Shown piece after piece: positions 1-64,000 of a DNA stretch of 64,000 nucleotides. The stretch's first letter is position 1. Each line of letters opens with the position of its first letter. The notes beneath the pieces were generated by a model. The model ran no database searches. It had not been told where the DNA came from and worked only from the letters and a program-made list of their open reading frames with translations. A program made the translations under genes and the position numbers. Origin of the DNA: Propionicimonas sp. (GTDB taxonomy: Bacteria; Actinomycetota; Actinomycetes; Propionibacteriales; Propionibacteriaceae); assembly GCF_029975155.1 (NCBI RefSeq), contig NZ_JARKPQ010000341.1, positions 1-64,000 on the forward strand, written 5' to 3'.

Positions 1-1193
1 CCCGGCTCACCGGACGCGGTTCCGGCGCGTCCATCCGCGGCCAGGTGCTGACCCGCCTCGACCCGGACGCCTTCGCCGAACTGCTGCAGGGCCACCGCGT
101 CCTGGCCGTCTCCGGCACCAACGGCAAGACCACCACCACCCACCTGCTCGCCGCCGCCGTGCGCACCGGGCTCGGCACCGCCGCCCGCCGCCTGGTCACC
201 AACGCCGACGGCGCCAACCTGCACTACGGCATCGCCTCCGCGCTCAGCCAGCAGCCGAAGGCCGACATCGCGGTGCTGGAGACCGACGAACGGGTGGTGT
301 CCGACGTGATCGCGCACGCCCGTCCCGAGATCCTGGTGCTGCTGAACTTCAGCCGCGACCAGCTCGACCGACACCACGAGATCAAGGCGCTGGGCCGGGC
401 GTGGCGGCACGCGCTCGACGCGGCCGGCGAATCCGGTCCGACGATCGTCGCGAACGCCAGCGACCCTCTCGTCGTGTGGTCCGCCGGGACGGCCGCCCGG
501 GTCATCTGGGTGGAGACCGCGACCACCTGGAGCGCGGACGGAGCCCTGTGTCCCGCGTGCGGGACGGTGCTGCGCCGCGTCCCCGCAGACGACCGTGACC
601 ACTGGGACTGCCCCGGCTGCGAGCTCACCCAGCCCGACGCCGGCTACCGCGTCGACGGCGACCACATCGTGCTCCCGAACGGAACCATGGTGCACCCCGA
701 CCTCCAGGTGCCCGGTTCGTTCAACGTCTCCAACGCCGCCTGCGCTCTCGCGGCCGCGATCGAGTTCGGCGTCCCGCTGCCGGACGCCCTGGCCGGCATG
801 CACACCGTCACCGCACCCGCCGGGCGGTTCGCCACCGCGTCCTTCGGTCACACCCGGGCGCGCCTGCTGCTGGCCAAGAATCCTGCCGGCTGGGCCGAGG
901 CGCTGCCGCTGGCCACGTCCGACCCGGTGATCCTCGCGATCGACTCGGTGGCCGCGGACGGCAAGGACGTCTCCTGGCTGTGGGACGTCGACTACGAGCA
1001 ACTCGTCGGCCGCCGCGTGGTCTGCACGGGCCCGCGGGCCCAGGACCTCGCCGTCCGGCTCGGCTACGCCGGCGTCGACCACGAGGTGGTGCCGGACCTG
1101 CGCGCCGCGCTCGGCGACCGGGAGTCGCCCGTGGATGTGGTCGCGACCTATACCCCGTTCCAGAAGCTGCTGAAGATGGCGGGTCTGCGATGA
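1..1193 (+). CDS. murT: Lipid II isoglutaminyl synthase, Mur-ligase-like subunit MurT (5' partial)
   Basis: Mur-ligase subunit of the MurT/GatD complex, which amidates the alpha-carboxyl of D-Glu in the lipid II stem peptide using ATP and ammonia from glutamine. The reading frame is open from base 3, before the first in-frame GTG at 45, and reads RLTGRGSG, so the true start lies outside the window. The P-loop GTNGKTTTT and the CPACG...CPGC four-cysteine zinc ribbon (about bases 548-620) are both typical of MurT. The C-terminus VVATYTPF matches the DUF1727-type tail. The stop overlaps the gatD start by 4 bp, the usual coupled arrangement. Identification is firm; only the N-terminus is missing. 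Confidence 0.95.
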   Translation, partial: RLTGRGSGASIRGQVLTRLDPDAFAELLQGHRVLAVSGTNGKTTTTHLLAAAVRTGLGTAARRLVTNADGANLHYGIASALSQQPKADIAVLETDERVVSDVIAHARPEILVLLNFSRDQLDRHHEIKALGRAWRHALDAAGESGPTIVANASDPLVVWSAGTAARVIWVETATTWSADGALCPACGTVLRRVPADDRDHWDCPGCELTQPDAGYRVDGDHIVLPNGTMVHPDLQVPGSFNVSNAACALAAAIEFGVPLPDALAGMHTVTAPAGRFATASFGHTRARLLLAKNPAGWAEALPLATSDPVILAIDSVAADGKDVSWLWDVDYEQLVGRRVVCTGPRAQDLAVRLGYAGVDHEVVPDLRAALGDRESPVDVVATYTPFQKLLKMAGLR

Positions 1194-1921
1194 GTGCCCC
1201 GGTCGAGATCGTCCTGCTCTACCAGTCGCTGCTGGGCATCTACGGCGACCGCGGCAACGCGATGGTGCTGCGGCAGCGGCTCGCGTGGCGCGGCATCGAC
1301 GCCACCCTGACGATCGTCGAGCCGGGTGACTCCGTCCCGACCACCGGCGCGGTGTACCTGCTCGGCGGCGGCGAGGACGCGGCCCAGACCTCCGCCGTGC
1401 GGGCCCTCAAGGCCGACGGCCACCTGTTCGGGGCCATCGAGCGCGGCGCGGTGCTGTTCGCCGTCTGCGCGGGCTACCAGATCGCCGGACGCACGTTCAC
1501 CGTCGGCGAGAACGACGACGTGATCGATGGACTCGGCCTGCTCGACGTCACCACCACCCGCGGCACGGAACGGGCGGTGGGCGAGGTGCTGAGCACCTGG
1601 ACGAAGCCGGACGGGACCGAGAGCCTGCTCACCGGCTTCGAGAACCACGGTGGCTTCACCTACCTCGGCCCGGACGCCACGCCGCTGGCCCGGGTGGAGA
1701 TCGGCGTCGGCAACTCCGGCGACGGGACGGACGGCGCCGTGCAGGGCACCGTGCTCGGCATCTACCCGCACGGGCCGATCCTCGCGCGCAACCCCGACCT
1801 CGCCGACCATCTGCTCGAGCTGGCCCTCGGTCACGACCTGGACCCCCTGCCGAACCCGGAGCTGGACGAACTCCGCCGCCAGCGGATCGCCGCGGTCCGG
1901 AAGGCCGGGCTGCGGCGGTAG
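1190..1921 (+). CDS. gatD: Lipid II isoglutaminyl synthase, glutamine amidotransferase subunit GatD
   Basis: Class I glutaminase of 243 aa that supplies ammonia to MurT. The nucleophile is Cys93 in FAVCAGYQ, and His194 in YPHGP completes the usual Cys-His pair. GGGEDAAQ near residue 59 is the conserved GatD substrate loop. It starts with ATG inside the murT stop (ATGA overlap), so the two subunits are translationally coupled. It converges with the mannosidase gene only 49 bp downstream, and I see no clear terminator there. CobB/CobQ-type amidotransferases are related, but the pairing with MurT settles the role. Confidence 0.95.
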   Translation: MSAPVEIVLLYQSLLGIYGDRGNAMVLRQRLAWRGIDATLTIVEPGDSVPTTGAVYLLGGGEDAAQTSAVRALKADGHLFGAIERGAVLFAVCAGYQIAGRTFTVGENDDVIDGLGLLDVTTTRGTERAVGEVLSTWTKPDGTESLLTGFENHGGFTYLGPDATPLARVEIGVGNSGDGTDGAVQGTVLGIYPHGPILARNPDLADHLLELALGHDLDPLPNPELDELRRQRIAAVRKAGLRR

Positions 1922-1970
1922 GCGGCCGGGCATCCCGGTCGCCGGTCCAGGAGGGCTCGGCTGGGGTCTG

Positions 1971-4900
1971 CTACCGGAGCAGCCAGCGGCGGGCGAGACG
2001 CAGCGTGCGCACCTCGAAGGGCCGCAGCTCCAGCGGGACGACCGCTCGGCCGCCGGTCAGGTCGGCCTCGACCGGCCCGCCGAGCGGCTCCTCCAGCAGC
2101 GAGGCCTCCCTCGCCGAGGCGTAGTCACCCCGCAGGGTGAGCGTGCCGTGGGCGCGGCGTCCGAGCGCCTCGTAGACCCGCACCACCAGGTCGCCGGACC
2201 GGTCGTGGGCGAGCGTGGCGTTGGCCAGGACGATCCCGTCGTCGGCGATCGCGGCCAGCGGCTCAAACCCCCGTCCGCCCGTGACGACCCGCTGCGGGGA
2301 GTTCAGCAGCGCGCCGGCGGCCGTCGCGGCCGCGACGTCGGCGCCGATCACCAGGCCGTAGGTCATCGTCTGCCGGCCCTGGTCGGTCTCGGGGTCGGGG
2401 AAGCGGGGCGCGCGCAGCAGCGAGAGCCGCACCGTGGTGGTGACGTTCGCCTCGTCCACGCTCCTGGTGACGTCGTGGCCGTAGAGGGAGTCGTTGACCA
2501 GCGCGGCGCCGATCGGGGCACCGGGAGCGGACTCCTCCGCGGCGAGCACGAAGCGGTGCATGGAGGTCTCGAACTTCGCCGCCTCCCAGCTGGTGTTGGT
2601 GTGGGTCACCCGGCGCTGGTAGCCGTACTGCGTCTCGGCCAGGGTGTGGTCGGCCCGGATGTCGAAGGGGAAGGCGACCTTGAGGAACTTCTCCGTCTCG
2701 TGCCAGTCGATCGCGGTCTCGAAGCGCAGCGTCCGCGAACCCGGCTCCAGGACGATCCGCTGGCTCAGCCGCGAGGCGGAGAAGGCACGCTCCAGGGTGA
2801 GGACCGCCCGCCCGTCGGCGAGCTCGCCGGTGACCGAGGCGCCGTCGCGCAGCTCGGTGACCATGGCGCGGTAGTGGCGGTCGACGTCCCAGGCGTCCCA
2901 CATGTTCGGGAAGTCCTGGTGGAGCTGGAAGAGGTTGCCCTCCGCCCCCGGCGCGATCACGTCGTGCCCGGTGGCGAGGTCGCGGGCGGAGGTGATGGTG
3001 CCCGCCGCCGAGACGTGCACCTCGACGAGGCCGTTGGCCAGGACGTGGCCGCCGTCGCTGGACGGGGTCAGCGTGACCGGCGCGAGCGTGGCCCGGCCCG
3101 CGTCCACCGTGGCCCGCTCGACCGCGCCGCCGGGCGGGACGGCGTCCCGGCCGAAGGCCGCCGGGTTGACCACGATCTCGTGATCACCCCCGCCGACCAG
3201 CGCGGCGAGCGCCCGGTCGATCAGCTCCTGCGCGGCCTGCTCGATCCGCCGGTACTCCGCGACGGCCTCGCGATGCACCCAGGCGATCGAGGTGCCGGGG
3301 AGGATGTCGTGGAACTGGAGCAGGAGGACCTGCTTCCACAGCGCGTCGAGCTCGCCGTGGGGGAACTCGTACCCGGCCTCCAGCGCCGCCTGCGTGGACC
3401 AGAGCTCGGCCTCGCCCAACAGCCACTCGCTGCGCCGGTTGCCCTGCTTCGTCCGGTGCTGGGAGGTCAGCGTGGCCCGGTGCAGCTCCAGGTAGAGCTC
3501 GCCCGCCCAGACCGCGGGATCGGGCAGCTCGGCCATCGCACGCTCGAAGAAGGCCTCCGGATGCTCCCAGACGACCCGGGCGCTGCCCTCGAGGTCGCGC
3601 AGCCGGGACGCGCGGGCCACCATCTCCCGCGTGGTGCCGCCACCGCCGTCCCCCCAGCCGACCGGCGCGATCGAGCCGGTGGCCACCCGCGCCTCGCGGA
3701 ACTGGCGCGAGGCCTTGGCCACCTCGGCGCCGGAGAGCTGGGAGTTGTAGGTGTCCATCGACGGGAAGTGGGTGAAGACCCGGGATCCGTCGATGCCCTC
3801 CCAGGCGAAGCTGTGGTGGGGGAAGACGTTGACCTGGTTCCAGGAGATCTTCTGGGTGAAGAACCACTCGAAGCCGGCCCGCGCGAGCAGCTGGGGCAGC
3901 GCGGGGGAATAGCCGAAGCTGTCCGGCAGCCAGACGCCGCGGCAGCGGATGCCGAACTCGGTCTCGAAGAAGCGCTGGCCGTAGAGGAACTGGCGCACCA
4001 GCGACTCCCCGCTCGGCATCACCGTGTCGCTCTCCACCCACATGCCGCCCAGCGGCAGGAAGCGTCCGCCGGCGACCGCGTCCCTGACCCGGCGGTACAC
4101 CTCGGGGCGGTGCTCCTTGAGCCAGGCGTACTGCTGGGCGCTGGACATGCCGAAGACGAAGTCGTCCGTGTCCTCGATGAGCTCGGCCATCGACGACGAG
4201 GTGCGGGCCACCTTGCGGATGGTCTCCCGGACGGGCCACAGCCACGCCGAGTCGATGTGGGCATGCCCGACCGCGGAGATCCGGTGCTCGGACTCGCCCG
4301 CGGACGCCGCGAGCACCGGCGCGAGCACGGCCCGGGCGCGGGCGGCGGTGCCGGCGACGTCCTGCAGGTCGACGACGTCGAGGGCGTCGTCGAGCCCCTG
4401 GAGGATCCTGGCCCGCCGCGGCCCGGCCGGCAGTTCGGCCTGGAGCTCGAGCAGCACGTCGAGATCCATCGCCAGCTCGAACACCTCGGGCTCGAATACC
4501 GCGAGCTCGATCCGGCGCGTGGCGTAGAGCGGGCGCGGCGAGGAGGTGAGGATGTCGCCCTCCCGCGTGGGCTGGAAGGGCTGGTAGTCCAGCAGCACCG
4601 GGTTGGCGGCCGCCTCCAGGTAGAGCTCGACCTCCTCACCGCCCTCGGCCTCGCGGGCGATGGTCACGTACTGGTTGCGCGGGTTGAGCGACTTCACCGG
4701 CTTACCGTCCGAACGGTATACAAGCGCCTCGGCCTGGAAGCCGGTCATGTTGACGTCGAACCCGAGGTCGGCGAGGAGTTCGACCCGCCGACCGGCCCAC
4801 TCCCGGGGCACGGTGCCGCGGACCCGGAACCAGGTGGTGCCCCACGCCGGACCCCACGGCTCGCCGAGCTGGCACGGCGCGTAGTCCAGCGCCAGGCCTT

Positions 4901-5039
4901 CGGCGGGAGGGACGGGTTCGCCGTCCAGGGGGTGCCATTCGAGGTTGACCTCAGCGCGATCGGAGTGGATCGCAGGCATGATGCGCTCGATGAGCACGCG
5001 GCGGACGCGACCGCGAGTGAGCTCCGTGTCGTCGTGCAC
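1971..5039 (-). CDS. Alpha-mannosidase, glycoside hydrolase family 38
   Basis: Large GH38 exo-alpha-mannosidase of 1022 aa, within the size of bacterial members. No signal peptide is seen, so it probably acts in the cytoplasm on mannosyl oligosaccharides or glycans. The zinc-site motif HAHIDSAWLWP is at residues 259-269, and the nucleophile Asp373 lies in WLPDSFGYS. The N-terminal region (about 1-250) is the accessory beta domain, and the C-terminal half is the usual beta-sandwich region (DFPNMWDAWD near 690). Start is GTG at 5039 with a GGAGGA ribosome site 5-10 bases upstream. It stands alone, divergent from the reductase-like gene at 5452. The exact linkage specificity cannot be read from the sequence. 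Confidence 0.93.
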   Translation of the reverse strand: MHDDTELTRGRVRRVLIERIMPAIHSDRAEVNLEWHPLDGEPVPPAEGLALDYAPCQLGEPWGPAWGTTWFRVRGTVPREWAGRRVELLADLGFDVNMTGFQAEALVYRSDGKPVKSLNPRNQYVTIAREAEGGEEVELYLEAAANPVLLDYQPFQPTREGDILTSSPRPLYATRRIELAVFEPEVFELAMDLDVLLELQAELPAGPRRARILQGLDDALDVVDLQDVAGTAARARAVLAPVLAASAGESEHRISAVGHAHIDSAWLWPVRETIRKVARTSSSMAELIEDTDDFVFGMSSAQQYAWLKEHRPEVYRRVRDAVAGGRFLPLGGMWVESDTVMPSGESLVRQFLYGQRFFETEFGIRCRGVWLPDSFGYSPALPQLLARAGFEWFFTQKISWNQVNVFPHHSFAWEGIDGSRVFTHFPSMDTYNSQLSGAEVAKASRQFREARVATGSIAPVGWGDGGGGTTREMVARASRLRDLEGSARVVWEHPEAFFERAMAELPDPAVWAGELYLELHRATLTSQHRTKQGNRRSEWLLGEAELWSTQAALEAGYEFPHGELDALWKQVLLLQFHDILPGTSIAWVHREAVAEYRRIEQAAQELIDRALAALVGGGDHEIVVNPAAFGRDAVPPGGAVERATVDAGRATLAPVTLTPSSDGGHVLANGLVEVHVSAAGTITSARDLATGHDVIAPGAEGNLFQLHQDFPNMWDAWDVDRHYRAMVTELRDGASVTGELADGRAVLTLERAFSASRLSQRIVLEPGSRTLRFETAIDWHETEKFLKVAFPFDIRADHTLAETQYGYQRRVTHTNTSWEAAKFETSMHRFVLAAEESAPGAPIGAALVNDSLYGHDVTRSVDEANVTTTVRLSLLRAPRFPDPETDQGRQTMTYGLVIGADVAAATAAGALLNSPQRVVTGGRGFEPLAAIADDGIVLANATLAHDRSGDLVVRVYEALGRRAHGTLTLRGDYASAREASLLEEPLGGPVEADLTGGRAVVPLELRPFEVRTLRLARRWLLR

Positions 5040-5451
5040 GAATTCCTCCGGAGAAGAGTCAGGCGATGCTTGGCGGTGAGGGAAACACTGGCTCCGGCGT
5101 CGGACGCCGACCGAGCCGAATCACCTCGGGCTGGCCGAGGGGACGGAGACGGTGGTCATCACGGCATCGTCGGGCGCGGCCATCGTCACCCCCATATGGT
5201 ATCCCGTTTGGCGCGGAGGAGCGGCATCGCCGAGCCGGCTGCGCAGCACGATCGGGCGGAAAGGGACGGCGGTCGTCCGACCAGGACGCGTCGTATATCG
5301 AGCGGGGGAACGACGAGGCGGTTCTCTCCGAGCCCGGCCCGCCGGTCACCCTGTCCGTCCGCGACTCGACCGCGCCTCCCGCCGCTCGCTGAAGTGCGTA
5401 TTTCCCCTCGTCCCCCATCGGCGCACGATCGCAGCGACGGCAGGAGGACGA
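5040..5451. other. Divergent intergenic region, 412 bp
   Basis: No convincing gene is seen here; open frames on both strands lack coding character or a ribosome site. It separates the alpha-mannosidase (minus) and the reductase-like gene (plus) and must hold both promoters. The only obvious symmetry is the palindrome CCATATGG near 5190. The 3' end carries AGGAGG at 5442-5447, the ribosome site for the plus-strand gene. Confidence 0.5.
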
Positions 5452-6111
5452 ATGCGGATCTCAGTCTTGGGCACCGGAATGGTCGGCCAGGCGCTGGCAG
5501 GAGGTCTCTCCGCGCTGGGCCATGAGGTGGCGATCGGCACCCGCGACCCGCTGGTGGCGCTCGCCAGGACCGATCCCGGTGGTGTGGGTGCCTGGCGGGC
5601 CGGGCACCCGGACGTGGCGATCGAGGCGTTCGCGGACGCGGCGCGCGGCGCCGACCTGGTGGTCAACGCCCTCTCCGGCGATGCCTCGGTCACCGGCGTC
5701 GGTGCCGCCGCGGTCGCCGACGGCACCGTGCTGCTCGACGTCGCCAATCCCCTGGACGCCAGCGGTGGCATGCCGCCGCGACTGTTCGTGGCGAACACCG
5801 ACTCCCTCGCCGAGCAGTTGCAGCGCACGTTCCCCGGCCTGCGGGTCGTGAAGAGCCTGAACACCATGACCGCCGCCCTGATGGTCGACCCCCGCCAGCT
5901 CGCGGACGGCGACTTCAGCACCTTCGTCTGTGGCGACGATCCTGAGGCGAAAGCCCTTGTCAACGGTCTGCTGCTGGCCCTGGGCCACCGCGACGTGATC
6001 GACCTCGGCGACATCATCGCCGCCCGCGGCATGGAAGCCATGATGCTGATCTGGCTACGCCTGTGGCCGGTCGTGGGCGGACCGGTGTTCACGTACCGGA
6101 TCGTCCGCTGA
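5452..6111 (+). CDS. NADPH-dependent F420 reductase-like / NAD(P)-binding oxidoreductase
   Basis: Protein of 219 aa with a Rossmann fold. It begins MRISVLGTGMVG (GxGxxG dinucleotide motif) followed by TRDP at the end of the second strand, typical of NADP-preferring F420H2:NADP oxidoreductases and the related YjgP/NADP_F420 family. DVANPLD and VVKSLNTM are also family motifs (K and N in the active site region). Start ATG 5452 has AGGAGG five bases upstream. Whether the partner is F420 or another substrate cannot be decided, because many actinobacterial paralogues are not F420-specific. It is transcribed alone and converges with the gene at 6115. Confidence 0.8.
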   Translation: MRISVLGTGMVGQALAGGLSALGHEVAIGTRDPLVALARTDPGGVGAWRAGHPDVAIEAFADAARGADLVVNALSGDASVTGVGAAAVADGTVLLDVANPLDASGGMPPRLFVANTDSLAEQLQRTFPGLRVVKSLNTMTAALMVDPRQLADGDFSTFVCGDDPEAKALVNGLLLALGHRDVIDLGDIIAARGMEAMMLIWLRLWPVVGGPVFTYRIVR

Positions 6112-6114
6112 GCC

Positions 6115-6729
6115 TCACAGGACGGTGAAGCCGGACGGCAGTCCGCCGCGTCCGGTGGCGGCGAGCAGCAGCATGCCCGCCGTCCCGCCGGCGACGGCCA
6201 GGTCGGAGAGCAGGCGCAGCGTCACCGCAGCGGGCAGCGGCGGCGGTTCCGTCGGCAGGCCGAGCGCCACCGCGAGATCGGCCGTGTGCACGGTGAGTTC
6301 GAGGACCCTGGTCGGCAGGTAGTCGACCAGCCGGATCCCGCCGACGATGCTGGTCAACAGCTCATCACCGGTCAGTCCGTCGACGAGCCGCAGCGCGCGT
6401 GCCGCGAGTTCGGCCACGGCAGCCACCGGATCGTCGCCGAGGGCAGCGCCCGCGTCCCGGCCGCGCTGCGCGACTCCCGGACCGGCAGAGATCGACCGGG
6501 TGGCTTCGTAGTAGGCCACTGCCGAGGCCACCTCCACTGCGGCCGGAGGCTGCGCGAGGTACGTCTCGACCGTGACCAGGGAGCGACTGGCGTGCCCGAC
6601 CAGTGCCCGGACATCCCACTCCCCCAGACCGGGCTCGGCCCAGCGGTCGCCGACCTGAGCCAGCGTCGCCTGGAACCAGTCCGCGGCGTCGTGGTACGCA
6701 CGCAGGGACTCCGACCAGCCGAAGCCCAT
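6115..6729 (-). CDS. Maleylpyruvate isomerase N-terminal domain / DinB-like protein
   Basis: Protein of 204 aa matching the four-helix DinB-like fold of mycothiol-dependent maleylpyruvate isomerase-type proteins. The stretch GEWDVRALVGHASRSL near residues 36-51 is the conserved W-x-V-x-x-L-x-x-H segment that supplies a metal-binding histidine. These proteins are typical of actinobacteria, which use mycothiol. The actual substrate is unknown; most paralogues are uncharacterised thiol-S-transferase-like enzymes. It is the last gene of a minus-strand run (SHOCT and DUF6325 genes upstream), with a 4-bp gap. Confidence 0.75.
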   Translation of the reverse strand: MGFGWSESLRAYHDAADWFQATLAQVGDRWAEPGLGEWDVRALVGHASRSLVTVETYLAQPPAAVEVASAVAYYEATRSISAGPGVAQRGRDAGAALGDDPVAAVAELAARALRLVDGLTGDELLTSIVGGIRLVDYLPTRVLELTVHTADLAVALGLPTEPPPLPAAVTLRLLSDLAVAGGTAGMLLLAATGRGGLPSGFTVL

Positions 6730-6733
6730 GGTG

Positions 6734-7093
6734 TCAGCCGAGCAGCTTCGCCTTGGCCGCGGCGAACTCCGCCTCGGTCAGCAGTCCGGACTCCTTCATG
6801 GCGCCGAGCTGCTGTAGCTGGGCCAGGAAGTCCGGGGCCGCGGGTGCTGCCGGGGCCGGCGGCGCTGCCGGTGCGGCGGGGGCCGGCGGCGCCTGCAGCT
6901 GGGACACCTGGTTGCGCAGGTCGGCCAGCTCCGCCTGGGTGGCCTGCTTCGCCGCCTGTTCGTTGGCCACTGCCTGGGCCTTCGCCGCCTGCGACTGGGC
7001 GACGCTACCGGCCGCGGCCTGCGCGGTGCCGGCGATCACGGCGGTGCGTGCCATCGTGCCCAGAAGGCTGGGCCGACCCGTCCTGCGCCTCAT
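6734..7093 (-). CDS. SHOCT domain-containing small protein
   Basis: Protein of 119 aa. The last ~28 residues (LGAMKESGLLTEAEFAAAKAK) form a SHOCT motif, a short C-terminal helix-turn-helix found on many small bacterial proteins. The middle is a Pro/Ala-rich linker (about 68-88) preceded by a Gln/Ala-rich helix that may form a coiled coil. The N-terminus is basic with a weakly hydrophobic Ala/Thr segment. The start codon overlaps the stop of the DUF6325 gene by 1 base (TGATG), so the pair is probably co-translated. SHOCT proteins are thought to oligomerise, but the function is unknown. Confidence 0.75.
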   Translation of the reverse strand: MRRRTGRPSLLGTMARTAVIAGTAQAAAGSVAQSQAAKAQAVANEQAAKQATQAELADLRNQVSQLQAPPAPAAPAAPPAPAAPAAPDFLAQLQQLGAMKESGLLTEAEFAAAKAKLLG

Positions 7094-7521
7094 CAGTTCT
7101 CCTCCTCGTCGGGGACGGTACGCGCGATCTCCTGCACGACGACGTCGGCCACGGCGACCTCGCCGAGCACCTCGCCACCGCTGTCCCGGACGGCTGCCAG
7201 CAGCGGCCGCACCCAGGTGTTCTCCAGGGCGAGCACGAGCGCCGCCCGACCGGGCGCGAGGCCCGCGGTGAGTTCGGCGACGTCCTCGTCGGCGAGCAGG
7301 CCCTCGATGTGGTCGACCAGCTCCACGAGCTCGTCCAGGCCGTCGACGTCGGCCACCTCGGCCAGTTCCAGACCGCCGCCGACATCGCGCCGGGCCAGCA
7401 CGGCGTCCACGATGCGCACGGTGCCGCCGGACACGAGGGAACTCAGGACCCCCAGCACCGGGGTGTCCAGGCCTGCGTCGGGCAGTGTCAGCGTGACGAT
7501 TTCAACGGGTCCGAGATCCAC
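7093..7521 (-). CDS. DUF6325 family protein
   Basis: Acidic protein of 142 aa beginning MDLGPVEIVTLTLP. It resembles the actinobacterial DUF6325 family, whose members start with GPVE and usually sit next to a SHOCT gene. It has an alternating beta/alpha pattern without known catalytic residues. It is translationally coupled to the downstream SHOCT gene (1-base overlap). Members are often described near stress or envelope genes, but no biochemical role is established. ATG at 7521 is the most upstream sensible start, with GGAAAGGA just before it. Confidence 0.7.
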   Translation of the reverse strand: MDLGPVEIVTLTLPDAGLDTPVLGVLSSLVSGGTVRIVDAVLARRDVGGGLELAEVADVDGLDELVELVDHIEGLLADEDVAELTAGLAPGRAALVLALENTWVRPLLAAVRDSGGEVLGEVAVADVVVQEIARTVPDEEEN

Positions 7522-7551
7522 GTCCCCATCCTTTCCTCGATGTCCCGCAGG

Positions 7552-8202
7552 CTACACGGCGAGGACGACAATCAGGTTCCGCGGGCCATGGACACCCTCG
7601 ACACGGCTCAGTTCGATGTCCGAGGTGGCCGACGGACCGCTGATCCAGGTGAGCGGCGCACCGTCGGTCACCGCCGGCGCCAGCCGAACGACGGACTCGG
7701 GCACGTCCGAGACCACCTGGTCGGCACGCACCACCACCAGATGGGTGTCCGGCACCAGGGTGAGCGCGCGGCGTCCCTGGTCGGCGGCGTGGTCGAGGAC
7801 GATCGTGCCGGTCTCGGCGATCCCCACCGCGGCGGCGGTGACCACGGCGTCGATGGCGTCCAGTTCGCTGCGGGAGAGCTGCGGCTCGTCGTCATGGACG
7901 GTGATGCCGGCGGCGGCGATCGCATCCCGCCACGTCGCGTCCAGCCCTCCGGGCAGCACGGCCGACCGGACGCCGGCCTCGCCGAGCAGCCCGGCGACCC
8001 GGCCGGCGACGTCCGCGGCGGCGCAGCGCACCACCGTCGCCTTGTAGTCCTCGCACATCTCCACGAAACGCCCCAGCACGTCGGGCATCGGCGTGGCCCG
8101 GCCGTACTCCCACGCGATCGGCACGTCCGCGACCGGATCGGGCTGGACCACATCGGCCAGGGCGATCCGCACCCGGGACAGGATCTCCTCACGCGCGTTC
8201 AT
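7552..8202 (-). CDS. lutC: Lactate utilization protein LutC (LUD domain)
   Basis: 216-aa LUD-domain protein, third member of the LutABC lactate dehydrogenase complex that oxidises L-lactate to pyruvate. VGIAETGTIVLDH (about 126-138) is the conserved LUD motif, and HLVVVRADQVV follows near 154. The ATG at 8202 overlaps the lutB stop (ATGA), which sets the start. It is the last gene of the lutA-lutB-lutC operon, probably controlled by the GntR-type site at 10546-10566. Confidence 0.92.
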   Translation of the reverse strand: MNAREEILSRVRIALADVVQPDPVADVPIAWEYGRATPMPDVLGRFVEMCEDYKATVVRCAAADVAGRVAGLLGEAGVRSAVLPGGLDATWRDAIAAAGITVHDDEPQLSRSELDAIDAVVTAAAVGIAETGTIVLDHAADQGRRALTLVPDTHLVVVRADQVVSDVPESVVRLAPAVTDGAPLTWISGPSATSDIELSRVEGVHGPRNLIVVLAV

Positions 8203-9749
8203 CGGCGTCCCTCCCCACGGGTCCGGCGCCACCATTCCCGGAACGACTCCTGCGCCGGCATCGGCAGGTCGCGGGCCCGCGTCCACGGCGACGCCGGCCA
8301 GGGCAGCGGCCCGAGATGACTGGTGTTCGGCAGCACTCGCGCGGCCAGCCCGGCCACGCGTTCGGCCAGCTCGAAGTGCCGCCGGTCGCTCAGCACCCAG
8401 CCGGCCAGCGCCATCGCCGTGGGCTCCAGTTTCGGCTTGCCGCGCTTGTGCTCGGCCACCTCGTGGCGCAGGTGGACCAGCATGTCGGGGATCGGGATCC
8501 GCACCGGGCAGACGTCGAAGCACGCCCCGCACAGGGTGGACGCGTACGGCAGCGAGGCGTCGATCGGCGACTCGATCCCGCGCAGCTGCGGGTTCAGCAC
8601 CGCCCCGATCGGACCGGGGTACACCGAGCCGTAGGCGTGGCCGCCGACCCGCTCGTAGACCGGGCAGATGTTCAGGCACGCCGAACAGCGGATGCAGCGC
8701 AGCGCGGGTCGTCCGTCCGGGTCGGCGAGCGCCCGGGTGCGGCCGTTGTCGATCAGCACGACGTGCACGTCCTGGGGGCCGTCGCCGGGCGTGACTCCGG
8801 TCCACATGGACGTGTAGGGGTTCATCCGCTCACCGGTGGACGAGCGCGGCAGCAGCCGCAGGAACACCTCGAGGTCCGCGACCGTCGGCAGCACCTTCTC
8901 GATGCCGACCACGGAGATCAGCGTCTCCGGCAGGGTGAGGCACATCCGTCCGTTGCCCTCGGACTCGACGACCACCAGCGTGCCGGTCTCCGCGATCGCG
9001 AAGTTCGCGCCGGACACCGCCACCTTCGCCCGCAGGAACTTCTCCCGCAGGTGCCGGCGAGCCGCCCCGGCCAGTTCCGCCGGGTCGTCGGTGATGTCCT
9101 CCGGTGCCGGCGTGCCGTACTGCTTCATCTCGCGCAGGAAGATCTCGCGCACCTCGGCGCGGTTGCGGTGGATGGCCGGGACGAGGATGTGGCTGGGCCG
9201 ATCGTGGCCCAGCTGGACGATCAGCTCGGCCAGATCGGTCTCCCAGGCCGCGATGCCGGCCTCTTCCAGGGCCTCGTTGAGCTCGATCTCCTGGGTGGCC
9301 ATCGACTTGACCTTGACGACCTCGTCGGCACCCTTGGCACGCACCAGCTCGACGACGATCCGGTTGGCCTCGGCGGCGTCCCTGGCCCAGTGGACGGTCG
9401 CCCCCGCCCTGGTCAGCGAGTCCTCCAGCTGCACGAGGTAGGTGTCGAGGTGCCGCAGCGTGCGGTTCTTGACGGCCTCGCCGGCGAGCCGCAGCTCCTC
9501 CCATTCCGGCACCTCGGCGACCCGGTCGGCCCGCTTCGCCCGGATGGTGCCGGTGGCGTGCCGCAGGTTCTTGCGCAACTGCTCGTTGGCGAGCTGCACC
9601 TTCGCGTTGTCGGCGAACCTCGGCATGCCGAGGAAGGTGCCGGGCGGCGGGGCCGGCGTCCGGCGCTGGACGGGGGTGCTCACCGCGGGGTCCCCGCGGA
9701 GTCGTTCGGGGGGGCGCAGCGGAGGAGAAGAACTCCGTGGGGTGCTCAT
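8199..9749 (-). CDS. lutB: Lactate utilization iron-sulfur protein LutB
   Basis: 516-aa protein with an N-terminal LUD domain (SGANFAIAETGTLVVVE near 255) and a C-terminal double 4Fe-4S region: CIRCSACLNICP and later CGACFDVCPV. It carries electrons in the LutABC lactate oxidase complex. Start ATG 9749 overlaps the lutA stop (ATGA). The first ~30 residues are Pro/Ser-rich and poorly conserved, so a start at the internal GTG (reading STPVQRR) is possible. The middle gene of the operon is coupled to both neighbours by 4-bp overlaps. Confidence 0.93.
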   Translation of the reverse strand: MSTPRSSSPPLRPPERLRGDPAVSTPVQRRTPAPPPGTFLGMPRFADNAKVQLANEQLRKNLRHATGTIRAKRADRVAEVPEWEELRLAGEAVKNRTLRHLDTYLVQLEDSLTRAGATVHWARDAAEANRIVVELVRAKGADEVVKVKSMATQEIELNEALEEAGIAAWETDLAELIVQLGHDRPSHILVPAIHRNRAEVREIFLREMKQYGTPAPEDITDDPAELAGAARRHLREKFLRAKVAVSGANFAIAETGTLVVVESEGNGRMCLTLPETLISVVGIEKVLPTVADLEVFLRLLPRSSTGERMNPYTSMWTGVTPGDGPQDVHVVLIDNGRTRALADPDGRPALRCIRCSACLNICPVYERVGGHAYGSVYPGPIGAVLNPQLRGIESPIDASLPYASTLCGACFDVCPVRIPIPDMLVHLRHEVAEHKRGKPKLEPTAMALAGWVLSDRRHFELAERVAGLAARVLPNTSHLGPLPWPASPWTRARDLPMPAQESFREWWRRTRGEGRR

Positions 9750-10510
9750 GCCGCACCCGCCTCGGTGGAGGCCAGGATCTCGGCCAGGTGGATGGTCTTC
9801 ACCCCGGCGTTCTGCCGGTGCAACAGGCCGCCGATGTGCATCAGGCAGGCGTTGTCGCCGGTGACCAGGTACTCCGCGCCGGTCTCCATCACGTGTCTGG
9901 CCTTGTCGGCGCCCATCGCGACGGACACGTCCGGGTTCTTCACCGAGAACGTGCCGCCGAACCCGCAGCACTGGTCGGCCGCGGGCAGCGGGACGAGGTC
10001 GATCCCCTTCACCCGGCTGAGCAGCTGGTAGGGCCGGTCGCCCACCTTCGCCACCCGCACGGAGTGGCACGTGGGGTGGTAGGTCACCCGGTGCGGGAAG
10101 GACGCGCCCACGTCGGTGACGCCCAGCACATCGACGAGGAACTCGGTGAAGTCGTAGGTGCGGGCCACGACCCGCTCGGCCGCCGCCGCGAGCTTCTCGT
10201 CCCCGGCGTGGGCGGCGAGCATCGGGTGCTGGTGCCGCACGGCGCCCACGCACGACCCGGACGGGCCGACGATGTAGTCGTAGCCGGAGAAGGCCTTCAC
10301 GTAGTTGCGGACGTCGGGCAGCGCCGCGTCGAAGTACCCGGTGTTGGTGAACATCTGGCCGCAGCAGGTCTGCTCGAAGGGGAACTCGACCCGGCAGCCG
10401 AGGCGTTCCAGCACGTCGACCACCGCTCTGGGGGTGCCGGGGAACATCATGTCGTTGATACAGGTGGCGAACAGGGCTACCGTCGGGCCGACTCCGTAAC
10501 GTTGCGCCAT
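9746..10510 (-). CDS. lutA: Lactate utilization (Fe-S) protein LutA
   Basis: 254-aa CCG-domain protein (GlpC/HdrB type), first gene of lutABC. Two cysteine-rich CCG repeats are visible: FEQTCCGQMF with the preceding ATCIND and GPSGSC, and DQCCGFGGTF with YHPTCHS. These hold the non-canonical Fe-S cluster or redox cysteines of the lactate oxidase complex. The start ATG 10510 has AAGGAAG upstream. The palindromic operator lies 36 bp upstream of the start codon, so repression by the divergent FadR-type regulator is likely. Confidence 0.93.
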   Translation of the reverse strand: MAQRYGVGPTVALFATCINDMMFPGTPRAVVDVLERLGCRVEFPFEQTCCGQMFTNTGYFDAALPDVRNYVKAFSGYDYIVGPSGSCVGAVRHQHPMLAAHAGDEKLAAAAERVVARTYDFTEFLVDVLGVTDVGASFPHRVTYHPTCHSVRVAKVGDRPYQLLSRVKGIDLVPLPAADQCCGFGGTFSVKNPDVSVAMGADKARHVMETGAEYLVTGDNACLMHIGGLLHRQNAGVKTIHLAEILASTEAGAA

Positions 10511-10545
10511 CAGCAGTCCGCACTTCCTTGGTGGACCAGATCCGA

Positions 10546-10566
10546 CCTATTGGTCAGACCAATAGG
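10546..10566. promoter_or_regulatory. Palindromic operator of the LldR/FadR-type GntR regulator
   Basis: Perfect inverted repeat with 10-bp arms CCTATTGGTC and GACCAATAGG around one central A. The core TGGTC-N-GACCA fits the TGGT...ACCA operator consensus of FadR/LldR/PdhR-type GntR regulators. It lies between lutA (minus) and the regulator gene (plus), so it can serve both promoters. Confidence 0.85.
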
Positions 10567-10686
10567 GACAGTCTCGCTCCCCCAACCGCAAACGTCAAGG
10601 GCCAACTTCTCTCCAGTGATCGCCGGCGGTGGTCGTCGGACTCCGATCGCGCGCCAGGCGCCTCTGGCATCGGTCACAATGTGCGG

Positions 10687-11406
10687 GTGACACCGACCCG
10701 CGAACGCGAGGGACTGCACGCCTACGAGGTGGTCCTGGCGCACATCGAGGCGGGGATCCTCGCGGGGACCCACCGTCCGGGCGATCAACTGCCGCCGGAG
10801 CGGGACCTCGCCGTCCAGCTCGCGGTGAGCCGCTCGGCGGTACGGGAGGCGATGCGGGTGCTGCAGACCCAGGGCCTGATCACCTCCAGCACCGGCCCCG
10901 GCCGTGGCACGCGGATCGCCCCGGCCCGCGGGCACGCGCTGGCGCGGATCTTCCAGCTGCACCTCTCCCTCTCCGACGCCGGCACCGCGGACCTCACCGA
11001 GACCCGCGTGGCCCTGGAACGGTCGTCGGCCGCACTGGCGGCCCAGCGGACGACCGCCCGCTCGGTACGGCGGCTGCGCGGGCTGATGGCCGCCATGGAG
11101 GACGCCGAGGAGGTCGACGAGTTCAACGACCTGGACACCGACTTCCACGTCCAGATCGCCAGGGCCGGCCAGAGCGAACTGGTCGCCGACCTCACCATCG
11201 CGATCCGGCAGGCGGTCCGGGAGGCGATCAGGACCGCGTCCGCAGCCATGCCGGACTGGCCCGCGCACCGCCAGCAGTTGCTCACCGAGCACGCCGAGAT
11301 CCTCGCCGCGATCGAGTCCGGCGACCCCGCGACCGCCGCGACCCTCATCGAGCAGCACATCCGTCGCGCCTATGCCACCCTCGGCATCGCCCAGGCGCAA
11401 CCCTGA
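10687..11406 (+). CDS. FadR-family GntR transcriptional regulator (LldR-like)
   Basis: 239-aa regulator with an N-terminal winged helix (residues ~12-78: GDQLPPERDLAVQLAVSRSAVREAM, split by the usual Pro turn) and a C-terminal all-helical FCD ligand domain (~90-230), where DTDFHVQIA and HRQQLLTEHAEI carry the metal-ligand Asp/His pattern. Its position between lutABC and aldA and the sites on both sides point to a lactate-responsive repressor. Start GTG 10687 is preferred; GTG 10681 is in frame and also possible. The identity of the ligand is inferred from the neighbours. Confidence 0.85.
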   Translation: MTPTREREGLHAYEVVLAHIEAGILAGTHRPGDQLPPERDLAVQLAVSRSAVREAMRVLQTQGLITSSTGPGRGTRIAPARGHALARIFQLHLSLSDAGTADLTETRVALERSSAALAAQRTTARSVRRLRGLMAAMEDAEEVDEFNDLDTDFHVQIARAGQSELVADLTIAIRQAVREAIRTASAAMPDWPAHRQQLLTEHAEILAAIESGDPATAATLIEQHIRRAYATLGIAQAQP

Positions 11407-11434
11407 CGCTGTGCAGTTGCACGATATGGTTGTT

Positions 11435-11464
11435 GGTCTGACCTTTAAACGTTCTGGTCTTACC
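11435..11464. promoter_or_regulatory. Two candidate GntR operator sites upstream of aldA
   Basis: GGTCTGACC (11435-11443, perfect 4-1-4 palindrome) and GGTCTTACC (11456-11464) share the core of the lutA operator. Their centres are 21 bp apart, two helical turns. They lie in the 133-bp gap between the regulator gene and the aldehyde dehydrogenase gene. Confidence 0.6.
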
Positions 11465-11539
11465 TATTGCCCCCGAACGTGCTAGGACTGCTGCCAGGTA
11501 CGACGGCGTACTGCTTCAGCGAGAGAGGTGTGCTCACAC

Positions 11540-12973
11540 GTGGAGACCTATCAGCAGTTCATCAACGGCGCCCTGGTCGACTCCCACTCGGCGGAGTGGA
11601 TCGAGGTCGAGAACCCCTACACCAACGAGATCGTCGCTCGTGCTCCGAAGGGCGACGAGTGCGACGCCGACCGCGCGGTCGCGGCGGCGAAGGCCGCACA
11701 GCCGGCCTGGGCGAAGTGGGCGCCGGTCGCCCGTGCCGCCTACCTGAAGAAGTTCGCCCAGCTGATCCGCGACAACCGGGTCGAGCTGGCGAGGACCCTT
11801 GCCAGCGAGCAGGCCAAGATCATGCCGTTGGCGCAGGTCGAGATCGACGTCACCGCCGAGTACTTCGACTACTACGCGGGCTGGGCGCGCATCTACGAGG
11901 GCGAGATCATCAACTCCGACGACCCGCGCGAGAACATCCTGCTGTTCCAGAAGCCGATCGGCGTCGTCGCCGGCATCTGCCCGTGGAACTTCCCGTTCTT
12001 CGTGATGGCCCGGAAGGTGGCCCCCTCCCTGCTGGCCGGGTGCACGACGATCATCAAGCCGTCGTCGAACACCCCGGCGACGACGTTCGCCTTCGCGCGG
12101 CTGGCGGCGTCCCTCGACCTGCCCGCGGGTGTGCTGAACATCATCTCGGGCAGTGGCGCGACGATGGGCAAGGCGCTGGTGAGGCATCCGGACGTGGACA
12201 TGGTCTCGCTCACGGGTTCGGTCGAGGCCGGGCAGGAGATCCTGCGCGATGCCGCGGACAAGGTGATGAAGACCTCACTCGAACTGGGCGGCAAGGCCCC
12301 CGCGATCGTCTTCCCGGACGCCGACCTCGACCTCGCGGTCTCCGGTGTCACCGACTCGCGACTGATCTACTCCGGCCAGGTGTGCAACTGCTGCGAGCGG
12401 GTCTACGTCCACGCGAGCATCTACGACGAGTTCGTGGCGAAACTGAAGGCGTCGTTCGAAGCCGCGGCCTACGGTGATCCGTTCGCCGACCCGGCACCGG
12501 CCTACAGCTCGCAGATCGACGCGGCTCAACTGGAGAAGATCGACGCGATGGTGCAGCGGGCAGTCGCCGCGGGCGCCGAAGTGGTCACCGGTGGCGGGCC
12601 GGCCGACCTCGGCAGTGGCTACTTCTACCAGCCCACCCTGCTCGCCGGCGCGACCCAGGACTCCGAGATCGTGCAGAAGGAGGTCTTCGGGCCGGTGTTG
12701 CCGATCGTGAAGTGGGACGACTACGACCAGGTCATCGCGGACGCCAATGACGTCGAGTACGGCCTGACCTCATCGATCTTCACCACCAACGTGAACACGG
12801 TGATGCAGGCCATCAAGGACCTCAACTTCGGTGAGACCTACGTCAACCGCGAGCACTTCGAGGGGATCCAGGGCTTCCACGCCGGGTGGCGGAAGTCGGG
12901 CATCGGCGGCGCGGACGGCAAGCACGGGCTCTACGAATACCTGCAGTCCCAGGTCGTCTACGTGCGCTACTGA
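11540..12973 (+). CDS. aldA: Lactaldehyde/glycolaldehyde dehydrogenase, AldA type
   Basis: 477-aa NAD-dependent aldehyde dehydrogenase closely resembling E. coli AldA over its whole length. Shared landmarks include YEGEII, PIGVVAGICPWNFPFF, LELGGKAPAIV, the catalytic Cys in SGQVCNCCERV, FGPVLP, and the near-identical C-terminus GFHAGWRKSGIGGADGKHGL. It would oxidise L-lactaldehyde to L-lactate (or glycolaldehyde to glycolate), feeding lutABC. GAGAGG lies 11 bases before GTG 11540; GTG 11528 is a longer alternative. Two GntR-like sites lie about 75-105 bp upstream, so it is probably in the lactate regulon. Confidence 0.9.
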   Translation: METYQQFINGALVDSHSAEWIEVENPYTNEIVARAPKGDECDADRAVAAAKAAQPAWAKWAPVARAAYLKKFAQLIRDNRVELARTLASEQAKIMPLAQVEIDVTAEYFDYYAGWARIYEGEIINSDDPRENILLFQKPIGVVAGICPWNFPFFVMARKVAPSLLAGCTTIIKPSSNTPATTFAFARLAASLDLPAGVLNIISGSGATMGKALVRHPDVDMVSLTGSVEAGQEILRDAADKVMKTSLELGGKAPAIVFPDADLDLAVSGVTDSRLIYSGQVCNCCERVYVHASIYDEFVAKLKASFEAAAYGDPFADPAPAYSSQIDAAQLEKIDAMVQRAVAAGAEVVTGGGPADLGSGYFYQPTLLAGATQDSEIVQKEVFGPVLPIVKWDDYDQVIADANDVEYGLTSSIFTTNVNTVMQAIKDLNFGETYVNREHFEGIQGFHAGWRKSGIGGADGKHGLYEYLQSQVVYVRY

Positions 12974-12992
12974 ACTCGTGCGGGCCCCGCGG

Positions 12993-13238
12993 TCACCCGT
13001 CGACGCTGTGCTCCAGTGGACGCGCGGTGGCCGCGGTGGTCCGCAGCGGCGTGTTCGGGAGCCTGCCCGACCCCGGACCGAACCGGGCACCCTCCTCCTC
13101 GGGAGCGGACTCACCCAGGTACGGTCCCTCCGTGGGCCCGAGGCGGGGCCCGGGATCGCGGGCCGGTCCCACATCCGCCGCCGGGTTCCTCCGGGCGCCC
13201 GGAACTCCGACGCCGTCATCGTTCGGGTTGCGCATCAT
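12993..13238 (-). CDS. Small hypothetical protein (81 aa), low complexity
   Basis: Small Pro/Gly/Arg-rich ORF beginning MMRNPNDDGVG and ending EHSVDG. It is supported by an unusually good ribosome site, GAAGGAGGA, 6-7 bases before the ATG at 13238. The composition is hydrophilic and probably disordered, with no membrane segment and no recognised domain. It lies in the same frame as a long open stretch antisense to nothing known upstream, but only this C-terminal part has a start signal. It sits between the convergent aldA and the ElyC-type gene on its own strand. I cannot assign a function; chance translation is possible. Confidence 0.45.
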   Translation of the reverse strand: MMRNPNDDGVGVPGARRNPAADVGPARDPGPRLGPTEGPYLGESAPEEEGARFGPGSGRLPNTPLRTTAATARPLEHSVDG

Positions 13239-13324
13239 GGGTCCTCCTTCGAACTGCCCGACACCGATACCCAACACCTGGACGGACCAATCCGTTCCAG
13301 GGTGGCGGCCGGGCCGCGGGAGAA

Positions 13325-14731
13325 CTACTTCGCCTTGACCGTGACGGGAGTGCGGGCGGGCTCGATGGTGTCGTTGCCGAGGTACTTCACCACGATCTTG
13401 TGCTTGCCCGCCTTGCTGATCTTCGGGTACGTGAAGCGGGCCTGGCCCTTGCTCCCCGCGGTCAGCGGGATGCTCTTGAGCAGCTTGCCGTCCAGGAAGA
13501 AGCGCATGGTGCCGGTGGGCACGAGCCGGCTGGTGCTCGCGGCGACCGTCGCCTTCGCCACCACCCGGGTCTTCTTCCGCTTGATGGTCTTGGTGGACAG
13601 CTTGACGCTGAGCTTGCTGGCCGCCCTGATCACGGAGTAGCGGAAGGACGATGTCTTCGTCACCTCGCCGTCGGTGTAGCTGGCCGTGGTCTCGCCGGTG
13701 CCGACGGCCGTGGAGTCGAACCCCGACAGCGTGGCCGCGCTGGTGACCACCTTGGCGTAGGCGCCCTTGTCGTAGACGGCCTTCACCACCAGGCCCTTCG
13801 TGCTCAGGTTCTCCCCCACCCGGTAGGTCACCTTGGCCGGCGCGGTCACGGTCAGCCCGGTGAGCACGGGCGTGGTCGGCGGTGCGGAGACCAGCTTGTT
13901 GTACGCCGACGAGACCCCGAACAGGCTGGCGACATTGCCGGCGGTGTAGGCGACGGAGCTGTCCGACAGGGGCCCCTGACCGGCACCGGCCATGTCCGGA
14001 TACGCCACGTTCGCGAGCCGTTCCATCGACCAGGCCTTGCCGGTGCCCTCCTGCACGAGGACGGACGCGGCGTCGAACAGCACGGACGCGCGACGCAGGT
14101 GCGACGAGTCCGAGATCAGGCTGTAGCTCGACGCATTCGATGTGGCCAGCAGCGCCATGGAGTTCTTGGCGTTCCCGATGGTGGACGAGGATTTCTTCTC
14201 GACCGCGATCCGTGATTCGTCGACACCCTTGGCGAGCAGCCATTTCCGACCGGCCTCGCCCTCGGTCACGCCATTCCGGGCGGCGCCGCCGCTCACCAGC
14301 ACCGTGGCCGCCGGGTATTTCTGGAGGGCTTTCACCGCGAGCTTGAGCCGGCGCTCGAACTTGGCGCTCATCTTGCCGGACGAGGTCAGCGCCGAGCCCA
14401 GCACGACGAAGACGTGCCCCTTCCCCGGGAGCCCGCTCGGCACCGAGGTGTTCATCGTCATCGCGTTGTTGATCGAGGACCAGGAGGCGACGAAGCCGGA
14501 CCACAGCTTCGCCTCCCACGCCGAGGTCGCCGCCATGGAACTGACCGCGAGGTCCCGGTCCGCGGTCTTGCCCGCCTGCTGGAAGTAGATCGCCCGTGCC
14601 TTCAGCGACGAGATCGACACGGTCTGCGCGGCGTGCGACGGCGCATCGGCCACCACCCCGCCCGTGACCGCGAGGAACGCCGTCGCCACCATCGTCGCGA
14701 CCAGCGCGCGAGCCGTCCTGAACCGACCCAT
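13325..14731 (-). CDS. Secreted ElyC/SanA/YdcF (DUF218) protein with Ig-like domains
   Basis: 468-aa exported protein. There is a Sec signal (MGRFRTARALVATMVATAFLAV...SHA-A, cleavage near residue 35). A YdcF/SanA domain (about 105-270) shows HVFVVLGSAL, VLVSGGAARNG, EGEAGRKWLLAKGV and SSSTIGNA, the usual DUF218 pattern. Two C-terminal bacterial Ig-like modules follow: one with YRVGENLSTKGLVVKAVYDKG (Big_3-like) and one with PTGTMRFFLDGK (Ig-like repeat). DUF218 proteins act in envelope biogenesis, and here the domain is outside the membrane with adhesion-like repeats. The ATG at 14731 has GGAAGGGTGG upstream; an ATG/GTG 36 bases earlier lacks one. Confidence 0.85.
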   Translation of the reverse strand: MGRFRTARALVATMVATAFLAVTGGVVADAPSHAAQTVSISSLKARAIYFQQAGKTADRDLAVSSMAATSAWEAKLWSGFVASWSSINNAMTMNTSVPSGLPGKGHVFVVLGSALTSSGKMSAKFERRLKLAVKALQKYPAATVLVSGGAARNGVTEGEAGRKWLLAKGVDESRIAVEKKSSSTIGNAKNSMALLATSNASSYSLISDSSHLRRASVLFDAASVLVQEGTGKAWSMERLANVAYPDMAGAGQGPLSDSSVAYTAGNVASLFGVSSAYNKLVSAPPTTPVLTGLTVTAPAKVTYRVGENLSTKGLVVKAVYDKGAYAKVVTSAATLSGFDSTAVGTGETTASYTDGEVTKTSSFRYSVIRAASKLSVKLSTKTIKRKKTRVVAKATVAASTSRLVPTGTMRFFLDGKLLKSIPLTAGSKGQARFTYPKISKAGKHKIVVKYLGNDTIEPARTPVTVKAK

Positions 14732-14851
14732 CGCCACCCTTCCGATATTCCGTCTGCGGGCACGCAAACATCACGAGAGCGCGCGTTTTTCGGCGTATCG
14801 CCGTCACGGGAAATGGACGGACAACGCCTTTTTCGGCAGTCCGGTCAAGGG

Positions 14852-14865
14852 TGCCGATATCGGCA
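14852..14865. promoter_or_regulatory. Perfect 14-bp palindrome TGCCGATATCGGCA
   Basis: Lies in the 206-bp gap (14732-14937) upstream of the ElyC-type gene. The gap is locally AT-richer and contains two further TTTTTCGGC copies (near 14787 and 14829). It looks like the control region of the ElyC-type gene; the binding protein is unknown. Confidence 0.4.
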
Positions 14866-14937
14866 GTCTGGCATGCCCGTCGGCCGCGGCGAGCATTTGG
14901 TTGAGACTTTCCGCCCTTGTGGTTGAGGGTTATCCGC

Positions 14938-15873
14938 TCACCACACGGCGGTCGCCAGCGCCAGCGCCGCCGGCAGCGTGAGCACGCTCAGCAACGTCGA
15001 GAGGCACAGCAGCCGGGTGGCGAACACGACGTCCCGGTCATGACGCACCGTGAACATGACCAGCATCGCGCCGACCGGCGTGCTGACCGAGATCAGCACC
15101 GCCATGCGTGCGACCGGGTCGATCGGCAGCAGGCCGAGCAGCCCGATGAACAGCAGCGGCACCGCCACGTTCCGCACCACGGTGCCGAGCCACACCAGCC
15201 GGTCGCTGAACACCGTCCGCAGGCTGAAGGCGGCCAGGTTCACCCCCACCACGACCATGCTCAGTGGGGTGTTCATGGACGCGAGATAGCCCAGCACGTC
15301 CGAGGCCGGCGACGGCAGGTGCACGGAGAACAGGAACAGCGGCAGCGCGATCAGGATCGACAGGATGCCCGGGTTCAGCAGCGCCCTGCGCAGCCGGGTC
15401 GCCAGGGTCTCGTCGTCGTGGCCGAACAGGGCCGTACCGTGCGTCCACACGAAGATCGTGTAGGCGGCGACGTAGGCGACCGCGTAGAGCACGCCGTCGT
15501 TGCCCAGCACGGCCTGGGCGAGCGGGATGCCGAGGAAGCCGGCGTTGGAGTAGACGGTGCCGAACTCGAGCGCGGCCCGCTTGCCCTCGTCCCGCACCAG
15601 ACGACGGGAGAACAGCAGGCGCGCGATCACCATGGTGAGTGCGAACGCGGCCAGGTCGACGGCGAAGACGATGCCGATCGTGCGCAGCCGGTCGGCGTCG
15701 AACGGCCGCTGGAACGCCTGGATGGTCACGGCCGGCGCGACCAGGAAGAGCAGCAGGTTGGTCATGCCCTTCACCGACTCCGGCCCGATCCAGCGCACCC
15801 GGTAGGCAACCCAGCCCAGCGCGATCAGGACGAACATGATCGTCACCTGCTCAGCAGGCACGCCGAGGCTCAC
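14938..15873 (-). CDS. AEC (auxin efflux carrier) family transporter
   Basis: 311-aa polytopic membrane protein of the AEC/bile-acid superfamily with about ten hydrophobic segments. Family features are YSNAGFLGIPLAQAVLG (the N-G-P motif of the first crossover helix) and STPVGAMLVMFTVRHDRD near the end (second crossover). Bacterial members export or import carboxylates such as malate. GTG 15873 overlaps the EamA gene stop by 4 bp (GTGA), giving a two-transporter operon. Substrate unknown. Confidence 0.85.
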   Translation of the reverse strand: MSLGVPAEQVTIMFVLIALGWVAYRVRWIGPESVKGMTNLLLFLVAPAVTIQAFQRPFDADRLRTIGIVFAVDLAAFALTMVIARLLFSRRLVRDEGKRAALEFGTVYSNAGFLGIPLAQAVLGNDGVLYAVAYVAAYTIFVWTHGTALFGHDDETLATRLRRALLNPGILSILIALPLFLFSVHLPSPASDVLGYLASMNTPLSMVVVGVNLAAFSLRTVFSDRLVWLGTVVRNVAVPLLFIGLLGLLPIDPVARMAVLISVSTPVGAMLVMFTVRHDRDVVFATRLLCLSTLLSVLTLPAALALATAVW

Positions 15874-16808
15874 AGGGTCTCCTCCAGGGGTCGTCGGCGG
15901 CCGGGCTCGACGACCGATGGCGCGCGAGTCCTGCGTCCACCCCGTTCCGCGTAGGCGACGGAGCCGACGATCAGGACGCAGGCGCCGACCTGGGCCGGGG
16001 ACATGGTCTCGCCGAGGGCGAACCAGCCGGTGACCAGGGCGACCGCAGGCACGAGGTTGATCGTGAGCGCTGCCCGGGTGGCCGGGACGAGGCGCAGCCC
16101 CGAGTTGTAGAGGCCGAACGCCCCCAGGCCGCAGCCGATGCCGAGGTAGGCGACCGCCAGCCACGCGTTCAGCGGCACGGCGGCCCAGTCGACCGGGCCG
16201 GAGGCCAGCGCGAGCGGCGCGAAGAACACGCTGCCGACACCCATCTGCAGTCCGGTGATCAGCAGCGGGTCGTAGCGGGCGGTGAGCCGCTTGATGGTGA
16301 GGGTGGAGCCGGCGGCGGCGAGCATCGCGGCCAGTTCCAGGAGGTTTCCGAGCACCGCGTTGGGCGCCGCGGCCTGCGTGGGGCCGCCCAGCGACAGCAC
16401 GGCGACGCCCGCCATCGAGACCAGGATCGCCCCGATGGTGCGCCGGGACGGCCGCTCGCGCAGGACCGCCCAGGCACTGATCGCCACGATCAGCGGCATG
16501 ACCGCGGCGATCACCCCGGCCTGGCTCGAGCTGGTGAACTGGATCGCGAAGCCCTCGAGAGTGAAGTAGAGGCAGGGGATGAACAGCGTGACGAGGGCGA
16601 GATACTTCCCGTCCCCGGGTTCGTAGTCTGGCCGCTTCACCAGCGGGAGCAGCGGCAGGAAACCGATCAGGGCGACGATCATCCGCAGCCAGACGACGTA
16701 CATGGGCGGCAGGGCGGCATAGGCGCTCTTGGTGACCGCGAAGCTGGTTCCCCACAGCAGCACGGCACCGCCCAGGTACGCGAGGGCGCGCAGGCTCACT
16801 GCTCTCAC
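15870..16808 (-). CDS. EamA/DMT family transporter (RhaT/PecM-like)
   Basis: 312-aa drug/metabolite transporter with ten predicted membrane segments in two EamA repeats: GGAVLLWGTSFAVTKSAYAA starts the first, and LLELAAMLAAAGSTLTIKR starts the second. It probably exports a small metabolite. Start GTG 16808 is preferred because AGAAGG lies six bases upstream; GTG 16799 is possible. It is the first gene of an operon with the AEC transporter. The substrate cannot be inferred. Confidence 0.85.
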   Translation of the reverse strand: MRAVSLRALAYLGGAVLLWGTSFAVTKSAYAALPPMYVVWLRMIVALIGFLPLLPLVKRPDYEPGDGKYLALVTLFIPCLYFTLEGFAIQFTSSSQAGVIAAVMPLIVAISAWAVLRERPSRRTIGAILVSMAGVAVLSLGGPTQAAAPNAVLGNLLELAAMLAAAGSTLTIKRLTARYDPLLITGLQMGVGSVFFAPLALASGPVDWAAVPLNAWLAVAYLGIGCGLGAFGLYNSGLRLVPATRAALTINLVPAVALVTGWFALGETMSPAQVGACVLIVGSVAYAERGGRRTRAPSVVEPGRRRPLEETL

Positions 16809-16905
16809 GGACGACCTTCTGCGAGTTTCGACGACGGAAAGGCCAGCGTAAGTCCATCGGCCGGCCGGACGATCACCCGGCCGCGGGCCGACCAGTGCGC
16901 CACCT

Positions 16906-16984
16906 GTCGTCCCGGCGGACGCCGGGATCCCTGCACCAGCCCCGCAGGACAACCTACGAGATCCCGGGTCGAGCCCGGGATGAC
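16906..16984. repeat. Palindromic interspersed repeat, intergenic copy
   Basis: 79-bp element with ends GTCGTCCCGG...CCGGGATGAC and inner GCCGGGATC...GATCCCGGG. It belongs to the same family as the two copies inside the CaiC-like gene (24555-24703). It lies in the 282-bp gap between the EamA gene and the quinone oxidoreductase gene. Confidence 0.8.
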
Positions 16985-17090
16985 GGTGGCCGGGTTGGGT
17001 GCGTCCACCGAGGAACGAGCCGGGCGTCACGACGGGCGGGGGCACGACCTGGCTGCCTCCCCTGATCCTCCCGAGGCTATCGTCAGGGGT

Positions 17091-18074
17091 ATGCGCGCGA
17101 TCCAGATCCAGCAGCCCGGTGGCCCGGAGTCCCTCGACCTGGTCGACGTCCCTGATCCGCTCCCCGGCGATGGCGAGGTGGTGGCACGGGTGACGGCTGC
17201 CGGCGTCAACTTCATCGACACCTACCGTCGCTCCGGTGTGTACCCCGTGCCGTTCCCGCACATTCCCGGCGACGAAGGGGCCGGCGTCGTGGTCGCGGTC
17301 GGGGACGGGGTGGACGGCGTCGCGATCGGCGACCGGATCGCCTGGACGGACGCTCCGGGCTCCTACGCAGAACTCGTCAGGGTCACGGCGTCGCGCGCCC
17401 TGCCCGTCCCGGACGGCGTGGCCCTCGACACGGCCGCGGCGTTACCGCTCCAGGGCATGACCGCGCACTACCTGGCCACGTCCACCTACCCGCTGGGCGG
17501 ACGGGATGTCGCCCTCGTCCATGCCGGTGCCGGCGGCGTGGGCCTGTTGCTGACCCAGCTCGCGGTGGCGCGGGGTGCCCGGGTGATCACCACGGTGTCC
17601 ACCGCCGATAAGGAGGAGCTGTCCCGGGCGGCCGGTGCGACGGACGTGATCCGCTACGACCAGCTCCACGACCTGACCGCCGAGCTCCCGGCGCGCGTGC
17701 GCGGACTGTCGGACGGGGGCGTCACCGTCGTCTACGACGGCGTCGGCCGCACCACCTTCGACGCATCCCTGGCGAGCCTGCGGCGGCGCGGGATGCTGGT
17801 GCTGTTCGGCGGCGCGAGCGGACAGGTGCCACCATTCGACCTGCAGCGGCTCAACGCCGGCGGATCGTTGTACGTGACCCGGCCGAAGCTGGGCGACTAC
17901 ATCGTCACCACGGAGGAACTGCGGCAGCGCTCCGACGAGGTGTTCGCCGCGGTGGCCGCCGGCACGCTGGACGTACGCATCGGCGCCCGCTTCCCCCTGG
18001 CGGAGGCCGCCGACGCACATCGCGCCCTCGAGAGCCGCGCCACCACGGGAAAGGTGCTCCTCGAGGTCGGCTGA
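17091..18074 (+). CDS. NADPH:quinone oxidoreductase family protein (zinc-free MDR)
   Basis: 327-aa medium-chain reductase of the quinone oxidoreductase (QOR) group. The N-terminal GroES-like domain has NFIDTYRRSGVYPVPFPHIPG, split here by its usual tyrosines. The Rossmann motif is HAGAGGVGLLLTQLA (about 144-158), followed by VISTADK-like TVSTADK. Zinc-binding cysteines are absent, as in QOR. The C-terminus ATTGKVLLEVG is typical. It would reduce quinones with NADPH, one electron at a time, in the cytoplasm. Start ATG 17091 has AGGGG upstream. It is transcribed alone. Confidence 0.9.
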   Translation: MRAIQIQQPGGPESLDLVDVPDPLPGDGEVVARVTAAGVNFIDTYRRSGVYPVPFPHIPGDEGAGVVVAVGDGVDGVAIGDRIAWTDAPGSYAELVRVTASRALPVPDGVALDTAAALPLQGMTAHYLATSTYPLGGRDVALVHAGAGGVGLLLTQLAVARGARVITTVSTADKEELSRAAGATDVIRYDQLHDLTAELPARVRGLSDGGVTVVYDGVGRTTFDASLASLRRRGMLVLFGGASGQVPPFDLQRLNAGGSLYVTRPKLGDYIVTTEELRQRSDEVFAAVAAGTLDVRIGARFPLAEAADAHRALESRATTGKVLLEVG

Positions 18075-18146
18075 GCACGCGGTCTCCGGCGGGACTGCGG
18101 TCCCGTCATCCGAGACGCCGATGCGACGCGGAGCCGGTTCGGCGGC

Positions 18147-18231
18147 TATCTTCGGTGTCATGAGTCCGGACCTGGTGCGCGCTGGCGCTGTCGCCATGGT
18201 CTGTGCGTGTTGTTGTCGAATGTCGTTCTGA
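18147..18231 (+). CDS. Cysteine-rich leader peptide (candidate cysteine attenuator) with its -10 box
   Basis: A 23-codon ORF (18160-18231) ends in AMVCACCCRMSF, with cysteines at 15, 17, 18 and 19. The box TATCTT (18147-18152) lies seven bases before the ATG, so the transcript is probably leaderless. Short leaderless ORFs with poly-cysteine tracts are known cysteine-responsive attenuators in mycobacteria. Downstream are a hairpin GTGGCT-gcg-AGCCAC (18278-18292) and a 64-aa ORF. TGAGTCC at 18161-18167 is complementary to GGACTCA at 18299-18305, which overlaps the ribosome site of that ORF, a possible basis for control. The sulfur link is inferred from the peptide alone. Confidence 0.65.
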
Positions 18232-18309
18232 CGTCCTGACCCAACCCGAACTCGCCGCAGCCTGAGCGCGTCCCGCCGTGGCTGCGAGCCACAACCGAGG
18301 ACTCACCCA

Positions 18310-18504
18310 ATGGCACTCCTGATCGAGACCCATCCGTCCGCGCGGATCGCGCCGCGCCCCAGCCGGCGCCGGCTCACGCCGTCCCGACCGGCGCGAGCCG
18401 TCTACTCCGTCCCCGAGGGCGGCCTGCTGCTCTTCCCGGGCGCTCCCGCCGGCATCGCCGCGCCGGCCCAGCTCGGCCCGGACATGGTCTTCCCGCCGCG
18501 CTGA
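18310..18504 (+). CDS. Small protein (64 aa) downstream of the cysteine leader
   Basis: Basic, Pro/Ala-rich ORF beginning MALLIETHPSARIAPRPSRR and ending DMVFPPR. It has GAGGA eight bases before the ATG. It is the only gene that the cysteine leader at 18160 could attenuate, since the next gene is on the opposite strand. There is no membrane segment, no cysteine and no recognised domain. The conserved-looking start and the leader argue that it is real, but it could also be a non-functional remnant left when a larger sulfur gene was lost. Function unknown. Confidence 0.45.
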   Translation: MALLIETHPSARIAPRPSRRRLTPSRPARAVYSVPEGGLLLFPGAPAGIAAPAQLGPDMVFPPR

Positions 18505-18517
18505 CGTTCGCCCACCG

Positions 18518-18772
18518 TCAGGGGTGGACGCCCTTGACCTCGGCGAGCCACTCGGTGTCGAAGGCCAGATCGAGCTTCTCCAGCCGGGCGATGTCACCGG
18601 CGACCCGATCGCGGATCCTGCGCACCTCTGGACGGCCGGCAGCCAGTTCGTTCAGCTCGCGCCAGATCCCGGTGAGTTCCGCGATCAGCAGCTTGTTCGA
18701 CTCGATCGCGCGCACCCGCGCCTGCGCGGCCTGCTCCCGGAGTTCGGCGACGCGGCCGTTCGGTTCGTCCAT
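18518..18772 (-). CDS. Hypothetical small helical protein (84 aa)
   Basis: Hydrophilic, probably fully alpha-helical protein: MDEPNGRVAELREQAAQARV continues into a heptad-like region up to about residue 70, so a short coiled coil is likely. There are no cysteines, signal peptide or catalytic motifs. It ends 14 bp from the convergent 64-aa ORF. I do not recognise the family. The length, charge pattern and clean start support a real gene. Confidence 0.5.
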   Translation of the reverse strand: MDEPNGRVAELREQAAQARVRAIESNKLLIAELTGIWRELNELAAGRPEVRRIRDRVAGDIARLEKLDLAFDTEWLAEVKGVHP

Positions 18773-18940
18773 GACCTCATGCTAGGCGGGAACCGGCCCG
18801 CGCGAGACGGAACGGCGCACGCCCGGCACCCCGCTCCCCCATGGTCCATAGTGCTGAGTCCCGGACCGCTCCCACGCCTCGACGCGGTCGCGAGCTGACC
18901 ACCGAGGAGGCCGTCGCGCTGGCCCTGACGCCCGAGCCGC

Positions 18941-18982
18941 TCCCCGAGGAGCCGGCGAGGAATGAGCCGGCGTCACGAAGGG
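18941..18982. repeat. Dispersed repeat A, copy 1
   Basis: Sequence of the type CCTGAGGAGCCGGCGAGGAA followed by GAGCCGGCGTCACGAAGGG. Related copies lie at 33409-33451 and 47803-47847. It sits in the 327-bp gap 18773-19099, where I see no convincing gene. A 63-codon open frame at 18841-19032 is half made of this repeat. Confidence 0.7.
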
Positions 18983-19099
18983 CAGCTGAGCCGGCCCCCC
19001 GAAGGGCAGCCCGCCACGCCATCACCGCATGAACGCGTTCTGGGAGAGCGTCGCGGCCAATGTCGTCGGATCCGCAACGGCGGGACCGGTCTGAGCCGA

Positions 19100-19447
19100 T
19101 CAGCTCTCGGGCGGTTCGGGCCGCTGACGGCCGGCCAGGAAGTCGCGATCGAAGTACGTGGGCAGGTCTTCACCCCCGGCGTCCGGGACGACGTCGCTGT
19201 CGTCCGAGGCACCGGGATCATCGTCGGGGGTGTCGTCCCAGCCGGCCGGGTTGAACGGACGCCGACCCTGCAGCAGCGCGTCCCGGTCGAGCAGTGGTGG
19301 CGGCCCGGCGGCCTCGGGCGGTGCCGCTGGTGACGGCCAGGCGAACTCGTCGTCCCCCACGACCTGCCTGTGGCGGCGGGACAGCCACCAGCCGCCGGCC
19401 GCCGCGAGCACGACCAGCACCCCCGCGATGACGAGCGCCGTTTCCAT
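19100..19447 (-). CDS. Small membrane-anchored hypothetical protein
   Basis: 115-aa protein with one N-terminal transmembrane helix (residues ~4-22: ALVIAGVLVVLAAAGGWWL), then SRRHRQ, a positive stop that would place the acidic, Pro/Asp-rich remainder in the cytoplasm. ATG 19447 is preceded by GGAGGCAG. No known domain; it resembles many actinobacterial single-pass proteins of unknown function. Longer upstream frame has no ribosome site. It is downstream of the fixX gene but separated by repeats, so probably not part of that operon's function. Confidence 0.6.
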   Translation of the reverse strand: METALVIAGVLVVLAAAGGWWLSRRHRQVVGDDEFAWPSPAAPPEAAGPPPLLDRDALLQGRRPFNPAGWDDTPDDDPGASDDSDVVPDAGGEDLPTYFDRDFLAGRQRPEPPES

Positions 19448-19488
19448 CTCTGCCTCCGGCACTACTCTGCCACCGCCGGGGAGAATGG

Positions 19489-19563
19489 GGTCTCGACAAG
19501 CTCGACCAGCGGTTGGGGGTCTCGACCAGCGGTTTGGGGCGGGCGTCGACCAGCGATCTGGGG
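19489..19563. repeat. Dispersed repeat B, tandem degenerate copies
   Basis: Three partial copies of GGTCTCGACAAGCTCGACC followed by AGCGGTTGGGG. This GACAAGCTC-type repeat is common between actinobacterial genes. It marks the 3' end of the cai-fix-like operon; other copies lie at 23384-23406 and 26097-26146 inside the operon and a fragment near 33367. Confidence 0.75.
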
Positions 19564-19571
19564 CAGCCGGC

Positions 19572-19862
19572 TCAGCCGTAGCGGTACTCCACGCCCATCG
19601 TGGGCTGCGGGTACTCCCAGCTCGCGACGATGCCACCACCGGCGACGATCCGGCACGTGCCGCATTCCAGGCATCCGGCGTAGTCGAAGGCCTGTTCACC
19701 GGCGTCCCCCACTTTGTACAGGGCGGCCGGGCAGACCCGGACGAGCTTGCCGAACTCCACCGGGTCGGGGTGCTCGACGAGCGTGATGTGCGCGTGGCCC
19801 TCGTCCACCTCGTACTTGTTGAGGCCGAGGTACTCGTCGACGTTCACGGTGATCGGTTTCAC
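19572..19862 (-). CDS. fixX: Ferredoxin-like protein FixX
   Basis: 96-aa ferredoxin-like protein, the partner of FixC. CLECGTCR and the preceding VCPAALY provide the cysteines of one 4Fe-4S cluster, as in FixX (about 95 aa). It would pass electrons between the FixAB flavoprotein and the FixC quinone-reactive protein. GTG 19862 overlaps the fixC stop (GTGA). It is the last gene of the operon, followed by repeat B. Confidence 0.92.
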   Translation of the reverse strand: MKPITVNVDEYLGLNKYEVDEGHAHITLVEHPDPVEFGKLVRVCPAALYKVGDAGEQAFDYAGCLECGTCRIVAGGGIVASWEYPQPTMGVEYRYG

Positions 19863-21145
19863 AGTGCCTTCACTCCCCTGCTGAGGTCCTTGGCCAGGTT
19901 CAGGTAGCCGACGCGCTTCGCCAGCGGCAGCATCGTCTTGCGCACCGGCTTCACCGGCGTCCCGTCGACGAGGAACAGCGACCGCATCGCGTCCCGCGCC
20001 AGCACCGGGTAGGTGTCGAAGATCCGGGACGTGCTCTCCATGAAGTGCGGGAACCGCCGCAGGGTCTTCAGGTCCTGCAGCACGAAGCTCTCCTCCAGCG
20101 CCGTCCGGTAGCCGGACAGTCCGGCCGCCGAGGTGTCCCCGGCCTCCAGGGCCGCGGCGGCACTGCGTCCGGCCTGCTGGCCGGCGGCGATCGCGAAGTC
20201 CATGCCGCGGACGGTGTAGCCGGCGTTCACGCACATCAGCGCCGACTCCCCGGCCAGCAGCACGCCGTCACCGACGAGCGGTGGCATCGCGTCGTAGCCG
20301 CCTTCGGCCACCAGGTGCCCGGAGTGCTCGACCACGGTGCCGCCGGCGATGATCGGCGCCACGCTCGGGTGCTGGGTGAAGTCCTCGAGCATCTGGTAGA
20401 TCGGGGTCTCCGCGTCCACCAGGTCGGCGACCGTGGCCACCAGGCCGATCGAGATCGTGTCCCGGTTGGTGTACAGGAAGCCGCCCCCGACCCGGCCGTG
20501 AGTGGCGTCGCCGACGAACAGCCAGGCCATGCCCTCGCCGTCCGCGCACAGCGACCGGTCGGAGATCACCTTCTCGGGCAGTTCGATGACCTGCTTGATC
20601 CCCACCGCCACCTGGTCGGGCGATGGACGCTCCGCACCGACCGCCTGCGGCACCAGCAGGGAGTTCACCCCGTCACAGAGCAGCACCACGTCCGCGGTGA
20701 TCTCGTCCTCGCCGGCGCGGACGCCGGTGACCCGGCCGTCCCGCGTCAGCAGCGCCTCCACGGCGATGCCGTTGATGAACTCCGCTCCGGCCTCCTCCGC
20801 CTGACCGGCCAGCCACGGGTCGAACCGGGCCCGAAGCACCGAGTACGACTCGTACCGCTCGTCGCGCATCAGGTCGTCCGAGACGTCCAGCGTGGTCGCG
20901 GCATCGGACGCGAGCATCGTCACCCGCTCGCGCGTGATCCGCCGCTCCAACGGCGCCGATTGCGCGAAGTCGGGGAAGACCGCCCGCAACGAGTGGGTGT
21001 ACAGCCGTCCGCCCGAGACGTTCTTGGCACCGCAGAAGGTGCCGCGCTCCACCACGAGCACGCTCTTGCCGGCCTTGGCCAGCTCGTACGCTGCCACCGG
21101 TCCGGCGCAACCGGACCCGACCACGATCGCATCGAAATCAGCCAC
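19859..21145 (-). CDS. fixC: FAD-dependent ETF:quinone oxidoreductase-like protein FixC
   Basis: 428-aa flavoprotein of the FixC/ETF-QO family. The N-terminal FAD motif is IVVGSGCAGPVAAYELAKAG (residues ~6-25) with VLVVERG after it; GVNSLLV and GESALMCVNAGYTVRG are the later FAD-contacting family motifs. With FixA, FixB and FixX it forms an electron-transfer chain that can couple flavoprotein, quinone and low-potential electrons. It overlaps the MFS gene by 8 bp at its start and fixX by 4 bp at its end. Confidence 0.92.
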   Translation of the reverse strand: MADFDAIVVGSGCAGPVAAYELAKAGKSVLVVERGTFCGAKNVSGGRLYTHSLRAVFPDFAQSAPLERRITRERVTMLASDAATTLDVSDDLMRDERYESYSVLRARFDPWLAGQAEEAGAEFINGIAVEALLTRDGRVTGVRAGEDEITADVVLLCDGVNSLLVPQAVGAERPSPDQVAVGIKQVIELPEKVISDRSLCADGEGMAWLFVGDATHGRVGGGFLYTNRDTISIGLVATVADLVDAETPIYQMLEDFTQHPSVAPIIAGGTVVEHSGHLVAEGGYDAMPPLVGDGVLLAGESALMCVNAGYTVRGMDFAIAAGQQAGRSAAAALEAGDTSAAGLSGYRTALEESFVLQDLKTLRRFPHFMESTSRIFDTYPVLARDAMRSLFLVDGTPVKPVRKTMLPLAKRVGYLNLAKDLSRGVKAL

Positions 21146-22493
21146 GACGCGTCCTTTCTTCTCGATGATGAGGACGCAGCGAACTCGCCTCGCCCAGGGT
21201 GAGACCGCGGGTCTCGGGGGCCATGAACACCGACAGCACCAGGGCCAGGAGCACCAGCCCGGCGCCGGTGAGCATGGTGGGGCCGATCCCGTAGGCGCCC
21301 AGGAAGAGCGGCAGCCCGTAGGTCGAGACCACGACGCCGATCCGGCTGATCGCGATGGCCACCCCGACCGCGGTGGCGCGCACCTCGGTCGGGAACATCT
21401 CGTTCGGGTAGAGCCACTGCAGGATCCCCGGTCCGCCGGAGAAGAAGGCGTAGATGCCGAAGGCGGCGATGATCACCACGACCGGAGCGCCCGGCCAGAT
21501 GCCGGGGATCAGCAGGCCGAGCGCCATCAACGCCAGCGAGCCGATCAGCAGCGGACGGCGGCCCAGCGAGTTCAGCCAGAACATCGCCGGGATCGTGCCG
21601 ACCAGGAAGAACAGGCTCACCAGCGCCTCGCCCAGCACCGCCAGGCTGCCCTCGCCGAGACCGAACGCAGACATGATCATCGGCCCGAAGGTGTACATCG
21701 CGTACATCGGCACCACCTGGCACAGGATCAACAGGCCCAGGTAGATCACCCGGCTGAGGTAGCCCTGCCGGAAGACGGACGCGAAGCCGGCACGGGCGGG
21801 CTCCTGGTCGTCCAGGTGGACGTCCTCGCCGAAGACCCTGACCATCACCTCGCGGGCCTGATCGGTCCGTCCGTGCTGCGCGAGCCAGCGCGGCGACTCG
21901 GGGATGTCGTGGCGTCCGACCAGCAGGACGATGCAGGGGATCAGCGCGCGGCCCAGCATCCACCGCCACCCGTCGTCCACCGTGTACAGGGCGAAGCCGA
22001 CGAACGCCGCCGCGGTGGCGCCGAGGTACCAGGCCGCCGAGACCATGCCCATGGTGATCGCCCGCTCGGCGCGCGGGCTGAACTCGGCGATCAGCGAGGT
22101 GGCGATCGGGTAGTCCGCCCCGATGAAGAAGCCCAGCAGCAGTCGCAGCACGATCAGCTGCCAGGCCGCGGTGACGAAGCAGGCGGCCAGCGAGGTGAGG
22201 CCGATCGCGATCACGTCCAGGATGAACATCCGTCGCCGCCCGAGCGCGTCGGTCAGCCGGCCGCCGGCGAGCGAGCCGAAGAAGATGCCGGCGAGGGCCG
22301 CCGCGCCGGTCGCGGCGACCTCCACGTCCGACAGCCCCAGTGCCGGCGTCAGCTGGATCAGCGCCACCCCGATCAGCGACAGCACATAGCCGTCCAGGAA
22401 CGACCCGCCGCTGGAGAAGAACATGATCTTCTTCAGGAAGCGGTTCATCTGGGCGTCGTCGATCAGCCGCCCCGCCCCCAGGCCTACGTCCAT
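21138..22493 (-). CDS. MFS transporter (sugar porter-like) in the cai-fix operon
   Basis: 451-aa major facilitator with 12 membrane segments. GGRLTDALGRRRMF is the loop 2-3 signature, PESPRWLAQHGR is the sugar-porter motif after helix 6, and LYPNEMFPTEVRATAVG is in the second half. In E. coli the equivalent operon uses the BCCT antiporter CaiT. No BCCT gene is present here, so this protein or the OFA-type transporter at the operon head is the likely substrate importer. ATG 22493 overlaps the 3' end of the hydratase gene by 10 bp; a later in-frame ATG (MNRFLKK) is possible. Confidence 0.85.
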   Translation of the reverse strand: MDVGLGAGRLIDDAQMNRFLKKIMFFSSGGSFLDGYVLSLIGVALIQLTPALGLSDVEVAATGAAALAGIFFGSLAGGRLTDALGRRRMFILDVIAIGLTSLAACFVTAAWQLIVLRLLLGFFIGADYPIATSLIAEFSPRAERAITMGMVSAAWYLGATAAAFVGFALYTVDDGWRWMLGRALIPCIVLLVGRHDIPESPRWLAQHGRTDQAREVMVRVFGEDVHLDDQEPARAGFASVFRQGYLSRVIYLGLLILCQVVPMYAMYTFGPMIMSAFGLGEGSLAVLGEALVSLFFLVGTIPAMFWLNSLGRRPLLIGSLALMALGLLIPGIWPGAPVVVIIAAFGIYAFFSGGPGILQWLYPNEMFPTEVRATAVGVAIAISRIGVVVSTYGLPLFLGAYGIGPTMLTGAGLVLLALVLSVFMAPETRGLTLGEASSLRPHHREERTRRG

Positions 22494-23356
22494 TCGATGA
22501 CGCCCCAGTTGAGGTGCGGTTTGGCCTCGGGATTGTCCGCGTCCACGAGCCGGAAGCGGGCCTCGTGCTCGCCGACCTGCCACAGTTGCGTGGTCAGCGT
22601 CGAGCCGGGGTGCACCGGCGAGGTGATCCGGGTCTTGAACCGGGTGAGGCGCTCGGGCTCGTCCGGGATGAAGGTGCTGATGAAGTGCCGCATCACCACG
22701 CCGGCGTAGCTGATCGCGTGCAGGATCGGCCGGGGCTCGCCGTTCTCGGCGGCGTAGTCCCAGTCGATGTGCTGCGGATGGAAGTCGCCGGAGAGCCGGT
22801 AGATCAGTGCCTGGTTGAATGGGATGGTCTCGACGACCTCGGCGTCCGGCGCGCGGTCGGGCATCTCGACGACGTCCTTCGGCGCGGCCGGACCACCCCA
22901 GCCGCCGTCGTAGATCAGGCAGTCCCAGGACTCGTTGGTGCACAGCAGGGTGCCGTCGGAGTCGAAGGTGTCGCCGATGTGCTGGGCGAGCAGGCCCTTG
23001 CCCTCGCCGCGGTCGTACAGCCCGGCCAGCTGGACCTTGGTCTCGACGCGGTCGCTCAGCTTCGTGATCGGCTGGTGGAACCGGATGTCGAAGCCCCAGT
23101 GCAGCGAGCCGGCGTAGTTGTAGCCGTAGTCGATGGTCCGGGTCACCTCGGAGTCGACGATCAGCATCGCCGCGAACATCGGCAGCACCTTCAGCCGCGG
23201 CTCCCGCTCGTCGTGCTCGTTGAGGTAGATCAGGTCCTGCCTGCCGTCGATCCCCGCGCCGCAGCCGAGCGCGAACAGCTCCAGATCGCGGAAGGTGTAG
23301 TCGCGGACGAACGGGCCGAAGGTCTGGCCCACCATCTCGGTCTTGATCCTGCCCAT
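22484..23356 (-). CDS. MaoC-type double-hotdog hydratase, possible CaiD replacement
   Basis: 290-aa protein with two hotdog halves, similar in plan to the hydratase-2 part of multifunctional enzymes. The C-terminal active-site motif reads YRLSGDFHPQHIDWDYA (about 186-202). Catalytic Asp191 and His196 are kept, but the usual Asn of GD-x-N-P-x-H is His193. The N-terminal half has YAGSLHWGFDIRFHQP. It lies exactly where a crotonobetainyl-CoA hydratase (CaiD, crotonase fold) would be expected, so hydration of an enoyl-CoA such as crotonobetainyl-CoA is a reasonable inference. The substitution may change specificity. Confidence 0.8.
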   Translation of the reverse strand: MGRIKTEMVGQTFGPFVRDYTFRDLELFALGCGAGIDGRQDLIYLNEHDEREPRLKVLPMFAAMLIVDSEVTRTIDYGYNYAGSLHWGFDIRFHQPITKLSDRVETKVQLAGLYDRGEGKGLLAQHIGDTFDSDGTLLCTNESWDCLIYDGGWGGPAAPKDVVEMPDRAPDAEVVETIPFNQALIYRLSGDFHPQHIDWDYAAENGEPRPILHAISYAGVVMRHFISTFIPDEPERLTRFKTRITSPVHPGSTLTTQLWQVGEHEARFRLVDADNPEAKPHLNWGVIEWT

Positions 23357-23383
23357 GTGTTCAGTTCCTTTCCTTGTCTTTCG

Positions 23384-23406
23384 GGTTTCGACAGCTCAAC
23401 CAGCGG
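23384..23406. repeat. Dispersed repeat B between the hydratase and caiC-like genes
   Basis: GGTTTCGACAGCTCAACC followed by AGCGG. The stop codon of the caiC-like gene (23396-23398) lies inside the repeat, so its last residues are repeat-encoded. Confidence 0.75.
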
Positions 23407-25153
23407 TGGATGAGTCCGTCGCGGCGCGGGACGTGGCGTGCAAGAGGCGTTTCTCGATCTTCATCGAGCGGGTGCGGGGGAAGTCGTCGACGAACTCCAC
23501 GAACTGCGGCACCTTGTAGGGCGCCAGCAGGCCGCGGCAGTGCTCGATCACCTCGGACGCGGACAGCCGCGCCCCCGGCTGCAACCGGACGAAGGCCTTC
23601 ACGGCCTTGTCCCGGACGGGATCGGGGACGCCGACCACCGCCGCCTCGGCGATCAGCGGATGGCTGGTGAGCGTGCACTCGACCTCGGTCGTCGAGACGT
23701 TCTCCCCCGCCCGCTTGATCACGTTCACGGACCGGTCGACGAAGTAGAACCAGCCGTCGGCGTCGGCGTACCCCTCGTCGTGGGTGCGCAGCCAGCCGTC
23801 GGGGCTCAGCGCGGCGACGGTGCTGTCGGGGTCGTCGTGGTAGCCCAGCATCAGGCTGCGGCCCGGGACCCCTTTGATCCGGAACTCGCCGACCTGGCCG
23901 GGCGGCAGCTCGCGTCCCTGGCAGTCGAAGATGCCGACCTCGTAGCCGAGCCCGGCCCGTCCCACCGACGGCCAGCGGCGCTCGCCCTGCGGCGGGTCGG
24001 TGACCGCCCAGCCGATCGACTCGGTCGAGCCGTAGGAGTTCAGCAGCCGGACGCGGAAGCGCCGCTCGAACTCGGCCTTCTCCGGGTCGCTCAGCGGCAT
24101 GAAGTACAGCGCGTCGCGCAGGTCGTGGCAGCCGTCGTCCGCCGACGGAGGCTGCAGCAGCAGGGTGCGCGCCATCATCGCGATCAGCTGGACGATCGTC
24201 GCCCGCTCCTCGCGCACCTGCCGCCAGAAGCGGTGGGCGGAGTACCGCTCGGCCATCACCAGGGTCGCGCCCGCGACCAGCACCGGCGTCAGCGCGGCCA
24301 GCTGGAAGTTCGAGTGGCACGCCGGCATCGTGGTGAACAGCCGGTCGTCGGGGCGCAGCGACGTCTGCCACACCCCGTAGTGCCCGGAGAACACGAGGTT
24401 GGCGTGGGTGATCATCACGCCCTTGGGCGCCGCGGTGGTGCCGGAGGTGTAGAGCAGTTCGGCCACGGTGTCGCTGGTGATGGGTGCGTCCGTCACCAGC
24501 AGGTCGGACTGCGCCGCGCAGAGGGTCGCGTAGCAGTGGACGCCGCCGCCCTCGGTCATCCCGGACTCGATCCGGGATCCCGTGACCGACAGCTCAGAGA
24601 TCCCGGCATTCGCCGGGACGACATCGTCACGTACCGTCATCCCGCACTCGATCCGGGATCCCGTGACCGGCAATTCAGAGATCCCGGCGTTCGCCGGGAT
24701 GACGGTGGGAGGGAAACCGATGACGGTGGGCGGGGTCTCCGCGACCACGAGCAGCCCACCCGCATCCGGACGCAGGCGCAGGTGGTCGTCGAGGCGGCAC
24801 TCCTCCACCACTGCCCACCGAGCGCTGCAGGCCTCGTAGGCCTGCAGCAGCTCGGAGGGGGACGCGTCGAGGCTGAGGGGTACCGCGATCGCGCCGATCT
24901 CGGCCAGGCCGAACAGGGCGGTGAGCATCTCCGGACGATTGCGCAGCTGCAGCATCACCGGGTCGCCCAGGCCGATGCCGACGCTCCGGAAGGCGTGTGC
25001 GGCCCGGTGGACCAGCGCGGCGAACTCCGCGTAGCTGAACTCCGTCCGCTGGTCGGAGGCGTCCAGGTGCACCAGGAACTGGCGGTCGCCGAACGACCGG
25101 CAGGCCGTGTCCCACAGCGTCGCCGTGGTCACGCCGGTCGCGATGTCAGCCAC
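23396..25153 (-). CDS. caiC: CaiC-like acyl-CoA ligase (carnitine/crotonobetaine-CoA ligase type) with in-frame repeat insertion
   Basis: 585-aa ANL-superfamily ligase resembling E. coli CaiC throughout: YTSGTTAAPKGVMITH (P-loop), QLIAMMARTLLLQPPSA, LLNSYGSTESIGW, ERRWPSVGRAG, DGWLRTHDEGYADADGWFYF, VNVIKRAGENVS. It would activate the substrate as a CoA thioester using ATP, priming the CaiB CoA-transferase. It is about 65 aa longer than E. coli CaiC because residues ~151-200 are encoded by two tandem palindromic repeats (VIPANAGISE...), placed between the N-terminal part and the P-loop. The C-terminal catalytic lysine region SMKIEKR is present. Whether the insert is tolerated is untested; the frame is intact. 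Confidence 0.88.
   Translation of the reverse strand: MADIATGVTTATLWDTACRSFGDRQFLVHLDASDQRTEFSYAEFAALVHRAAHAFRSVGIGLGDPVMLQLRNRPEMLTALFGLAEIGAIAVPLSLDASPSELLQAYEACSARWAVVEECRLDDHLRLRPDAGGLLVVAETPPTVIGFPPTVIPANAGISELPVTGSRIECGMTVRDDVVPANAGISELSVTGSRIESGMTEGGGVHCYATLCAAQSDLLVTDAPITSDTVAELLYTSGTTAAPKGVMITHANLVFSGHYGVWQTSLRPDDRLFTTMPACHSNFQLAALTPVLVAGATLVMAERYSAHRFWRQVREERATIVQLIAMMARTLLLQPPSADDGCHDLRDALYFMPLSDPEKAEFERRFRVRLLNSYGSTESIGWAVTDPPQGERRWPSVGRAGLGYEVGIFDCQGRELPPGQVGEFRIKGVPGRSLMLGYHDDPDSTVAALSPDGWLRTHDEGYADADGWFYFVDRSVNVIKRAGENVSTTEVECTLTSHPLIAEAAVVGVPDPVRDKAVKAFVRLQPGARLSASEVIEHCRGLLAPYKVPQFVEFVDDFPRTRSMKIEKRLLHATSRAATDSSTAG
24555..24703. repeat. Two tandem 68-bp palindromic repeats inside the caiC-like gene
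   Basis: Copies at 24555-24622 and 24636-24703, each with ends GTCATCCCG and CGGGA(T/C)GAC and a central GATCCCGTGACCG, separated by 13 bp. Period 81 bp (27 codons), so the frame is kept. On the coding strand they read VIPANAGISELPVTGSRIE and a near-identical second copy. Same family as 16906-16984. Confidence 0.9.
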
Positions 25154-25178
25154 CGTGGGTTCCTTCCCTTCGGCTCGC

Positions 25179-26072
25179 TCAGAGGCTCTTCGCCAGCTCG
25201 GGCAGCACCTGGTACAGGTCGCCGACGACGCCGAAGTCGGCGTGGGCGAAGATCGGCGCGTTCCTGTCCCTGTTGACCGCGACGATCACCTTCGAGTTGT
25301 TCACGCCGACGAGGTGCTGCACCTGGCCGGAGATGCCGACGGCGAGGTAGAGGTCGGGCTTGATCGTGGCGCCCGACACCCCCAGGTATCGCTCGGCGGG
25401 CATCCAGCTGACCCCCTCGGCGATCGGACGGCTGCAGGCCAGTTCCGCACCGAGCTTGGCGGCGAGCGCGCGGGCCAGCTCCAGGTCGGCCTCGGCCGCG
25501 AAGCCGCGGCCCACACCGATCACCCGCTTGGCGGCGGCCAGGTCGACGGTCTCCCCACCCTTCGCGCGGGTCTCGACCAGGGTCATCCCGGGCGCCGGCT
25601 CGGCCGCCACGACCTCGACGGCGCCCGCCCCGGCCACATCGGACGCCGGCACGGCGCCCGGCGTGAGGACGAGTACCGCCACCTCAGCGGTGACCTCCTC
25701 CGTCGCGGTCGCCAGGCCGCCGAACGCCATCCGGGTGACCACCAGCGGCTCGCCGGGGACGACGCCGGTGACCGTCACCGGGCTGACGCCGAGGTGGGCG
25801 GCCACCTGGCCGGCCAGCAACCGGCTCTGGGCGCTCGCGTCGGCGACGACCAGCCTGGCGCCACGGGAGCGCAGCAGGTCGGCGACCGACCTGGCGTACG
25901 CCTCGGCGAGGACGGTCGGGCCGGCGGCATCGATGATCAGGGTGAGGTCGGCGGCGGGAAGCGCGCCCGCGCCGATGCTGACGGCGTTCACGTTCTCGCC
26001 GAGCGCCCGCGCGGAGCGGGCCAGCGCGTTGCCCGCGACCGGGTCGTGCGCGAGGATCCATACGTCTGTCAT
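25179..26072 (-). CDS. fixB: Electron transfer flavoprotein alpha subunit, FixB
   Basis: 297-aa ETF alpha subunit. The C-terminal FAD domain has VIGVGRGFAAEADLELARAL, CSRPIAEGVSWMPAERYLGVSG, PDLYLAVGISGQVQHLVG and VIVAVNRDRNAPIF, all hallmark ETF-alpha motifs. With FixA it delivers electrons to the CaiA-like acyl-CoA dehydrogenase (reductase direction in E. coli carnitine metabolism). Start ATG 26072. Spaced 25 bp from the caiC-like gene and 73 bp from fixA, where repeat B has been inserted. Confidence 0.93.
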   Translation of the reverse strand: MTDVWILAHDPVAGNALARSARALGENVNAVSIGAGALPAADLTLIIDAAGPTVLAEAYARSVADLLRSRGARLVVADASAQSRLLAGQVAAHLGVSPVTVTGVVPGEPLVVTRMAFGGLATATEEVTAEVAVLVLTPGAVPASDVAGAGAVEVVAAEPAPGMTLVETRAKGGETVDLAAAKRVIGVGRGFAAEADLELARALAAKLGAELACSRPIAEGVSWMPAERYLGVSGATIKPDLYLAVGISGQVQHLVGVNNSKVIVAVNRDRNAPIFAHADFGVVGDLYQVLPELAKSL

Positions 26073-26096
26073 GAGGGTCTGCTCCTTGGTGGTGGG

Positions 26097-26146
26097 GGTT
26101 TCGACAAGCTCAACCAGCGGTTTGGGGTCGACCAGCGGTTGGGGGC
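26097..26146. repeat. Dispersed repeat B between fixA and fixB
   Basis: GGTTTCGACAAGCTCAACC followed by AGCGGTTTGGGG and a second partial copy. It fills most of the fixA-fixB gap and abuts the fixA stop codon. Confidence 0.75.
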
Positions 26147-26886
26147 TAGAGGGACTTGAGGAAGGTGGCCAGCTGGGCTGCGGTCTCGGCGGGATCGCCT
26201 TCGACCACCGTCCGGCGGCGGTCCACCTGCTCGGGGGCGAGCAGCGAGACCAGGCGGGTGGACGCGGCCGGCAGGGTCGCGGACGCCTCCGTCACCGGCT
26301 TCTTGCCGGCGGCGAGGATGTCCTTCATGCCGGCGATCCGCGGCACGTTGATCGCCGACGTGACACTCACCACGGCCGGCAGCGAGACCTCGACCACCTG
26401 CTCGGCGTCCTCCAGCAGCCGCTCGACGCGCAGCTGCTCACCGTCCGCAGCCAGCCTGTTGACGTAGTTCAACGTAGGCACCCCCAGCAGGGCGCCGAGC
26501 TGGTTGCCGACCTGCTGGGCGTAGCGGTCGGAGCTGCCCGCGCCGAGCACGACCAGGTCGACGCCGAGCTCACCGAGCGCGGACGCCAGCGCACTGGCGG
26601 TCTGGTAGCTGTCGGCATCCGGGCTGCCCGGCACGATCACGAGGCTGTCGAGGCCGCGCGACAACGCGTCCTTGCGCAGCTTGGTGTTGGCCAGTTCGTC
26701 CCCACCGACGGTGAGTCCGATCACCTCACCGCCGACGGCGTCGGCGAGCTGGCGGGCGGCCTCGATGGCGTTGAGGTCGTAGGAGCCGACCTTCCACTGG
26801 GCGCGGGAGAAGTCCAGCGCCCGGTCGCCGCTGACGACGATGTCGGCGTCGTCGGGAGCGGCCTTGATGCAGGCGACGATTCGCAT
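26146..26886 (-). CDS. fixA: Electron transfer flavoprotein beta subunit, FixA
   Basis: 246-aa ETF beta subunit beginning MRIVACIKAAPDDADI. Family motifs are LNAIEAARQLADAVGG, VIGLTVGG, LVVLGAGSSDRYAQQVGNQL and LPAVVSVTSAINVPRIAGMK. Heterodimer partner of FixB. The gene follows the caiB-like gene by 12 bp and belongs to the same operon. FixAB-FixCX complexes in some bacteria bifurcate electrons; here the presence of all four genes makes that possible but unproven. Confidence 0.93.
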   Translation of the reverse strand: MRIVACIKAAPDDADIVVSGDRALDFSRAQWKVGSYDLNAIEAARQLADAVGGEVIGLTVGGDELANTKLRKDALSRGLDSLVIVPGSPDADSYQTASALASALGELGVDLVVLGAGSSDRYAQQVGNQLGALLGVPTLNYVNRLAADGEQLRVERLLEDAEQVVEVSLPAVVSVTSAINVPRIAGMKDILAAGKKPVTEASATLPAASTRLVSLLAPEQVDRRRTVVEGDPAETAAQLATFLKSL

Positions 26887-26898
26887 GGTTGTCCTTCC

Positions 26899-28113
26899 TC
26901 AGACGGATTGCTTGACGACGCCGGCCTCGATCAGGCGGGCGACCTCTTCGGGGGAGTAGCCGAGCCGGGCGAGCACGTCCGAGCTGTCGTAGCCCTGCGC
27001 GGGCATCGGCCGCCACACCTGGCCCGGGTGCTGGCCGAAGCGCGGGAACACGCCGAGGCCCTTGAACGGCTCGCCGTCCGCGGTCTGCCAGTCGAGCCAG
27101 ACCCCGCGCTCCTTCAGATGCTCCTCGGCCACCAGATCGGGGAACTCCATCACCTTCTGCGCCGCGATCCGGTGCGCGGAGAAGTCGGCCTCCACGTCGG
27201 CGACGTCGCGGGTGGCCAGGTACTCCTCGAGCTTGGCCTCGATCAGCTGCGCCTTCGGGCTGGACAGCCACAGCGCGCTGCAGTCCTCGGGATAGTCCGG
27301 GGTGCCCCACAGCTCACCGAGCCCGATGGCCTCCAGCAGGTACTTGTTCTGCGGGACGCCGTACACGCACAGGCCGATGAAGCCGTCCGCGCACCGGTAC
27401 TCGCCGATCGCGCACAGGTTCTGGTTGCGCGCGCCCGGACGGGGCCAGATCACGCCGGCGTTCAGGTAGTCGACCAGGTAGTACTGACCGATGGCGAGCA
27501 GGGTCTCGTACATGGCCACGTCGATCGACTCGCCGCGTCCGGTCTGGGCCACCTTGTGCAGTGCGCCGAGCGTGGAGCTGAGGATCATCAGCGAGTTGAC
27601 GTAGTCGCCGGCGTACGGGCCGGGGTTCATCGGCTGCTCCGGGGTGCCGTTCTGGGCCATGTAGCCCGAGTACGCCATCACGGTCAGGTCGTAGGCGGCC
27701 CGGGAGACCATCTCGGGGACGCCCGTCTGGCCGAACCCGGAGACGTGGACGATGACCAGCTTCGGGTTGACCGACCACAGCAGCTCGTCGGTGATCCCCT
27801 TCTTGGCCCAGGTGCCGCCCTTGCTCGACTCGATGAACACGTCCGCGTCCGCGAGCATCCGCAGCAGCACCTGCTTGCCCGCGTCGGAGAAGTAGTCCAG
27901 GGCGACTGAGCGCTGGTTGCGCCGTTCGGCCTGCTTGACCCAGGCGGTGTCGCGAATGGTGTCACCGGCGCCGGTGTTCTCCAGCCAGGTGACGTCGGCG
28001 CCCCATTCGGCCATGATGCAGCAGGCCTTGGGGACGGCGAGCTCGACCGCCGCATAGACGACCTTGAGATCGTCGAGGACGCCGAAGGCCGGCTTTTCCT
28101 GTGCGAGTTCCAC
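26899..28113 (-). CDS. caiB: CaiB-like CoA transferase (class III)
   Basis: 404-aa family III CoA-transferase close to E. coli CaiB in length and sequence: IMAEWGADVTWLEN, ASKGGTWAKKGITDELLW-like SSKGGTWAKKG, PKLVIVHVSGFGQTG, GESIDVAMYE and NPGQVWRPMPAQG. The catalytic Asp lies in PYAGDYV (equivalent to the Asp of TADYF in E. coli). It would swap CoA between the enoyl/acyl betaine-CoA and the incoming substrate. The glycine loop of the N-terminus is altered (AVPKACC), so specificity may differ from true carnitine. Confidence 0.9.
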   Translation of the reverse strand: MELAQEKPAFGVLDDLKVVYAAVELAVPKACCIMAEWGADVTWLENTGAGDTIRDTAWVKQAERRNQRSVALDYFSDAGKQVLLRMLADADVFIESSKGGTWAKKGITDELLWSVNPKLVIVHVSGFGQTGVPEMVSRAAYDLTVMAYSGYMAQNGTPEQPMNPGPYAGDYVNSLMILSSTLGALHKVAQTGRGESIDVAMYETLLAIGQYYLVDYLNAGVIWPRPGARNQNLCAIGEYRCADGFIGLCVYGVPQNKYLLEAIGLGELWGTPDYPEDCSALWLSSPKAQLIEAKLEEYLATRDVADVEADFSAHRIAAQKVMEFPDLVAEEHLKERGVWLDWQTADGEPFKGLGVFPRFGQHPGQVWRPMPAQGYDSSDVLARLGYSPEEVARLIEAGVVKQSV

Positions 28114-28124
28114 GGTTCTGCCTT

Positions 28125-29261
28125 TCAGCTCGCGTAGGCGCGCAGGACGCCCTTGGCCGCGGTGAGGATCATCATTTCGTCGGTGCCACCGCTGATCCGG
28201 TCCACCCGGAGGTCACGCCAGATCCGCTGGACGCGGTGGTCGCCGGCCACGGACACGCCGCCCATGACCTGCATGGCGTCGTCGACGACGGCGAACGCGG
28301 CGTTCACGCAGTAGTACTTGCACATGGCGGCCTGCGCGGAGGTCATCTCGTCGGTGTCGTAGTGCCAGGCCGCCTCGTAGACCATGTTCTTCATCGCGTT
28401 GAGCTTGATCGCCATCTCGCAGAACTTGAGCTGATTGAGCTGGAAGCGGCCGATCGGCTTGCCGAACTGCACGCGGACGTTCGCGTAGCGCGCGGCGTCC
28501 TCGAAGGCCGACAGCGCGACGCCGTAGTCGCTGACCGCGACCAGGAACCGCTCGAAGTCGAAATCCTTGATGCCGCGGTTGAAGCCGTTGCCCTCGCGGC
28601 CGAAGATGTCGGACTCGTCCAGCTCGACGTTGTCGAGGTAGACGTCGGAGCAGCTGTCCATGCGCAGGCCGAGCTTGTCCAGCGGCTCGATCCGGACGCC
28701 CGGCAGGCTCATGTCGAGGAAGAACTCGGTGAAGCAGGACGGATCGTCGGCGTTGCGGGCCATCACGACCAGGAACGGCACGTGCGCCGACGAGGTGATG
28801 AAGGTCTTGTGGCCGTTGAGGTAGATCCTGCCGTCGCGGCGGGTGTAGGTGGTCTGCAGGCTGCCGACATCGGAGCCGGCGCCCGGCTCGGTACAGGCGG
28901 AGTTCCAGATCTGCTTGCCGGTGCCGACGTAGGCCAGCACCTTGTCGATCTGCTCGGGGCTGCCCTCACGCAGGATCGTGTCGAAGCACGGCAGCTGGTA
29001 GAGCACGTAGGTGGGCGCGCCCCAGCGGCCCAGTTCCTCGTAGACCGCGGTCAGCGTGACCAGGCCCAGGTCGAGGCCACCGTGCTCCTCCGGCAGCATG
29101 ATCAGGTCGAAGCCGAGGTCGCACAGCGCCTTCACCCAGCGCTCGGGGTAGGTGTGGTCCCGGTCGCACTCGGCGAAGTAGGCCTCCCAGTTCTCGCGCT
29201 GCATCAGCTCGCGGACGTTGTCGACGAGCAGCTGCTGCTCGTCGTTGAGCCTGAAGTCCAT
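28125..29261 (-). CDS. caiA: CaiA-like acyl-CoA dehydrogenase (crotonobetainyl-CoA reductase type)
   Basis: 378-aa acyl-CoA dehydrogenase strikingly like E. coli Cai[88 protein letters not shown]. In E. coli this enzyme reduces crotonobetainyl-CoA to gamma-butyrobetainyl-CoA using FixABCX electrons. ATG 29261 has AAGGAGA six bases upstream, excluding the much longer open frame before it. Best-conserved member of the operon and the strongest reason for the cai assignment. Confidence 0.93.
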
Positions 29262-29275
29262 TCGATTTCTCCTTG

Positions 29276-30262
29276 TCATTCCTTGTCGAGTGCGCGCCGC
29301 AGGAAGGCGCCACCGTTTGCCAGGGCGGTCGCGGCCGCGTCGAGCATCCGGGAGTTGTGCAGGAAGGCGTGCAGGACGCCGGGGAACACCTCGTGGCTGC
29401 AGGTGACGCCGTGCTCGGAGAGGATCGCGGCGAGCGTGGCGGTGTCGTCGCGGAGAGGGTCGAACTCCGCAGCCACGAGGTAGGTCGGAGGAATGCCCCG
29501 GCCGAGGTCGGCGCCGAGGCAGTCCACGTAGGGACTGCGCGCGTCCGCCGGGTCGGCCAGGTAGCAGTCGAGGTAGTAGTCGAAGTCGGCGTCGGTCAGC
29601 CCGTCCCACGGCCCGCCGAGCAGCCGGCGGGACGCGGAGTCGCGCAGCCCGTACATGCCGTAGTAGAGCGCCAGAGCCGAGACTCCGACGGAGGGCAGGC
29701 CCGCGTCCGCCTGGTCGCGCAGGAGCAGGGTGGTGGCCAGGCACATCGTGGCGCCGCCGCTGTCCCCCGCGAACGCCAGCCGGGAGCCGTCGACCGAGTG
29801 CTCCGACCCGCGCTCGTGCAGGTGCCGCGCCACCGCGGCGCACTGCTCGAGCGCGACCGGGAACTTCGCCTCCGGGGAGAGCGCGTAGTCGATGCCCACG
29901 ACCGCGGCGCCCGATTCGTGGGCGAGCATCCGCATGATCCGGTCGTGGGTGTCGAGGTTGCCCACAACCCAGCCGCCGCCATGGATGTAGACGACGACCG
30001 GTAGCTCCGTCCCCGTGACGGGCAGGTGGCAACGGATCGCCACCGGCCCGTGCGGGGTCGGCACCTGCGCGTGGATCGTCCGCGCCATGGCCGGACCGCC
30101 CTCGTTCCAGAAGCGACGCTCGCGCAGGTAGGCCTGCCGCAGCTCGTCGAGGCCGGCGTCCGTTGCGTAGGCGTCGGGTGCGAGTTCGGCGGACGTGGCC
30201 AGCACGGCGCGCATCTGGTCGGAGATCCGGTCCAGGACGGGCAGCTTGTTGTGGGCAACCAT
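29276..30262 (-). CDS. Alpha/beta hydrolase, hormone-sensitive lipase-type esterase
   Basis: 328-aa carboxylesterase. Oxyanion motif HGGGW (about 93-97), nucleophile Ser in GDSGGA, acid Asp in EFDPLRDD and His in GVLHAF complete the HSL-family triad. No signal peptide, so it acts in the cytoplasm. It is not part of the E. coli cai-fix set; here it lies second in the operon, 14 bp before the caiA-like gene. An inference is that the imported compound is an ester (for example an O-acyl derivative) that must be hydrolysed before CoA activation. Confidence 0.85.
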
Positions 30263-30271
30263 CGTCGTGTC

Positions 30272-31594
30272 CTAGGCAGCCGCTACCTCGACCGGGACCT
30301 CTGCCGAGACCGGTTCACGCCGCTTGCGCAGGTACAGCCACAGCGCCAGCGAGGAGATGGCCGCGAGGATGGCCGAGCCGATCAGGATCCAGAAGATCTG
30401 CTGGTAGGCGCCGGCGGCGACGTTCCCTTCCGCGTCGGTCTGGGCGTCCATGATCGCCCCGAACCACGTGCTGGAGAAGGTGTCGGGCAGGAAGCCGATG
30501 ATCGACAGGATGCCGGTGGCTGCGCCGAAGTGCGTCAGCGGCACCTTGCCCTCGGTCAGCTGGGCGGAGACGACGCCGAACGCGCCGTTGGCGATGAAGC
30601 CGAGCAGCACGACCAGGACGCAGGCGATCACCATCACGCTGGGGCCGGTGGGCAGGAACATCATCACCAGCAGGGCGCCGACGAAGACCAGCGAGCCGAT
30701 CGCGATCACGATCGAGGGCCGGAACTTGTTGGCGATCTGGCCGAAGATCGGCCCGGAGAGCAGGGTGATGCCGTAGTTGCGGACGTTGGCGACGATCGTG
30801 GCCGCAGCCAGCGAGACGCCGAGGATGCCGGTCATGTAGGGCGTCGTGTACGTGACGCCGGTGTAGTAGAAGTACACGAAGAACAGCGAGATCGCGGCGA
30901 TCCAGACCACCGGGTCGCGGAAGGCCAGGGTGAACTCGACCAGGCTGAAGCCGCCCTCGGTCTTGATCTCGCCGGCGAACTTCGGGATGAACGCCCAGGA
31001 GAGGACGCCGAGGATCAGGATCACGGCGCTGAGGAAGTACAGGTAGATCGAGACGCCGAGGCCGAGGTTCTCCCCCACCGCGGCGACGATGGCCGTGGAG
31101 ACGAGGCCGATCAGCAGGCCGGCGACGCCGTAGATGCCGTAGGAGAGGCCGATCCGCTTGGGGTACTCGTCCTCCTTGGAGACCAGGCGGACCAGCTTGT
31201 AGCGCACGCCCCACCAGATCAGGATCGTGGTGATGCCCATCAGGATGAACACGATGTAGAGGACGGTCAGGCTCGGCAGCATCGCGTAGACGAAGGTGAG
31301 CACGGCCGTGGAGATGAAGCCGACCGACGACAGGGTGCGCATCCGAACCTTGTCGGCGAGGATCCCCGACGGCAGGTAGCAGATCAGCGCGGTGATCGCG
31401 TAGGCGCCGAAGACGGCACCGAGTTCGGTGTTGGTGACGCCCAGGGCCTGCTGCAGCGGGTCGTAGAAGACGGCCTTCAGGTAGGCGGGCGCGTAGATGA
31501 TCGAGCTGCCGATGCTCGCGAGGATGAGCAGGAACCAGCGCCGTCCAGAACTCAGGTCGGCGTAGGTCTTCTCGTTGCTCGGTGAGTTCGCCAT
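30272..31594 (-). CDS. OFA-type MFS transporter heading the operon
   Basis: 440-aa major facilitator with 12 membrane segments, similar to the oxalate/formate antiporter-like group: [27 protein letters not shown] in the first repeat, and [24 protein letters not shown] in the second. The C-terminus ends in a basic/acidic cytoplasmic tail. As the promoter-proximal gene, it is the first product made on induction and is the best candidate importer or antiporter for the operon substrate. The start ATG 31594 has GAAGGAG upstream (31599-31605 region). Confidence 0.85.
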
Positions 31595-31644
31595 TGAGAC
31601 TCCTTCGAGTGGTCACGACCACGGCCTGTCAGCACAGGCGGGTG

Positions 31645-31669
31645 GCCCGGGGCTGTCGTGGCCCCGGGC
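31645..31669. promoter_or_regulatory. GC-rich hairpin in the operon leader region
   Basis: Perfect 9-bp inverted repeat GCCCGGGGC (31645-31653) and GCCCCGGGC (31661-31669) around a 7-base loop. A second perfect repeat GTGGTC-ac-GACCAC lies at 31609-31622, next to the ribosome site of the OFA-type gene. Both lie in the divergent gap 31595-31906 and could be RNA hairpins of the operon leader or protein sites. Confidence 0.5.
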
Positions 31670-31790
31670 GACACTCTTGCGGGACGGTGGGCGCGGACGC
31701 ATGCCGCGAGCGTCCCCAGATTGGCGTGACCTCGAAGTGCATGAGGTTCGGACGACCCCCCTCATCAGTTTCTGGTGATGGGTCCCGTGC

Positions 31791-31809
31791 CTAGTGGATG
31801 AGACACTAG
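31791..31809. promoter_or_regulatory. Candidate operator for the membrane LuxR regulator
   Basis: Perfect inverted repeat CTAGTG-N7-CACTAG in the 312-bp divergent region between the cai-fix-like operon and the luxR-type gene. Spacing and symmetry fit a dimeric LuxR/NarL-type DNA-binding domain. No other gene in the region would need it. Confidence 0.55.
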
Positions 31810-31906
31810 GGAGCGGGTCCGGCGTCCACAGAAGTACGCGGACCGGCGTCAGCCGGCGGACCCACCGACTCCCACGGCACAGGTCACCCCCACCGGAGAG
31901 GGCGCC

Positions 31907-33343
31907 ATGAGCGAAGGTCCGCAGCAGCGGGCGAACACGGTGTTGGCGAGCGTCGTGCTCGGGCCGCGGCTGAAGTACCTGGGCCTCACCCTGGTGCTGG
32001 CGTGGCACTACTGCCTGTGGTTCGTGCCGAGTTCGTTCCCGACGACGTTCCTGCTGGACGACCGGATCACGTTCGCCTGGCTGATCGCCCTCGCCGCCGC
32101 GGCGGGGGTGCCGCTGGTGCTGGCGTGGCAGCTGGGACGCCGACGGCACCTCGAGGCCAGGCCGGCGCTGGTGTGGTCGGTGTCGCTGCTGGGTTCGGTG
32201 GCGACGATGATGCTGTGCACGCTGGGGATGCTGGCCGAGACGCAGTGGGTGGCGTACGCGTCCGCGTTGGTGGTGGGTGGCTGCGCCGGGGTGCTGTGGG
32301 TGCTGTGGGGCGAGCGGCTGGCGTGCCAGAAGGCGAAGTTCACGCTGGGACGCGTGGCGCCGACCTACGGCGGCTTCCTGCTGGCGCTGGTCGGTGTGAC
32401 CTATGTCGCGCCGGGATGGCTGGCACCGATGATCGTGGCGGTGCTGCCGTTGCTGTCCGGGCTGCTGCTGTGCGCCCAGGTGCGGGAACTGCCGCAGTGC
32501 CACCCGAGGCTGCTGCCGGCGAAGGCGGCGATCCAGGGCAAGAACACGATGGTCACCGTCACGGTGATCTCGTTCGTGGCGGCGTTCGTCTGCTACTACA
32601 CGGTGGCGATCGTGCCGTGGGAGGCGCTGGACCCGGTACAGGACGCGTTCACCCTCGGCATCGTGATCGGGGCGGCGCTGATCCTGCTGTTCGCGGTGCT
32701 GCAGCGGACGTTCCGGGACGGCCGGTCGGCGTTCCGGGTGTACCCGTGGCTGCTGCTGCTGATCGTGGTCGCCTGCGTGATGTACCTGGCGGACGACCGG
32801 CTGGACGGCGCGGCGTTCCTGCTGGCGGTGGCGATCTCATCGCTGTTCGAGATCCTGCTGACGCTGTACATGGGCGTGCTGACCCAGCGGGGGTATGCGC
32901 CCCCGGCGATCGCATTCGCGCTGTCCGGCAGCGCCATCCGGCTCGGGATCTGCCTGGGCAACGGCACCGCGCTGGTGTACGAGCGGGTGCCCGGGTGGCA
33001 CGACGTGCTGGTGCGGCCAACGTTCGTGCTCCTGGTGGCGGTGGTGGCCGGGCTGCTGATCACCATGGTTCGCCAGGAGTACGCGATCGAGGAACTGACC
33101 CGCAGCCCGCAGGCGACGTCGGAGCTGGCAGCGATCGTGAACTCGGTGGCCGAGGAGTTCCTGCTGTCCGAGCGCGAGCGGGAGATCCTGGGCCTCGTCG
33201 GCCACGGCTACACCGCCTCCGCCGTGGCCGAGAAGCTGGTGATCTCCCCCTACACCGTCAACACCCACATCCAGCACATCTACCGCAAACTCGGCATCCA
33301 CAAGCGCTCGGAGCTGATCGGCTACCTTCACCGAAGCGGCTGA
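31907..33343 (+). CDS. Polytopic membrane protein with C-terminal LuxR DNA-binding domain
   Basis: 478-aa protein. The first ~395 residues hold about 12 hydrophobic segments in a transporter-like layout (YLGLTLVLAWHYCLWFVPSS, AWLIALAAAAGVPLVLAW, and so on). The last ~65 residues are a LuxR/NarL helix-turn-helix: LSEREREILGLVGHGYT, ASAVAEKLVISPYTVNTHI, YRKLGIHKRSELIGYL. Regulators of this build are typical of Coriobacteriia such as Eggerthella, where they sit beside inducible metabolic operons. It would sense the substrate in the membrane and act on DNA directly. It is divergent from the cai-fix-like operon. ATG 31907 has GGAGAGGG upstream. Confidence 0.9.
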   Translation: MSEGPQQRANTVLASVVLGPRLKYLGLTLVLAWHYCLWFVPSSFPTTFLLDDRITFAWLIALAAAAGVPLVLAWQLGRRRHLEARPALVWSVSLLGSVATMMLCTLGMLAETQWVAYASALVVGGCAGVLWVLWGERLACQKAKFTLGRVAPTYGGFLLALVGVTYVAPGWLAPMIVAVLPLLSGLLLCAQVRELPQCHPRLLPAKAAIQGKNTMVTVTVISFVAAFVCYYTVAIVPWEALDPVQDAFTLGIVIGAALILLFAVLQRTFRDGRSAFRVYPWLLLLIVVACVMYLADDRLDGAAFLLAVAISSLFEILLTLYMGVLTQRGYAPPAIAFALSGSAIRLGICLGNGTALVYERVPGWHDVLVRPTFVLLVAVVAGLLITMVRQEYAIEELTRSPQATSELAAIVNSVAEEFLLSEREREILGLVGHGYTASAVAEKLVISPYTVNTHIQHIYRKLGIHKRSELIGYLHRSG

Positions 33344-33408
33344 GCCGAATCCACCGACCGAGCGCGTCTCGACAAGCTCGAGCGACGTCGGAGGACCACC
33401 CACCAAAC

Positions 33409-33451
33409 GGTCCCTGAGGAGTCGGCGGGGAACGAGCGCGTCACGAAGGGC
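33409..33451. repeat. Dispersed repeat A, copy 2
   Basis: GGTCCCTGAGGAGTCGGC then GGGGAACGAGCGCGTCACG and AAGGG. It lies in the 126-bp gap after the luxR-type gene, which also holds a partial repeat B (CTCGACAAGCTCGA, 33368-33381). Confidence 0.7.
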
Positions 33452-33469
33452 GGGCTCGCAAGAGCGAAA

Positions 33470-34588
33470 CTAGGCCAACCGGTAGCGCTCCATGGCGTCG
33501 GGGTCGAGGGCGACACCGAGGCCGGCCGCGTCGGGCATCCGGATGATCGCCCGCTCGTCGGGACGGATCGGGTCGCTGATCAACTCGTCCCGCAGCGGGT
33601 TCGGCTGTCCGTCGAACTCGAAGAGGCCCCGGTTGGTGCACGAGGCGAGCAGGTGGAGGTTCGCGGCGAGCCCGATCGCCGAGGTGTACACGTGCGGCGT
33701 GAACGTGCGGTGCCAGGCGTCCGCCAGATCGGCGATCCGCTTGACGTTGGTGATGCCACCGGCCCAGATCGTGTCAGCCTGCACGACGTCCACCGCACCT
33801 CGGGTGATCAGGTCCCGGAACGCGAAGAGGGACGTCTGGGACTCGTACCCGGCGATCGGCACCGCACTGCGGGCGGCCACCACGACGGCTCCGTCGATGT
33901 CGTCGGCGAGAATCGGCTCCTCGAGCCACGCGATGCCGGAGTCCGCGACCCGTCGAGTGAACTCGATGGCTTCCCCGGCCGTGAAGCCGCAGTTGGCGTC
34001 GAGCATGAGCAGGAAGTCGTCACCGACAGCCGATCGCACGGCGTGAATGCGGCGAGAGTCCTCCCTGACGCCCAGGCCACCGACCTTCAGCTTGGCTGCC
34101 GAGAAGCCGCGCTCCCGGTACTCGAGTACTTCGGCGATGATCGGGCCGTCGGAGAGGTCGGGTCCGTACAGTCCACCGCTCGCGTAGCACTCGAGCTCGG
34201 ACGTCGCGCCGCCCAGCAACTGGTACACGGGCAGGCCTGCGGCCTTGCCCATGATGTCCCACAGGGCGATGTCGATGCCGCTGATCGCAGCCATCACGAT
34301 GCCGCCGCGGCCGAGGTGCACCGTGGACTGGTACATCATGGTCCACAGCTGCCGGGCGTAGCGGGGATCCCTGCCGATCAGCAACGGCTTCAGTTGCCGG
34401 CAGACGACGCTGGCCACGGCCTCGGAGGCACCTCCGAAGGTCGCGGACTCCCCGACACCGGTGATGCCCTCATCGGTGTCGATCTCGATGACCATGCAGT
34501 CGCGATAGCGAATGTGAAGATGCGCATCCCACCTTTCCTGCGGCAGGTTGTAGCGGAGGACATGGATGCGGATGTCGCTGATCTTCAT
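33470..34588 (-). CDS. Mandelate racemase-subgroup enolase-superfamily dehydratase
   Basis: 372-aa enolase-superfamily enzyme. The KxK motif is Lys166/Lys168 in AAKLKVG, metal ligands are Asp197 (LDAN), Glu223 (WLEEP) and Glu249 (GYES), and the His299/Asp272 dyad is present, so it belongs to the mandelate racemase subgroup. These enzymes mostly dehydrate acid sugars to 2-keto-3-deoxy acids. The neighbours (sugar-type ABC importer, KDG-type kinase, KDPG-type aldolase) support that role. Last gene of the minus arm, 71 bp after the permease gene. The specific sugar acid cannot be read off. Confidence 0.88.
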   Translation of the reverse strand: MKISDIRIHVLRYNLPQERWDAHLHIRYRDCMVIEIDTDEGITGVGESATFGGASEAVASVVCRQLKPLLIGRDPRYARQLWTMMYQSTVHLGRGGIVMAAISGIDIALWDIMGKAAGLPVYQLLGGATSELECYASGGLYGPDLSDGPIIAEVLEYRERGFSAAKLKVGGLGVREDSRRIHAVRSAVGDDFLLMLDANCGFTAGEAIEFTRRVADSGIAWLEEPILADDIDGAVVVAARSAVPIAGYESQTSLFAFRDLITRGAVDVVQADTIWAGGITNVKRIADLADAWHRTFTPHVYTSAIGLAANLHLLASCTNRGLFEFDGQPNPLRDELISDPIRPDERAIIRMPDAAGLGVALDPDAMERYRLA

Positions 34589-34659
34589 GGAATTTCTCTT
34601 CCTATCCCATTTGATTTACAGGGGTGGTCAGTAATGCTCAATCGAAACAAGGGTGCACC

Positions 34660-35475
34660 TCAGCCCTTGACCGCGCCGAAGGCCATTCCCCGAACGAGGA
34701 ACGGCTGGGCGAGGAAGGTGCAGACGACGACGGGAATGATCCCGAGCATGATCGTCGCGCCCAGCTGCTCCCAGAGAATCTGGCTCGTGTCACGCTGGAA
34801 CGTGGCCAGGTAGGCGGGAAGGGTCTGGCTGCCCGACGTCGACAGGACCTTGGCCAGGAGGAACTCGTTCCAGGAGTAGAACGCGCTCAGGGTCGCCGCG
34901 GCCGCGATGCCTGGCCGGACGATGGGCAGGGCTACTGCCCAGAAGATCTGCCATTCGTTCGCACCGTCGATCCTGGCGGCCTCGTCCAGTTCCTTGGGCA
35001 CGTCCTCGAAGAAGGACCTCATCATCCACACGACGAACGGCGTGTTGAAGAGCGCCTGAGCCAGGATCACCGCCAGCAGCGAGCCCTGGATGCCGATTCG
35101 GACGGAGAGGTAGTAGAGGGGAATCGCGATGATGATCGGCGGCACGAGGAGGGTCGTGAGGATCACGAACATGAGTCTTTCCTTGCCGCGGATCGCGAAT
35201 TTCGCCAGCGCGTAGGCGCCGAGCGTTCCGGCCGCGACGGACAGCGCCACGGTCGCGATCGCGACCACGATGCTGTTGGCCAGATACGGCAGGGCCACCC
35301 AGAACGTGGCACCGTAGTTACCAGTCGTGGGTGGGAAGATGAACTGCGGTGGATTTGCGTTGGCCACGTCCCGTGGCTTCAGCGAGAGCAGGAAGGTCCA
35401 GTAGAGCGGGAAGACGGTCGCGACCAGGGCCAGGCCCAGCAGTCCGGCCAGCAACCCTCGCCAGAGCCCCCTCAT
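34660..35475 (-). CDS. ABC sugar-type permease, MalG-like
   Basis: 271-aa CUT1-type permease with six membrane helices. The EAA loop reads DEAARIDGANEWQIFWAVALP, split here as EAARIDGA-N-EWQIF, which docks the ATPase. The C-terminus ends GMAFGAVKG, as in MalG-like proteins (GLTAGAVKG). ATG 35475 overlaps the stop of the partner permease (ATGA). No ATPase gene is in the window, so a shared MsiK/UgpC-type ATPase must energise the importer, as is usual in actinobacteria. Confidence 0.92.
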   Translation of the reverse strand: MRGLWRGLLAGLLGLALVATVFPLYWTFLLSLKPRDVANANPPQFIFPPTTGNYGATFWVALPYLANSIVVAIATVALSVAAGTLGAYALAKFAIRGKERLMFVILTTLLVPPIIIAIPLYYLSVRIGIQGSLLAVILAQALFNTPFVVWMMRSFFEDVPKELDEAARIDGANEWQIFWAVALPIVRPGIAAAATLSAFYSWNEFLLAKVLSTSGSQTLPAYLATFQRDTSQILWEQLGATIMLGIIPVVVCTFLAQPFLVRGMAFGAVKG

Positions 35476-36428
35476 CGTGAACTCCTTCGCGTCACGAACA
35501 GGAACCCGGCCGCCAGCAACACCGTGAAGAAGGTCAGGGTGATACCGGTGACTCCCGCCATGCCGAAGTCGAAGCGCTGGAGGGCATCCACATACATCCG
35601 GTAGGAGACGAGCTCAGTGGACGTGCCGGGCCCGCCTCCGGTCATGATGAAGATCTTGTCGAACTCCTTGAAAGCATTGATGCCCCGGATGAGGACGGCG
35701 ATCAGGACCACCGGCCGGATCAGCGGAAGCAGGATGCGCCACATGATCTGGAACGAGGACGCACCATCGGTGGCAGCCGCCTCCACCAGTTCGACCGGCA
35801 CCGACGTCAGCCCGGCGATGCAGAGAAGCATCATGAACGGAGTCCACTGCCAGACATCGACCACGATCACCGCGGCAAATGTCAGCCACGGCGGATCGAC
35901 CGACTGCAGCCACACCGGCCCCGTGCCGCCGAACAGGGAGATGGCCCAGTTGATGACCCCGTTGTCGGCGGAGTACATGTAGCGCCAGATGTAGGCCACG
36001 GCCACGGGGGTCAGCATCATGGGCAGGGACAGCAGCGCGATCAGGCCACCGCGGGACCGCTTGCGATTGTAGAGAAGGAGGGCCAGCCCGAGCCCGAGCG
36101 CTGTCTCCGCCGCCACGGTGACGACCACGAAGACGATCGTCCGTCCGAGCGCGGGCAGCAGGCTCTCGCCACCCGCGCTGAAGGCATTCACATAGTTGCT
36201 CAGCCCGGCGAAGGTGATGCCGAGGTCCTGCCGGGTGAGCTTCCAGTTGAGGAAGCTCGTGACCCCGGCGAATCCGACCGGGTAGATCGCGGTGAACAGC
36301 AACGCCAACAGCGCCGGGACGAGGAAGATCCAGGCGACCCGCGTACGCCGACGGTGCCCGCGTCCGCCCCGGCGGGCGGCAGCGGGCTCCGCTGCCACCC
36401 GTTCAGGACTGCCGACGGTCGTGGTCAT
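35472..36428 (-). CDS. ABC sugar-type permease, MalF-like
   Basis: 318-aa permease with a cytoplasmic Arg/Ala-rich N-terminus and six membrane helices. The EAA loop is VEAAATDGASSFQIMWRILLP (residues ~217-237, split after GAS). FKEFDKIFIMTGGGPG is the typical MalF/UgpA periplasmic-side motif. ATG 36428 overlaps the aldehyde dehydrogenase stop (ATGA) and the gene ends in the next permease start, so all three are translationally linked. Confidence 0.92.
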   Translation of the reverse strand: MTTTVGSPERVAAEPAAARRGGRGHRRRTRVAWIFLVPALLALLFTAIYPVGFAGVTSFLNWKLTRQDLGITFAGLSNYVNAFSAGGESLLPALGRTIVFVVVTVAAETALGLGLALLLYNRKRSRGGLIALLSLPMMLTPVAVAYIWRYMYSADNGVINWAISLFGGTGPVWLQSVDPPWLTFAAVIVVDVWQWTPFMMLLCIAGLTSVPVELVEAAATDGASSFQIMWRILLPLIRPVVLIAVLIRGINAFKEFDKIFIMTGGGPGTSTELVSYRMYVDALQRFDFGMAGVTGITLTFFTVLLAAGFLFVTRRSSR

Positions 36429-37891
36429 GACACGGGGACATCGGGCCAGTAGGACTTCACATCGCCGCCGACATCCCAGTGCACGTGCTTGGACTGCCGG
36501 AACTCGTTGAGCCCCTCGAGCCCGAGCTCGCGTCCCAGACCGCTGTTCTTGGTGCCCCCGAACGGAGCTGAGCAGTTCGGTGTCAGCGGATCGTTGATGT
36601 AGACCGTCCCGGCCTCGACACCCTCCATGAACCGCTTGGCCAGGGCGGGATCGTTGCTCATGAGGCTGGCACCCAGCCCGAACTCGCTGTCGTTGGCCTT
36701 GGCGATGGCCTCCTCGAAGTCCCGGTAGGTGTCCAGCGGAAGGACGGGGCCGAAGACCTCCTCCGTCATCAGCGTGGACCCCGGTGCCGCCCCGACCACG
36801 ACGGTCGGCTCGTAGAAGAAGCCACGCGACGGCGACTCCGGCCGGCGCCCGCCGGTGACGATCCTTGCGCCGCCGGCTCGCGCGGCCGCGACCTGGTCGG
36901 CCACCCGGTCCACGGCGCTTCGAGAGATCATCGGACCGAGGTCGACCGTGGGGTCCGTCCCCGGCCCGATCCGCAGGCCGCTGACCAGGTCGGCCAGGAC
37001 CTCTGTGAACTCCTCGAAGCGCGCCTGGTCGACGTACACGCGTTCGGTGCTGGTGCAGCACTGCCCGGCGTTCAGCAGACCCGCGAAGGCCGTCGCCTGC
37101 GCCGCCACGGTCAGGTCCATGTCCGGGCCGACGATCAGTGGGTCCTTGCCACCCAGTTCCAGGGTCACCTTCTTGAGCAGCCCTGCTGCGGTGACGGCGA
37201 TGTGCCGGCCGGTCTCGACCGAACCCGTGAACGCGACGTGCCGGACGCTCGGGTGCTGGACGAGCGCCTCGCCCGCCTCCGGCCCCAGGCCCGTCACGAC
37301 GTTGAAGACGCCCGGCGGCAGATGCGCCGCGGCGAGCTCGGCCAGACGCACCGTGGCGAACGGCGTGAAGGGAGAGGGCAGCGCCACGATCGTGTTGCCC
37401 GACGCCAGCGCCGGCGCGGCCTTCCACGACAGCAACTGGATCGGGAAGTTCCAGGGAACGATGCAGGCGGTGACGCCGTACGGCTCCGGAACGACGAGGT
37501 TGACCTGGCCGGACGAGCCGGACGGCACGACCCGGCCCGTCTCCTGCTCCACCAGCGAGGCATAGAACTCGAAGGTGCGCGCGGCCACGTCCAGTTCACC
37601 GCGGCTGTCCCGCAGCGGCTTGCCACCCTCGAGGGTGAGCATCTCGGCGAGTTCGTCGGTGTGTTTCCGGATCTCGCCACCGACCGCCCGGACGGCGGCG
37701 GCCCGCTCCGAGACGGACGTGCGCCGCCACAGCCGAAGGGCCTCGGCCGCGGAGTCGACCGCAGCGTTGGCATCGGCCGCCGTGCCGCGGCACATCTCCC
37801 CGACAACCTCTTCTGTTCCCGGATTGACGACCGGCACCGTGTCCCGGTCCGCACCGGCGACCGCGCGTCCGTCGATCCAGAGTCTGTTCAT
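36425..37891 (-). CDS. Aldehyde dehydrogenase family protein
   Basis: 488-aa ALDH. Glu245 in LELGGK and Cys279 in GQCC are the catalytic pair, and EEVFGPVLP is present. One oddity: the cofactor-binding lysine of the usual KPSE motif (Asn-Thr-x-Val-x-Lys-Pro-Ser) is Leu171 in NTIVALPSPFTP, which could affect NAD(P) binding. It is inserted between the solute-binding protein gene and the permease genes, so its substrate probably belongs to the imported compound's pathway (for example an aldehyde from aldolase cleavage or ring opening). The substrate is unknown. Confidence 0.88.
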   Translation of the reverse strand: MNRLWIDGRAVAGADRDTVPVVNPGTEEVVGEMCRGTAADANAAVDSAAEALRLWRRTSVSERAAAVRAVGGEIRKHTDELAEMLTLEGGKPLRDSRGELDVAARTFEFYASLVEQETGRVVPSGSSGQVNLVVPEPYGVTACIVPWNFPIQLLSWKAAPALASGNTIVALPSPFTPFATVRLAELAAAHLPPGVFNVVTGLGPEAGEALVQHPSVRHVAFTGSVETGRHIAVTAAGLLKKVTLELGGKDPLIVGPDMDLTVAAQATAFAGLLNAGQCCTSTERVYVDQARFEEFTEVLADLVSGLRIGPGTDPTVDLGPMISRSAVDRVADQVAAARAGGARIVTGGRRPESPSRGFFYEPTVVVGAAPGSTLMTEEVFGPVLPLDTYRDFEEAIAKANDSEFGLGASLMSNDPALAKRFMEGVEAGTVYINDPLTPNCSAPFGGTKNSGLGRELGLEGLNEFRQSKHVHWDVGGDVKSYWPDVPVS

Positions 37892-37955
37892 GATCTCCCC
37901 GTTCCATGTCCTCGTTCCAGCCGACGGCCACCCGTCCGGCTCGACGTCGTGCAGA

Positions 37956-39347
37956 TCAGCGGCCGGCCTGCTTCATGGCCGCCTCCAGGCGCGTCTGCGC
38001 GTCACGGAGCGCCTCGTCAGGAGAGCGCTCGCCCGTCAGGGCCTGGTTGATCGTCAGCCCGATCACGTCCTGGACGCTGGCCCATTCGGGCAGGGTCGGA
38101 CGCCAGGCGAAGTTCATGGGGTTGGTGTTCTCGTTGAGAGTCCGCATGAACCCGAGGTAGCTCAGGGGGCCGCTGTCGGTCTCCATCTCCTTGAGCAGGT
38201 CGTCACGCACCGGCACGATGCCCGGCACGTTCTCGACCATCTGACGCTGGACGTCCTTCGACAGGCCCGTCGCGAGGTAGCTCCAGGCCGCGGAGCCCTT
38301 GTCGGAGCGGCCGTTGATCCCGATGCTCCAGAACCCGCGCGGATCGAAGCGATCCATGCCGGCGGCGTTGGGCAGGCGCGCCCAGCCGATCTTGTCGGCC
38401 ACCTTCGAGCCCGGCGCGAACACCTGAGCACAGGTTCCGTCGTTCCACGAGCAGATCATCGCCACCCGCCCCTCGGCCAGCGCCGCCTGGGTCTTGTTCC
38501 AGTCGTACTCGGCCACGTCCTCGGGGGCGTACGCACGCATGTCCATCACCAGCTGAAGCGCCTTGTGGCCGGCTTCGCTGTCGATCTGTGGCTTGTACTG
38601 GGTCTTCTCGACGTCCGGCCAGTTGTCGAACATCTGGCCACCCATCGCGGCGAAGTAACCCAGCCAGTCGTGAGCGACCGGCGCTCCCCGCTTCACGTTC
38701 ATCGCCACGCCGTAGTGCTTCTCGCCATCGCCCGCCCAGTCACCGGTGAGTTCCTTAGCGACCGCGAGGAAGTCGGTCCAGTTCTCGGGCGGCTTGATCC
38801 CCTTCGCGTCGAAGACGTCCTTGCGGTAGAAGAGGTTCCAGCTCTGGTTGGTGGCGGGCAGGCCGACGACTCCGCCGGCCCAACTGGCACCGTCGAGGAG
38901 CACCTTGTTCACGTTGGCGTTCAGATCCGCGTCGCTGGCGAGCAGGTCGTTGAGCTTCACCATGGAGTTGGCCGAGCCGAACTGACCCATCCAGAGGATG
39001 TCGAGGCCCATCAGATCGTGCTCAGCGGTGCCGCTCGTGGCGTCGAGGACGATGCTCTGGTAGAGGGTGTCGTAGTCGGCCAGGATCAGATCCATCTGCC
39101 CCTTCGTCTTGGCGGTCCAGGCCGGATTGACGACCGCCTTGTACTGTCCGCCGGGCACCGGCGCGTCCTGCAGGATGCCCTTGATGGTCTGACCGGCGAA
39201 GTCACCGGGAATCGCGGACGGGTTCACGGTGCTGCCGCCGGGGCTGCCACAGCCCTGGAGAGCCATCAGCCCGGCCACTCCCAAGGCTCCGCCCAGGAAA
39301 GTGCGGCGAGAGGTGCGGAACGGGCTTGCCAGTTGATTCTTGTCCAT
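37956..39347 (-). CDS. ABC transporter solute-binding lipoprotein
   Basis: 463-aa extracellular solute-binding protein of the sugar (family 1) type. The N-terminus has a twin-arginine motif (SRRTFLGG, Arg14/15) and a lipobox LQGC with Cys33, so it is exported by Tat and lipid-anchored. Trp-rich segments (QSWNLFYRKDVFDAKG, ENWTDFLAVAKELTG) are typical of sugar-binding members. It pairs with the two permeases downstream. The fold cannot tell which acid sugar or heterocycle is bound. Confidence 0.92.
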   Translation of the reverse strand: MDKNQLASPFRTSRRTFLGGALGVAGLMALQGCGSPGGSTVNPSAIPGDFAGQTIKGILQDAPVPGGQYKAVVNPAWTAKTKGQMDLILADYDTLYQSIVLDATSGTAEHDLMGLDILWMGQFGSANSMVKLNDLLASDADLNANVNKVLLDGASWAGGVVGLPATNQSWNLFYRKDVFDAKGIKPPENWTDFLAVAKELTGDWAGDGEKHYGVAMNVKRGAPVAHDWLGYFAAMGGQMFDNWPDVEKTQYKPQIDSEAGHKALQLVMDMRAYAPEDVAEYDWNKTQAALAEGRVAMICSWNDGTCAQVFAPGSKVADKIGWARLPNAAGMDRFDPRGFWSIGINGRSDKGSAAWSYLATGLSKDVQRQMVENVPGIVPVRDDLLKEMETDSGPLSYLGFMRTLNENTNPMNFAWRPTLPEWASVQDVIGLTINQALTGERSPDEALRDAQTRLEAAMKQAGR

Positions 39348-39359
39348 CCTTGTCTCCTG

Positions 39360-40298
39360 TTAGACGGCCTCGACATTCTGGGTCGAGGGAATGACGTCTG
39401 ATGATTGAGCCGTCGGCTCGATTGCAGTGAGTAGTGGATTGGTTAATTCGGCATAGAGGTCCGGGCGACGGTCACGGAACCAGCCCAGACCCTTACGCAA
39501 TTCAGTCATCGTGACCTTGTTCACTTGTGCGTAGATGAGCTCTTCGCCCGCGTCACCGGCCTGCGCGAGGACGTGCCCGTCGCAGCCGACGATGAGGCTG
39601 GAACCGAAGTAGTGGGGTCGGGACGGGTCGCCGGCGTCGCGTCCGACCCGGTTCACTCCGCCGACGTAGCAGATGTTGGCGATCGCGTGCGCCCGCAGCT
39701 CGACGGCCCAGGACGAGGCCGCCGGCCCTCCGGTCGCCGTGGGCACCAGGATCAGATCGGCACCGCGGAGAGCCAGGACTCGCGCGGCCTCGGGAAAGTG
39801 CCTGTCGTAGCAGATCAGGACGCCGAGGTTGATCCCGAACGGGGTGGATACGACCTCGAAGCCGGTGTCGCCCGGCGCGAAGTAGTACTGCTCCAGGCTT
39901 GTCCAGTTCGGAAGCAGGGAGCGCGGAATGCTGCTCTTGCGGTAATGACCGACGATGCTTCCGTCGACATCGATCGTCACCGCCGTGTTGTAGCGCCTGC
40001 CGTCCGCAGCCAACTCATACAGGGGCGCCACGATCACGATGGAAAGCCGCCGCGCGAGTTCCGCGATGGCGTCCACGGTCGGCCCGGGGACGGGTTCAGC
40101 CAGCGCCAGGCGGGTGCTGTCCTCCTCGTGGCAGAAGTAGGGCAGGTTGAACAGTTCGGGCAGGCATACGATCTGAGCGCCGTGACCGGCGGCTTCCTCG
40201 ACGAGAGCGATCGCATGGGCGACATTCGCCGCCCGGTCGTCACCACCCCGCATCTGCACGAGGCACACACTCGCCTGCGGGCCGCCGGGAGCGGTCAT
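39360..40298 (-). CDS. Nitrilase-superfamily carbon-nitrogen hydrolase (N-carbamoyl amidase-like)
   Basis: 312-aa amidase with the full catalytic triad: Glu48 (LPELF), Lys121 (YRKSSIP) and Cys163 (LICYDRHFPE). The ICYDRHFPEAAR stretch resembles beta-ureidopropionase and N-carbamoylputrescine amidase. Such enzymes hydrolyse N-carbamoyl amino acids, the products of dihydropyrimidinase or hydantoinase, and three cyclic amidohydrolases lie across the divergent promoter. It overlaps the GntR gene stop by 4 bp (ATGA), so regulator and amidase are co-translated. Confidence 0.88.
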   Translation of the reverse strand: MTAPGGPQASVCLVQMRGGDDRAANVAHAIALVEEAAGHGAQIVCLPELFNLPYFCHEEDSTRLALAEPVPGPTVDAIAELARRLSIVIVAPLYELAADGRRYNTAVTIDVDGSIVGHYRKSSIPRSLLPNWTSLEQYYFAPGDTGFEVVSTPFGINLGVLICYDRHFPEAARVLALRGADLILVPTATGGPAASSWAVELRAHAIANICYVGGVNRVGRDAGDPSRPHYFGSSLIVGCDGHVLAQAGDAGEELIYAQVNKVTMTELRKGLGWFRDRRPDLYAELTNPLLTAIEPTAQSSDVIPSTQNVEAV

Positions 40299-41029
40299 TC
40301 GACACCCTCGTCCGTGGCTGACCTGGCAGCGATGGAGCGGCTGCTCTTCTCCGTCGCGCGGACGACGGTCTGGAGGTGCCCGCGCATCGCGTCCCGCGCT
40401 CGCCGCGGGTCGCGAGCGATCACCGCGTCGTAGATGCTGGTGTGCTCGACCAGGGCCTTCTCCACGGTTCCGGGCACGCTCTCGGTCCGCTGCCGGGCAA
40501 CGGCGAGCAGGTCGCCCAGGGCATCGAGGGTGTTGACGTAGATGGAGTTCTGCGTTGCCACGGCCAGCGCCCGGTGGAACGCGATGTCCGCCTCGTACAC
40601 CTGCTCACCGAGCTCGACCTGCAGGCGGAATGCCTCCAGAGCGGCTCCGAGGTCACTGAGGTCCGCCTCATCGCCGCGTTCTGCGGCGAGCCCGGCAATC
40701 TCGACCTCGATCAGACGCCGGAACTCCACCAGGTCGCGCAGCGCCTGGTCCTCCAGGAGCGCGGCAACCGTGTCGACGCTCATCGCCGATTCGGACGGAA
40801 CGCTCAGCACGGTGGTCCCACGGCCCGGACGGGCGTCGACGACACCCATCACGGCGAGGGCCTGCACCGCCTCGCGGATCACGCTGGCGCCGACGTCGAA
40901 CTCCTCCATCAGCTCACGCTGCGGCGGGAGCTTCTCCCCGGGGCTGTAGACGCCCTCACGAACTCGCTGGAGCAGGTTGTCGGCAACCATCTGCCCGAGG
41001 TTTCTACGGCTGAGCGGCATCTTGGACAC
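40295..41029 (-). CDS. FadR-family GntR transcriptional regulator of the amidohydrolase locus
   Basis: 244-aa regulator: winged helix (about 12-75, GEKLPPQRELMEEFDVGASV) and FCD-type effector domain (EADIAFHRALAVATQN, VEHTSIYDAVIARDP with the metal-binding Asp/His set). First gene of the minus operon and divergent from the amidohydrolase genes, with a candidate operator between them. FCD domains usually bind organic or sugar acids, in line with the catabolic genes on both sides. Confidence 0.88.
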   Translation of the reverse strand: MSKMPLSRRNLGQMVADNLLQRVREGVYSPGEKLPPQRELMEEFDVGASVIREAVQALAVMGVVDARPGRGTTVLSVPSESAMSVDTVAALLEDQALRDLVEFRRLIEVEIAGLAAERGDEADLSDLGAALEAFRLQVELGEQVYEADIAFHRALAVATQNSIYVNTLDALGDLLAVARQRTESVPGTVEKALVEHTSIYDAVIARDPRRARDAMRGHLQTVVRATEKSSRSIAARSATDEGVE

Positions 41030-41070
41030 ACCGGCATCCTAGGGTAAGTCAGAGCTTCGTGTAAACAGGT

Positions 41071-41088
41071 TCTCCAGAATATAGGAGA
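41071..41088. promoter_or_regulatory. Candidate GntR operator in the divergent promoter
   Basis: Inverted repeat TCTCC-N8-GGAGA centred in an AT-rich stretch of the 107-bp divergent gap. A -10-like TATGCT for the plus arm lies at 41105-41110. Binding here would cover promoters of both arms. Confidence 0.45.
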
Positions 41089-41136
41089 TTATGAGGTTCA
41101 CTGTTATGCTGACGGCAGTCGAGCAGGGAGGTCGTG

Positions 41137-42492
41137 GTGAGTCGCCGAACCGATGTCGTCGTCCGCGGCGGCACGCTGGTGACCCCCGACGCGGTGGCGC
41201 AGGCGGACATCGCGATCCGCGACGGGAAGATCCTCGGCGTGGGCACCTCTGCGCGCTCGTCCGCCGGCGAGGTCGTCGACGCGACCGGGCTCCACGTGTT
41301 CGCCGGCTTCGTGGACGGGCACGTGCACCTCAGGGACCCCGGCGCACCGGAGTCCGAGGACTTCGCCACCGGTACCGCCGCGGCCGCGCTCGGCGGCGTG
41401 ACGACGGTCGTGGACATGCCGAACACGAACCCACCGCCCCGCGACGAAGCCAGTTTCGCCGCGAAGGCCCATCACGTCTCTCCCCTGGCCCATGTCGATT
41501 TCGCGCTCACGGCCTTCGTCGGAGCGGACAGCGCCCCGGAAGACCTGGCCGGAGTGCTGGCCCAGGGCGCGGTGGGCTGGAACGCGTTCAACGGCGTCAC
41601 GATCTACGGCGTCGCCCCCGCCGCCGACGACCTGCTGCTCGCCCTGCTCACGAGCGTCGCCCGGCACCAGACTCCGTTCGGCGTCCTGGTGGAGGACCAG
41701 GCGATGGTCGCCGCCGCTCGCCGCGCGCACGCCGGCGACACGTGGACGGCGTGGACCATGTCGCGAACGCCGGAGGCGGAGTTCGAGGCGATCGTCAGGA
41801 TGCTGGCCCTCGCCGAAGCGACGAAAGCCCACGTGCATGTCAACCATCTGTCCCTCGGCGCCGGACTGCAACGCATCGCCGCTGCGCGGCGGCGAGGAGT
41901 CCGGGTCACCTGCGAGACCACACCCCACTACCTCCTGGTCAGCCGGGACCATGTGCAGCAGAAGACCGCGTTGAGCCCCGTCAGCCCCCCGCTTCGAAGC
42001 GAGCACGACGGTGCGCTGCTCTGGGCCGGGCTCCGGTCGGGCGCGGTCGACATCCTCACCTCCGACCATGCCCCCCACCCCTCCAGCGCACTCTCTCGCG
42101 AGGATCCGTGGGGACCCCCGGTCACCGGCTTCAGTGGCATCGAGCTGACCGTCCCCCTCATGCTCGACGCCGCGCGCCGGGGGTTGCTGTCGCTCTCCCA
42201 ACTGGCGCGGGCCTTCTCGGAAGCGCCGGCACGTCTCTTCGGCCTGCATCCGCGCAAGGGAAGCCTGGAGGTCGGCGCGGACGCCGACCTGACCTTCGTC
42301 GACCTGGGGCTGCGCAGGACGGTGGATCCGGCCAGACTCCACAGTCGGGGTGTGCTCACCCCCTTCGCCGGGTGGGAGCTCACCGGCTGGCCTGTGATGA
42401 CGATGCTCCGCGGCCGGATGATCGCCTCCGACGGAGAGCTTCTCTCGCAGCCCGGCCAGGGAGAGATGCTCCGACCAGCCAGCGTGGCCTGA
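41137..42492 (+). CDS. Cyclic amidohydrolase (dihydroorotase/allantoinase-like) lacking key metal ligands
   Basis: 451-aa TIM-barrel amidohydrolase. It keeps the first metal motif DGHVHLRDPG (His62, His64, Arg66), His237 (NHLS), His264 (TTPHYLL) and Asp310 (TSDHAPHP). The carbamylated lysine is replaced (Asn149 in VGWNAF), and the bridging-site His of the usual VHAED is Leu184 in GVLVED. It may therefore be mononuclear or a non-catalytic partner of the other two enzymes. Start GTG 41137 is preferred because GGAGG is five bases away; GTG 41134 is too close. First gene of the plus arm. Confidence 0.88.
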   Translation: MSRRTDVVVRGGTLVTPDAVAQADIAIRDGKILGVGTSARSSAGEVVDATGLHVFAGFVDGHVHLRDPGAPESEDFATGTAAAALGGVTTVVDMPNTNPPPRDEASFAAKAHHVSPLAHVDFALTAFVGADSAPEDLAGVLAQGAVGWNAFNGVTIYGVAPAADDLLLALLTSVARHQTPFGVLVEDQAMVAAARRAHAGDTWTAWTMSRTPEAEFEAIVRMLALAEATKAHVHVNHLSLGAGLQRIAAARRRGVRVTCETTPHYLLVSRDHVQQKTALSPVSPPLRSEHDGALLWAGLRSGAVDILTSDHAPHPSSALSREDPWGPPVTGFSGIELTVPLMLDAARRGLLSLSQLARAFSEAPARLFGLHPRKGSLEVGADADLTFVDLGLRRTVDPARLHSRGVLTPFAGWELTGWPVMTMLRGRMIASDGELLSQPGQGEMLRPASVA

Positions 42493-42518
42493 TTCAACAG
42501 AAAGGAAGTGCTCGGTTC

Positions 42519-43886
42519 ATGATCGACCTGCTAGTGAAGAACGGGACGGTGGCGACAGCCGACAGCCAGTACCGGAGCTGCATCGCCATCGACGACGGCA
42601 GGATCGTTGCCGTCGGCGACAGTGCGGCCATGCCGCAGGCGCGCCGAGTCATCGATGCGGACGGGCTCGTCGTCATGCCGGGACTCATCGATGGCCACAC
42701 CCACTTCTGCGAGGACCTGAGCATCCTCGCCGAGCCCTACGAGACCGGCACCCAGGCTGCCGCGGCCGGCGGCGTGACCACCACGCTGCTGATGCCCTGG
42801 GACACGCCCTCCCTGGGTTCGAAGGAGGTCCTCGACTACCGCAAGGAGTACGCACGCGGCCGGACCCACGTGGACTACGGCTTCATCGGCACCGTGCTGG
42901 CGAACACCGCCGCCGACGCCGCGAAGAACCTCCCGGAGCTGTGGGACGCGGGCGTCGTGGCGATCAAGACGCTGATGGTCACCGACGATCCCGCCTTCCC
43001 CAGCCTCGACGACGGGCAGCTGGTCGACGCCCTCCGCATCCTCGCCGGGGTGAACGGTCTCCTGACCGTCCACGCCGAGAACGCGGGCATCCTGGAACAC
43101 AACCGGCGGGCTCTCATCGCGGCCGGGCGCATCGACTATCTCGCCCACGAGGAATTCAGGTCCGAGCTGTCGGAGAACGAGGCGGTGAGCCGCCTGGCCT
43201 ATTTCGCCGAGAACACGGACGCTCGGGTCGTGGTGGCCCACATGTCCACGGCGTTCGGGGTGGACCGGACCCGGAAGGCCCGCCTCACCGGGCACAAGGT
43301 CTACTCCGAAGTCTGCGGCCGCAACCTCTTCCTGAGCACCGACGACCTGCGGGAGCGGGGTCCGTGGGTCAAGACCGGCCCACCCGTGCGGTCCCCCGAA
43401 CAGGTCGAGGCGCTCTGGGAACGGATTCGCAACGGGGGGATCACCCACTTCTCGTCCGATCACGCTGCGTGGACCAGGGAGAACAAGGAGAAGGGCCTGA
43501 GCAACATCTGGCTCGCCGACGGCGGAATCCCCCAGCTCCAGGAGACGCTCCCGCTGCTTCTGAACGCCGTCAACGAGGGCCGGTTGACCCTGGAGGACAC
43601 GGTCCGCCTCACCTCCTACAACCCGTCGGAGATCTACGGCCTGCGTCCGCGAAAGGGCCTGCTCGCACCGGGCTACGACGCTGACCTCGTCCTCGTCGAC
43701 CTCAACCGGACCGCCCGGATCGAACCGTCCATGGTGAAAGCCCACGTCGGCTACAGCGCCTACGACGGCTTCGAGCTGACGGGATGGCCGGTCATGACCC
43801 TGGTCCGCGGAGAGGTCGTGATGGAGAACGGCGAGATCGTCGGCAGTCCCGATCACGGCACGTTCATCCGCAGAGTCAGCCACTAA
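42519..43886 (+). CDS. Cyclic amidohydrolase, dihydropyrimidinase/allantoinase-like, copy 2
   Basis: 455-aa amidohydrolase with a complete binuclear set: His60/His62 (DGHTHF), Lys150 (AIKTLMV, to be carboxylated), His185 (VHAEN), His241 (VAHMS) and Asp314 (SSDHAAW). The motif DGHTHFCED lacks the Arg that dihydroorotases use for the substrate carboxylate, so the substrate is not dihydroorotate. The C-terminal PRKGLLAPGYDADLVLVDL is typical. AAAGGAAG precedes ATG 42519. Closely similar to the gene at 44672, suggesting duplication with specialisation. Confidence 0.9.
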   Translation: MIDLLVKNGTVATADSQYRSCIAIDDGRIVAVGDSAAMPQARRVIDADGLVVMPGLIDGHTHFCEDLSILAEPYETGTQAAAAGGVTTTLLMPWDTPSLGSKEVLDYRKEYARGRTHVDYGFIGTVLANTAADAAKNLPELWDAGVVAIKTLMVTDDPAFPSLDDGQLVDALRILAGVNGLLTVHAENAGILEHNRRALIAAGRIDYLAHEEFRSELSENEAVSRLAYFAENTDARVVVAHMSTAFGVDRTRKARLTGHKVYSEVCGRNLFLSTDDLRERGPWVKTGPPVRSPEQVEALWERIRNGGITHFSSDHAAWTRENKEKGLSNIWLADGGIPQLQETLPLLLNAVNEGRLTLEDTVRLTSYNPSEIYGLRPRKGLLAPGYDADLVLVDLNRTARIEPSMVKAHVGYSAYDGFELTGWPVMTLVRGEVVMENGEIVGSPDHGTFIRRVSH

Positions 43887-43923
43887 CCCAAGACCAGTCA
43901 AATCACACCCTGAAGGAGTAGAA

Positions 43924-44478
43924 GTGATCCGCAAGATCGTCACGTTCGTCGATGAGATCCGCGTCGAAGGCGGACGGGAGGTGAATCCTCCGTACCGGGC
44001 GGCTGCGGCCGCGGCCATCATCAGCAATCCCTTCGCAGGTCGGTACGTCGACCAACTGGTGGAGCTGAGGAAGGAGTACTCGAAGATTCTCGCCGAGTTG
44101 CTGGTTCCACGCGCTCTGCACGCCATCGGCTTCGAACTCGAAGACCTCGACGTGGCCTGCTTCGGCAAGGCGGCGCTCGTCGGCATCAACGGCGAGATCG
44201 AGCACGGTTCGGCCATCATCCACAACATGGACTTCGGTGGCACCGTCCGGGACATTCTCGGCGGCGGCGACGCCATGATCCCTTCCGCCGAGAAGCGAGG
44301 CGCTCCCGGAGCGACCCTCGACATCCCTCTGAAGAACCGCCACGACGCGTCCCGGGCGGCCTACCACCAGACGATGGAGATCCGGGTTCCCGACGGCCCC
44401 GGTGCCGACGAGATCCTGATCGCTGCCGGGATCGCCATCGGCACCCGGCCCCATCCCGGCCGCGGCATCACGGACTGA
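43924..44478 (+). CDS. DUF1185 / AA_synth family protein
   Basis: 184-aa protein matching the so-called amino acid synthesis family (DUF1185): RKIVTFVDEI at the start, NPFAGRYVDQL, KAALVGINGEIEHGSAIIH and KNRHDASRAAYHQTMEIRV. The family name comes from an old, weak annotation; the reaction is unknown. Here it is sandwiched between two paralogous cyclic amidohydrolases, so it likely acts on the same compounds. GTG 43924 has GAAGGAG upstream. Confidence 0.8.
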   Translation: MIRKIVTFVDEIRVEGGREVNPPYRAAAAAAIISNPFAGRYVDQLVELRKEYSKILAELLVPRALHAIGFELEDLDVACFGKAALVGINGEIEHGSAIIHNMDFGGTVRDILGGGDAMIPSAEKRGAPGATLDIPLKNRHDASRAAYHQTMEIRVPDGPGADEILIAAGIAIGTRPHPGRGITD

Positions 44479-44570
44479 CGCCTCACCCCGTCCTCACGCG
44501 CCGCCAGGTGGAGGACGACGGCCCCACCACGCCTGATCTGCCTCGGACCAGGGCGTTCGTGGGGTCCGCG

Positions 44571-44604
44571 GATGTGGCGCCGGTGGATCCGCCGGCGCCA
44601 CATC
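44571..44604. terminator. Strong 13-bp hairpin, possible terminator or processing site
   Basis: Perfect stem GATGTGGCGCCGG / CCGGCGCCACATC with an 8-base loop, in the 193-bp gap between the DUF1185 gene and the third amidohydrolase gene. There is no T-run after it, so it could equally be an mRNA stability or processing hairpin within one operon. Confidence 0.6.
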
Positions 44605-44671
44605 CCCCGGCAGGGCTCGTTCCCTCGGTAGCCCGCCCTGGCACGAACACAACACTGGAAAGGTCCCTGAA

Positions 44672-46087
44672 GTGATCGACCTTGTCGTCCGCGGCGGGCT
44701 CGTCGCCTCACAGACGGACGTGCATCCCGCGAGCATCGCCATCGACAAAGGTGTGATCGTCGCCGTCGGCCAGGATCACGCCATGCCGGCGTCCCGGAGG
44801 ACCGTCGATGCGACCGACCGGCTGATTCTGCCCGGTCTGATCGATGGTCACGCACACTTCTGCGAGGACCTCGACATCCTCGCGGAACCGTACGAGACCG
44901 GCACCCAGGCCGCCGCGGCCGGCGGGGTCACCACGGTGATCACCATGCCGTGGGACACGCCTTCGCTGGAGACCATGGACGTCCTCGACCACCGGCGACG
45001 GCATATCCAGGGTCGCGCCTACATCGACTACGGACTGCACGCCGGCATTTCCGCGCACAGCTACCCGGACGCCGCCACGAACCTCGCCGCCCTCTGGGAC
45101 GCCGGCGTCTGCGGGGTGAAGTTGTTGATGGTGTCCACCGATCCCCACTTCCCCCACCTGGACGACGGGCAGATCGTCGACGTCCTGCGGATCATGGCCG
45201 ACCTCGACGCCCTGCTGGTCGTCCATGCCGAGAACCCCGACATCAACCGGCGCAACAAGGAGCGCCTCCTCGCCGAGGGACGCAGGGATCCCATGGCGCA
45301 CGCCGAGTACCGGACCCCGCTCAGCGAGAACGACGGCGTGCGGCGGATCACCCAGCTGGCTTCCGAGGTGGGCGCGCGCGTCGTCGTCGCGCACATGTCG
45401 ACCGCCCAGGGTGTGGCCACGGTGGCCCGTGCGCGTCGCGACGGCGCCTCGATCGACTCCGAGGTGCTGGCCCGCAACCTCTGGCTGAGCACGGTCGACC
45501 TGGCCGAACGCGGGTCCTGGGTGAAGACCGGTCCGCCGGTGCGGGATCCCGCCGAGGTCAGCGCGCTCTGGCCGCTCCTGGCCGACGGCTCGGTCTCGAT
45601 CATCTCCTCCGACCACGCCCCCTGGACCAAGGAGGTGCGCAGCAGGGGCGAGTCCGACATCTGGGTCGCCTACGACGGCATCCCGCAGATCCAGGAGACC
45701 CTGCCGTTGCTCCTCGACGCCGTCTCGCGCGGGCGGATCTCGATCACCGACGTGGTCCGGCTCACCTCCTACAACCCGTCCCGGATCTTCGGCCTGCGTC
45801 CCCGCAAGGGCCTGCTCCAGCCCGGCTACGACGCCGACCTCGTGCTGGTCGACATGAACCGGAAGGTGGTGCTCTCCGACTCGCTCGCGAAGACCTACGT
45901 CGGGTACACGACCTTCGAAGGACTGGAGGTCTGCGGCTGGCCCACCATGACCATGGTCCGCGGCGAGACGGTGATGATCGAGAACGAGATCGTCGGAAGC
46001 CCCACCCATGGCGAGTGGATCCCCCGGCAGTCCCGGCCGGTGACGGCGTCCGGGCAGCTCACCGCCGGCTCCAGACTCGGCGGGTAG
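44672..46087 (+). CDS. Cyclic amidohydrolase, dihydropyrimidinase/allantoinase-like, copy 3
   Basis: 471-aa paralogue of the 42519 gene with the same aligned ligands: His60/His62 (DGHAHF), Lys150 (GVKLLMV), His185 (VHAEN), the AHMS histidine and SSDHAPW. Shared blocks such as EDLDILAEPYETGTQAAAAG show a recent common origin. The two may attack different rings or stereoisomers, or form a mixed oligomer. GTG 44672 has GGAAAGG upstream. It is 3 bp from the aldolase gene, so carbon and nitrogen steps are on one transcript. Confidence 0.9.
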   Translation: MIDLVVRGGLVASQTDVHPASIAIDKGVIVAVGQDHAMPASRRTVDATDRLILPGLIDGHAHFCEDLDILAEPYETGTQAAAAGGVTTVITMPWDTPSLETMDVLDHRRRHIQGRAYIDYGLHAGISAHSYPDAATNLAALWDAGVCGVKLLMVSTDPHFPHLDDGQIVDVLRIMADLDALLVVHAENPDINRRNKERLLAEGRRDPMAHAEYRTPLSENDGVRRITQLASEVGARVVVAHMSTAQGVATVARARRDGASIDSEVLARNLWLSTVDLAERGSWVKTGPPVRDPAEVSALWPLLADGSVSIISSDHAPWTKEVRSRGESDIWVAYDGIPQIQETLPLLLDAVSRGRISITDVVRLTSYNPSRIFGLRPRKGLLQPGYDADLVLVDMNRKVVLSDSLAKTYVGYTTFEGLEVCGWPTMTMVRGETVMIENEIVGSPTHGEWIPRQSRPVTASGQLTAGSRLGG

Positions 46088-46090
46088 GAC

Positions 46091-46765
46091 ATGAGCGCGC
46101 CAGAACCGGCGGTGGAACGGAAGGGATGCGTCCCCGACCTGCTCGAGACGGCCGTTGTCGTCGTGGTTCGAACGGCGAACGCCGCCGGAATGAACGCCCT
46201 GGCCGAGGCGCTGATCCGCGGCGGCGTCAGGCACATGGAGATCACGACCACCGTGCCGGCGGCCCTGGACTGCATCGCATCGGTGCAGGCCGAGGCCGGT
46301 GACCGGATCCACGTCGGGGCCGGCACGGTGCTCGACGTCCGCACGGCGAAGGACGCCATCCGTGCCGGTGCGAGGTTCATCGTCAGCCCGGTCATCGACC
46401 CGGCAATCGTCGACGCGGCCAAGACGCAGGGCGTCCCCGTCATACCCGGCTGCATGACCCCCACGGAGATCCTCGCTGCCCTGCGACTCGAGGTCGACTG
46501 CATCAAGCTGTTCCCGGGGAGGGTCGCCACGCCCGGCTTCTTCGCCGACATGCTGGGTCCGTTCCCGAACGCCCGCCTGATGCCTACCGGAAACGTGGAC
46601 CTGGCCACCATGCCCCAGTACCTGCGCGCGGGGGCCGTCGCCGTCGGAGTGGGCAAGGCGATCGTCGACCCGGCCGCGTTCGCGCACGGGGAGTGGGACC
46701 TGATCGCCGCGAGAGCCACGGACTTCGTGGAGCTGGCCCGCCGGACGAAAGGACGCCGACAATGA
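46091..46765 (+). CDS. KDPG/KHG aldolase family protein
   Basis: 224-aa class I aldolase of the 2-dehydro-3-deoxy-phosphogluconate/4-hydroxy-2-oxoglutarate family. Schiff-base Lys139 in DCIKLFPG, general base Glu50 in HMEITTT, and Arg27 (VVRTAN) are all at the expected sites. It would split a 6-phospho-2-keto-3-deoxy acid into pyruvate and glyceraldehyde 3-phosphate (or a related pair). It ends inside the kinase start codon (ATGA overlap), pairing it with the KDG-type kinase. Confidence 0.92.
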   Translation: MSAPEPAVERKGCVPDLLETAVVVVVRTANAAGMNALAEALIRGGVRHMEITTTVPAALDCIASVQAEAGDRIHVGAGTVLDVRTAKDAIRAGARFIVSPVIDPAIVDAAKTQGVPVIPGCMTPTEILAALRLEVDCIKLFPGRVATPGFFADMLGPFPNARLMPTGNVDLATMPQYLRAGAVAVGVGKAIVDPAAFAHGEWDLIAARATDFVELARRTKGRRQ

Positions 46766-47793
46766 CTCCTCCCAAGTTGGTCGGATTCGGCGAGGTGCTG
46801 CTCAGGCTCAACCCGCCCGGGCACCAGCGGCTGCTCGGCGCCACCTCCTTCGAGGCCCACTACACCGGCGCGGAGGGGAACGTCGCGGTGATGCTGGCCC
46901 AGCTCGGCCTGGCGGCGGAGGTCGTCACCCGGCTCCCCGGGCACGACGTCGGGCAGGCCGCCGTCAACTCGTTGCGCCACTGGGGCGTCGGAACGTCCCA
47001 TATCGCTCGCGGCGGTGACCGGATCGGGATCATGTATCTGGAGACCGGCGCGGCACAGCGTGGCGCCCGGGTCCTGTACGACCGGACCGGGACGTCCTTC
47101 CAGTCCGCGGCCAGGCACGACTTCGACTGGGACGCGATCCTCGGAGAAGCCACCTGGCTGCACTTCTCCGGCACCGCCCCCGCACTCGGGCCAGGCGTGC
47201 GCGACATTCTCGACGACGCCCTGACCGTTGCGAACGGGCTCGGCGTCACGGTCAGCTGCGATCTGAACTATCGGGCCAGCCTGTGGTCGGAGGCCGAGGC
47301 CCAGCGGACGATGCCCGCCCTGATCGAGCGGGTGAACGTCCTGTTCGGCAACGAGGAGGACGCCGCCCGCGCGTTGGGGGTGCGCGCCGGCCGGAGCGAC
47401 TGGTCGCAGGGCACCCTCGACCGGCCCGCCTACGAAGAGGTGGCCACCACGCTGGCGGACCGCTACGGCCTCACCCACGTGTCCACCAGCCTCCGGCGCA
47501 GCATCTCCGCGTCCGTCAACGAGTGGGGTGGGATGCTCTTCGACGGCTCGGGCCATCACTACAGCAGGACCTACCTGATCGATCCGATCGTGGATCGAGT
47601 GGGCGGCGGCGATTCCTTCGCGGCCGGCATCATCTACGGCCTGATGACCGGGCTGAGCTCCGACGACACCGTCGAGTACGCAGCCGCCGCCTCCTGCCTG
47701 AAGCACTCCATTCCCGGAGACCTGAACCTGATTCACAAGGCCGACATCGAGAGCCTGTTGAGCACAGGCGGCACCGGACGAGTGGACCGCTAG
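46762..47793 (+). CDS. PfkB-family sugar kinase, 2-keto-3-deoxygluconate kinase-like
   Basis: 343-aa PfkB kinase. Catalytic base Asp284 in GGGDSFAAG, and the N-terminal GAEGNVAVMLAQLG glycine region match KDG kinases. It would phosphorylate the product of the mandelate racemase-subgroup dehydratase and hand it to the aldolase. Last gene of the plus arm; repeat A follows 9 bp after the stop. KDG is the default substrate for this type, but a stereoisomer such as KDGal is possible. Confidence 0.9.
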   Translation: MTPPKLVGFGEVLLRLNPPGHQRLLGATSFEAHYTGAEGNVAVMLAQLGLAAEVVTRLPGHDVGQAAVNSLRHWGVGTSHIARGGDRIGIMYLETGAAQRGARVLYDRTGTSFQSAARHDFDWDAILGEATWLHFSGTAPALGPGVRDILDDALTVANGLGVTVSCDLNYRASLWSEAEAQRTMPALIERVNVLFGNEEDAARALGVRAGRSDWSQGTLDRPAYEEVATTLADRYGLTHVSTSLRRSISASVNEWGGMLFDGSGHHYSRTYLIDPIVDRVGGGDSFAAGIIYGLMTGLSSDDTVEYAAAASCLKHSIPGDLNLIHKADIESLLSTGGTGRVDR

Positions 47794-47802
47794 CCCCGGG
47801 AC

Positions 47803-47847
47803 GGTCCCTGAGGAGCCGGAGAGGAACGAGCCGGCATCACGATGGGC
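47803..47847. repeat. Dispersed repeat A, copy 3
   Basis: GGTCCCTGAGGAGCCGGA then GAGGAACGAGCCGGCATCA and CGATGGG, directly after the kinase gene and marking the end of the amidohydrolase locus. Confidence 0.7.
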
Positions 47848-47893
47848 GGGGCGCGCCGTCATGCTCGGCCACCGTCCGACGGCGCCCGCACCG

Positions 47894-50800
47894 CTACTGG
47901 CCGCCGAACGCGTTGAGGGCGTCGCGCAGCGAGCCGTACCCGCGGGCACAGACCGCTCCCTTGCTCTCGGGTGCGGCCTCACCCTTGGTCTCGCAGGGAT
48001 TGCCGGCCTGCCGGATCAGCGCCTGGTTCATCGACTGGATGCTCTGCTCCGACATCGTCCAGCCCAGCGGGGCGGTCACCGCCGGGGCGATCGACTGGTT
48101 GACCACGATCACGCCGCGGGGCCGGACGGCCTTCAGCGCCTCAGCGGCAAGACCGGCGTCCGGTAGCGCCGCTGACCACAGGCTGGACGCGTCCACCACG
48201 GACGCGGCCCGCTGGAGCAGCGTCGGCACCGTGCCCATGGCCGTCAGCGCCCGCAGGAAGCCCACCGGCGGGACCGCCGCCTCCAGTGTGGTGCCGGGAG
48301 CGGTCACGGCGAGGTCTCCGGCGGTGTCGTTGTCGAAGTAGACCACCATGGGCACGATCAGGTCGACGACGTCCGCGCCGGACGCGAGGCTCGCCTCGTT
48401 GTGGCTGCGCACCGGATCGAGCCAGATCGGGGCCAGGTCGACGATGGTGCCGATGCCGCTGTTCTCCACGTAGCCACCGTCGACGAGCTGCTCGACGCCG
48501 CCACCCGGGCACCCGACCACACCGGACGGGGTGACGTACGGGAACCGGGCGGCGAGCATGGCCGCGGTCACCGCCTGGATGTTCCCCGCACACCCGCGGT
48601 CGCCCGCGCCACCGAAATAGCCGAAGAAGTCCAGCGAGTTCGCCACCAACTCCGCCTGCGGGCCAGTCGTCGTCCCCGTGCCGTCCCCGGCCACCAGTTC
48701 CTCGAAAGCCCTGTCGCACGGGATCGGTCCCGATCCGGTGCCCGCCAGGCTCGGCAGGTCGATCTGGCTGACGAGGACCCGGCAGCCCGTCGACACCGAT
48801 GTCGAGTTCAGGACCAGGAAGCCCGGTGGCCTCGCCGTGGCCTCTCCGGCCCGGTCGGGGAGGAAGTCGTTGCTGAGCGCGCCGGTCTCGTCGTCCGGCG
48901 CGGCTCCGTCAAGGCGCCACTCCCGCACCCACGCGTCCTCGATCAGGGCTGCCCGGTCCCGCCAACCGGGTCGCTCCGCCGCCAGCGGGATGCCGGCGGT
49001 CGGATAGAGGAAGTCGCGCAGCACCAGGCCGAGCGAGGCCTGGCCGAGGGCGGACGAGCGCGCCATCGCGATCACCTGGTCGTGGGCCGGCGTCCGGTCG
49101 GCGAAGCGGCTGATCGTCAGGCCCACCGCTCCTCCCGACGCACCGCCGGAGAAGAGAGCCACCCGGCAGGCGCTGCGCTCCCCGTCGACGAGCGCGTCGC
49201 CCTCCAGCCGGTACGTCCCGGTGAGCAGGTCCACCCCGGCGCTCGTCCAGTAGGCAGCGCGGATGCCTCCGCCCTCCGCGGCCAACAGCGGCATCACCCT
49301 GATCCGGAAGAGCCGGCCCTCCACAGGCGTCACCGTCCCGCAGTCCCGGGTCGCCGCTTCCCACATTCCGAACGCGGTGGCGAGGTCGGGTCGATCGGGG
49401 ATCGGCGCACCTGCCTGCGCTCCGGTGCCCCGGACGGCGTGGACGTCGGCCGCGCCGGCCTGCACGCTGGCTGCGACGATCAACGCCACCAGCAGGGTGA
49501 AGACCGGTGCCGAGGTGAGCTTCCGGCCGAGGACGGAGATCCAGAAGACCTCCGGCGGCTTGCGGTTCTGGGCCAGGACCGTGACGGTGCCCAACGTCAT
49601 CACCACCAGCAGCAGCGCCAACTGCAGGGTCGCCGCGACCCCGAGGCTGCCGGCGATGCCCGGCACGTTGGCCGCGGCCAGCAGCAGGAGCAGGAAGGCG
49701 AGCGGGACGAATCCGCTGTGGAACCAGGCGGGGGCCTTCGGCGACCCCTCGCGAGCCGGGACCGTCCAGCCCGCCGGGAGGCGATCGGCGATGGCACCGG
49801 CCAGTGGCCACGCGCCCACGGCGACGAGCAGCCCACCCATCAGCGCCCACACGCGGAGCGGGTCCGCCGTGATGTCCTCGAAGGCGTCGAGGGCGACAGG
49901 TGCGGTGAACGCCCGGACGAGTCCCAGTCCCGCGATCACGAGCACGGAGACCGCGGCGACGTCTCCGGTGCGAGCCGCTGCGCCGTACTGGCCTGGGGTC
50001 GCCGCCGGCTTCGCTTTGGCCTCCAGGCCGCCCGCCCAACGGGCGAGGCAGCGAGTGGACGCCTGGTTACGCAGGTGCCTGATCCAGGCGGAGGCCGCGG
50101 CGATGACCACGGGCAGCGCGGCGAAGATCAGCAGACCCACGAGTCGGGTCTCCCCCCACCCCGACACCTGGCCGAGCAGCGCCGCACCGAGGAAGGGCAC
50201 CGGCACAGCCAGCCAGGAGCTCAGCCGGGAGCGCTCCCTGGCGTCCCCGTCCGTGCCGATCCGGTCCCACAGGTGGTCGCTGCGCAGCCGTCCGAGGACG
50301 AACAGCAGGACGGCGCTGAGCACGGCCAGCGCGGCGGCCCAGGCGGCCTCGTCCATCCGTCCCGGTTCCACCCAGGACCGCTCCACGTCCGGCAGCTGAT
50401 CGAGGATGTCCGCGCCCGGGATCAGGCTCACCAGAGCCGCCAGCACGACGAACAGCAACGAGAACCGCTGGGTGTAGACGGCCTTCCTCGCGTTCTGTGC
50501 GCTCGTGCCCATCGTGGCGCGCATCGCCGAGGCGCTCCAGGCCCACATCGCGACCAGCAGCACGACGGCCACCATTGCCCACTTGGCCCGGGACGCCCAG
50601 ATCACGGCATGCGCCACGAAGTCCGGCACGGCACCGTTCGGCGGCCGACCGGTGAGAAAGGCCAGGACGTCCTCGAGCAGATCGATCGCGGCAAGCACGA
50701 GCACGGTGCGGCCCAGCCACCGGCGGCGGGCGTTCTGCTCGGCGGTGCCCGAACCATGCTTGATCAGCCACCGCCCGAGGAGGGCGTAGAGACCGATGAA

Positions 50801-51079
50801 GACGATGTCGAGCGCGAGGTACCACCAGAACCACGTCCTCAGCGGGTCGGAGGCACCCGTGATCTCCGACCGCCAGGCGTCCGGGGAGAGAGTGAGACTG
50901 CCGAGACCCATCAACGTGTTGAACGACCAGGCCCTGCCCCCGCCGTCGAGCACCTGCCCCGAGAGCCGGCTCACCTCGCCCATGGCGATCAGCAGTCCGA
51001 CCGCGGTGGTGAGCATCATGGCCGGAGCCACAGGAAGTTTCGGAGCCTGCACGTTCGCCCGGGACTCGGTGGCGCTCAT
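47894..51079 (-). CDS. Polytopic membrane protein with C-terminal patatin-like hydrolase domain
   Basis: 1061-aa protein. Roughly residues 20-530 hold about 12 hydrophobic segments in groups; the C-terminal half is a soluble patatin-like domain. Oxyanion loop AEGGGIRAAYW near 601, nucleophile Ser648 in FSGGASGGAVG (GxSxG), and catalytic Asp867 in LVDGGYVENSG make a full Ser-Asp dyad. It would cleave lipids at or near the membrane. The start overlaps the stop of the partner membrane gene (ATGA). I do not recognise this exact architecture as a named family. Confidence 0.85.
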   Translation of the reverse strand: MSATESRANVQAPKLPVAPAMMLTTAVGLLIAMGEVSRLSGQVLDGGGRAWSFNTLMGLGSLTLSPDAWRSEITGASDPLRTWFWWYLALDIVFIGLYALLGRWLIKHGSGTAEQNARRRWLGRTVLVLAAIDLLEDVLAFLTGRPPNGAVPDFVAHAVIWASRAKWAMVAVVLLVAMWAWSASAMRATMGTSAQNARKAVYTQRFSLLFVVLAALVSLIPGADILDQLPDVERSWVEPGRMDEAAWAAALAVLSAVLLFVLGRLRSDHLWDRIGTDGDARERSRLSSWLAVPVPFLGAALLGQVSGWGETRLVGLLIFAALPVVIAAASAWIRHLRNQASTRCLARWAGGLEAKAKPAATPGQYGAAARTGDVAAVSVLVIAGLGLVRAFTAPVALDAFEDITADPLRVWALMGGLLVAVGAWPLAGAIADRLPAGWTVPAREGSPKAPAWFHSGFVPLAFLLLLLAAANVPGIAGSLGVAATLQLALLLVVMTLGTVTVLAQNRKPPEVFWISVLGRKLTSAPVFTLLVALIVAASVQAGAADVHAVRGTGAQAGAPIPDRPDLATAFGMWEAATRDCGTVTPVEGRLFRIRVMPLLAAEGGGIRAAYWTSAGVDLLTGTYRLEGDALVDGERSACRVALFSGGASGGAVGLTISRFADRTPAHDQVIAMARSSALGQASLGLVLRDFLYPTAGIPLAAERPGWRDRAALIEDAWVREWRLDGAAPDDETGALSNDFLPDRAGEATARPPGFLVLNSTSVSTGCRVLVSQIDLPSLAGTGSGPIPCDRAFEELVAGDGTGTTTGPQAELVANSLDFFGYFGGAGDRGCAGNIQAVTAAMLAARFPYVTPSGVVGCPGGGVEQLVDGGYVENSGIGTIVDLAPIWLDPVRSHNEASLASGADVVDLIVPMVVYFDNDTAGDLAVTAPGTTLEAAVPPVGFLRALTAMGTVPTLLQRAASVVDASSLWSAALPDAGLAAEALKAVRPRGVIVVNQSIAPAVTAPLGWTMSEQSIQSMNQALIRQAGNPCETKGEAAPESKGAVCARGYGSLRDALNAFGGQ

Positions 51080-52143
51080 GACTGCGCCTCCTTCGGCGGG
51101 TTCCCGGTGTTCCGGATGTTGACCAACCGGTTCATCGTGGCGAACCAGAACGGGGCACCCATGGACGTGGCGGCTATGGACAGCCCGAAGCCGACGAGCA
51201 GACCGCCCCAGCCGGGAGCATCGGACGGGCGTCGGCTCCACTCCTGGAAGCCGATCGGCAACCCCGCCAGCCCCCAGGCGTCCAGTTCGGCGAGCGCACA
51301 CTCGGCAGGAGTCCGGGTCCCGTCGGTCTGCCGGCAGCCACCGGCCACGTCCGCGGAGGCGGCCACGCTCGCGCGCAGCGCGCCGTCCGCCCACAGCGAG
51401 GACGTGATCGCCAGCGCGTCGATGTGCAGGACGCCCACCACGGCGACGGCCACCACGACGCCGACCCGCTTCGCCCAGCGCTTGTAGGCGCCGGTGACCC
51501 GGTCCATCTGGGCGGTGTACCAGCTCTCGATGCCCTTGATCAGTTCGTCGGTCTTCCCGTCGGCGGCCTTGGCCAGGGCCCGCAACGACTCCGTGAGCCC
51601 CTCGCCATCCCCCGACCAGCCGAGCCGTTTCGCCAGTTCCGTCATCGACGAGTCGGCCTGGGCACCACCGATCTGCTTCGTGGCTGCCAGGTCGAGGAGC
51701 GCGGTGGCGAAGATGTCGGCCGGCAGGTAGCTGGGATTCCGGGTCTTGCCCGTACCGAAGCGGGTCGTCTTGAACGGCTGGACGAGGCTGTGCCGCATGA
51801 CGTCGGTGACGTTGAGTCCCTCCGACGACGGCGCGGTCCAGCCGGACCATGCCCGCAGCCAGCCGATCACCCGGGAGGGACGCTCGTTGGCGACCCTGGC
51901 GCCAAGGGCCGCCCGGTCGAGATGGCCCGCGGACAGGGACGCCCGCACCAGCGACTTCGGCTGTGCCTTCGCCCTGATCGGCTCCCCCTCCGTCGGATCC
52001 AGCATTTCCTGGATGCCGACGAGCAGCGCCTTGGCGCGCTTGTTGACGATGCTCGCGCACCACTCGACCGCGCCGGCGGTGAACAGTGCGGTCAGATAGA
52101 ACACCAGGCACAGCCCGAGGGCTGTCTCCACCACAGCGGACAT
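51076..52143 (-). CDS. Membrane protein of unknown function, partner of the patatin protein
   Basis: 355-aa protein with an N-terminal helix (about 5-27, ALGLCLVFYLTALFTAGAV), a long soluble middle, then helices near 228-250 (VGVVVAVAVVGVLHIDALAI) and 315-340. The segment WYTAQMDRVTGAYKRWAKR before the second helix is a recurring motif of an uncharacterised bacterial membrane family that ends in an ...ID...I..SLW.D..LR segment. Start ATG 52143 has GAGGAGG. First gene of a two-gene operon; translational coupling argues for a joint complex. Confidence 0.75.
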   Translation of the reverse strand: MSAVVETALGLCLVFYLTALFTAGAVEWCASIVNKRAKALLVGIQEMLDPTEGEPIRAKAQPKSLVRASLSAGHLDRAALGARVANERPSRVIGWLRAWSGWTAPSSEGLNVTDVMRHSLVQPFKTTRFGTGKTRNPSYLPADIFATALLDLAATKQIGGAQADSSMTELAKRLGWSGDGEGLTESLRALAKAADGKTDELIKGIESWYTAQMDRVTGAYKRWAKRVGVVVAVAVVGVLHIDALAITSSLWADGALRASVAASADVAGGCRQTDGTRTPAECALAELDAWGLAGLPIGFQEWSRRPSDAPGWGGLLVGFGLSIAATSMGAPFWFATMNRLVNIRNTGNPPKEAQS

Positions 52144-52492
52144 GGGTCGCCTCCTCGCAACACCCACGGACGGTTGGTGCGGACGGAGGACCCGGGAACA
52201 TGGCCACCGGCAGGACCCGTCGACACGAGGTTCGAACGGGGCGGCACGGCTGCGGACGAGATGGCGGTCGCTGACCCGGACGGGAACTCGACAGCGCTCG
52301 CGGAACTCATGGGGTGCCTCCTCCGCTGACTCAAGTGAACTCCGAACCGCGACGCACCGCAGGACTTGGCCGCAGAATCAGCAATCCCTTACGTCGCTAT
52401 CAGGGAGCCGGCGGCGCCCGGACGACGAAGCGCCGGGGAAGGCCCGGTCAGACGACGCCCGTCGCCCTCGTCCTCCGCTGTGGCGACGCCGC
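52144..52492. other. Gene-poor region, 349 bp
   Basis: Upstream of the membrane gene pair. No convincing complete gene. On the plus strand, VADPDGNSTALAEL near 52265-52310 resembles the end of a glyoxalase/VOC protein, so a gene remnant is possible. Promoter of the minus operon should lie at 52144-52300. Confidence 0.35.
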
Positions 52493-53452
52493 TCAGTCGG
52501 CGAGCGCGGCGAGGAAGCTCGCGCTCGGCGCGAAGAACGTGGTGCCCGTCCGCGGCGTGGAGAAGTCGAGGATGCGGTCGTGCCTGCCGGGCGGATCGCC
52601 GATGTACATGCGCTCGAGCATCTTCTCGATGACCCACAGGTGGCGGGAGTAGCCAATGAAGTAGGTGCCGAACTCGCCCTGGCCGGGGCGTCCGAAGGGC
52701 ATGTTGTCGCGCACGATGTCGTGCTCGCCCGCGTCGTCGGTGATCGTGCTGAGCGTCTTGTGCGACTTCTGGGCGAGTCCCTCGGCGTCGGGCAGCTCGA
52801 CGTTGTCGAATTTGCGGCGCCCGATGACCGACTCCTGCTGCTCGACCGTCAGCCCCTGCCAGGCGTCGATCTGGTGGGTGTAGCGCTGGACGACGACGTA
52901 GCTGCCGCCGGCGAAGTCGGGATCCTCGTCACCCACGAGGGTCGCAGCGTGGAGGCCGGGCCCGACGGGGTTGGCCGTGCCGTCGACGAAGCCCAGCAGG
53001 TCGCGCGCGTCGAAGTAGCGGAAGCCGAACGTCTCATCGACCACCGTCACAGCGCCGCCGAGTTCGGCGAGCAGCAGCTTCTCGAACTCGAAGCACAGGT
53101 CGGTGAAGTCGGCGCGGATGTGGAACAGCAGATCGCCCGGCGTCGCGGGAGCGGTGTGCTGACCGCCCTGCACGGGGACGAACGGATGCAGGTCGGCGGG
53201 CGGTACGTGCCCCGTGACGCGCTCGAAGACGTCGTGCCCGATGGCGGCGGTGCAGGTCAGCGACGCGTGCATGTCCCGGAAGGCGACCGTCTTCACGAGG
53301 TCGTCCAGCCCGCCGAGAGTGTCCCGCACGGTCGCGGCGGCCGCGTCCCCGCGGTTCACCGTGACGACGAGGAAGATGGCGGCCCGCGTGAGCGGGGCGT
53401 CGACACGCTGCGGCTCGGCAGGAATCGGGGACGGGGAGTCGGTGCTCGTCAT
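52493..53452 (-). CDS. Dye-decolorizing (DyP-type) heme peroxidase, YfeX-like
   Basis: 319-aa DyP peroxidase. The family motif GFVDGTANP (about 153-161) carries the distal Asp. GGSYVVVQRYTHQIDAWQ contains a candidate proximal His, and YFIGYSRHLWVIEKML is the C-terminal signature of YfeX-like members. No Tat or Sec signal is seen, so it is intracellular or encapsulin cargo. The C-terminus lacks an obvious encapsulin-targeting peptide and no encapsulin gene is adjacent. It would oxidise phenols or dyes with hydrogen peroxide. Monocistronic. Confidence 0.92.
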   Translation of the reverse strand: MTSTDSPSPIPAEPQRVDAPLTRAAIFLVVTVNRGDAAAATVRDTLGGLDDLVKTVAFRDMHASLTCTAAIGHDVFERVTGHVPPADLHPFVPVQGGQHTAPATPGDLLFHIRADFTDLCFEFEKLLLAELGGAVTVVDETFGFRYFDARDLLGFVDGTANPVGPGLHAATLVGDEDPDFAGGSYVVVQRYTHQIDAWQGLTVEQQESVIGRRKFDNVELPDAEGLAQKSHKTLSTITDDAGEHDIVRDNMPFGRPGQGEFGTYFIGYSRHLWVIEKMLERMYIGDPPGRHDRILDFSTPRTGTTFFAPSASFLAALAD

Positions 53453-53558
53453 GAGCCGACCATAGACCGCGCGGGACGGGCGGCCGGCTCGTGTTCAGTG
53501 CGGTTGGCCGAGGACACGGAGTCCATGCGTGCGTGCCCCTTGCAGCCCCAACGCGGGG

Positions 53559-54434
53559 CTAGAAGGTCACAGTGACGGTCAGCTCCTCCGCACCACGCAC
53601 GACAGCCAGGACGAGCTGGTCGCCCTCTCCCAGCCCGGCGAGCACGCCGTAGAGGTCCTCGGGCACGCGCAACTGCTGCTCGCCGGCGCGCACGAGCAGG
53701 TCACCGGACCTGATCGAGGCGCTCGCCGCCGGACTGCCCTCGGCGACGTCGCGCACCAGCAGGCCGTCCTGTTCGCTCAGGCCCACGGCCGCACGGAGCC
53801 GGGCCGCCACGTGCGTGGGCGCCAGGGCGACGCCGAGGCGGACCGGTTCGTAGGTGCGTCCGCCGGCCATGGCCTCCACGGACTGGCGCAACGTGGCGTC
53901 GACCGTCCGGGCCAGGTAGAACCCGTAGTCGAGACGGTGGGTGTTGATGGCCACGACCCGTCCGGCGCGGTCGAGCACGGGCGCCCCGGACGATCCGGGG
54001 GCGCACGGCGCGGTGTGCTCGATCGCGCCCCTGATCGGGCGGCCCCGCGGCCCGGTGAAGCCCGCTTCGGTCGCGGTGACCTGTCCCCAGGTGACCCGGG
54101 GACGATGGCGTCCGGCCGTCACGGCGAGGACGACGTCGCCGACGCCGGACGGCTCGTCCGCCCAGGGCAGGGCCGCGGCGTCCGCCGTGTCGACGTCGAG
54201 CACCACCAGGTCGCCGTCGACGTCGGACCCCACGACCGAGCCCTGCGCGGCGCGACCGTCGGCGAAGCGGACCTGCGTGGTGCGGTCGCGGAGATTGTGG
54301 GCGTTGGTGAGCACTCGATTGGGCGCGACCACGAAACCGGTCCCGCGTCCCCGCGTGCCGATCGTCACCACGCCCGGACGGACAGCTTCTCCCGTCGTGC
54401 GGACCAGATCGGTCAGTTCGTCGATCAGCGACAT
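53559..54434 (-). CDS. Trypsin-like serine protease with PDZ-like domain (HtrA-like)
   Basis: 291-aa S1C-type protease. His46 (TNAHNL), Asp75 (GDLVVLDVD) and Ser149 (PGSSGAPV) make the triad. A PDZ-like region follows (about 205-290: LLVRDVAEGSPAASASIRSGD). There is no signal peptide or membrane helix, so unlike secreted HtrA it seems cytoplasmic, or is exported by another route. It is divergent from the HxlR regulator, with a shared inverted-repeat region. Confidence 0.85.
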   Translation of the reverse strand: MSLIDELTDLVRTTGEAVRPGVVTIGTRGRGTGFVVAPNRVLTNAHNLRDRTTQVRFADGRAAQGSVVGSDVDGDLVVLDVDTADAAALPWADEPSGVGDVVLAVTAGRHRPRVTWGQVTATEAGFTGPRGRPIRGAIEHTAPCAPGSSGAPVLDRAGRVVAINTHRLDYGFYLARTVDATLRQSVEAMAGGRTYEPVRLGVALAPTHVAARLRAAVGLSEQDGLLVRDVAEGSPAASASIRSGDLLVRAGEQQLRVPEDLYGVLAGLGEGDQLVLAVVRGAEELTVTVTF

Positions 54435-54451
54435 GATGCGCCTCCTACTTA

Positions 54452-54484
54452 CTATCGAATCGCTAGTGACGATAGACTCAAACC
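54452..54484. promoter_or_regulatory. Divergent promoter with inverted repeat, leaderless HxlR start
   Basis: CTATCG (54452-54457) and CGATAG (54470-54475) form an inverted repeat with 12-base spacing. The -10-like TAGACT (54473-54478) ends six bases before the GTG of the HxlR gene, so that transcript is probably leaderless and the repeat overlaps its promoter. The gap to the protease start is only 50 bp. Confidence 0.6.
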
Positions 54485-54931
54485 GTGGCTGATGGCAATA
54501 CCCCTTCTTCCGCCCGCACCGCCGGGCTCGACGCGGCGGCGCGGATGGTCGGCGACCGGTGGAGTCTGCGATTGATCGGGGCGCTGCTCGAGGGTGACCG
54601 CACGTTCGGCGAGCTCGCCGGCGAGGTGCCGGGGATCGCGCCGACGATCCTGACCGCTCGCCTGCGTTCGCTTCAGGGCGCGGGGTTGCTCACCGCGTCC
54701 CCGTATGAGCTTCGACCGGTGCGGATGCGTTACGCGCTGACCGCACCCGGGCGGCGCCTGGCTGCCGCCATCGCCACGCTCGCGGAGTGGGGAGCCGCGC
54801 GCGAAGGGTCACCCCAGGCGGTCGTGCACGCCCGGTGCGGCACCCCGGTGGTGACCCGTCCGTGGTGCCCCACCTGCGAGGAGCCGGCCGACGACGGTGC
54901 GCGCGAGAGCGACGAGCTGCTGTGGTGCTAG
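54485..54931 (+). CDS. HxlR-family transcriptional regulator
   Basis: 148-aa winged-helix regulator: VGDRWSLRLIGALLEGDRTF, TILTARLRSLQGAGLL, PVRMRYALTAPGR are the HxlR signatures. Unusual for the family, the C-terminal tail has Cys118, Cys128, Cys131 and Cys148 (CGTPVVTRPWCPTCEEP), which may form a zinc or redox site and let it sense thiol stress or metal. It is divergent from the HtrA-like protease gene, with a symmetric site overlapping its own promoter. Confidence 0.85.
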   Translation: MADGNTPSSARTAGLDAAARMVGDRWSLRLIGALLEGDRTFGELAGEVPGIAPTILTARLRSLQGAGLLTASPYELRPVRMRYALTAPGRRLAAAIATLAEWGAAREGSPQAVVHARCGTPVVTRPWCPTCEEPADDGARESDELLWC

Positions 54932-55048
54932 CCCAGGCCTGCCCGATGACCACCCGGATCCACGCCTGATCGCGGTGCTGGCGCACTCGCCCGAGAACGC
55001 GCCATGATGATCCACTTCACGGCGAACAGGGGTGGACAGAGAGGCGCG

Positions 55049-56101
55049 ATGCGGATCGCAGTGGTGGGGAGTTACGGCGTCGGCCTGACGATGCGGGTCC
55101 AGCGCGCCCCGGAGGCCGGCGAGACGCTCACCGGCGGTGTCTTCTCCTCGGGCCACGGGGGGAAGGGCTCGAACCAGGCCGTCGCTGCCGCCCGCCTCGG
55201 TGCGGAGGTGTCGCTGCTGACGGCGGTGGGCAGGGACGCCTTCGGCGCGGACGCCCGTGAGTTGTGGGAGGCCGAGGGTGTGTCGTCCGACCACGTGGTG
55301 ACGACGGACGCGTCGACGATGGTGGGCGTGATCCTGGTCGACGACACCGGTGAGAACCGCATCGCGATCGCCCCGGGCGCGCTCGATCGGCTCTCCCCCG
55401 CCGACGTGGACGCCTTCGCCGACGAGGTCGCTGCGGCGGACCTGCTGGTCACGGGCTTCGAGATCCCGGTCGAGGTGGCGCGACGAGCGCTCCTGGTGGC
55501 GCGGCGCCACGGAGTGCGGACGCTGCTGAACCCGGCTCCGGCGCCCGCCGAGCCGCTCGACGACGAACTGTGGGGACTGGTCGACGTGATCACCCCGAAC
55601 CAGACCGAAGCGATGCGGCTGACCGGCGAGAGCGAGCTGGCGTCGGCCGAGGAGTGCGCGCAGGCGATCAGGCGGCGGTTCGCCGGAGTGACGATCATCA
55701 CGCTCGGCGGCGACGGCTGCCTGGTCGACGAGCCAGGGACGCAGCCCGTCGTCGTTCCAGCCGTGCAGCCGCGGCAGGTGGTCGACACCACCGGCGCGGG
55801 CGACGCCTTCACCGGCGCGCTGGCGGTGGCGCTGGCTCGCGGCGACCAGCTGAGGGACGCCGTCCGCTTCGCCGCGGCCGCCGGAGCCCACGCGGTGGGC
55901 ATCGCGGAGGTCATCCCCAGCCTGCCCCGCCCGGACGACATCGCAGCTCTGCTCGCCCTCGACCCGCCGCCCCCACCGCTCGCCCCCAACCCACCCTCAC
56001 CGCTCGCCCCCAACCCACCCTCACCGCTCGTCGAGCCTGTCGAGACGCACGCACCGATGCATCCCAGCCCAGGGACGACCGGACGCTCTGATCAACACTG
56101 A
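55049..56101 (+). CDS. Ribokinase-family (PfkB) sugar kinase with repeat-derived tail
   Basis: 350-aa PfkB kinase of the ribokinase type: GGKGSNQAVAAARLGAEV, NPAPAP, NQTEAMRLTG, ITLGGDGCLV and the catalytic DTTGAGDAFTGALAVAL (Asp at GAGD). It is followed by deoC, so it may be a deoxyribokinase that feeds deoxyribose 5-phosphate to the aldolase. The last ~45 residues (PPPPPLAPNPPSPL...) come from a 24-bp tandem repeat and the common LVEPVET repeat peptide, and are not part of the kinase fold. ATG 55049 has AGAGAGG upstream. Confidence 0.9.
   Translation: MRIAVVGSYGVGLTMRVQRAPEAGETLTGGVFSSGHGGKGSNQAVAAARLGAEVSLLTAVGRDAFGADARELWEAEGVSSDHVVTTDASTMVGVILVDDTGENRIAIAPGALDRLSPADVDAFADEVAAADLLVTGFEIPVEVARRALLVARRHGVRTLLNPAPAPAEPLDDELWGLVDVITPNQTEAMRLTGESELASAEECAQAIRRRFAGVTIITLGGDGCLVDEPGTQPVVVPAVQPRQVVDTTGAGDAFTGALAVALARGDQLRDAVRFAAAAGAHAVGIAEVIPSLPRPDDIAALLALDPPPPPLAPNPPSPLAPNPPSPLVEPVETHAPMHPSPGTTGRSDQH
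55974..56030. repeat. 24-bp tandem repeat at the 3' end of the kinase gene
   Basis: Two full units (55974-55997, 55998-56021) and part of a third; unit begins CACCGCTCGCCCCC. It encodes PPLAPNPPS in the kinase frame. It is followed by a copy of the GTCGAGCCTGTCGAG-type repeat. Confidence 0.85.
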
Positions 56102-56123
56102 AATCAGGAAGGACCCATTCCCC

Positions 56124-56825
56124 ATGGCACTCGACAGCAGCGTCCTCGACGCCCTCACCCCCGAGAGCATCGCGCCGCACATCCAGCACACCCTGATCGA
56201 GACGGGCCTCACGCGCGACCGGATCGTCCAGCACGCGGAGGAGGCGGTCACCTACGGCTTCAACGCGGCGATGATCCCGGGATCGTGGGTCCCGGAGGTG
56301 GTGGAGGTACTGCGGGGCACCGGGGTGATCGTGGCGTCCGCGCTCGACTTCCCCACGTGCGGAGTGATGTCGTCGCGCGGCAAGGCAGCCGAGGCCCAGA
56401 GCCTGGTGGACGCCGGAGCGCAGCAGATCGACATCGGCGTCCAGGTGGGCTGGCTGAAGAGCGGCCTGTACGACCGGTTCCGCGACGACATCGCCGGCGT
56501 GGTCGCCGCGGGCGTCCCCGTGAAGGTGATGCTCGAACTGCCGCTGCTCACCCCGGACGAGCGGGACGCGGCGGTCGAGCTCTCCATGGAAGCCGGCGCC
56601 GCATACCTCAAGAACGCGAGCTCCGGCGCCGTCGAGGTGGCCAACCCCGCCTCGATCGCCTACCTCGCCGCCAAGGTCCGCGACGGCGTCCAGGTGAAGG
56701 CGTCCGGCTCGATCAAGTCCTACGACCAGGCAGCATCACTGCTCCGGGCGGGCGCGGTGCTGCTCGGCACGAGCGCCGGCAAGGCGATCGTCGCCGGTAC
56801 ATCGTCCGCCGAAGGCAGCTACTAG
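56124..56825 (+). CDS. deoC: Deoxyribose-phosphate aldolase
   Basis: 233-aa class I aldolase. Schiff-base Lys163 in YLKNASSG, proton-relay Lys192 in VKASGSI and Asp103 in IDIGV correspond to the E. coli DeoC triad. FPTCGVMSSRGKAAEA and VGWLKSG are further DeoC landmarks. It would cleave 2-deoxyribose 5-phosphate to acetaldehyde and glyceraldehyde 3-phosphate. AGGAAGGA lies ten bases before ATG 56124. It forms a two-gene unit with the kinase; a hairpin follows. Confidence 0.9.
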   Translation: MALDSSVLDALTPESIAPHIQHTLIETGLTRDRIVQHAEEAVTYGFNAAMIPGSWVPEVVEVLRGTGVIVASALDFPTCGVMSSRGKAAEAQSLVDAGAQQIDIGVQVGWLKSGLYDRFRDDIAGVVAAGVPVKVMLELPLLTPDERDAAVELSMEAGAAYLKNASSGAVEVANPASIAYLAAKVRDGVQVKASGSIKSYDQAASLLRAGAVLLGTSAGKAIVAGTSSAEGSY

Positions 56826-56865
56826 AGACCGCCTCCTGATCCCGGAACGATCCCTGAGCCTGACG

Positions 56866-56908
56866 AAGGGTGTCTGAGCGGGCTTCGTCACGCTCAGACA
56901 ACACCCTT
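56866..56908. terminator. Long hairpin after deoC, repeat-derived
   Basis: AAGGGTGTCTGAGCG (56866-56880) pairs with 56891-56908 (CGCTCAGACAACACCCTT) apart from a two-base bulge; loop of ten bases. It resembles the CCTGAGCCTGACGAAGGG repeats at actinobacterial operon ends and probably stops or processes the deoC transcript. Confidence 0.7.
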
Positions 56909-56914
56909 CAGCGA

Positions 56915-57772
56915 GTGGAGCGACCGCCTCTGATCGAACCCCTTTCCGGACCCTCGATCTCCACGCCCTCGCCGAGGGCCTGGGCCGACAACTCGGCCGC
57001 GAGCTCTTCGGCGGCGGCGATCCGCTCGGTCCGGTGGGCCGCGTCCCCGGTCGCCGCGGTGCTCGCCGCGGCCCTCGCGGTGGTCACGGGCTGGTCGGTC
57101 GCGGTCCTGCTCTTCGATGCGCTCCGCGTGGTTCGCCTCGTCCCGCTGCCGCTGAGTGGCTGGGGACTCGCTCTGAGGCTGCTCCTGCTGGCCGGCGCCG
57201 CGGCCGCCGTCCAGCCGATCCTGCGCGCCCGCCAGGTACTCCGGGAACGCTGTCCGGCCTGCTCGCGCTGGTTGCCGGGCCCCCTCGCACGGATCCCGCG
57301 TTGGCCGATCGCCATGGGCGTCGTGTTCGCCCTTCCCTACCCGGTGCTGCGGGTCGTCTGGCTGCTGGGCGGCACGATCGGCAAGACCGGCGGGCCGGAG
57401 GCGGCGGACCGGGCGGTGCGGCTCGCAATGGCGTCGGCCGGCGCACTGCTGGTGGCACTGGCTGTCGTCCTGCTGGTCGGTCGCGGGCCTACCTGGCTGC
57501 GGACGGTCCTCGGTCTCGGCGGGCTGGTGGTGGGTGCCGGACTCGCCTGCACGTTCGGTCCCGCCGCCGCTGGAGTGGCGAGCATGCTGCTGATCGACGG
57601 GCTGGATGTGCCCCCTGCAGCGGGTCTTTCCGTGTGGGTGTTCGCCCTCTTCTACGGTTCCTGGACGCTGGCGGGCGTCGGGGTGGCGCTCGGTGGTTGC
57701 CGGTACTGGATCCACCGCCGGGCGGACTGTGCGTCCTGCCGGCGCCTGCTCGCTGCCGACGACGTCGGCTGA
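56915..57772 (+). CDS. Hypothetical membrane protein with two CxxC motifs
   Basis: 285-aa protein with about six hydrophobic segments (for example AASPVAAVLAAALAVVTGW and ALRLLLLAGAAAAVQPIL). Cytosolic-looking cysteine pairs CPAC (after the second helix) and CASC (near the C-terminus, HRRADCASCRRL) could bind zinc or be redox-active. Start GTG 56915 is preferred because GTG 56870 lies inside the deoC hairpin. There is no recognised domain; neighbours give no clear clue. Confidence 0.6.
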   Translation: MERPPLIEPLSGPSISTPSPRAWADNSAASSSAAAIRSVRWAASPVAAVLAAALAVVTGWSVAVLLFDALRVVRLVPLPLSGWGLALRLLLLAGAAAAVQPILRARQVLRERCPACSRWLPGPLARIPRWPIAMGVVFALPYPVLRVVWLLGGTIGKTGGPEAADRAVRLAMASAGALLVALAVVLLVGRGPTWLRTVLGLGGLVVGAGLACTFGPAAAGVASMLLIDGLDVPPAAGLSVWVFALFYGSWTLAGVGVALGGCRYWIHRRADCASCRRLLAADDVG

Positions 57773-57792
57773 GCTTGGTCCACCGACAACGT

Positions 57793-58278
57793 TCAGCGGC
57801 CGGCGCCGGGATGGCCGAGCTGGCGCCAGGCCTCGTAGACGGCGATGGCGGCGGCGTTGGCGAGGTTGAGCGAACGCATCCCTGGCCGCATGGGTATCCG
57901 CACACGCTCGGTGATCCGGGGGTCGGCCAGCACGTCGTGGGCGAGCCCGGTGGGTTCGGGGCCGAACAGGAGGATGTCACCGGGCTGGTAGGCCACGTCG
58001 GTGTGGAGGGTCTCGGCATGGGCGGTGAAGGCGAACACCCTGCCGGGCAGGAGAGCCTCATAGGCGTCCGGCAACGAGTCGTGGACGAAGGTGACGGCCT
58101 GGTCGCGGTAGTCGACACCGGCGCGGCGCAGCTTGGCGTCGTCCATGTCGAACCCGAGCGGACGCACCAGGTGCAGTTCGGCGCCGGTCACCGCCGCCAG
58201 CCGCATCGTCGCGCCGGTGTTGTTGGGGATCTGCGGCGAGTGGAACAGGATGCGCAGGGGACGGGTCACGGACGTCAT
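57793..58278 (-). CDS. trmL: tRNA (cytidine/uridine-2'-O-)-methyltransferase TrmL
   Basis: 161-aa SPOUT methyltransferase that modifies the wobble base 34 of tRNA-Leu isoacceptors using S-adenosylmethionine. Motif 1 is PQIPNNTGATMRLAA near residue 15, motif 2 is LLFGPEPTGL, and motif 3 is MRSLNLANAAAIAVYEAWRQ, which forms the trefoil knot. Length matches the family. It sits 4 bp downstream of the pseudouridine synthase gene, so RNA-modification genes are clustered. Confidence 0.93.
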   Translation of the reverse strand: MTSVTRPLRILFHSPQIPNNTGATMRLAAVTGAELHLVRPLGFDMDDAKLRRAGVDYRDQAVTFVHDSLPDAYEALLPGRVFAFTAHAETLHTDVAYQPGDILLFGPEPTGLAHDVLADPRITERVRIPMRPGMRSLNLANAAAIAVYEAWRQLGHPGAGR

Positions 58279-58282
58279 CCTG

Positions 58283-59206
58283 TCACCGCGCTGCCGACGG
58301 CCAGTCCAGGGCGAACCGGCTGGTGTAGTCCCGCAGGGTCTGGTCGATCGGGTCGGTGAAGCAGAGCCGGCGGGCGATCAGCTGCAGTGGCGTGCTGACG
58401 TCGTCGGCGTCCACGTCCAGCACCGTCGGGTACAGCGGGTCGCCCAGGACCGGCAGTCCCAGAGCGGCCATGTGCACCCGCAGCTGGTGGGTCTTCCCCG
58501 TGGCGGGCGTCAGCCGGTAGCGCGCGTACCGGCCCCGGGTCTCGACGAGCTCGACCAGGGTCTCGGCGTTCGGCACCCCGTCCACCACCTCGGCTTGCAG
58601 GCTGCCCCGCCGCTTCTCGATCCGGCTGGTCACGCGGCGCGGGAACTCCAGCGTCGGGTCGAACCGCGCCAACGCCTCGTAGCTCTTGCGCACCGCCTGC
58701 GTCTGGAAGACCCCGGCATAGGCGGCGCGGTACTCGCGGCGCGCGGTCAGCACCAGCACACCGGCGGTGAGCCGGTCCAGCCGATGTGCCGCGGCGAGCT
58801 CAGGCAGACCCAGGGAGTTCCGCAGCCTCACCAGCACCGACTCGGTGACATGCGTACCCCGTGGGGTCGTAGCCAGGAAATGCGGCTTGTCGACCACCAC
58901 CACCCGCTCGTCGGCGTCCAGCACCTCCACAGCGAACGGCACCACCGGCTCAGGCGCCAACGGCCGATGGAACCACACGAACGCATTCGGACGGTACGCC
59001 TCCGCCCCCGTCCACGGCCGGCCGGCCTGATCGACGAACTCACCGCCACCCAGCATCTGCTCGACCGGAACCACCGCCGGGAACCGCTCCACGAGGAAGT
59101 CCCGCATCGTCACCCATCGTGGACGGACACCCGGATCGTTGTCCGGCGTACGCAACCAGGCCGCATCCAGCCCGTGTCGCTGCGGCAACGGAGAACGCAG
59201 CGGCAT
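58283..59206 (-). CDS. RluA-family pseudouridine synthase
   Basis: 307-aa synthase that isomerises uridine in rRNA or tRNA. Catalytic Asp in AAHRLDRLTAG, VVDKPHFLATTPRG upstream and TGKTHQLRVHMAALGLP downstream are the RluA motifs. No S4 domain is seen at the N-terminus. ATG 59206 lies close to the arfB gene (4 bp), so it is in an operon with arfB and trmL. The target site cannot be told. Confidence 0.92.
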   Translation of the reverse strand: MPLRSPLPQRHGLDAAWLRTPDNDPGVRPRWVTMRDFLVERFPAVVPVEQMLGGGEFVDQAGRPWTGAEAYRPNAFVWFHRPLAPEPVVPFAVEVLDADERVVVVDKPHFLATTPRGTHVTESVLVRLRNSLGLPELAAAHRLDRLTAGVLVLTARREYRAAYAGVFQTQAVRKSYEALARFDPTLEFPRRVTSRIEKRRGSLQAEVVDGVPNAETLVELVETRGRYARYRLTPATGKTHQLRVHMAALGLPVLGDPLYPTVLDVDADDVSTPLQLIARRLCFTDPIDQTLRDYTSRFALDWPSAAR

Positions 59207-59210
59207 CAGC

Positions 59211-59663
59211 TCACCACCCCAACCCGTCCTCGCGCCGCGCGCGGGAGCGCTTGATCTCACCACGGCGGCGCTTGCTGGTCAGGCGACGATCGACCGAACC
59301 ACGCGTCCGACGAGTGGCCCGACGTGGCGGCGGCGGTGGCGCCAACCCCTCCCCGAGCAACACCGCCAACCGTTCCCGGGCCGCGATCCGATTTCGCCGC
59401 TGTGAACGGAACTCCGCTGCCACGACCGTCACGACCGTGCCCGTCAACCGCGACCCCAGCCGACGTAGCAGTCGCTCACGCTGCACCTCGTCCAGAGCCG
59501 CCGACGCCGCGACATCGAAGGACAACTGAACCCTCGAATCCGCCGTGTTCACCCCCTGACCACCCGGACCCGACGCGTGCGAGTACCGCTCCACCAACTC
59601 ACCGGCAGGGATCACCAGACCCGCCGGCGCACCCGGCATCGGTGGAACCCGCAACTCACTCAC
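59211..59663 (-). CDS. arfB: Alternative ribosome-rescue factor ArfB (peptidyl-tRNA hydrolase)
   Basis: 150-aa release-factor-like protein. The GGQ motif is in SGPGGQGVNTADSRV (about 31-45). A basic C-terminal tail (TSKRRRGEIKRSRARR) enters the empty mRNA channel of stalled ribosomes. It frees non-stop ribosomes by hydrolysing peptidyl-tRNA. GTG 59663 overlaps the TetR gene stop (GTGA). Confidence 0.93.
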   Translation of the reverse strand: MSELRVPPMPGAPAGLVIPAGELVERYSHASGPGGQGVNTADSRVQLSFDVAASAALDEVQRERLLRRLGSRLTGTVVTVVAAEFRSQRRNRIAARERLAVLLGEGLAPPPPPRRATRRTRGSVDRRLTSKRRRGEIKRSRARREDGLGW

Positions 59664-60538
59664 CAGCCAACCGTAGGCCCCCGTTCGGCCACCACCCCGG
59701 TCGGTGTGTCACGCCATGCCTTGGTGAGGACGTCGGTGATCTCGGCGAGGGTCTCCCGGAACCGCGCGACCTGGTCGGGTCCCCACGTCACGTCGGGGTC
59801 GGGCTCGAGGTAGGACAGCACGAGGCCGGTGAGCGCGAAGGCGGGCGCCGTCCACGGCAACTCCCTGGCTCCGAACGCGGCGAGAGCGAAGGTGTCGGTG
59901 AGCAGGTGCGGCTGGGTGTCGATCTTGACCACGAAGCCGGTCATGAGCGCACCGGCGGACTGCGACAACAGGGAGAGCCCGGTCTGCTCGTCCAGGGGCG
60001 GGCGGAGTCGATAGCCCAGCAGGCGGGGCAGGCGCGCGTAGACGGTGACCCGGTGGTCGGTGAACCGCTGGTCGGCCTGGGCCAGCGCCGAGGTCACCTC
60101 CGTCTTGAGGACGCCCTCCGGCAACCCCCGGCTGGTGGCGCTGAGCGCGAGGTAGGTGGACCACTGTGGCGAGTTCACCATCCGTTCGAGGTCGGCCTGG
60201 ATGCTGATCCGCAGGCCATCGACGACCACGTGGCGCCGGATCTCGGGATCGGTGGCGAAGTCGGCGTATCGGTCGAGCAGGGTCAGGATGCGGCCGGCCT
60301 CCTGTTCGGAATCGACGTCGAGGGTGGTGGAGCGCACCGACGCGACGATGACGTCCGCGAGGAACCGCTGCTTGCTCGGCCAGATCCGGTAGGCCGTGGC
60401 CCGGGACACCCCGGAGGCCGCGATCACCTTCTCCAGCGAGAGGTGGTCCAGGCCGACGGTCAGGCCGTGAGTGGCGATCTCCGCCAGGGCGGTGGCGATG
60501 ATCTGGTCGCGTGGGCTCGGTTGACGCGCTGCCTGCAT
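59660..60538 (-). CDS. TetR-family transcriptional regulator
   Basis: 292-aa regulator with the TetR N-terminal domain (about 10-57): IIATALAEIATHGL, LEKVIAASGVSRATAYRIWPSKQRFL. The C-terminal domain is longer than usual, about 230 aa. The ATG at 60538 is within the first of two abutting palindromes (60537-60574), so it is probably autorepressed and also controls the divergent flavodoxin. It is the first gene of an operon with arfB, the RluA-type gene and trmL. Confidence 0.88.
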   Translation of the reverse strand: MQAARQPSPRDQIIATALAEIATHGLTVGLDHLSLEKVIAASGVSRATAYRIWPSKQRFLADVIVASVRSTTLDVDSEQEAGRILTLLDRYADFATDPEIRRHVVVDGLRISIQADLERMVNSPQWSTYLALSATSRGLPEGVLKTEVTSALAQADQRFTDHRVTVYARLPRLLGYRLRPPLDEQTGLSLLSQSAGALMTGFVVKIDTQPHLLTDTFALAAFGARELPWTAPAFALTGLVLSYLEPDPDVTWGPDQVARFRETLAEITDVLTKAWRDTPTGVVAERGPTVGW

Positions 60539-60574
60539 GCGACATAGTGTCGCATATGCGACATCATGTCTCAT
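60537..60574. promoter_or_regulatory. Two abutting TetR operators
   Basis: Site 1 (60537-60555): ATGCGACA-tag-TGTCGCAT, perfect. Site 2 (60556-60574): ATGCGACA-tca-TGTCTCAT, one mismatch. The two 19-bp sites touch without a gap. Site 1 includes the tetR start codon; site 2 ends one base before the ribosome site of the plus-strand transcript. Confidence 0.88.
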
Positions 60575-60587
60575 CGAAGGAGGTCGC

Positions 60588-60653
60588 ATGTCGACACACG
60601 CAGTGATCGCACGGGGAGTGCCTCTCGGATCGGCATCGGGGGCGGCCCGATGA
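60588..60653 (+). CDS. 21-aa ORF coupled to the flavodoxin gene
   Basis: ATG 60588 follows a near-perfect GAAGGAGG. The peptide starts MSTHAVIARGVPLG, and its TGA overlaps the flavodoxin ATG (ATGA). It may be a coupling leader, or the stump of a lost gene: AVIARG resembles the start of many ABC ATPases that often follow TetR genes. Confidence 0.5.
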   Translation: MSTHAVIARGVPLGSASGAAR

Positions 60654-61180
60654 CCACAGAACGCCTGGCCAGAGCACTGGTCGTGACCGAGTCCTACTGG
60701 GGCAACACCGCCGCCATCGCCGACGTCGTTGCGGACGGACTCCGGAACGCCACCATCGACACGACGGTGGTCGCGGCGGCCGACGCACCCCAGGTCATCG
60801 GTGCCGACGTCACGCTGCTGCTGATCGGCGCCCCCACCCACAACATGACGCTCCCGAATCCCGCCAGCCGCCGGATCGCCGCCAGCCGCGGCGTGGAGGC
60901 CGGCCGAACCGGCGTCCAGGAGTGGATCGGCCATCTCCGCCTCGACGGCAACCCGGCGATCTACGCCTTCGACACCCACACCTCGAAGTTCTCCGGCTCG
61001 GCCGCCCGCGCGATCACCAAGCTGCTGCGCCGGCGCCGCATCGGCGCGGAGCTCGGCGAGTGCTTCCTCGTCGCCGGAGAGCCACCCGCACTGGTGGATG
61101 GTGAACTCCAGCGCGCCGCCAGCTGGGCCACCCAGCTCGCCGGCCGAGGGCGTCGCAATCTGGCCACGGATCCCCGCTGA
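60650..61180 (+). CDS. Flavodoxin family protein
   Basis: 176-aa flavodoxin-like FMN protein. The phosphate-binding loop is TESYWGNT (residues ~12-19), followed by GAPTHNM, the second FMN loop. The charged C-terminal tail RGRRNLATDPR is an extension. It would transfer low-potential electrons or act as an oxygen-insensitive reductase partner. ATG 60650 overlaps the 21-aa ORF stop; there is no independent ribosome site, so translation depends on the short ORF. It is controlled by the TetR sites upstream. Confidence 0.85.
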   Translation: MTTERLARALVVTESYWGNTAAIADVVADGLRNATIDTTVVAAADAPQVIGADVTLLLIGAPTHNMTLPNPASRRIAASRGVEAGRTGVQEWIGHLRLDGNPAIYAFDTHTSKFSGSAARAITKLLRRRRIGAELGECFLVAGEPPALVDGELQRAASWATQLAGRGRRNLATDPR

Positions 61181-61270
61181 TGTGACGGGAGCGACCAGTG
61201 GGACGAGCAGAGCGGCCAGATCGCGACACGGGGGGCATTCCGGTTCTGGACCGGAGTTCTCCCGCGCCAG

Positions 61271-63121
61271 CTACTGCGCGGTGGCGACGACTCGCAGCAC
61301 GTCCTCGCCGTACTGGTCAAGCTTCTTGGCCCCCACTCCGCTGATGCCGAACAACTCGTCGAGCGAACCGGGGCGAACCTGGGCGATCGCGACGAGAGTG
61401 GCGTCCGGAAACACCACATAGGCCGGGACGGACGCCGCCCGCGCCGTCTCCGCCCGCCACGCGCGAAGCAGCTCGAACAGCCGCCGGTCGCCCTCGTCCA
61501 GAGCACTCGCGGCCGCGGACCGCGTGGCTGGCTTCCCGTCCGAGCCGGCGCGTCTGCGCTTCGACGCCGCCACGACCGCCTGCTGGCGCAGCAGGACCTG
61601 CTGCTCGCCGCGCAGCACCGTCCACGACGACTCGGTCAGCCCGAGCGTGCCGAACTTGTCCGAGACAGCCAGCAGCCCGCTCGCCAACAGCTGCCGGACC
61701 ACCCCGCGCCACTGGACCTCGGTGAGCTCGGTGCCGATCCCGAACGTGCTGAGTTCGTCGTGGCGCCACTGCGCGACCCGATCGGTGCGCTTGCCGAGCA
61801 GGATGTCGATCAGGTGGCCGGCGCCGAATCGCTGGTTGCGCTCCCGCTGCAGCCGGACGATCGTCGACAGCAGCTTCTGCGCGGGAATCGTCCCGTCCCA
61901 GGCCTCCGGCGGGTTGAGGCAGGTGTCGCAGTTGCCGCACGGCCCGCTCTCCTCGCCGAAGTGCTCCAGGATCACCTGCCGGCGGCAGCGCAGCGTCTCG
62001 CACAACCCGAGCATGGAGTCCAGGTGCCGGGTCAGCAGCCGCTTGTGCGCGTCGTCGCCGTCCGAGGAGTCGATCAGCTGGCGCTGCTGCACCACGTCCG
62101 CGAGGCCGTACGCCATCCACGCCGTGGCCGGCAGCCCGTCGCGCCCGGCACGTCCGGTCTCCTGGTAGTAGCCCTCGATGCTCTTGGGCAGGTCCAGATG
62201 CGCGACGAAGCGGACGTCCGGCTTGTCGATGCCCATGCCGAACGCGATCGTGGCCACCATCACCACCCCGTCCTCGCGGAGAAACCGGTTCTGGTTGGCC
62301 GATCGCACCGACGCCGGCAGCCCGGCGTGGTACGGCAGCGCCGTGATGCCCTCTTGGCTCAGCGCCTCCGCCGTCTTCTCCACCGAGTTCCGCGACAGGC
62401 AGTAGACGATGCCCGCGTCGCCGGCGTGCTCGCCGCGGATCAGCTGCAGCAACTGCTTGAGCGGTTGCTGCTTGGGCTCGATCCGGTAGGAGATGTTCGG
62501 ACGGTCGAAGCTCGACACGAACACCTTCGCCTGCCCCAACCCCAGTCGATCCACGACCTCGCGGCGGGTCGCGGGCGTGGCCGTGGCGGTGAGCGCGATC
62601 CGCGGGACGTCCGGCCACCGGTCGTGCAGGACCGACAGTCGCAGGTAGTCGGGACGGAAATCGTGCCCCCACTGCGACACACAGTGGGCCTCGTCGATCG
62701 CGAACAGCGAGATCTGCAGGCGGTCGAGGAACTCCTGCGTCCACTCCATGCCGAGCCGCTCCGGGGCGAGGTAGAGCAGGTCCAGCTCCCCCGCCAGCGC
62801 CGCCCGCTCGGTCGCCCGCCTCTCCTCGGCGCTGAGGCTGGAGTTCACGAATCCCGCGCGGACGCCGAGCGACTCCAGCGCCGTGACCTGATCGTGCATG
62901 AGTGCGATCAGCGGAGAGATGACCACGCCCACGCCCGGCCGCAGCATCGCCGGGATCTGGTAGCACAGCGACTTCCCGCCGCCCGTGGGCATCAGGACCA
63001 GCGCGTCTCCACGAGCCAGCACGTGATCGATGATCTGCGCCTGTGAGCCCCGGAACTCGTCGTAGCCGAAGGTGGTGCGCAGCACGTCAATGGCACGACT
63101 CGGGAGGGGCACGGGCATCAT
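61271..63121 (-). CDS. recQ: ATP-dependent DNA helicase RecQ
   Basis: 616-aa 3'-5' helicase for recombination and fork repair. Motif [11 protein letters not shown], motif [20 protein letters not shown], motif III TATA, motif [11 protein letters not shown] are present. The zinc-binding domain has [20 protein letters not shown] winged helix and a C-terminal HRDC domain ([20 protein letters not shown]) complete the classical RecQ order. ATG 63121 (MMPVPLPS) is the best start; the open frame upstream is repeat-poor but lacks family sequence. Confidence 0.94.
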
Positions 63122-63197
63122 GTTAGGCGCCGGCCCCGACGACGAAGGTCGGCGTCCTCCCCGCAGGCCGACCTCGCCCACGGGTCCGTGCCGCACG

Positions 63198-64000
63198 TCA
63201 CCCGCGAGCGTTGAGGACGCCGGCGTCGTCCAGTTCGAGCGTCACGTCGATGGCGAGCTGATCGAGCAGGTGCTGGTCGTGGCTGACGATCAGCAGCGCG
63301 CCGCGGTAGCCGGAGAGGCCGTCGGCGAGCGCCTGGGTCGTCCTGAGGTCGAGGTTGTTCGTCGGCTCGTCCAGTACCAGCAGCTGGTGCGGCGGGTCGG
63401 CCAGCAGCAGGCGGGCCAGCGCCACCCGGAACCGCTCGCCTCCCGACAACGTCGCCACGGGGCGGGCGGCGTCCTCCCCGCGGATCAGGAACCGCGCCAG
63501 CTGCGCCCGGACCTCACCGGGCGGGGTGGTCGCCGCCGACGTCCGCACGTTGTCGACGGCCGAGCGCTCCTCATCGAGACCGTCGATGCGCTGCGGCAGG
63601 TAGCCGATCGCCCGGGTCAGCGGGACGGCGAACGTCGCCCGTCGCCCTCGAAGGCCTTCGTCGAACAGGGTGTCCAGCAGCAGTGTCTTGCCGACGCCGT
63701 TGCGTCCGGTGAGAGCGACCCGCTCGGGTCCAACGATCGCGTGGACGCCGGCAGCATGGTGCAACTCGGCGATCCGGCGGCCGGCGGGGACCGCCGGGTC
63801 CGGCGGCGTGATCCGGACCCGCTCGTCCTCGCGGACCCGGGCCTCCTGCTCGGCCACCTCGACCCGGGCCGCCTCGACCCGGTCGTCCAGGTTGCCCCGG
63901 AGCTTGCCCGCCGACACCTGCGCCTGGGACCGGCGGTTGTTCATGATGCTCTTCGGCCGGCGCTTGTTGAGGTAGTCGGTGTTCGCGTACCGCACCCGCC
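63198..64000 (-). CDS. ABC-F family ATPase, C-terminal part (5' end outside window)
   Basis: The last 267 or so residues of an ABC-F ATPase, a soluble tandem-ABC protein acting on the ribosome. Visible are the inter-domain linker (a charged helix around [18 protein letters not shown]) and the second ABC domain: Walker A GRNGVGKT, signature [13 protein letters not shown], Walker [13 protein letters not shown] and the His switch VSHD. There is no membrane domain. The frame stays open to base 64000, so the first ABC domain lies beyond the window. It may be a translation factor (EttA-like) or an antibiotic-resistance type; the missing half prevents a choice. Confidence 0.88.

Follow-up and report, generated by a model that had tools for sequence, protein, structure and literature searches.

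Some actinobacteria, gut species included, carry a variant of the Escherichia coli carnitine operon with a different hydratase and different transporters. The E. coli cai operon converts carnitine to gamma-butyrobetaine, and in the gut the step from L-carnitine to gamma-butyrobetaine comes before trimethylamine formation. Here, we investigated the variant in Propionicimonas sp., where eleven tightly packed genes run on the minus strand from position 31594 to 19572 of the window (the whole 64,000-nucleotide stretch of DNA analyzed) beside a divergent LuxR-type regulator. Judged from sequence, the operon likely encodes (probability about 0.6) a reductive carnitine/crotonobetaine pathway in which a MaoC-type protein would act as crotonobetainyl-CoA hydratase. 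The first-pass annotation had suggested carnitine/crotonobetaine metabolism rebuilt with non-homologous parts. That reading is the best supported because CaiA and CaiB pass their curated cut-offs, MaoC stands in the caiD position, and no CaiD-grade or BCCT gene was found in the genome, but the idea of a simple replacement of CaiD by MaoC did not hold across genomes (see below). The variant poses the question whether L-carnitine came to be handled by a hydratase-2 protein, contrary to the stereochemistry of that family, or whether a D-carnitine route exists.

At least one survey, according to the excerpt available, counts only genomes with the complete six-gene caiTABCDE set (PMC11857547), so that an operon of the MaoC type would be missed. 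Among the matches listed in a search of titles and abstract beginnings of open-licence PMC papers, which covers few subscription papers, we found no description of a carnitine operon with a MaoC hydratase, of carnitine reduction by Eggerthellaceae, or of a connection of YaaU with carnitine.

Gene content and likeness to the E. coli system

Each named cai and fix gene was found in its place on the minus strand of the window, with intergenic spacing from 73 bases down to overlaps. At the head of the operon lies a major facilitator transporter (MFS1, 30272–31594; Pfam MFS_1), followed by an Aes-type esterase of the HSL family (29276–30262; NCBIfam acetyl esterase PRK10162, 421.2 against a cut-off of 389 bits), the crotonobetainyl-CoA reductase/dehydrogenase CaiA (28125–29261), the class III CoA-transferase CaiB (26899–28113), and the electron transfer flavoprotein (ETF) subunits FixA (beta type, 26146–26886; Pfam ETF) and FixB (alpha type, 25179–26072; Pfam ETF_alpha and ETF). 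A CaiC-like betainyl-CoA ligase (23396–25153), the MaoC protein (22484–23356; Pfam MaoC_dehydratas and MFE-2_hydrat-2_N), a YaaU-like transporter (MFS2, 21138–22493), the ETF:quinone oxidoreductase-like flavoprotein FixC (19859–21145), and the ferredoxin-like FixX (19572–19862) complete it. The MaoC-type protein, the two MFS carriers, and the esterase had thus been recognized correctly. By eye, MFS2 appears to start at an ATG overlapping the end of maoC and FixX at a GTG. The divergent regulator (31907–33343, plus strand) carries a Pfam GerE domain at residues 420–472, and its long N-terminal region has a membrane-bound look by eye.

The earlier recognition of CaiA, CaiB, CaiC, and all four Fix proteins is borne out by BLASTP against E. 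coli K-12, which gave 38–68% identity. The striking closeness of CaiA extends over its whole length (68% identity), and the protein clears the cut-off of the crotonobetainyl-CoA dehydrogenase equivalog in NCBIfam (PRK03354, 701.6 versus 540 bits), with PRK12341 as the runner-up model (447 versus 702). CaiB likewise passes the equivalog cut-off for L-carnitine CoA-transferase (PRK03525, 651.4 versus 413 bits) and matches the solved E. coli CaiB structure 1xk6 (E 5e-107), although its identity of only 42% to E. coli CaiB counts against the preferred reading. CaiC (40% identity) has crotonobetaine/carnitine-CoA ligase PRK08008 as its nearest model but stays below the cut-off (595.9 versus 651), and its gene contains two in-frame 68-base copies of a palindromic, dispersed repeat (24555–24703) in a length-variable loop; the repeat core has 212 matches genome-wide versus 0 for the control. 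Both the subthreshold score and the repeat insertion in this genome's own caiC count against the preferred reading. All four members of the FixABCX chain lie within the operon at 38–56% identity: FixA (45%) narrowly exceeds the PRK03359 cut-off (219.9 versus 219), FixC (50%) exceeds that of subfamily PRK10015 (482 versus 466) but not that of FixC proper (PRK10157, 465.4 versus 610), and both FixX (56%; 108.1 versus 166) and FixB (38%) fall below their NCBIfam cut-offs.

Compared with E. coli caiTABCDE and fixABCX, the operon shares homologs of CaiA, CaiB, CaiC, FixA, FixB, FixC, and FixX, and in both systems a YaaU-like carrier stands beside the Fix genes. The order MFS1-Aes-CaiA-CaiB-(FixAB)-CaiC-MaoC parallels caiT-A-B-C-D, with the hydratase after C in both. 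The two systems differ in that homologs of CaiT, CaiD, CaiE, and CaiF are absent from the operon proteins, a MaoC hydratase-2 protein occupies the caiD position, an MFS carrier stands at the head, an Aes-type esterase is added, the regulator is of the LuxR type, and the cai and fix genes form one operon rather than two divergent ones.

In the proposed pathway, MFS1 and/or the YaaU-like carrier would exchange betaines across the membrane, and the esterase may free carnitine from esters. CaiC and CaiB would load and swap CoA, as their families suggest, and MaoC, to judge from its position, fold, and linkage, would play the part of CaiD by interconverting carnitinyl-CoA and crotonobetainyl-CoA. 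CaiA would then reduce crotonobetainyl-CoA to gamma-butyrobetainyl-CoA with electrons delivered via FixABCX, so that the betaine would serve as electron acceptor. From its position, MFS1 is proposed to be a carrier of carnitine, crotonobetaine, and gamma-butyrobetaine in the stead of CaiT. The esterase, whose best PDB match is acetyl esterase 4krx, is proposed to hydrolyze acylcarnitines or betaine esters. In E. coli, yaaU comes after fixX, and MFS2 is 51% identical to its product; the operon would link YaaU, annotated only as a putative carrier, to carnitine/Fix metabolism.

The MaoC protein and the missing CaiD and CaiT

The reported absence of CaiD and CaiT from the operon was reproduced by BLASTP (E 1e-3), which found no match to E. 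coli CaiT, CaiD, CaiE, or CaiF among the window proteins. A caiD/caiT pair elsewhere, which would have spoken against a rebuilt pathway, was sought in the own genome (a 5.0 Mb assembly in 404 contigs, given as 100% complete with 8.31% contamination) and not found: there were no BCCT proteins, and the best match to the CaiD model reached 134.9 bits where the cut-off is 500. This genome's best crotonase has a short-chain enoyl-CoA hydratase as its nearest model, below the cut-off (331.4 versus 394). None of 39 genome rows, representing 30 distinct genomes with the operon, passed the cut-off of CaiD model NF002936, and a CaiT ortholog was present among these 30 only in Campylobacter.

The predicted structure of MaoC is a double hotdog over its full length, with matches to the hydratase 2 structures 1s9c (Z 31.0, rmsd 2.4, 273 of 290 residues aligned) and 1pn4 (Z 26.2). 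As in hydratases of the hydratase-2/MFE-2 type (1s9c, 1pn4, 3kh8), the catalytic Asp and His are present, and Asp191 and His196 are kept in all 25 orthologs. Unlike these enzymes, the protein is genomically linked to cai genes and has an altered active site (His193, Gln195, Ala214): within the GDxNPxH motif Asn is replaced by His and Leu by Gln in 25/25 orthologs, and the Gly of the catalytic triad is Ala in 20 and Gly in 5. The changes of the motif Asn and, in most orthologs, of the catalytic Gly count against the preferred reading. In a Phytophthora MaoC protein, the matching Gly-to-Ala exchange is one of three mutations that abolish activity to different degrees, as far as the available excerpt describes (PMC3823801). 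The operon genes are under purifying selection, with dN/dS values against four relatives of 0.09–0.20 for MaoC and, near that, 0.10–0.16 for CaiA; for CaiC, rates were obtained from two of the four pairs. Chance or mis-annotation was ruled out by this selection and by recurrence of the operon in other genomes.

Occurrence and linkage across genomes

The window's family was covered by 197 genomes, of which 14 contain CaiA (at least 61% identity) and the same 14 MaoC (at least 72%); this count leaves out seven more genomes with MaoC matches at E 0.001, all at most 37% identical, and a fifteenth genome (G116) with a CaiA-like match of 44%. Contamination of the assembly is an unlikely source of the operon, as seven other genomes of the genus have both CaiA and MaoC. 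A class-wide survey of 394 genomes detected MaoC once and CaiA once, both in the own genome, and hence does not inform on linkage. Where the contig covers the respective place, the slot between CaiC and the YaaU-like gene is filled by MaoC in 19 of 21 actinobacterial loci, and MFS1 precedes CaiA in 23 of 24 (exception L018). The Aes-type esterase was detected in 18 of 24 loci (not in L014–L018 and L029), and relatives of the LuxR-type regulator adjoin the operon in 18/24. The contigs of L005, L011, and L020 end before the MaoC place; in the genomes of L005 and L020 (G171 and G185, assigned by identical CaiA), MaoC was found on another contig. Counts of MaoC labels on the CaiA tree, which include these three loci, do not enter the evidence. 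A Curtobacterium plasmid carries MFS1-CaiB-CaiC-MaoC but no CaiA, and the 33 kb analyzed gave no match to Fix proteins; this arrangement ties MaoC to the CoA-cycling half of the pathway. Counted against the preferred reading are three loci (one from the L022 genome) in which MaoC lies apart from cai genes, and two Eggerthellaceae genomes with MaoC but no CaiA match.

CaiA was found in 37 of 138 Eggerthellaceae genomes searched, including named Gordonibacter and Eggerthella species. Of these 37, 35 possess an L023-type crotonase and 32 possess MaoC: 30 have both, five only the crotonase, two only MaoC, and none neither. Because MaoC and the crotonase coexist in 30 of the 37, MaoC cannot merely replace CaiD there, which excludes a simple replacement everywhere. 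The Eggerthellaceae crotonase is probably a working CaiD, because seven such proteins share 66–72% identity with a crotonase encoded next to fixAB in the caiTABC-bearing Campylobacter gastrosuis; pairwise identities were used since the crotonase tree was poorly resolved with long branches. C. gastrosuis (L028, L067) shares the Cai and Fix homologs with the operon, its CaiT and CaiA being 74% and 76% identical to those of E. coli. It differs in having a true CaiT and a crotonase, in lacking a match to MaoC across the stretches searched, and in carrying its genes on two contigs. Its crotonase belongs to the same clade as those of Eggerthellaceae, and an Aes-like gene was also observed within its fixAB-crotonase cluster.

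Stereochemistry and alternative substrates

From its hydratase-2 fold, MaoC would be expected to attack the opposite face, and thus to work with D- rather than L-carnitine, unless the MaoC subfamily has changed. One sub-case of the carnitine/crotonobetaine reading, which we advance tentatively, is that MaoC keeps the R-specific geometry and acts on D-carnitinyl-CoA while the crotonase handles L-carnitinyl-CoA. MaoC would then be the mirror-image partner of CaiD. In gut Eggerthellaceae with both hydratases, the two together could racemize carnitine through crotonobetainyl-CoA, whereas in Propionibacteriaceae and Cellulomonadaceae the D-specific branch would feed crotonobetaine respiration by itself. 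Genomes with MaoC alone would depend on D-carnitine or take up the pathway at crotonobetaine only. The coexistence of MaoC and crotonase and the closeness of the latter to the Campylobacter enzyme are consistent with this, as is the R stereospecificity common to other MaoC hydratases, on which a 2024 paper relies in the excerpt available (PMC11321319). By our derivation from the CIP rules, the (R)-3-hydroxyacyl-CoA geometry corresponds to (S)-, that is D-, carnitine. The natural supply of D-carnitine is considered small, however, which fits MaoC-only species poorly, and the changes at His193, Gln195, and Ala214 may have shifted attack to the other face.

These same departures from hydratase 2, together with the MaoC copies apart from cai genes, could instead indicate that the pathway reduces only external crotonobetaine, MaoC being another hotdog enzyme (such as a thioesterase or one that hydrates some other metabolite), with carnitine no substrate in MaoC-only species. 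We regard this as unlikely given the invariant catalytic Asp and His, the strong purifying selection on MaoC, and its linkage to CaiB-CaiC on the Curtobacterium plasmid even without CaiA. That the resemblance of CaiA and CaiB reflects chemistry rather than substrate, with another short betaine or enoyl-CoA acid (or its ester) passing through the same kind of reductive chain, seems unlikely as well: the subthreshold CaiC, the restriction of CaiT to Campylobacter, and the frequent ester hydrolase would agree with it, but CaiA lies 160 bits above its equivalog cut-off and far above its next-best model, and the Eggerthellaceae crotonase belongs to a clade that accompanies caiTABC in Campylobacter.

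In the excerpt available, the Emergencia timonensis bbu cluster comprises six genes (bbuA–F), including a BCCT carrier, a ferredoxin, and a thioesterase, with no Fix-type or MaoC gene as described; it shares with the proposed carnitine/crotonobetaine pathway a metabolism of gamma-butyrobetaine that depends on CoA and employs class III CoA-transferases and a homolog of acyl-CoA dehydrogenases, and differs in acting downstream with release of trimethylamine (PMC8364193). Second CaiA-like genes of 44–45% identity were observed in genomes G008 and G032; their loci (L073, L074) contain genes resembling caiB and caiC along with distant crotonases but nothing that matches MaoC, and we treated them as a different acyl-CoA system and left them aside.

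Operon layout and predicted substrate

We read the cai/fix-like operon, at a probability of about 0.6, as a reductive carnitine/crotonobetaine pathway in which the MaoC protein (22484..23356, minus strand) acts as crotonobetainyl-CoA hydratase. Its eleven genes lie on the minus strand (31594 to 19572) with the spacing of a single transcription unit; the intergenic gaps measure 9, 14, 11, 12, 73, 25, and 39 bases, and the final four genes overlap one another (we read the starts of MFS2, ATG at 22493, and FixX, GTG at 19862, from the sequence). A divergent gene for a LuxR-type regulator is found upstream. Pfam and NCBIfam models name all genes in the order MFS1, Aes-type esterase, CaiA, CaiB, FixA, FixB, CaiC, MaoC, a second MFS carrier (MFS2), FixC, and FixX, bearing out the gene list of the first-pass annotation, which had claimed a MaoC hydratase, two MFS transporters, and an HSL-type esterase in a cai-fix-like operon without CaiD and CaiT. 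The MaoC-bearing operon belongs to the cai/fix system as a variant form and does not constitute a new kind.

Over its length, CaiA shares 68% identity with E. coli CaiA, and it exceeds the cut-off of the crotonobetainyl-CoA dehydrogenase model (540 bits) with a score of 701.6; CaiB reaches 651.4 bits (cut-off 413). The nearest model to CaiC is that of the crotonobetaine/carnitine-CoA ligase, at 595.9 bits and thus below the cut-off of 651. Two in-frame copies of a 68-base palindromic repeat, 91% alike, occur within caiC (24555-24703) and add about 50 residues to a loop that differs in length between relatives; genome-wide, the core of the repeat matches 212 times and a reversed control not at all. 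As the CaiC of a related genome (L021:13992-15608) carries what we take to be a repeat-derived peptide in the same loop, this loop may be a site that tolerates the insertion of such repeats.

MFS2 shares 51% identity with E. coli YaaU, and yaaU comes directly after fixX in E. coli, so that MFS2 is probably an old partner of the Fix genes and not an unrelated addition. MFS2 accompanies cai/fix genes in actinobacteria, and YaaU itself (E. coli locus, L056:808-2139) may have a carrier role linked to carnitine or Fix. Just past fixX, CGCTGGTCGA-type words are repeated several times (19480-19580). The region upstream of the operon (33470-47793), judged by eye from the first 60 residues, presumably encodes an enolase-superfamily enzyme, an ABC permease and binding protein, an amidohydrolase, a GntR-type regulator, two hydantoinase-like enzymes, an aldolase, and a kinase.

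Apparent absence of CaiD and CaiT and distribution of the operon

The claimed absence of CaiD and CaiT held in the genome of origin, a draft of 404 contigs in which absence is not absolute: BCCT matches numbered zero, and the best crotonase scored 134.9 bits against a CaiD cut-off of 500. Four crotonase-family matches, read as three genes, were present; the nearest model to the best is a short-chain enoyl-CoA hydratase, likewise below its cut-off, and a second FixX-like stretch (L001:3503-3739; 49% identical to E. coli FixX over 18-95) lies near it. The operon was found in 39 genome rows, nine of them duplicates with identical CaiA, and none of the 30 distinct genomes passed the CaiD cut-off. 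Three have BCCT genes: Campylobacter gastrosuis has one CaiT ortholog (74% identical to that of E. coli, with 76% for CaiA) and a second BCCT gene (26%), and the BCCT proteins of the other two are 24-25% identical to CaiT.

A CaiA scan of GTDB species genomes returned 26 loci, held by Propionibacteriaceae, Cellulomonas, Actinotalea, Coriobacteriia/Eggerthellaceae, unnamed actinobacteria, and one Campylobacter. The recurrent actinobacterial order is MFS1, Aes, CaiA, CaiB, (FixA, FixB), CaiC, MaoC, YaaU-like carrier; in most Eggerthellaceae and Coriobacteriia loci FixAB lie outside the caiB-caiC interval, further downstream or not seen. Of 24 actinobacterial loci with sequence upstream of CaiA, MFS1 was detected there in 23 and the esterase in 18. 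MaoC occupies its place in 19 of 21 loci (one, L012, cut by the contig end), a count that leaves out four loci with earlier contig ends (L005, L011, L020, L030) and the Campylobacter locus, which is without MaoC. Both loci lacking it, L022 (Senegalimassilia) and L023, have a crotonase adjoining the operon, and the L022 genome has a MaoC gene elsewhere.

Among 197 genomes of the family, CaiA (at least 61%) and MaoC (at least 72%) occur in the identical 14 genomes, including that of origin; among 394 genomes of the class, either occurs there only. In the CaiA tree, Cellulomonadaceae rows fall within the eight-row clade of the window's CaiA (100/99), which suggests transfer between families. In a single-contig relative (L057:9871-11115), caiB is broken into two neighboring open frames and the esterase has a short frame, hinting at decay of the operon. 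A Curtobacterium plasmid carries MFS1 and MaoC at 49% and 76% identity, respectively, along with CaiC (47% over the better part) and a CaiB spread over two frames (65% and 58%); the 33 kb stretch read has no match to CaiA, Fix, or YaaU. Its caiB (L076:13127-14343), where no gene is listed, may be a pseudogene; the neighboring MFS1, CaiC, and MaoC are open. Across all plasmids (E 1e-60), CaiA was detected in 12 records, from Escherichia and Proteus only.

MaoC as a proposed hydratase and its predicted product

Sequence comparison aligns most of MaoC with hydratase 2 (1s9c, E 8e-33; 3khp, E 2e-33), and its predicted model (pLDDT 82.4, pTM 0.84) aligns with 1s9c at Z 31.0 over 273 residues and with 1pn4 at Z 26.2. 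Asp191 and His196 are conserved in 25/25 orthologs. Departures from hydratase 2 are the motif Asn changed to His and the Leu preceding the catalytic His changed to Gln (each 25/25), and Gly to Ala at position 214 (20/25). Mapped by spacing, position 214 is the apparent counterpart of Gly217 in a Phytophthora MaoC, in which changes of Asp194, His199, and Gly217 are reported to have abolished activity to different degrees (PMC3823801). MaoC is under purifying selection, as is CaiA, with dN/dS over four pairs of 0.09-0.20 and 0.10-0.16, respectively (Nei-Gojobori counts, rough at this G+C).

Among 138 Eggerthellaceae genomes, CaiA occurs in 37, MaoC in 34, and a crotonase related to that of L023 in 36. 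The CaiA-bearing genomes hold both hydratases in 30 cases, the crotonase alone in five, MaoC alone in two (those of L016 and L017), and neither in none; without CaiA, MaoC occurs in two and the crotonase in one. As these genomes show, MaoC is more than a substitute for CaiD. In most regions inspected, the crotonase gene is a near neighbor of the operon, and three MaoC copies, 92-94% identical to one another, lie away from cai genes. The seven such crotonases compared are only 39-43% identical to E. coli CaiD but 66-72% to the C. gastrosuis crotonase adjoining fixA and fixB, so this clade is probably the working CaiD in Eggerthellaceae.

Crotonases yield (S)-3-hydroxyacyl-CoA and hydratase 2 the (R) form. 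Since the CH2N+ branch outranks the CH2CO branch in carnitine, S-type geometry corresponds to (R)-, that is L-carnitine, and R-type geometry to D-carnitine; this CIP derivation agrees with L-carnitine from CaiD and predicts D-carnitine from MaoC if family behavior is kept. A 2024 paper builds on other MaoC hydratases being consistently R-specific (PMC11321319). If MaoC is the hydratase, we hold both enantiomers about equally likely, so a D-carnitinyl-CoA hydratase takes half the weight of the hydratase reading and is a tentative proposal. The co-occurrence of two hydratases in 30 genomes is in line with opposite products, but the MaoC-only genomes fit D-carnitine less well because this enantiomer is probably scarce in nature.

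Described systems and proposed working

No description of the MaoC-bearing form was found among the matches listed in the open-licence literature (titles and abstract starts). As far as its covered parts go, a gamma-butyrobetaine producer database demands all six caiTABCDE genes, and the MaoC-bearing form would fall outside it (PMC11857547). The covered parts of the bbu cluster paper report bbu-bearing bacteria without the cai operon and vice versa, and the MaoC-bearing variant is absent from these parts (PMC8364193).

In the crotonobetaine pathway that we favor, a betaine would enter via an MFS carrier, the Aes-type esterase would cleave an ester, CaiC and CaiB would attach CoA, MaoC would remove or add water, and CaiA would reduce crotonobetainyl-CoA with electrons from FixABCX, with gamma-butyrobetaine exiting. 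An Aes-like gene (41% identical, also by Pfam) within the Campylobacter fixAB-crotonase cluster hints that the system repeatedly includes ester cleavage. This C. gastrosuis row (L067:6098-11235) comprises fixA, fixB, a CaiD-like crotonase, an SSF carrier, and the Aes-like esterase, and lies on a different contig from caiTABC-fixCX.
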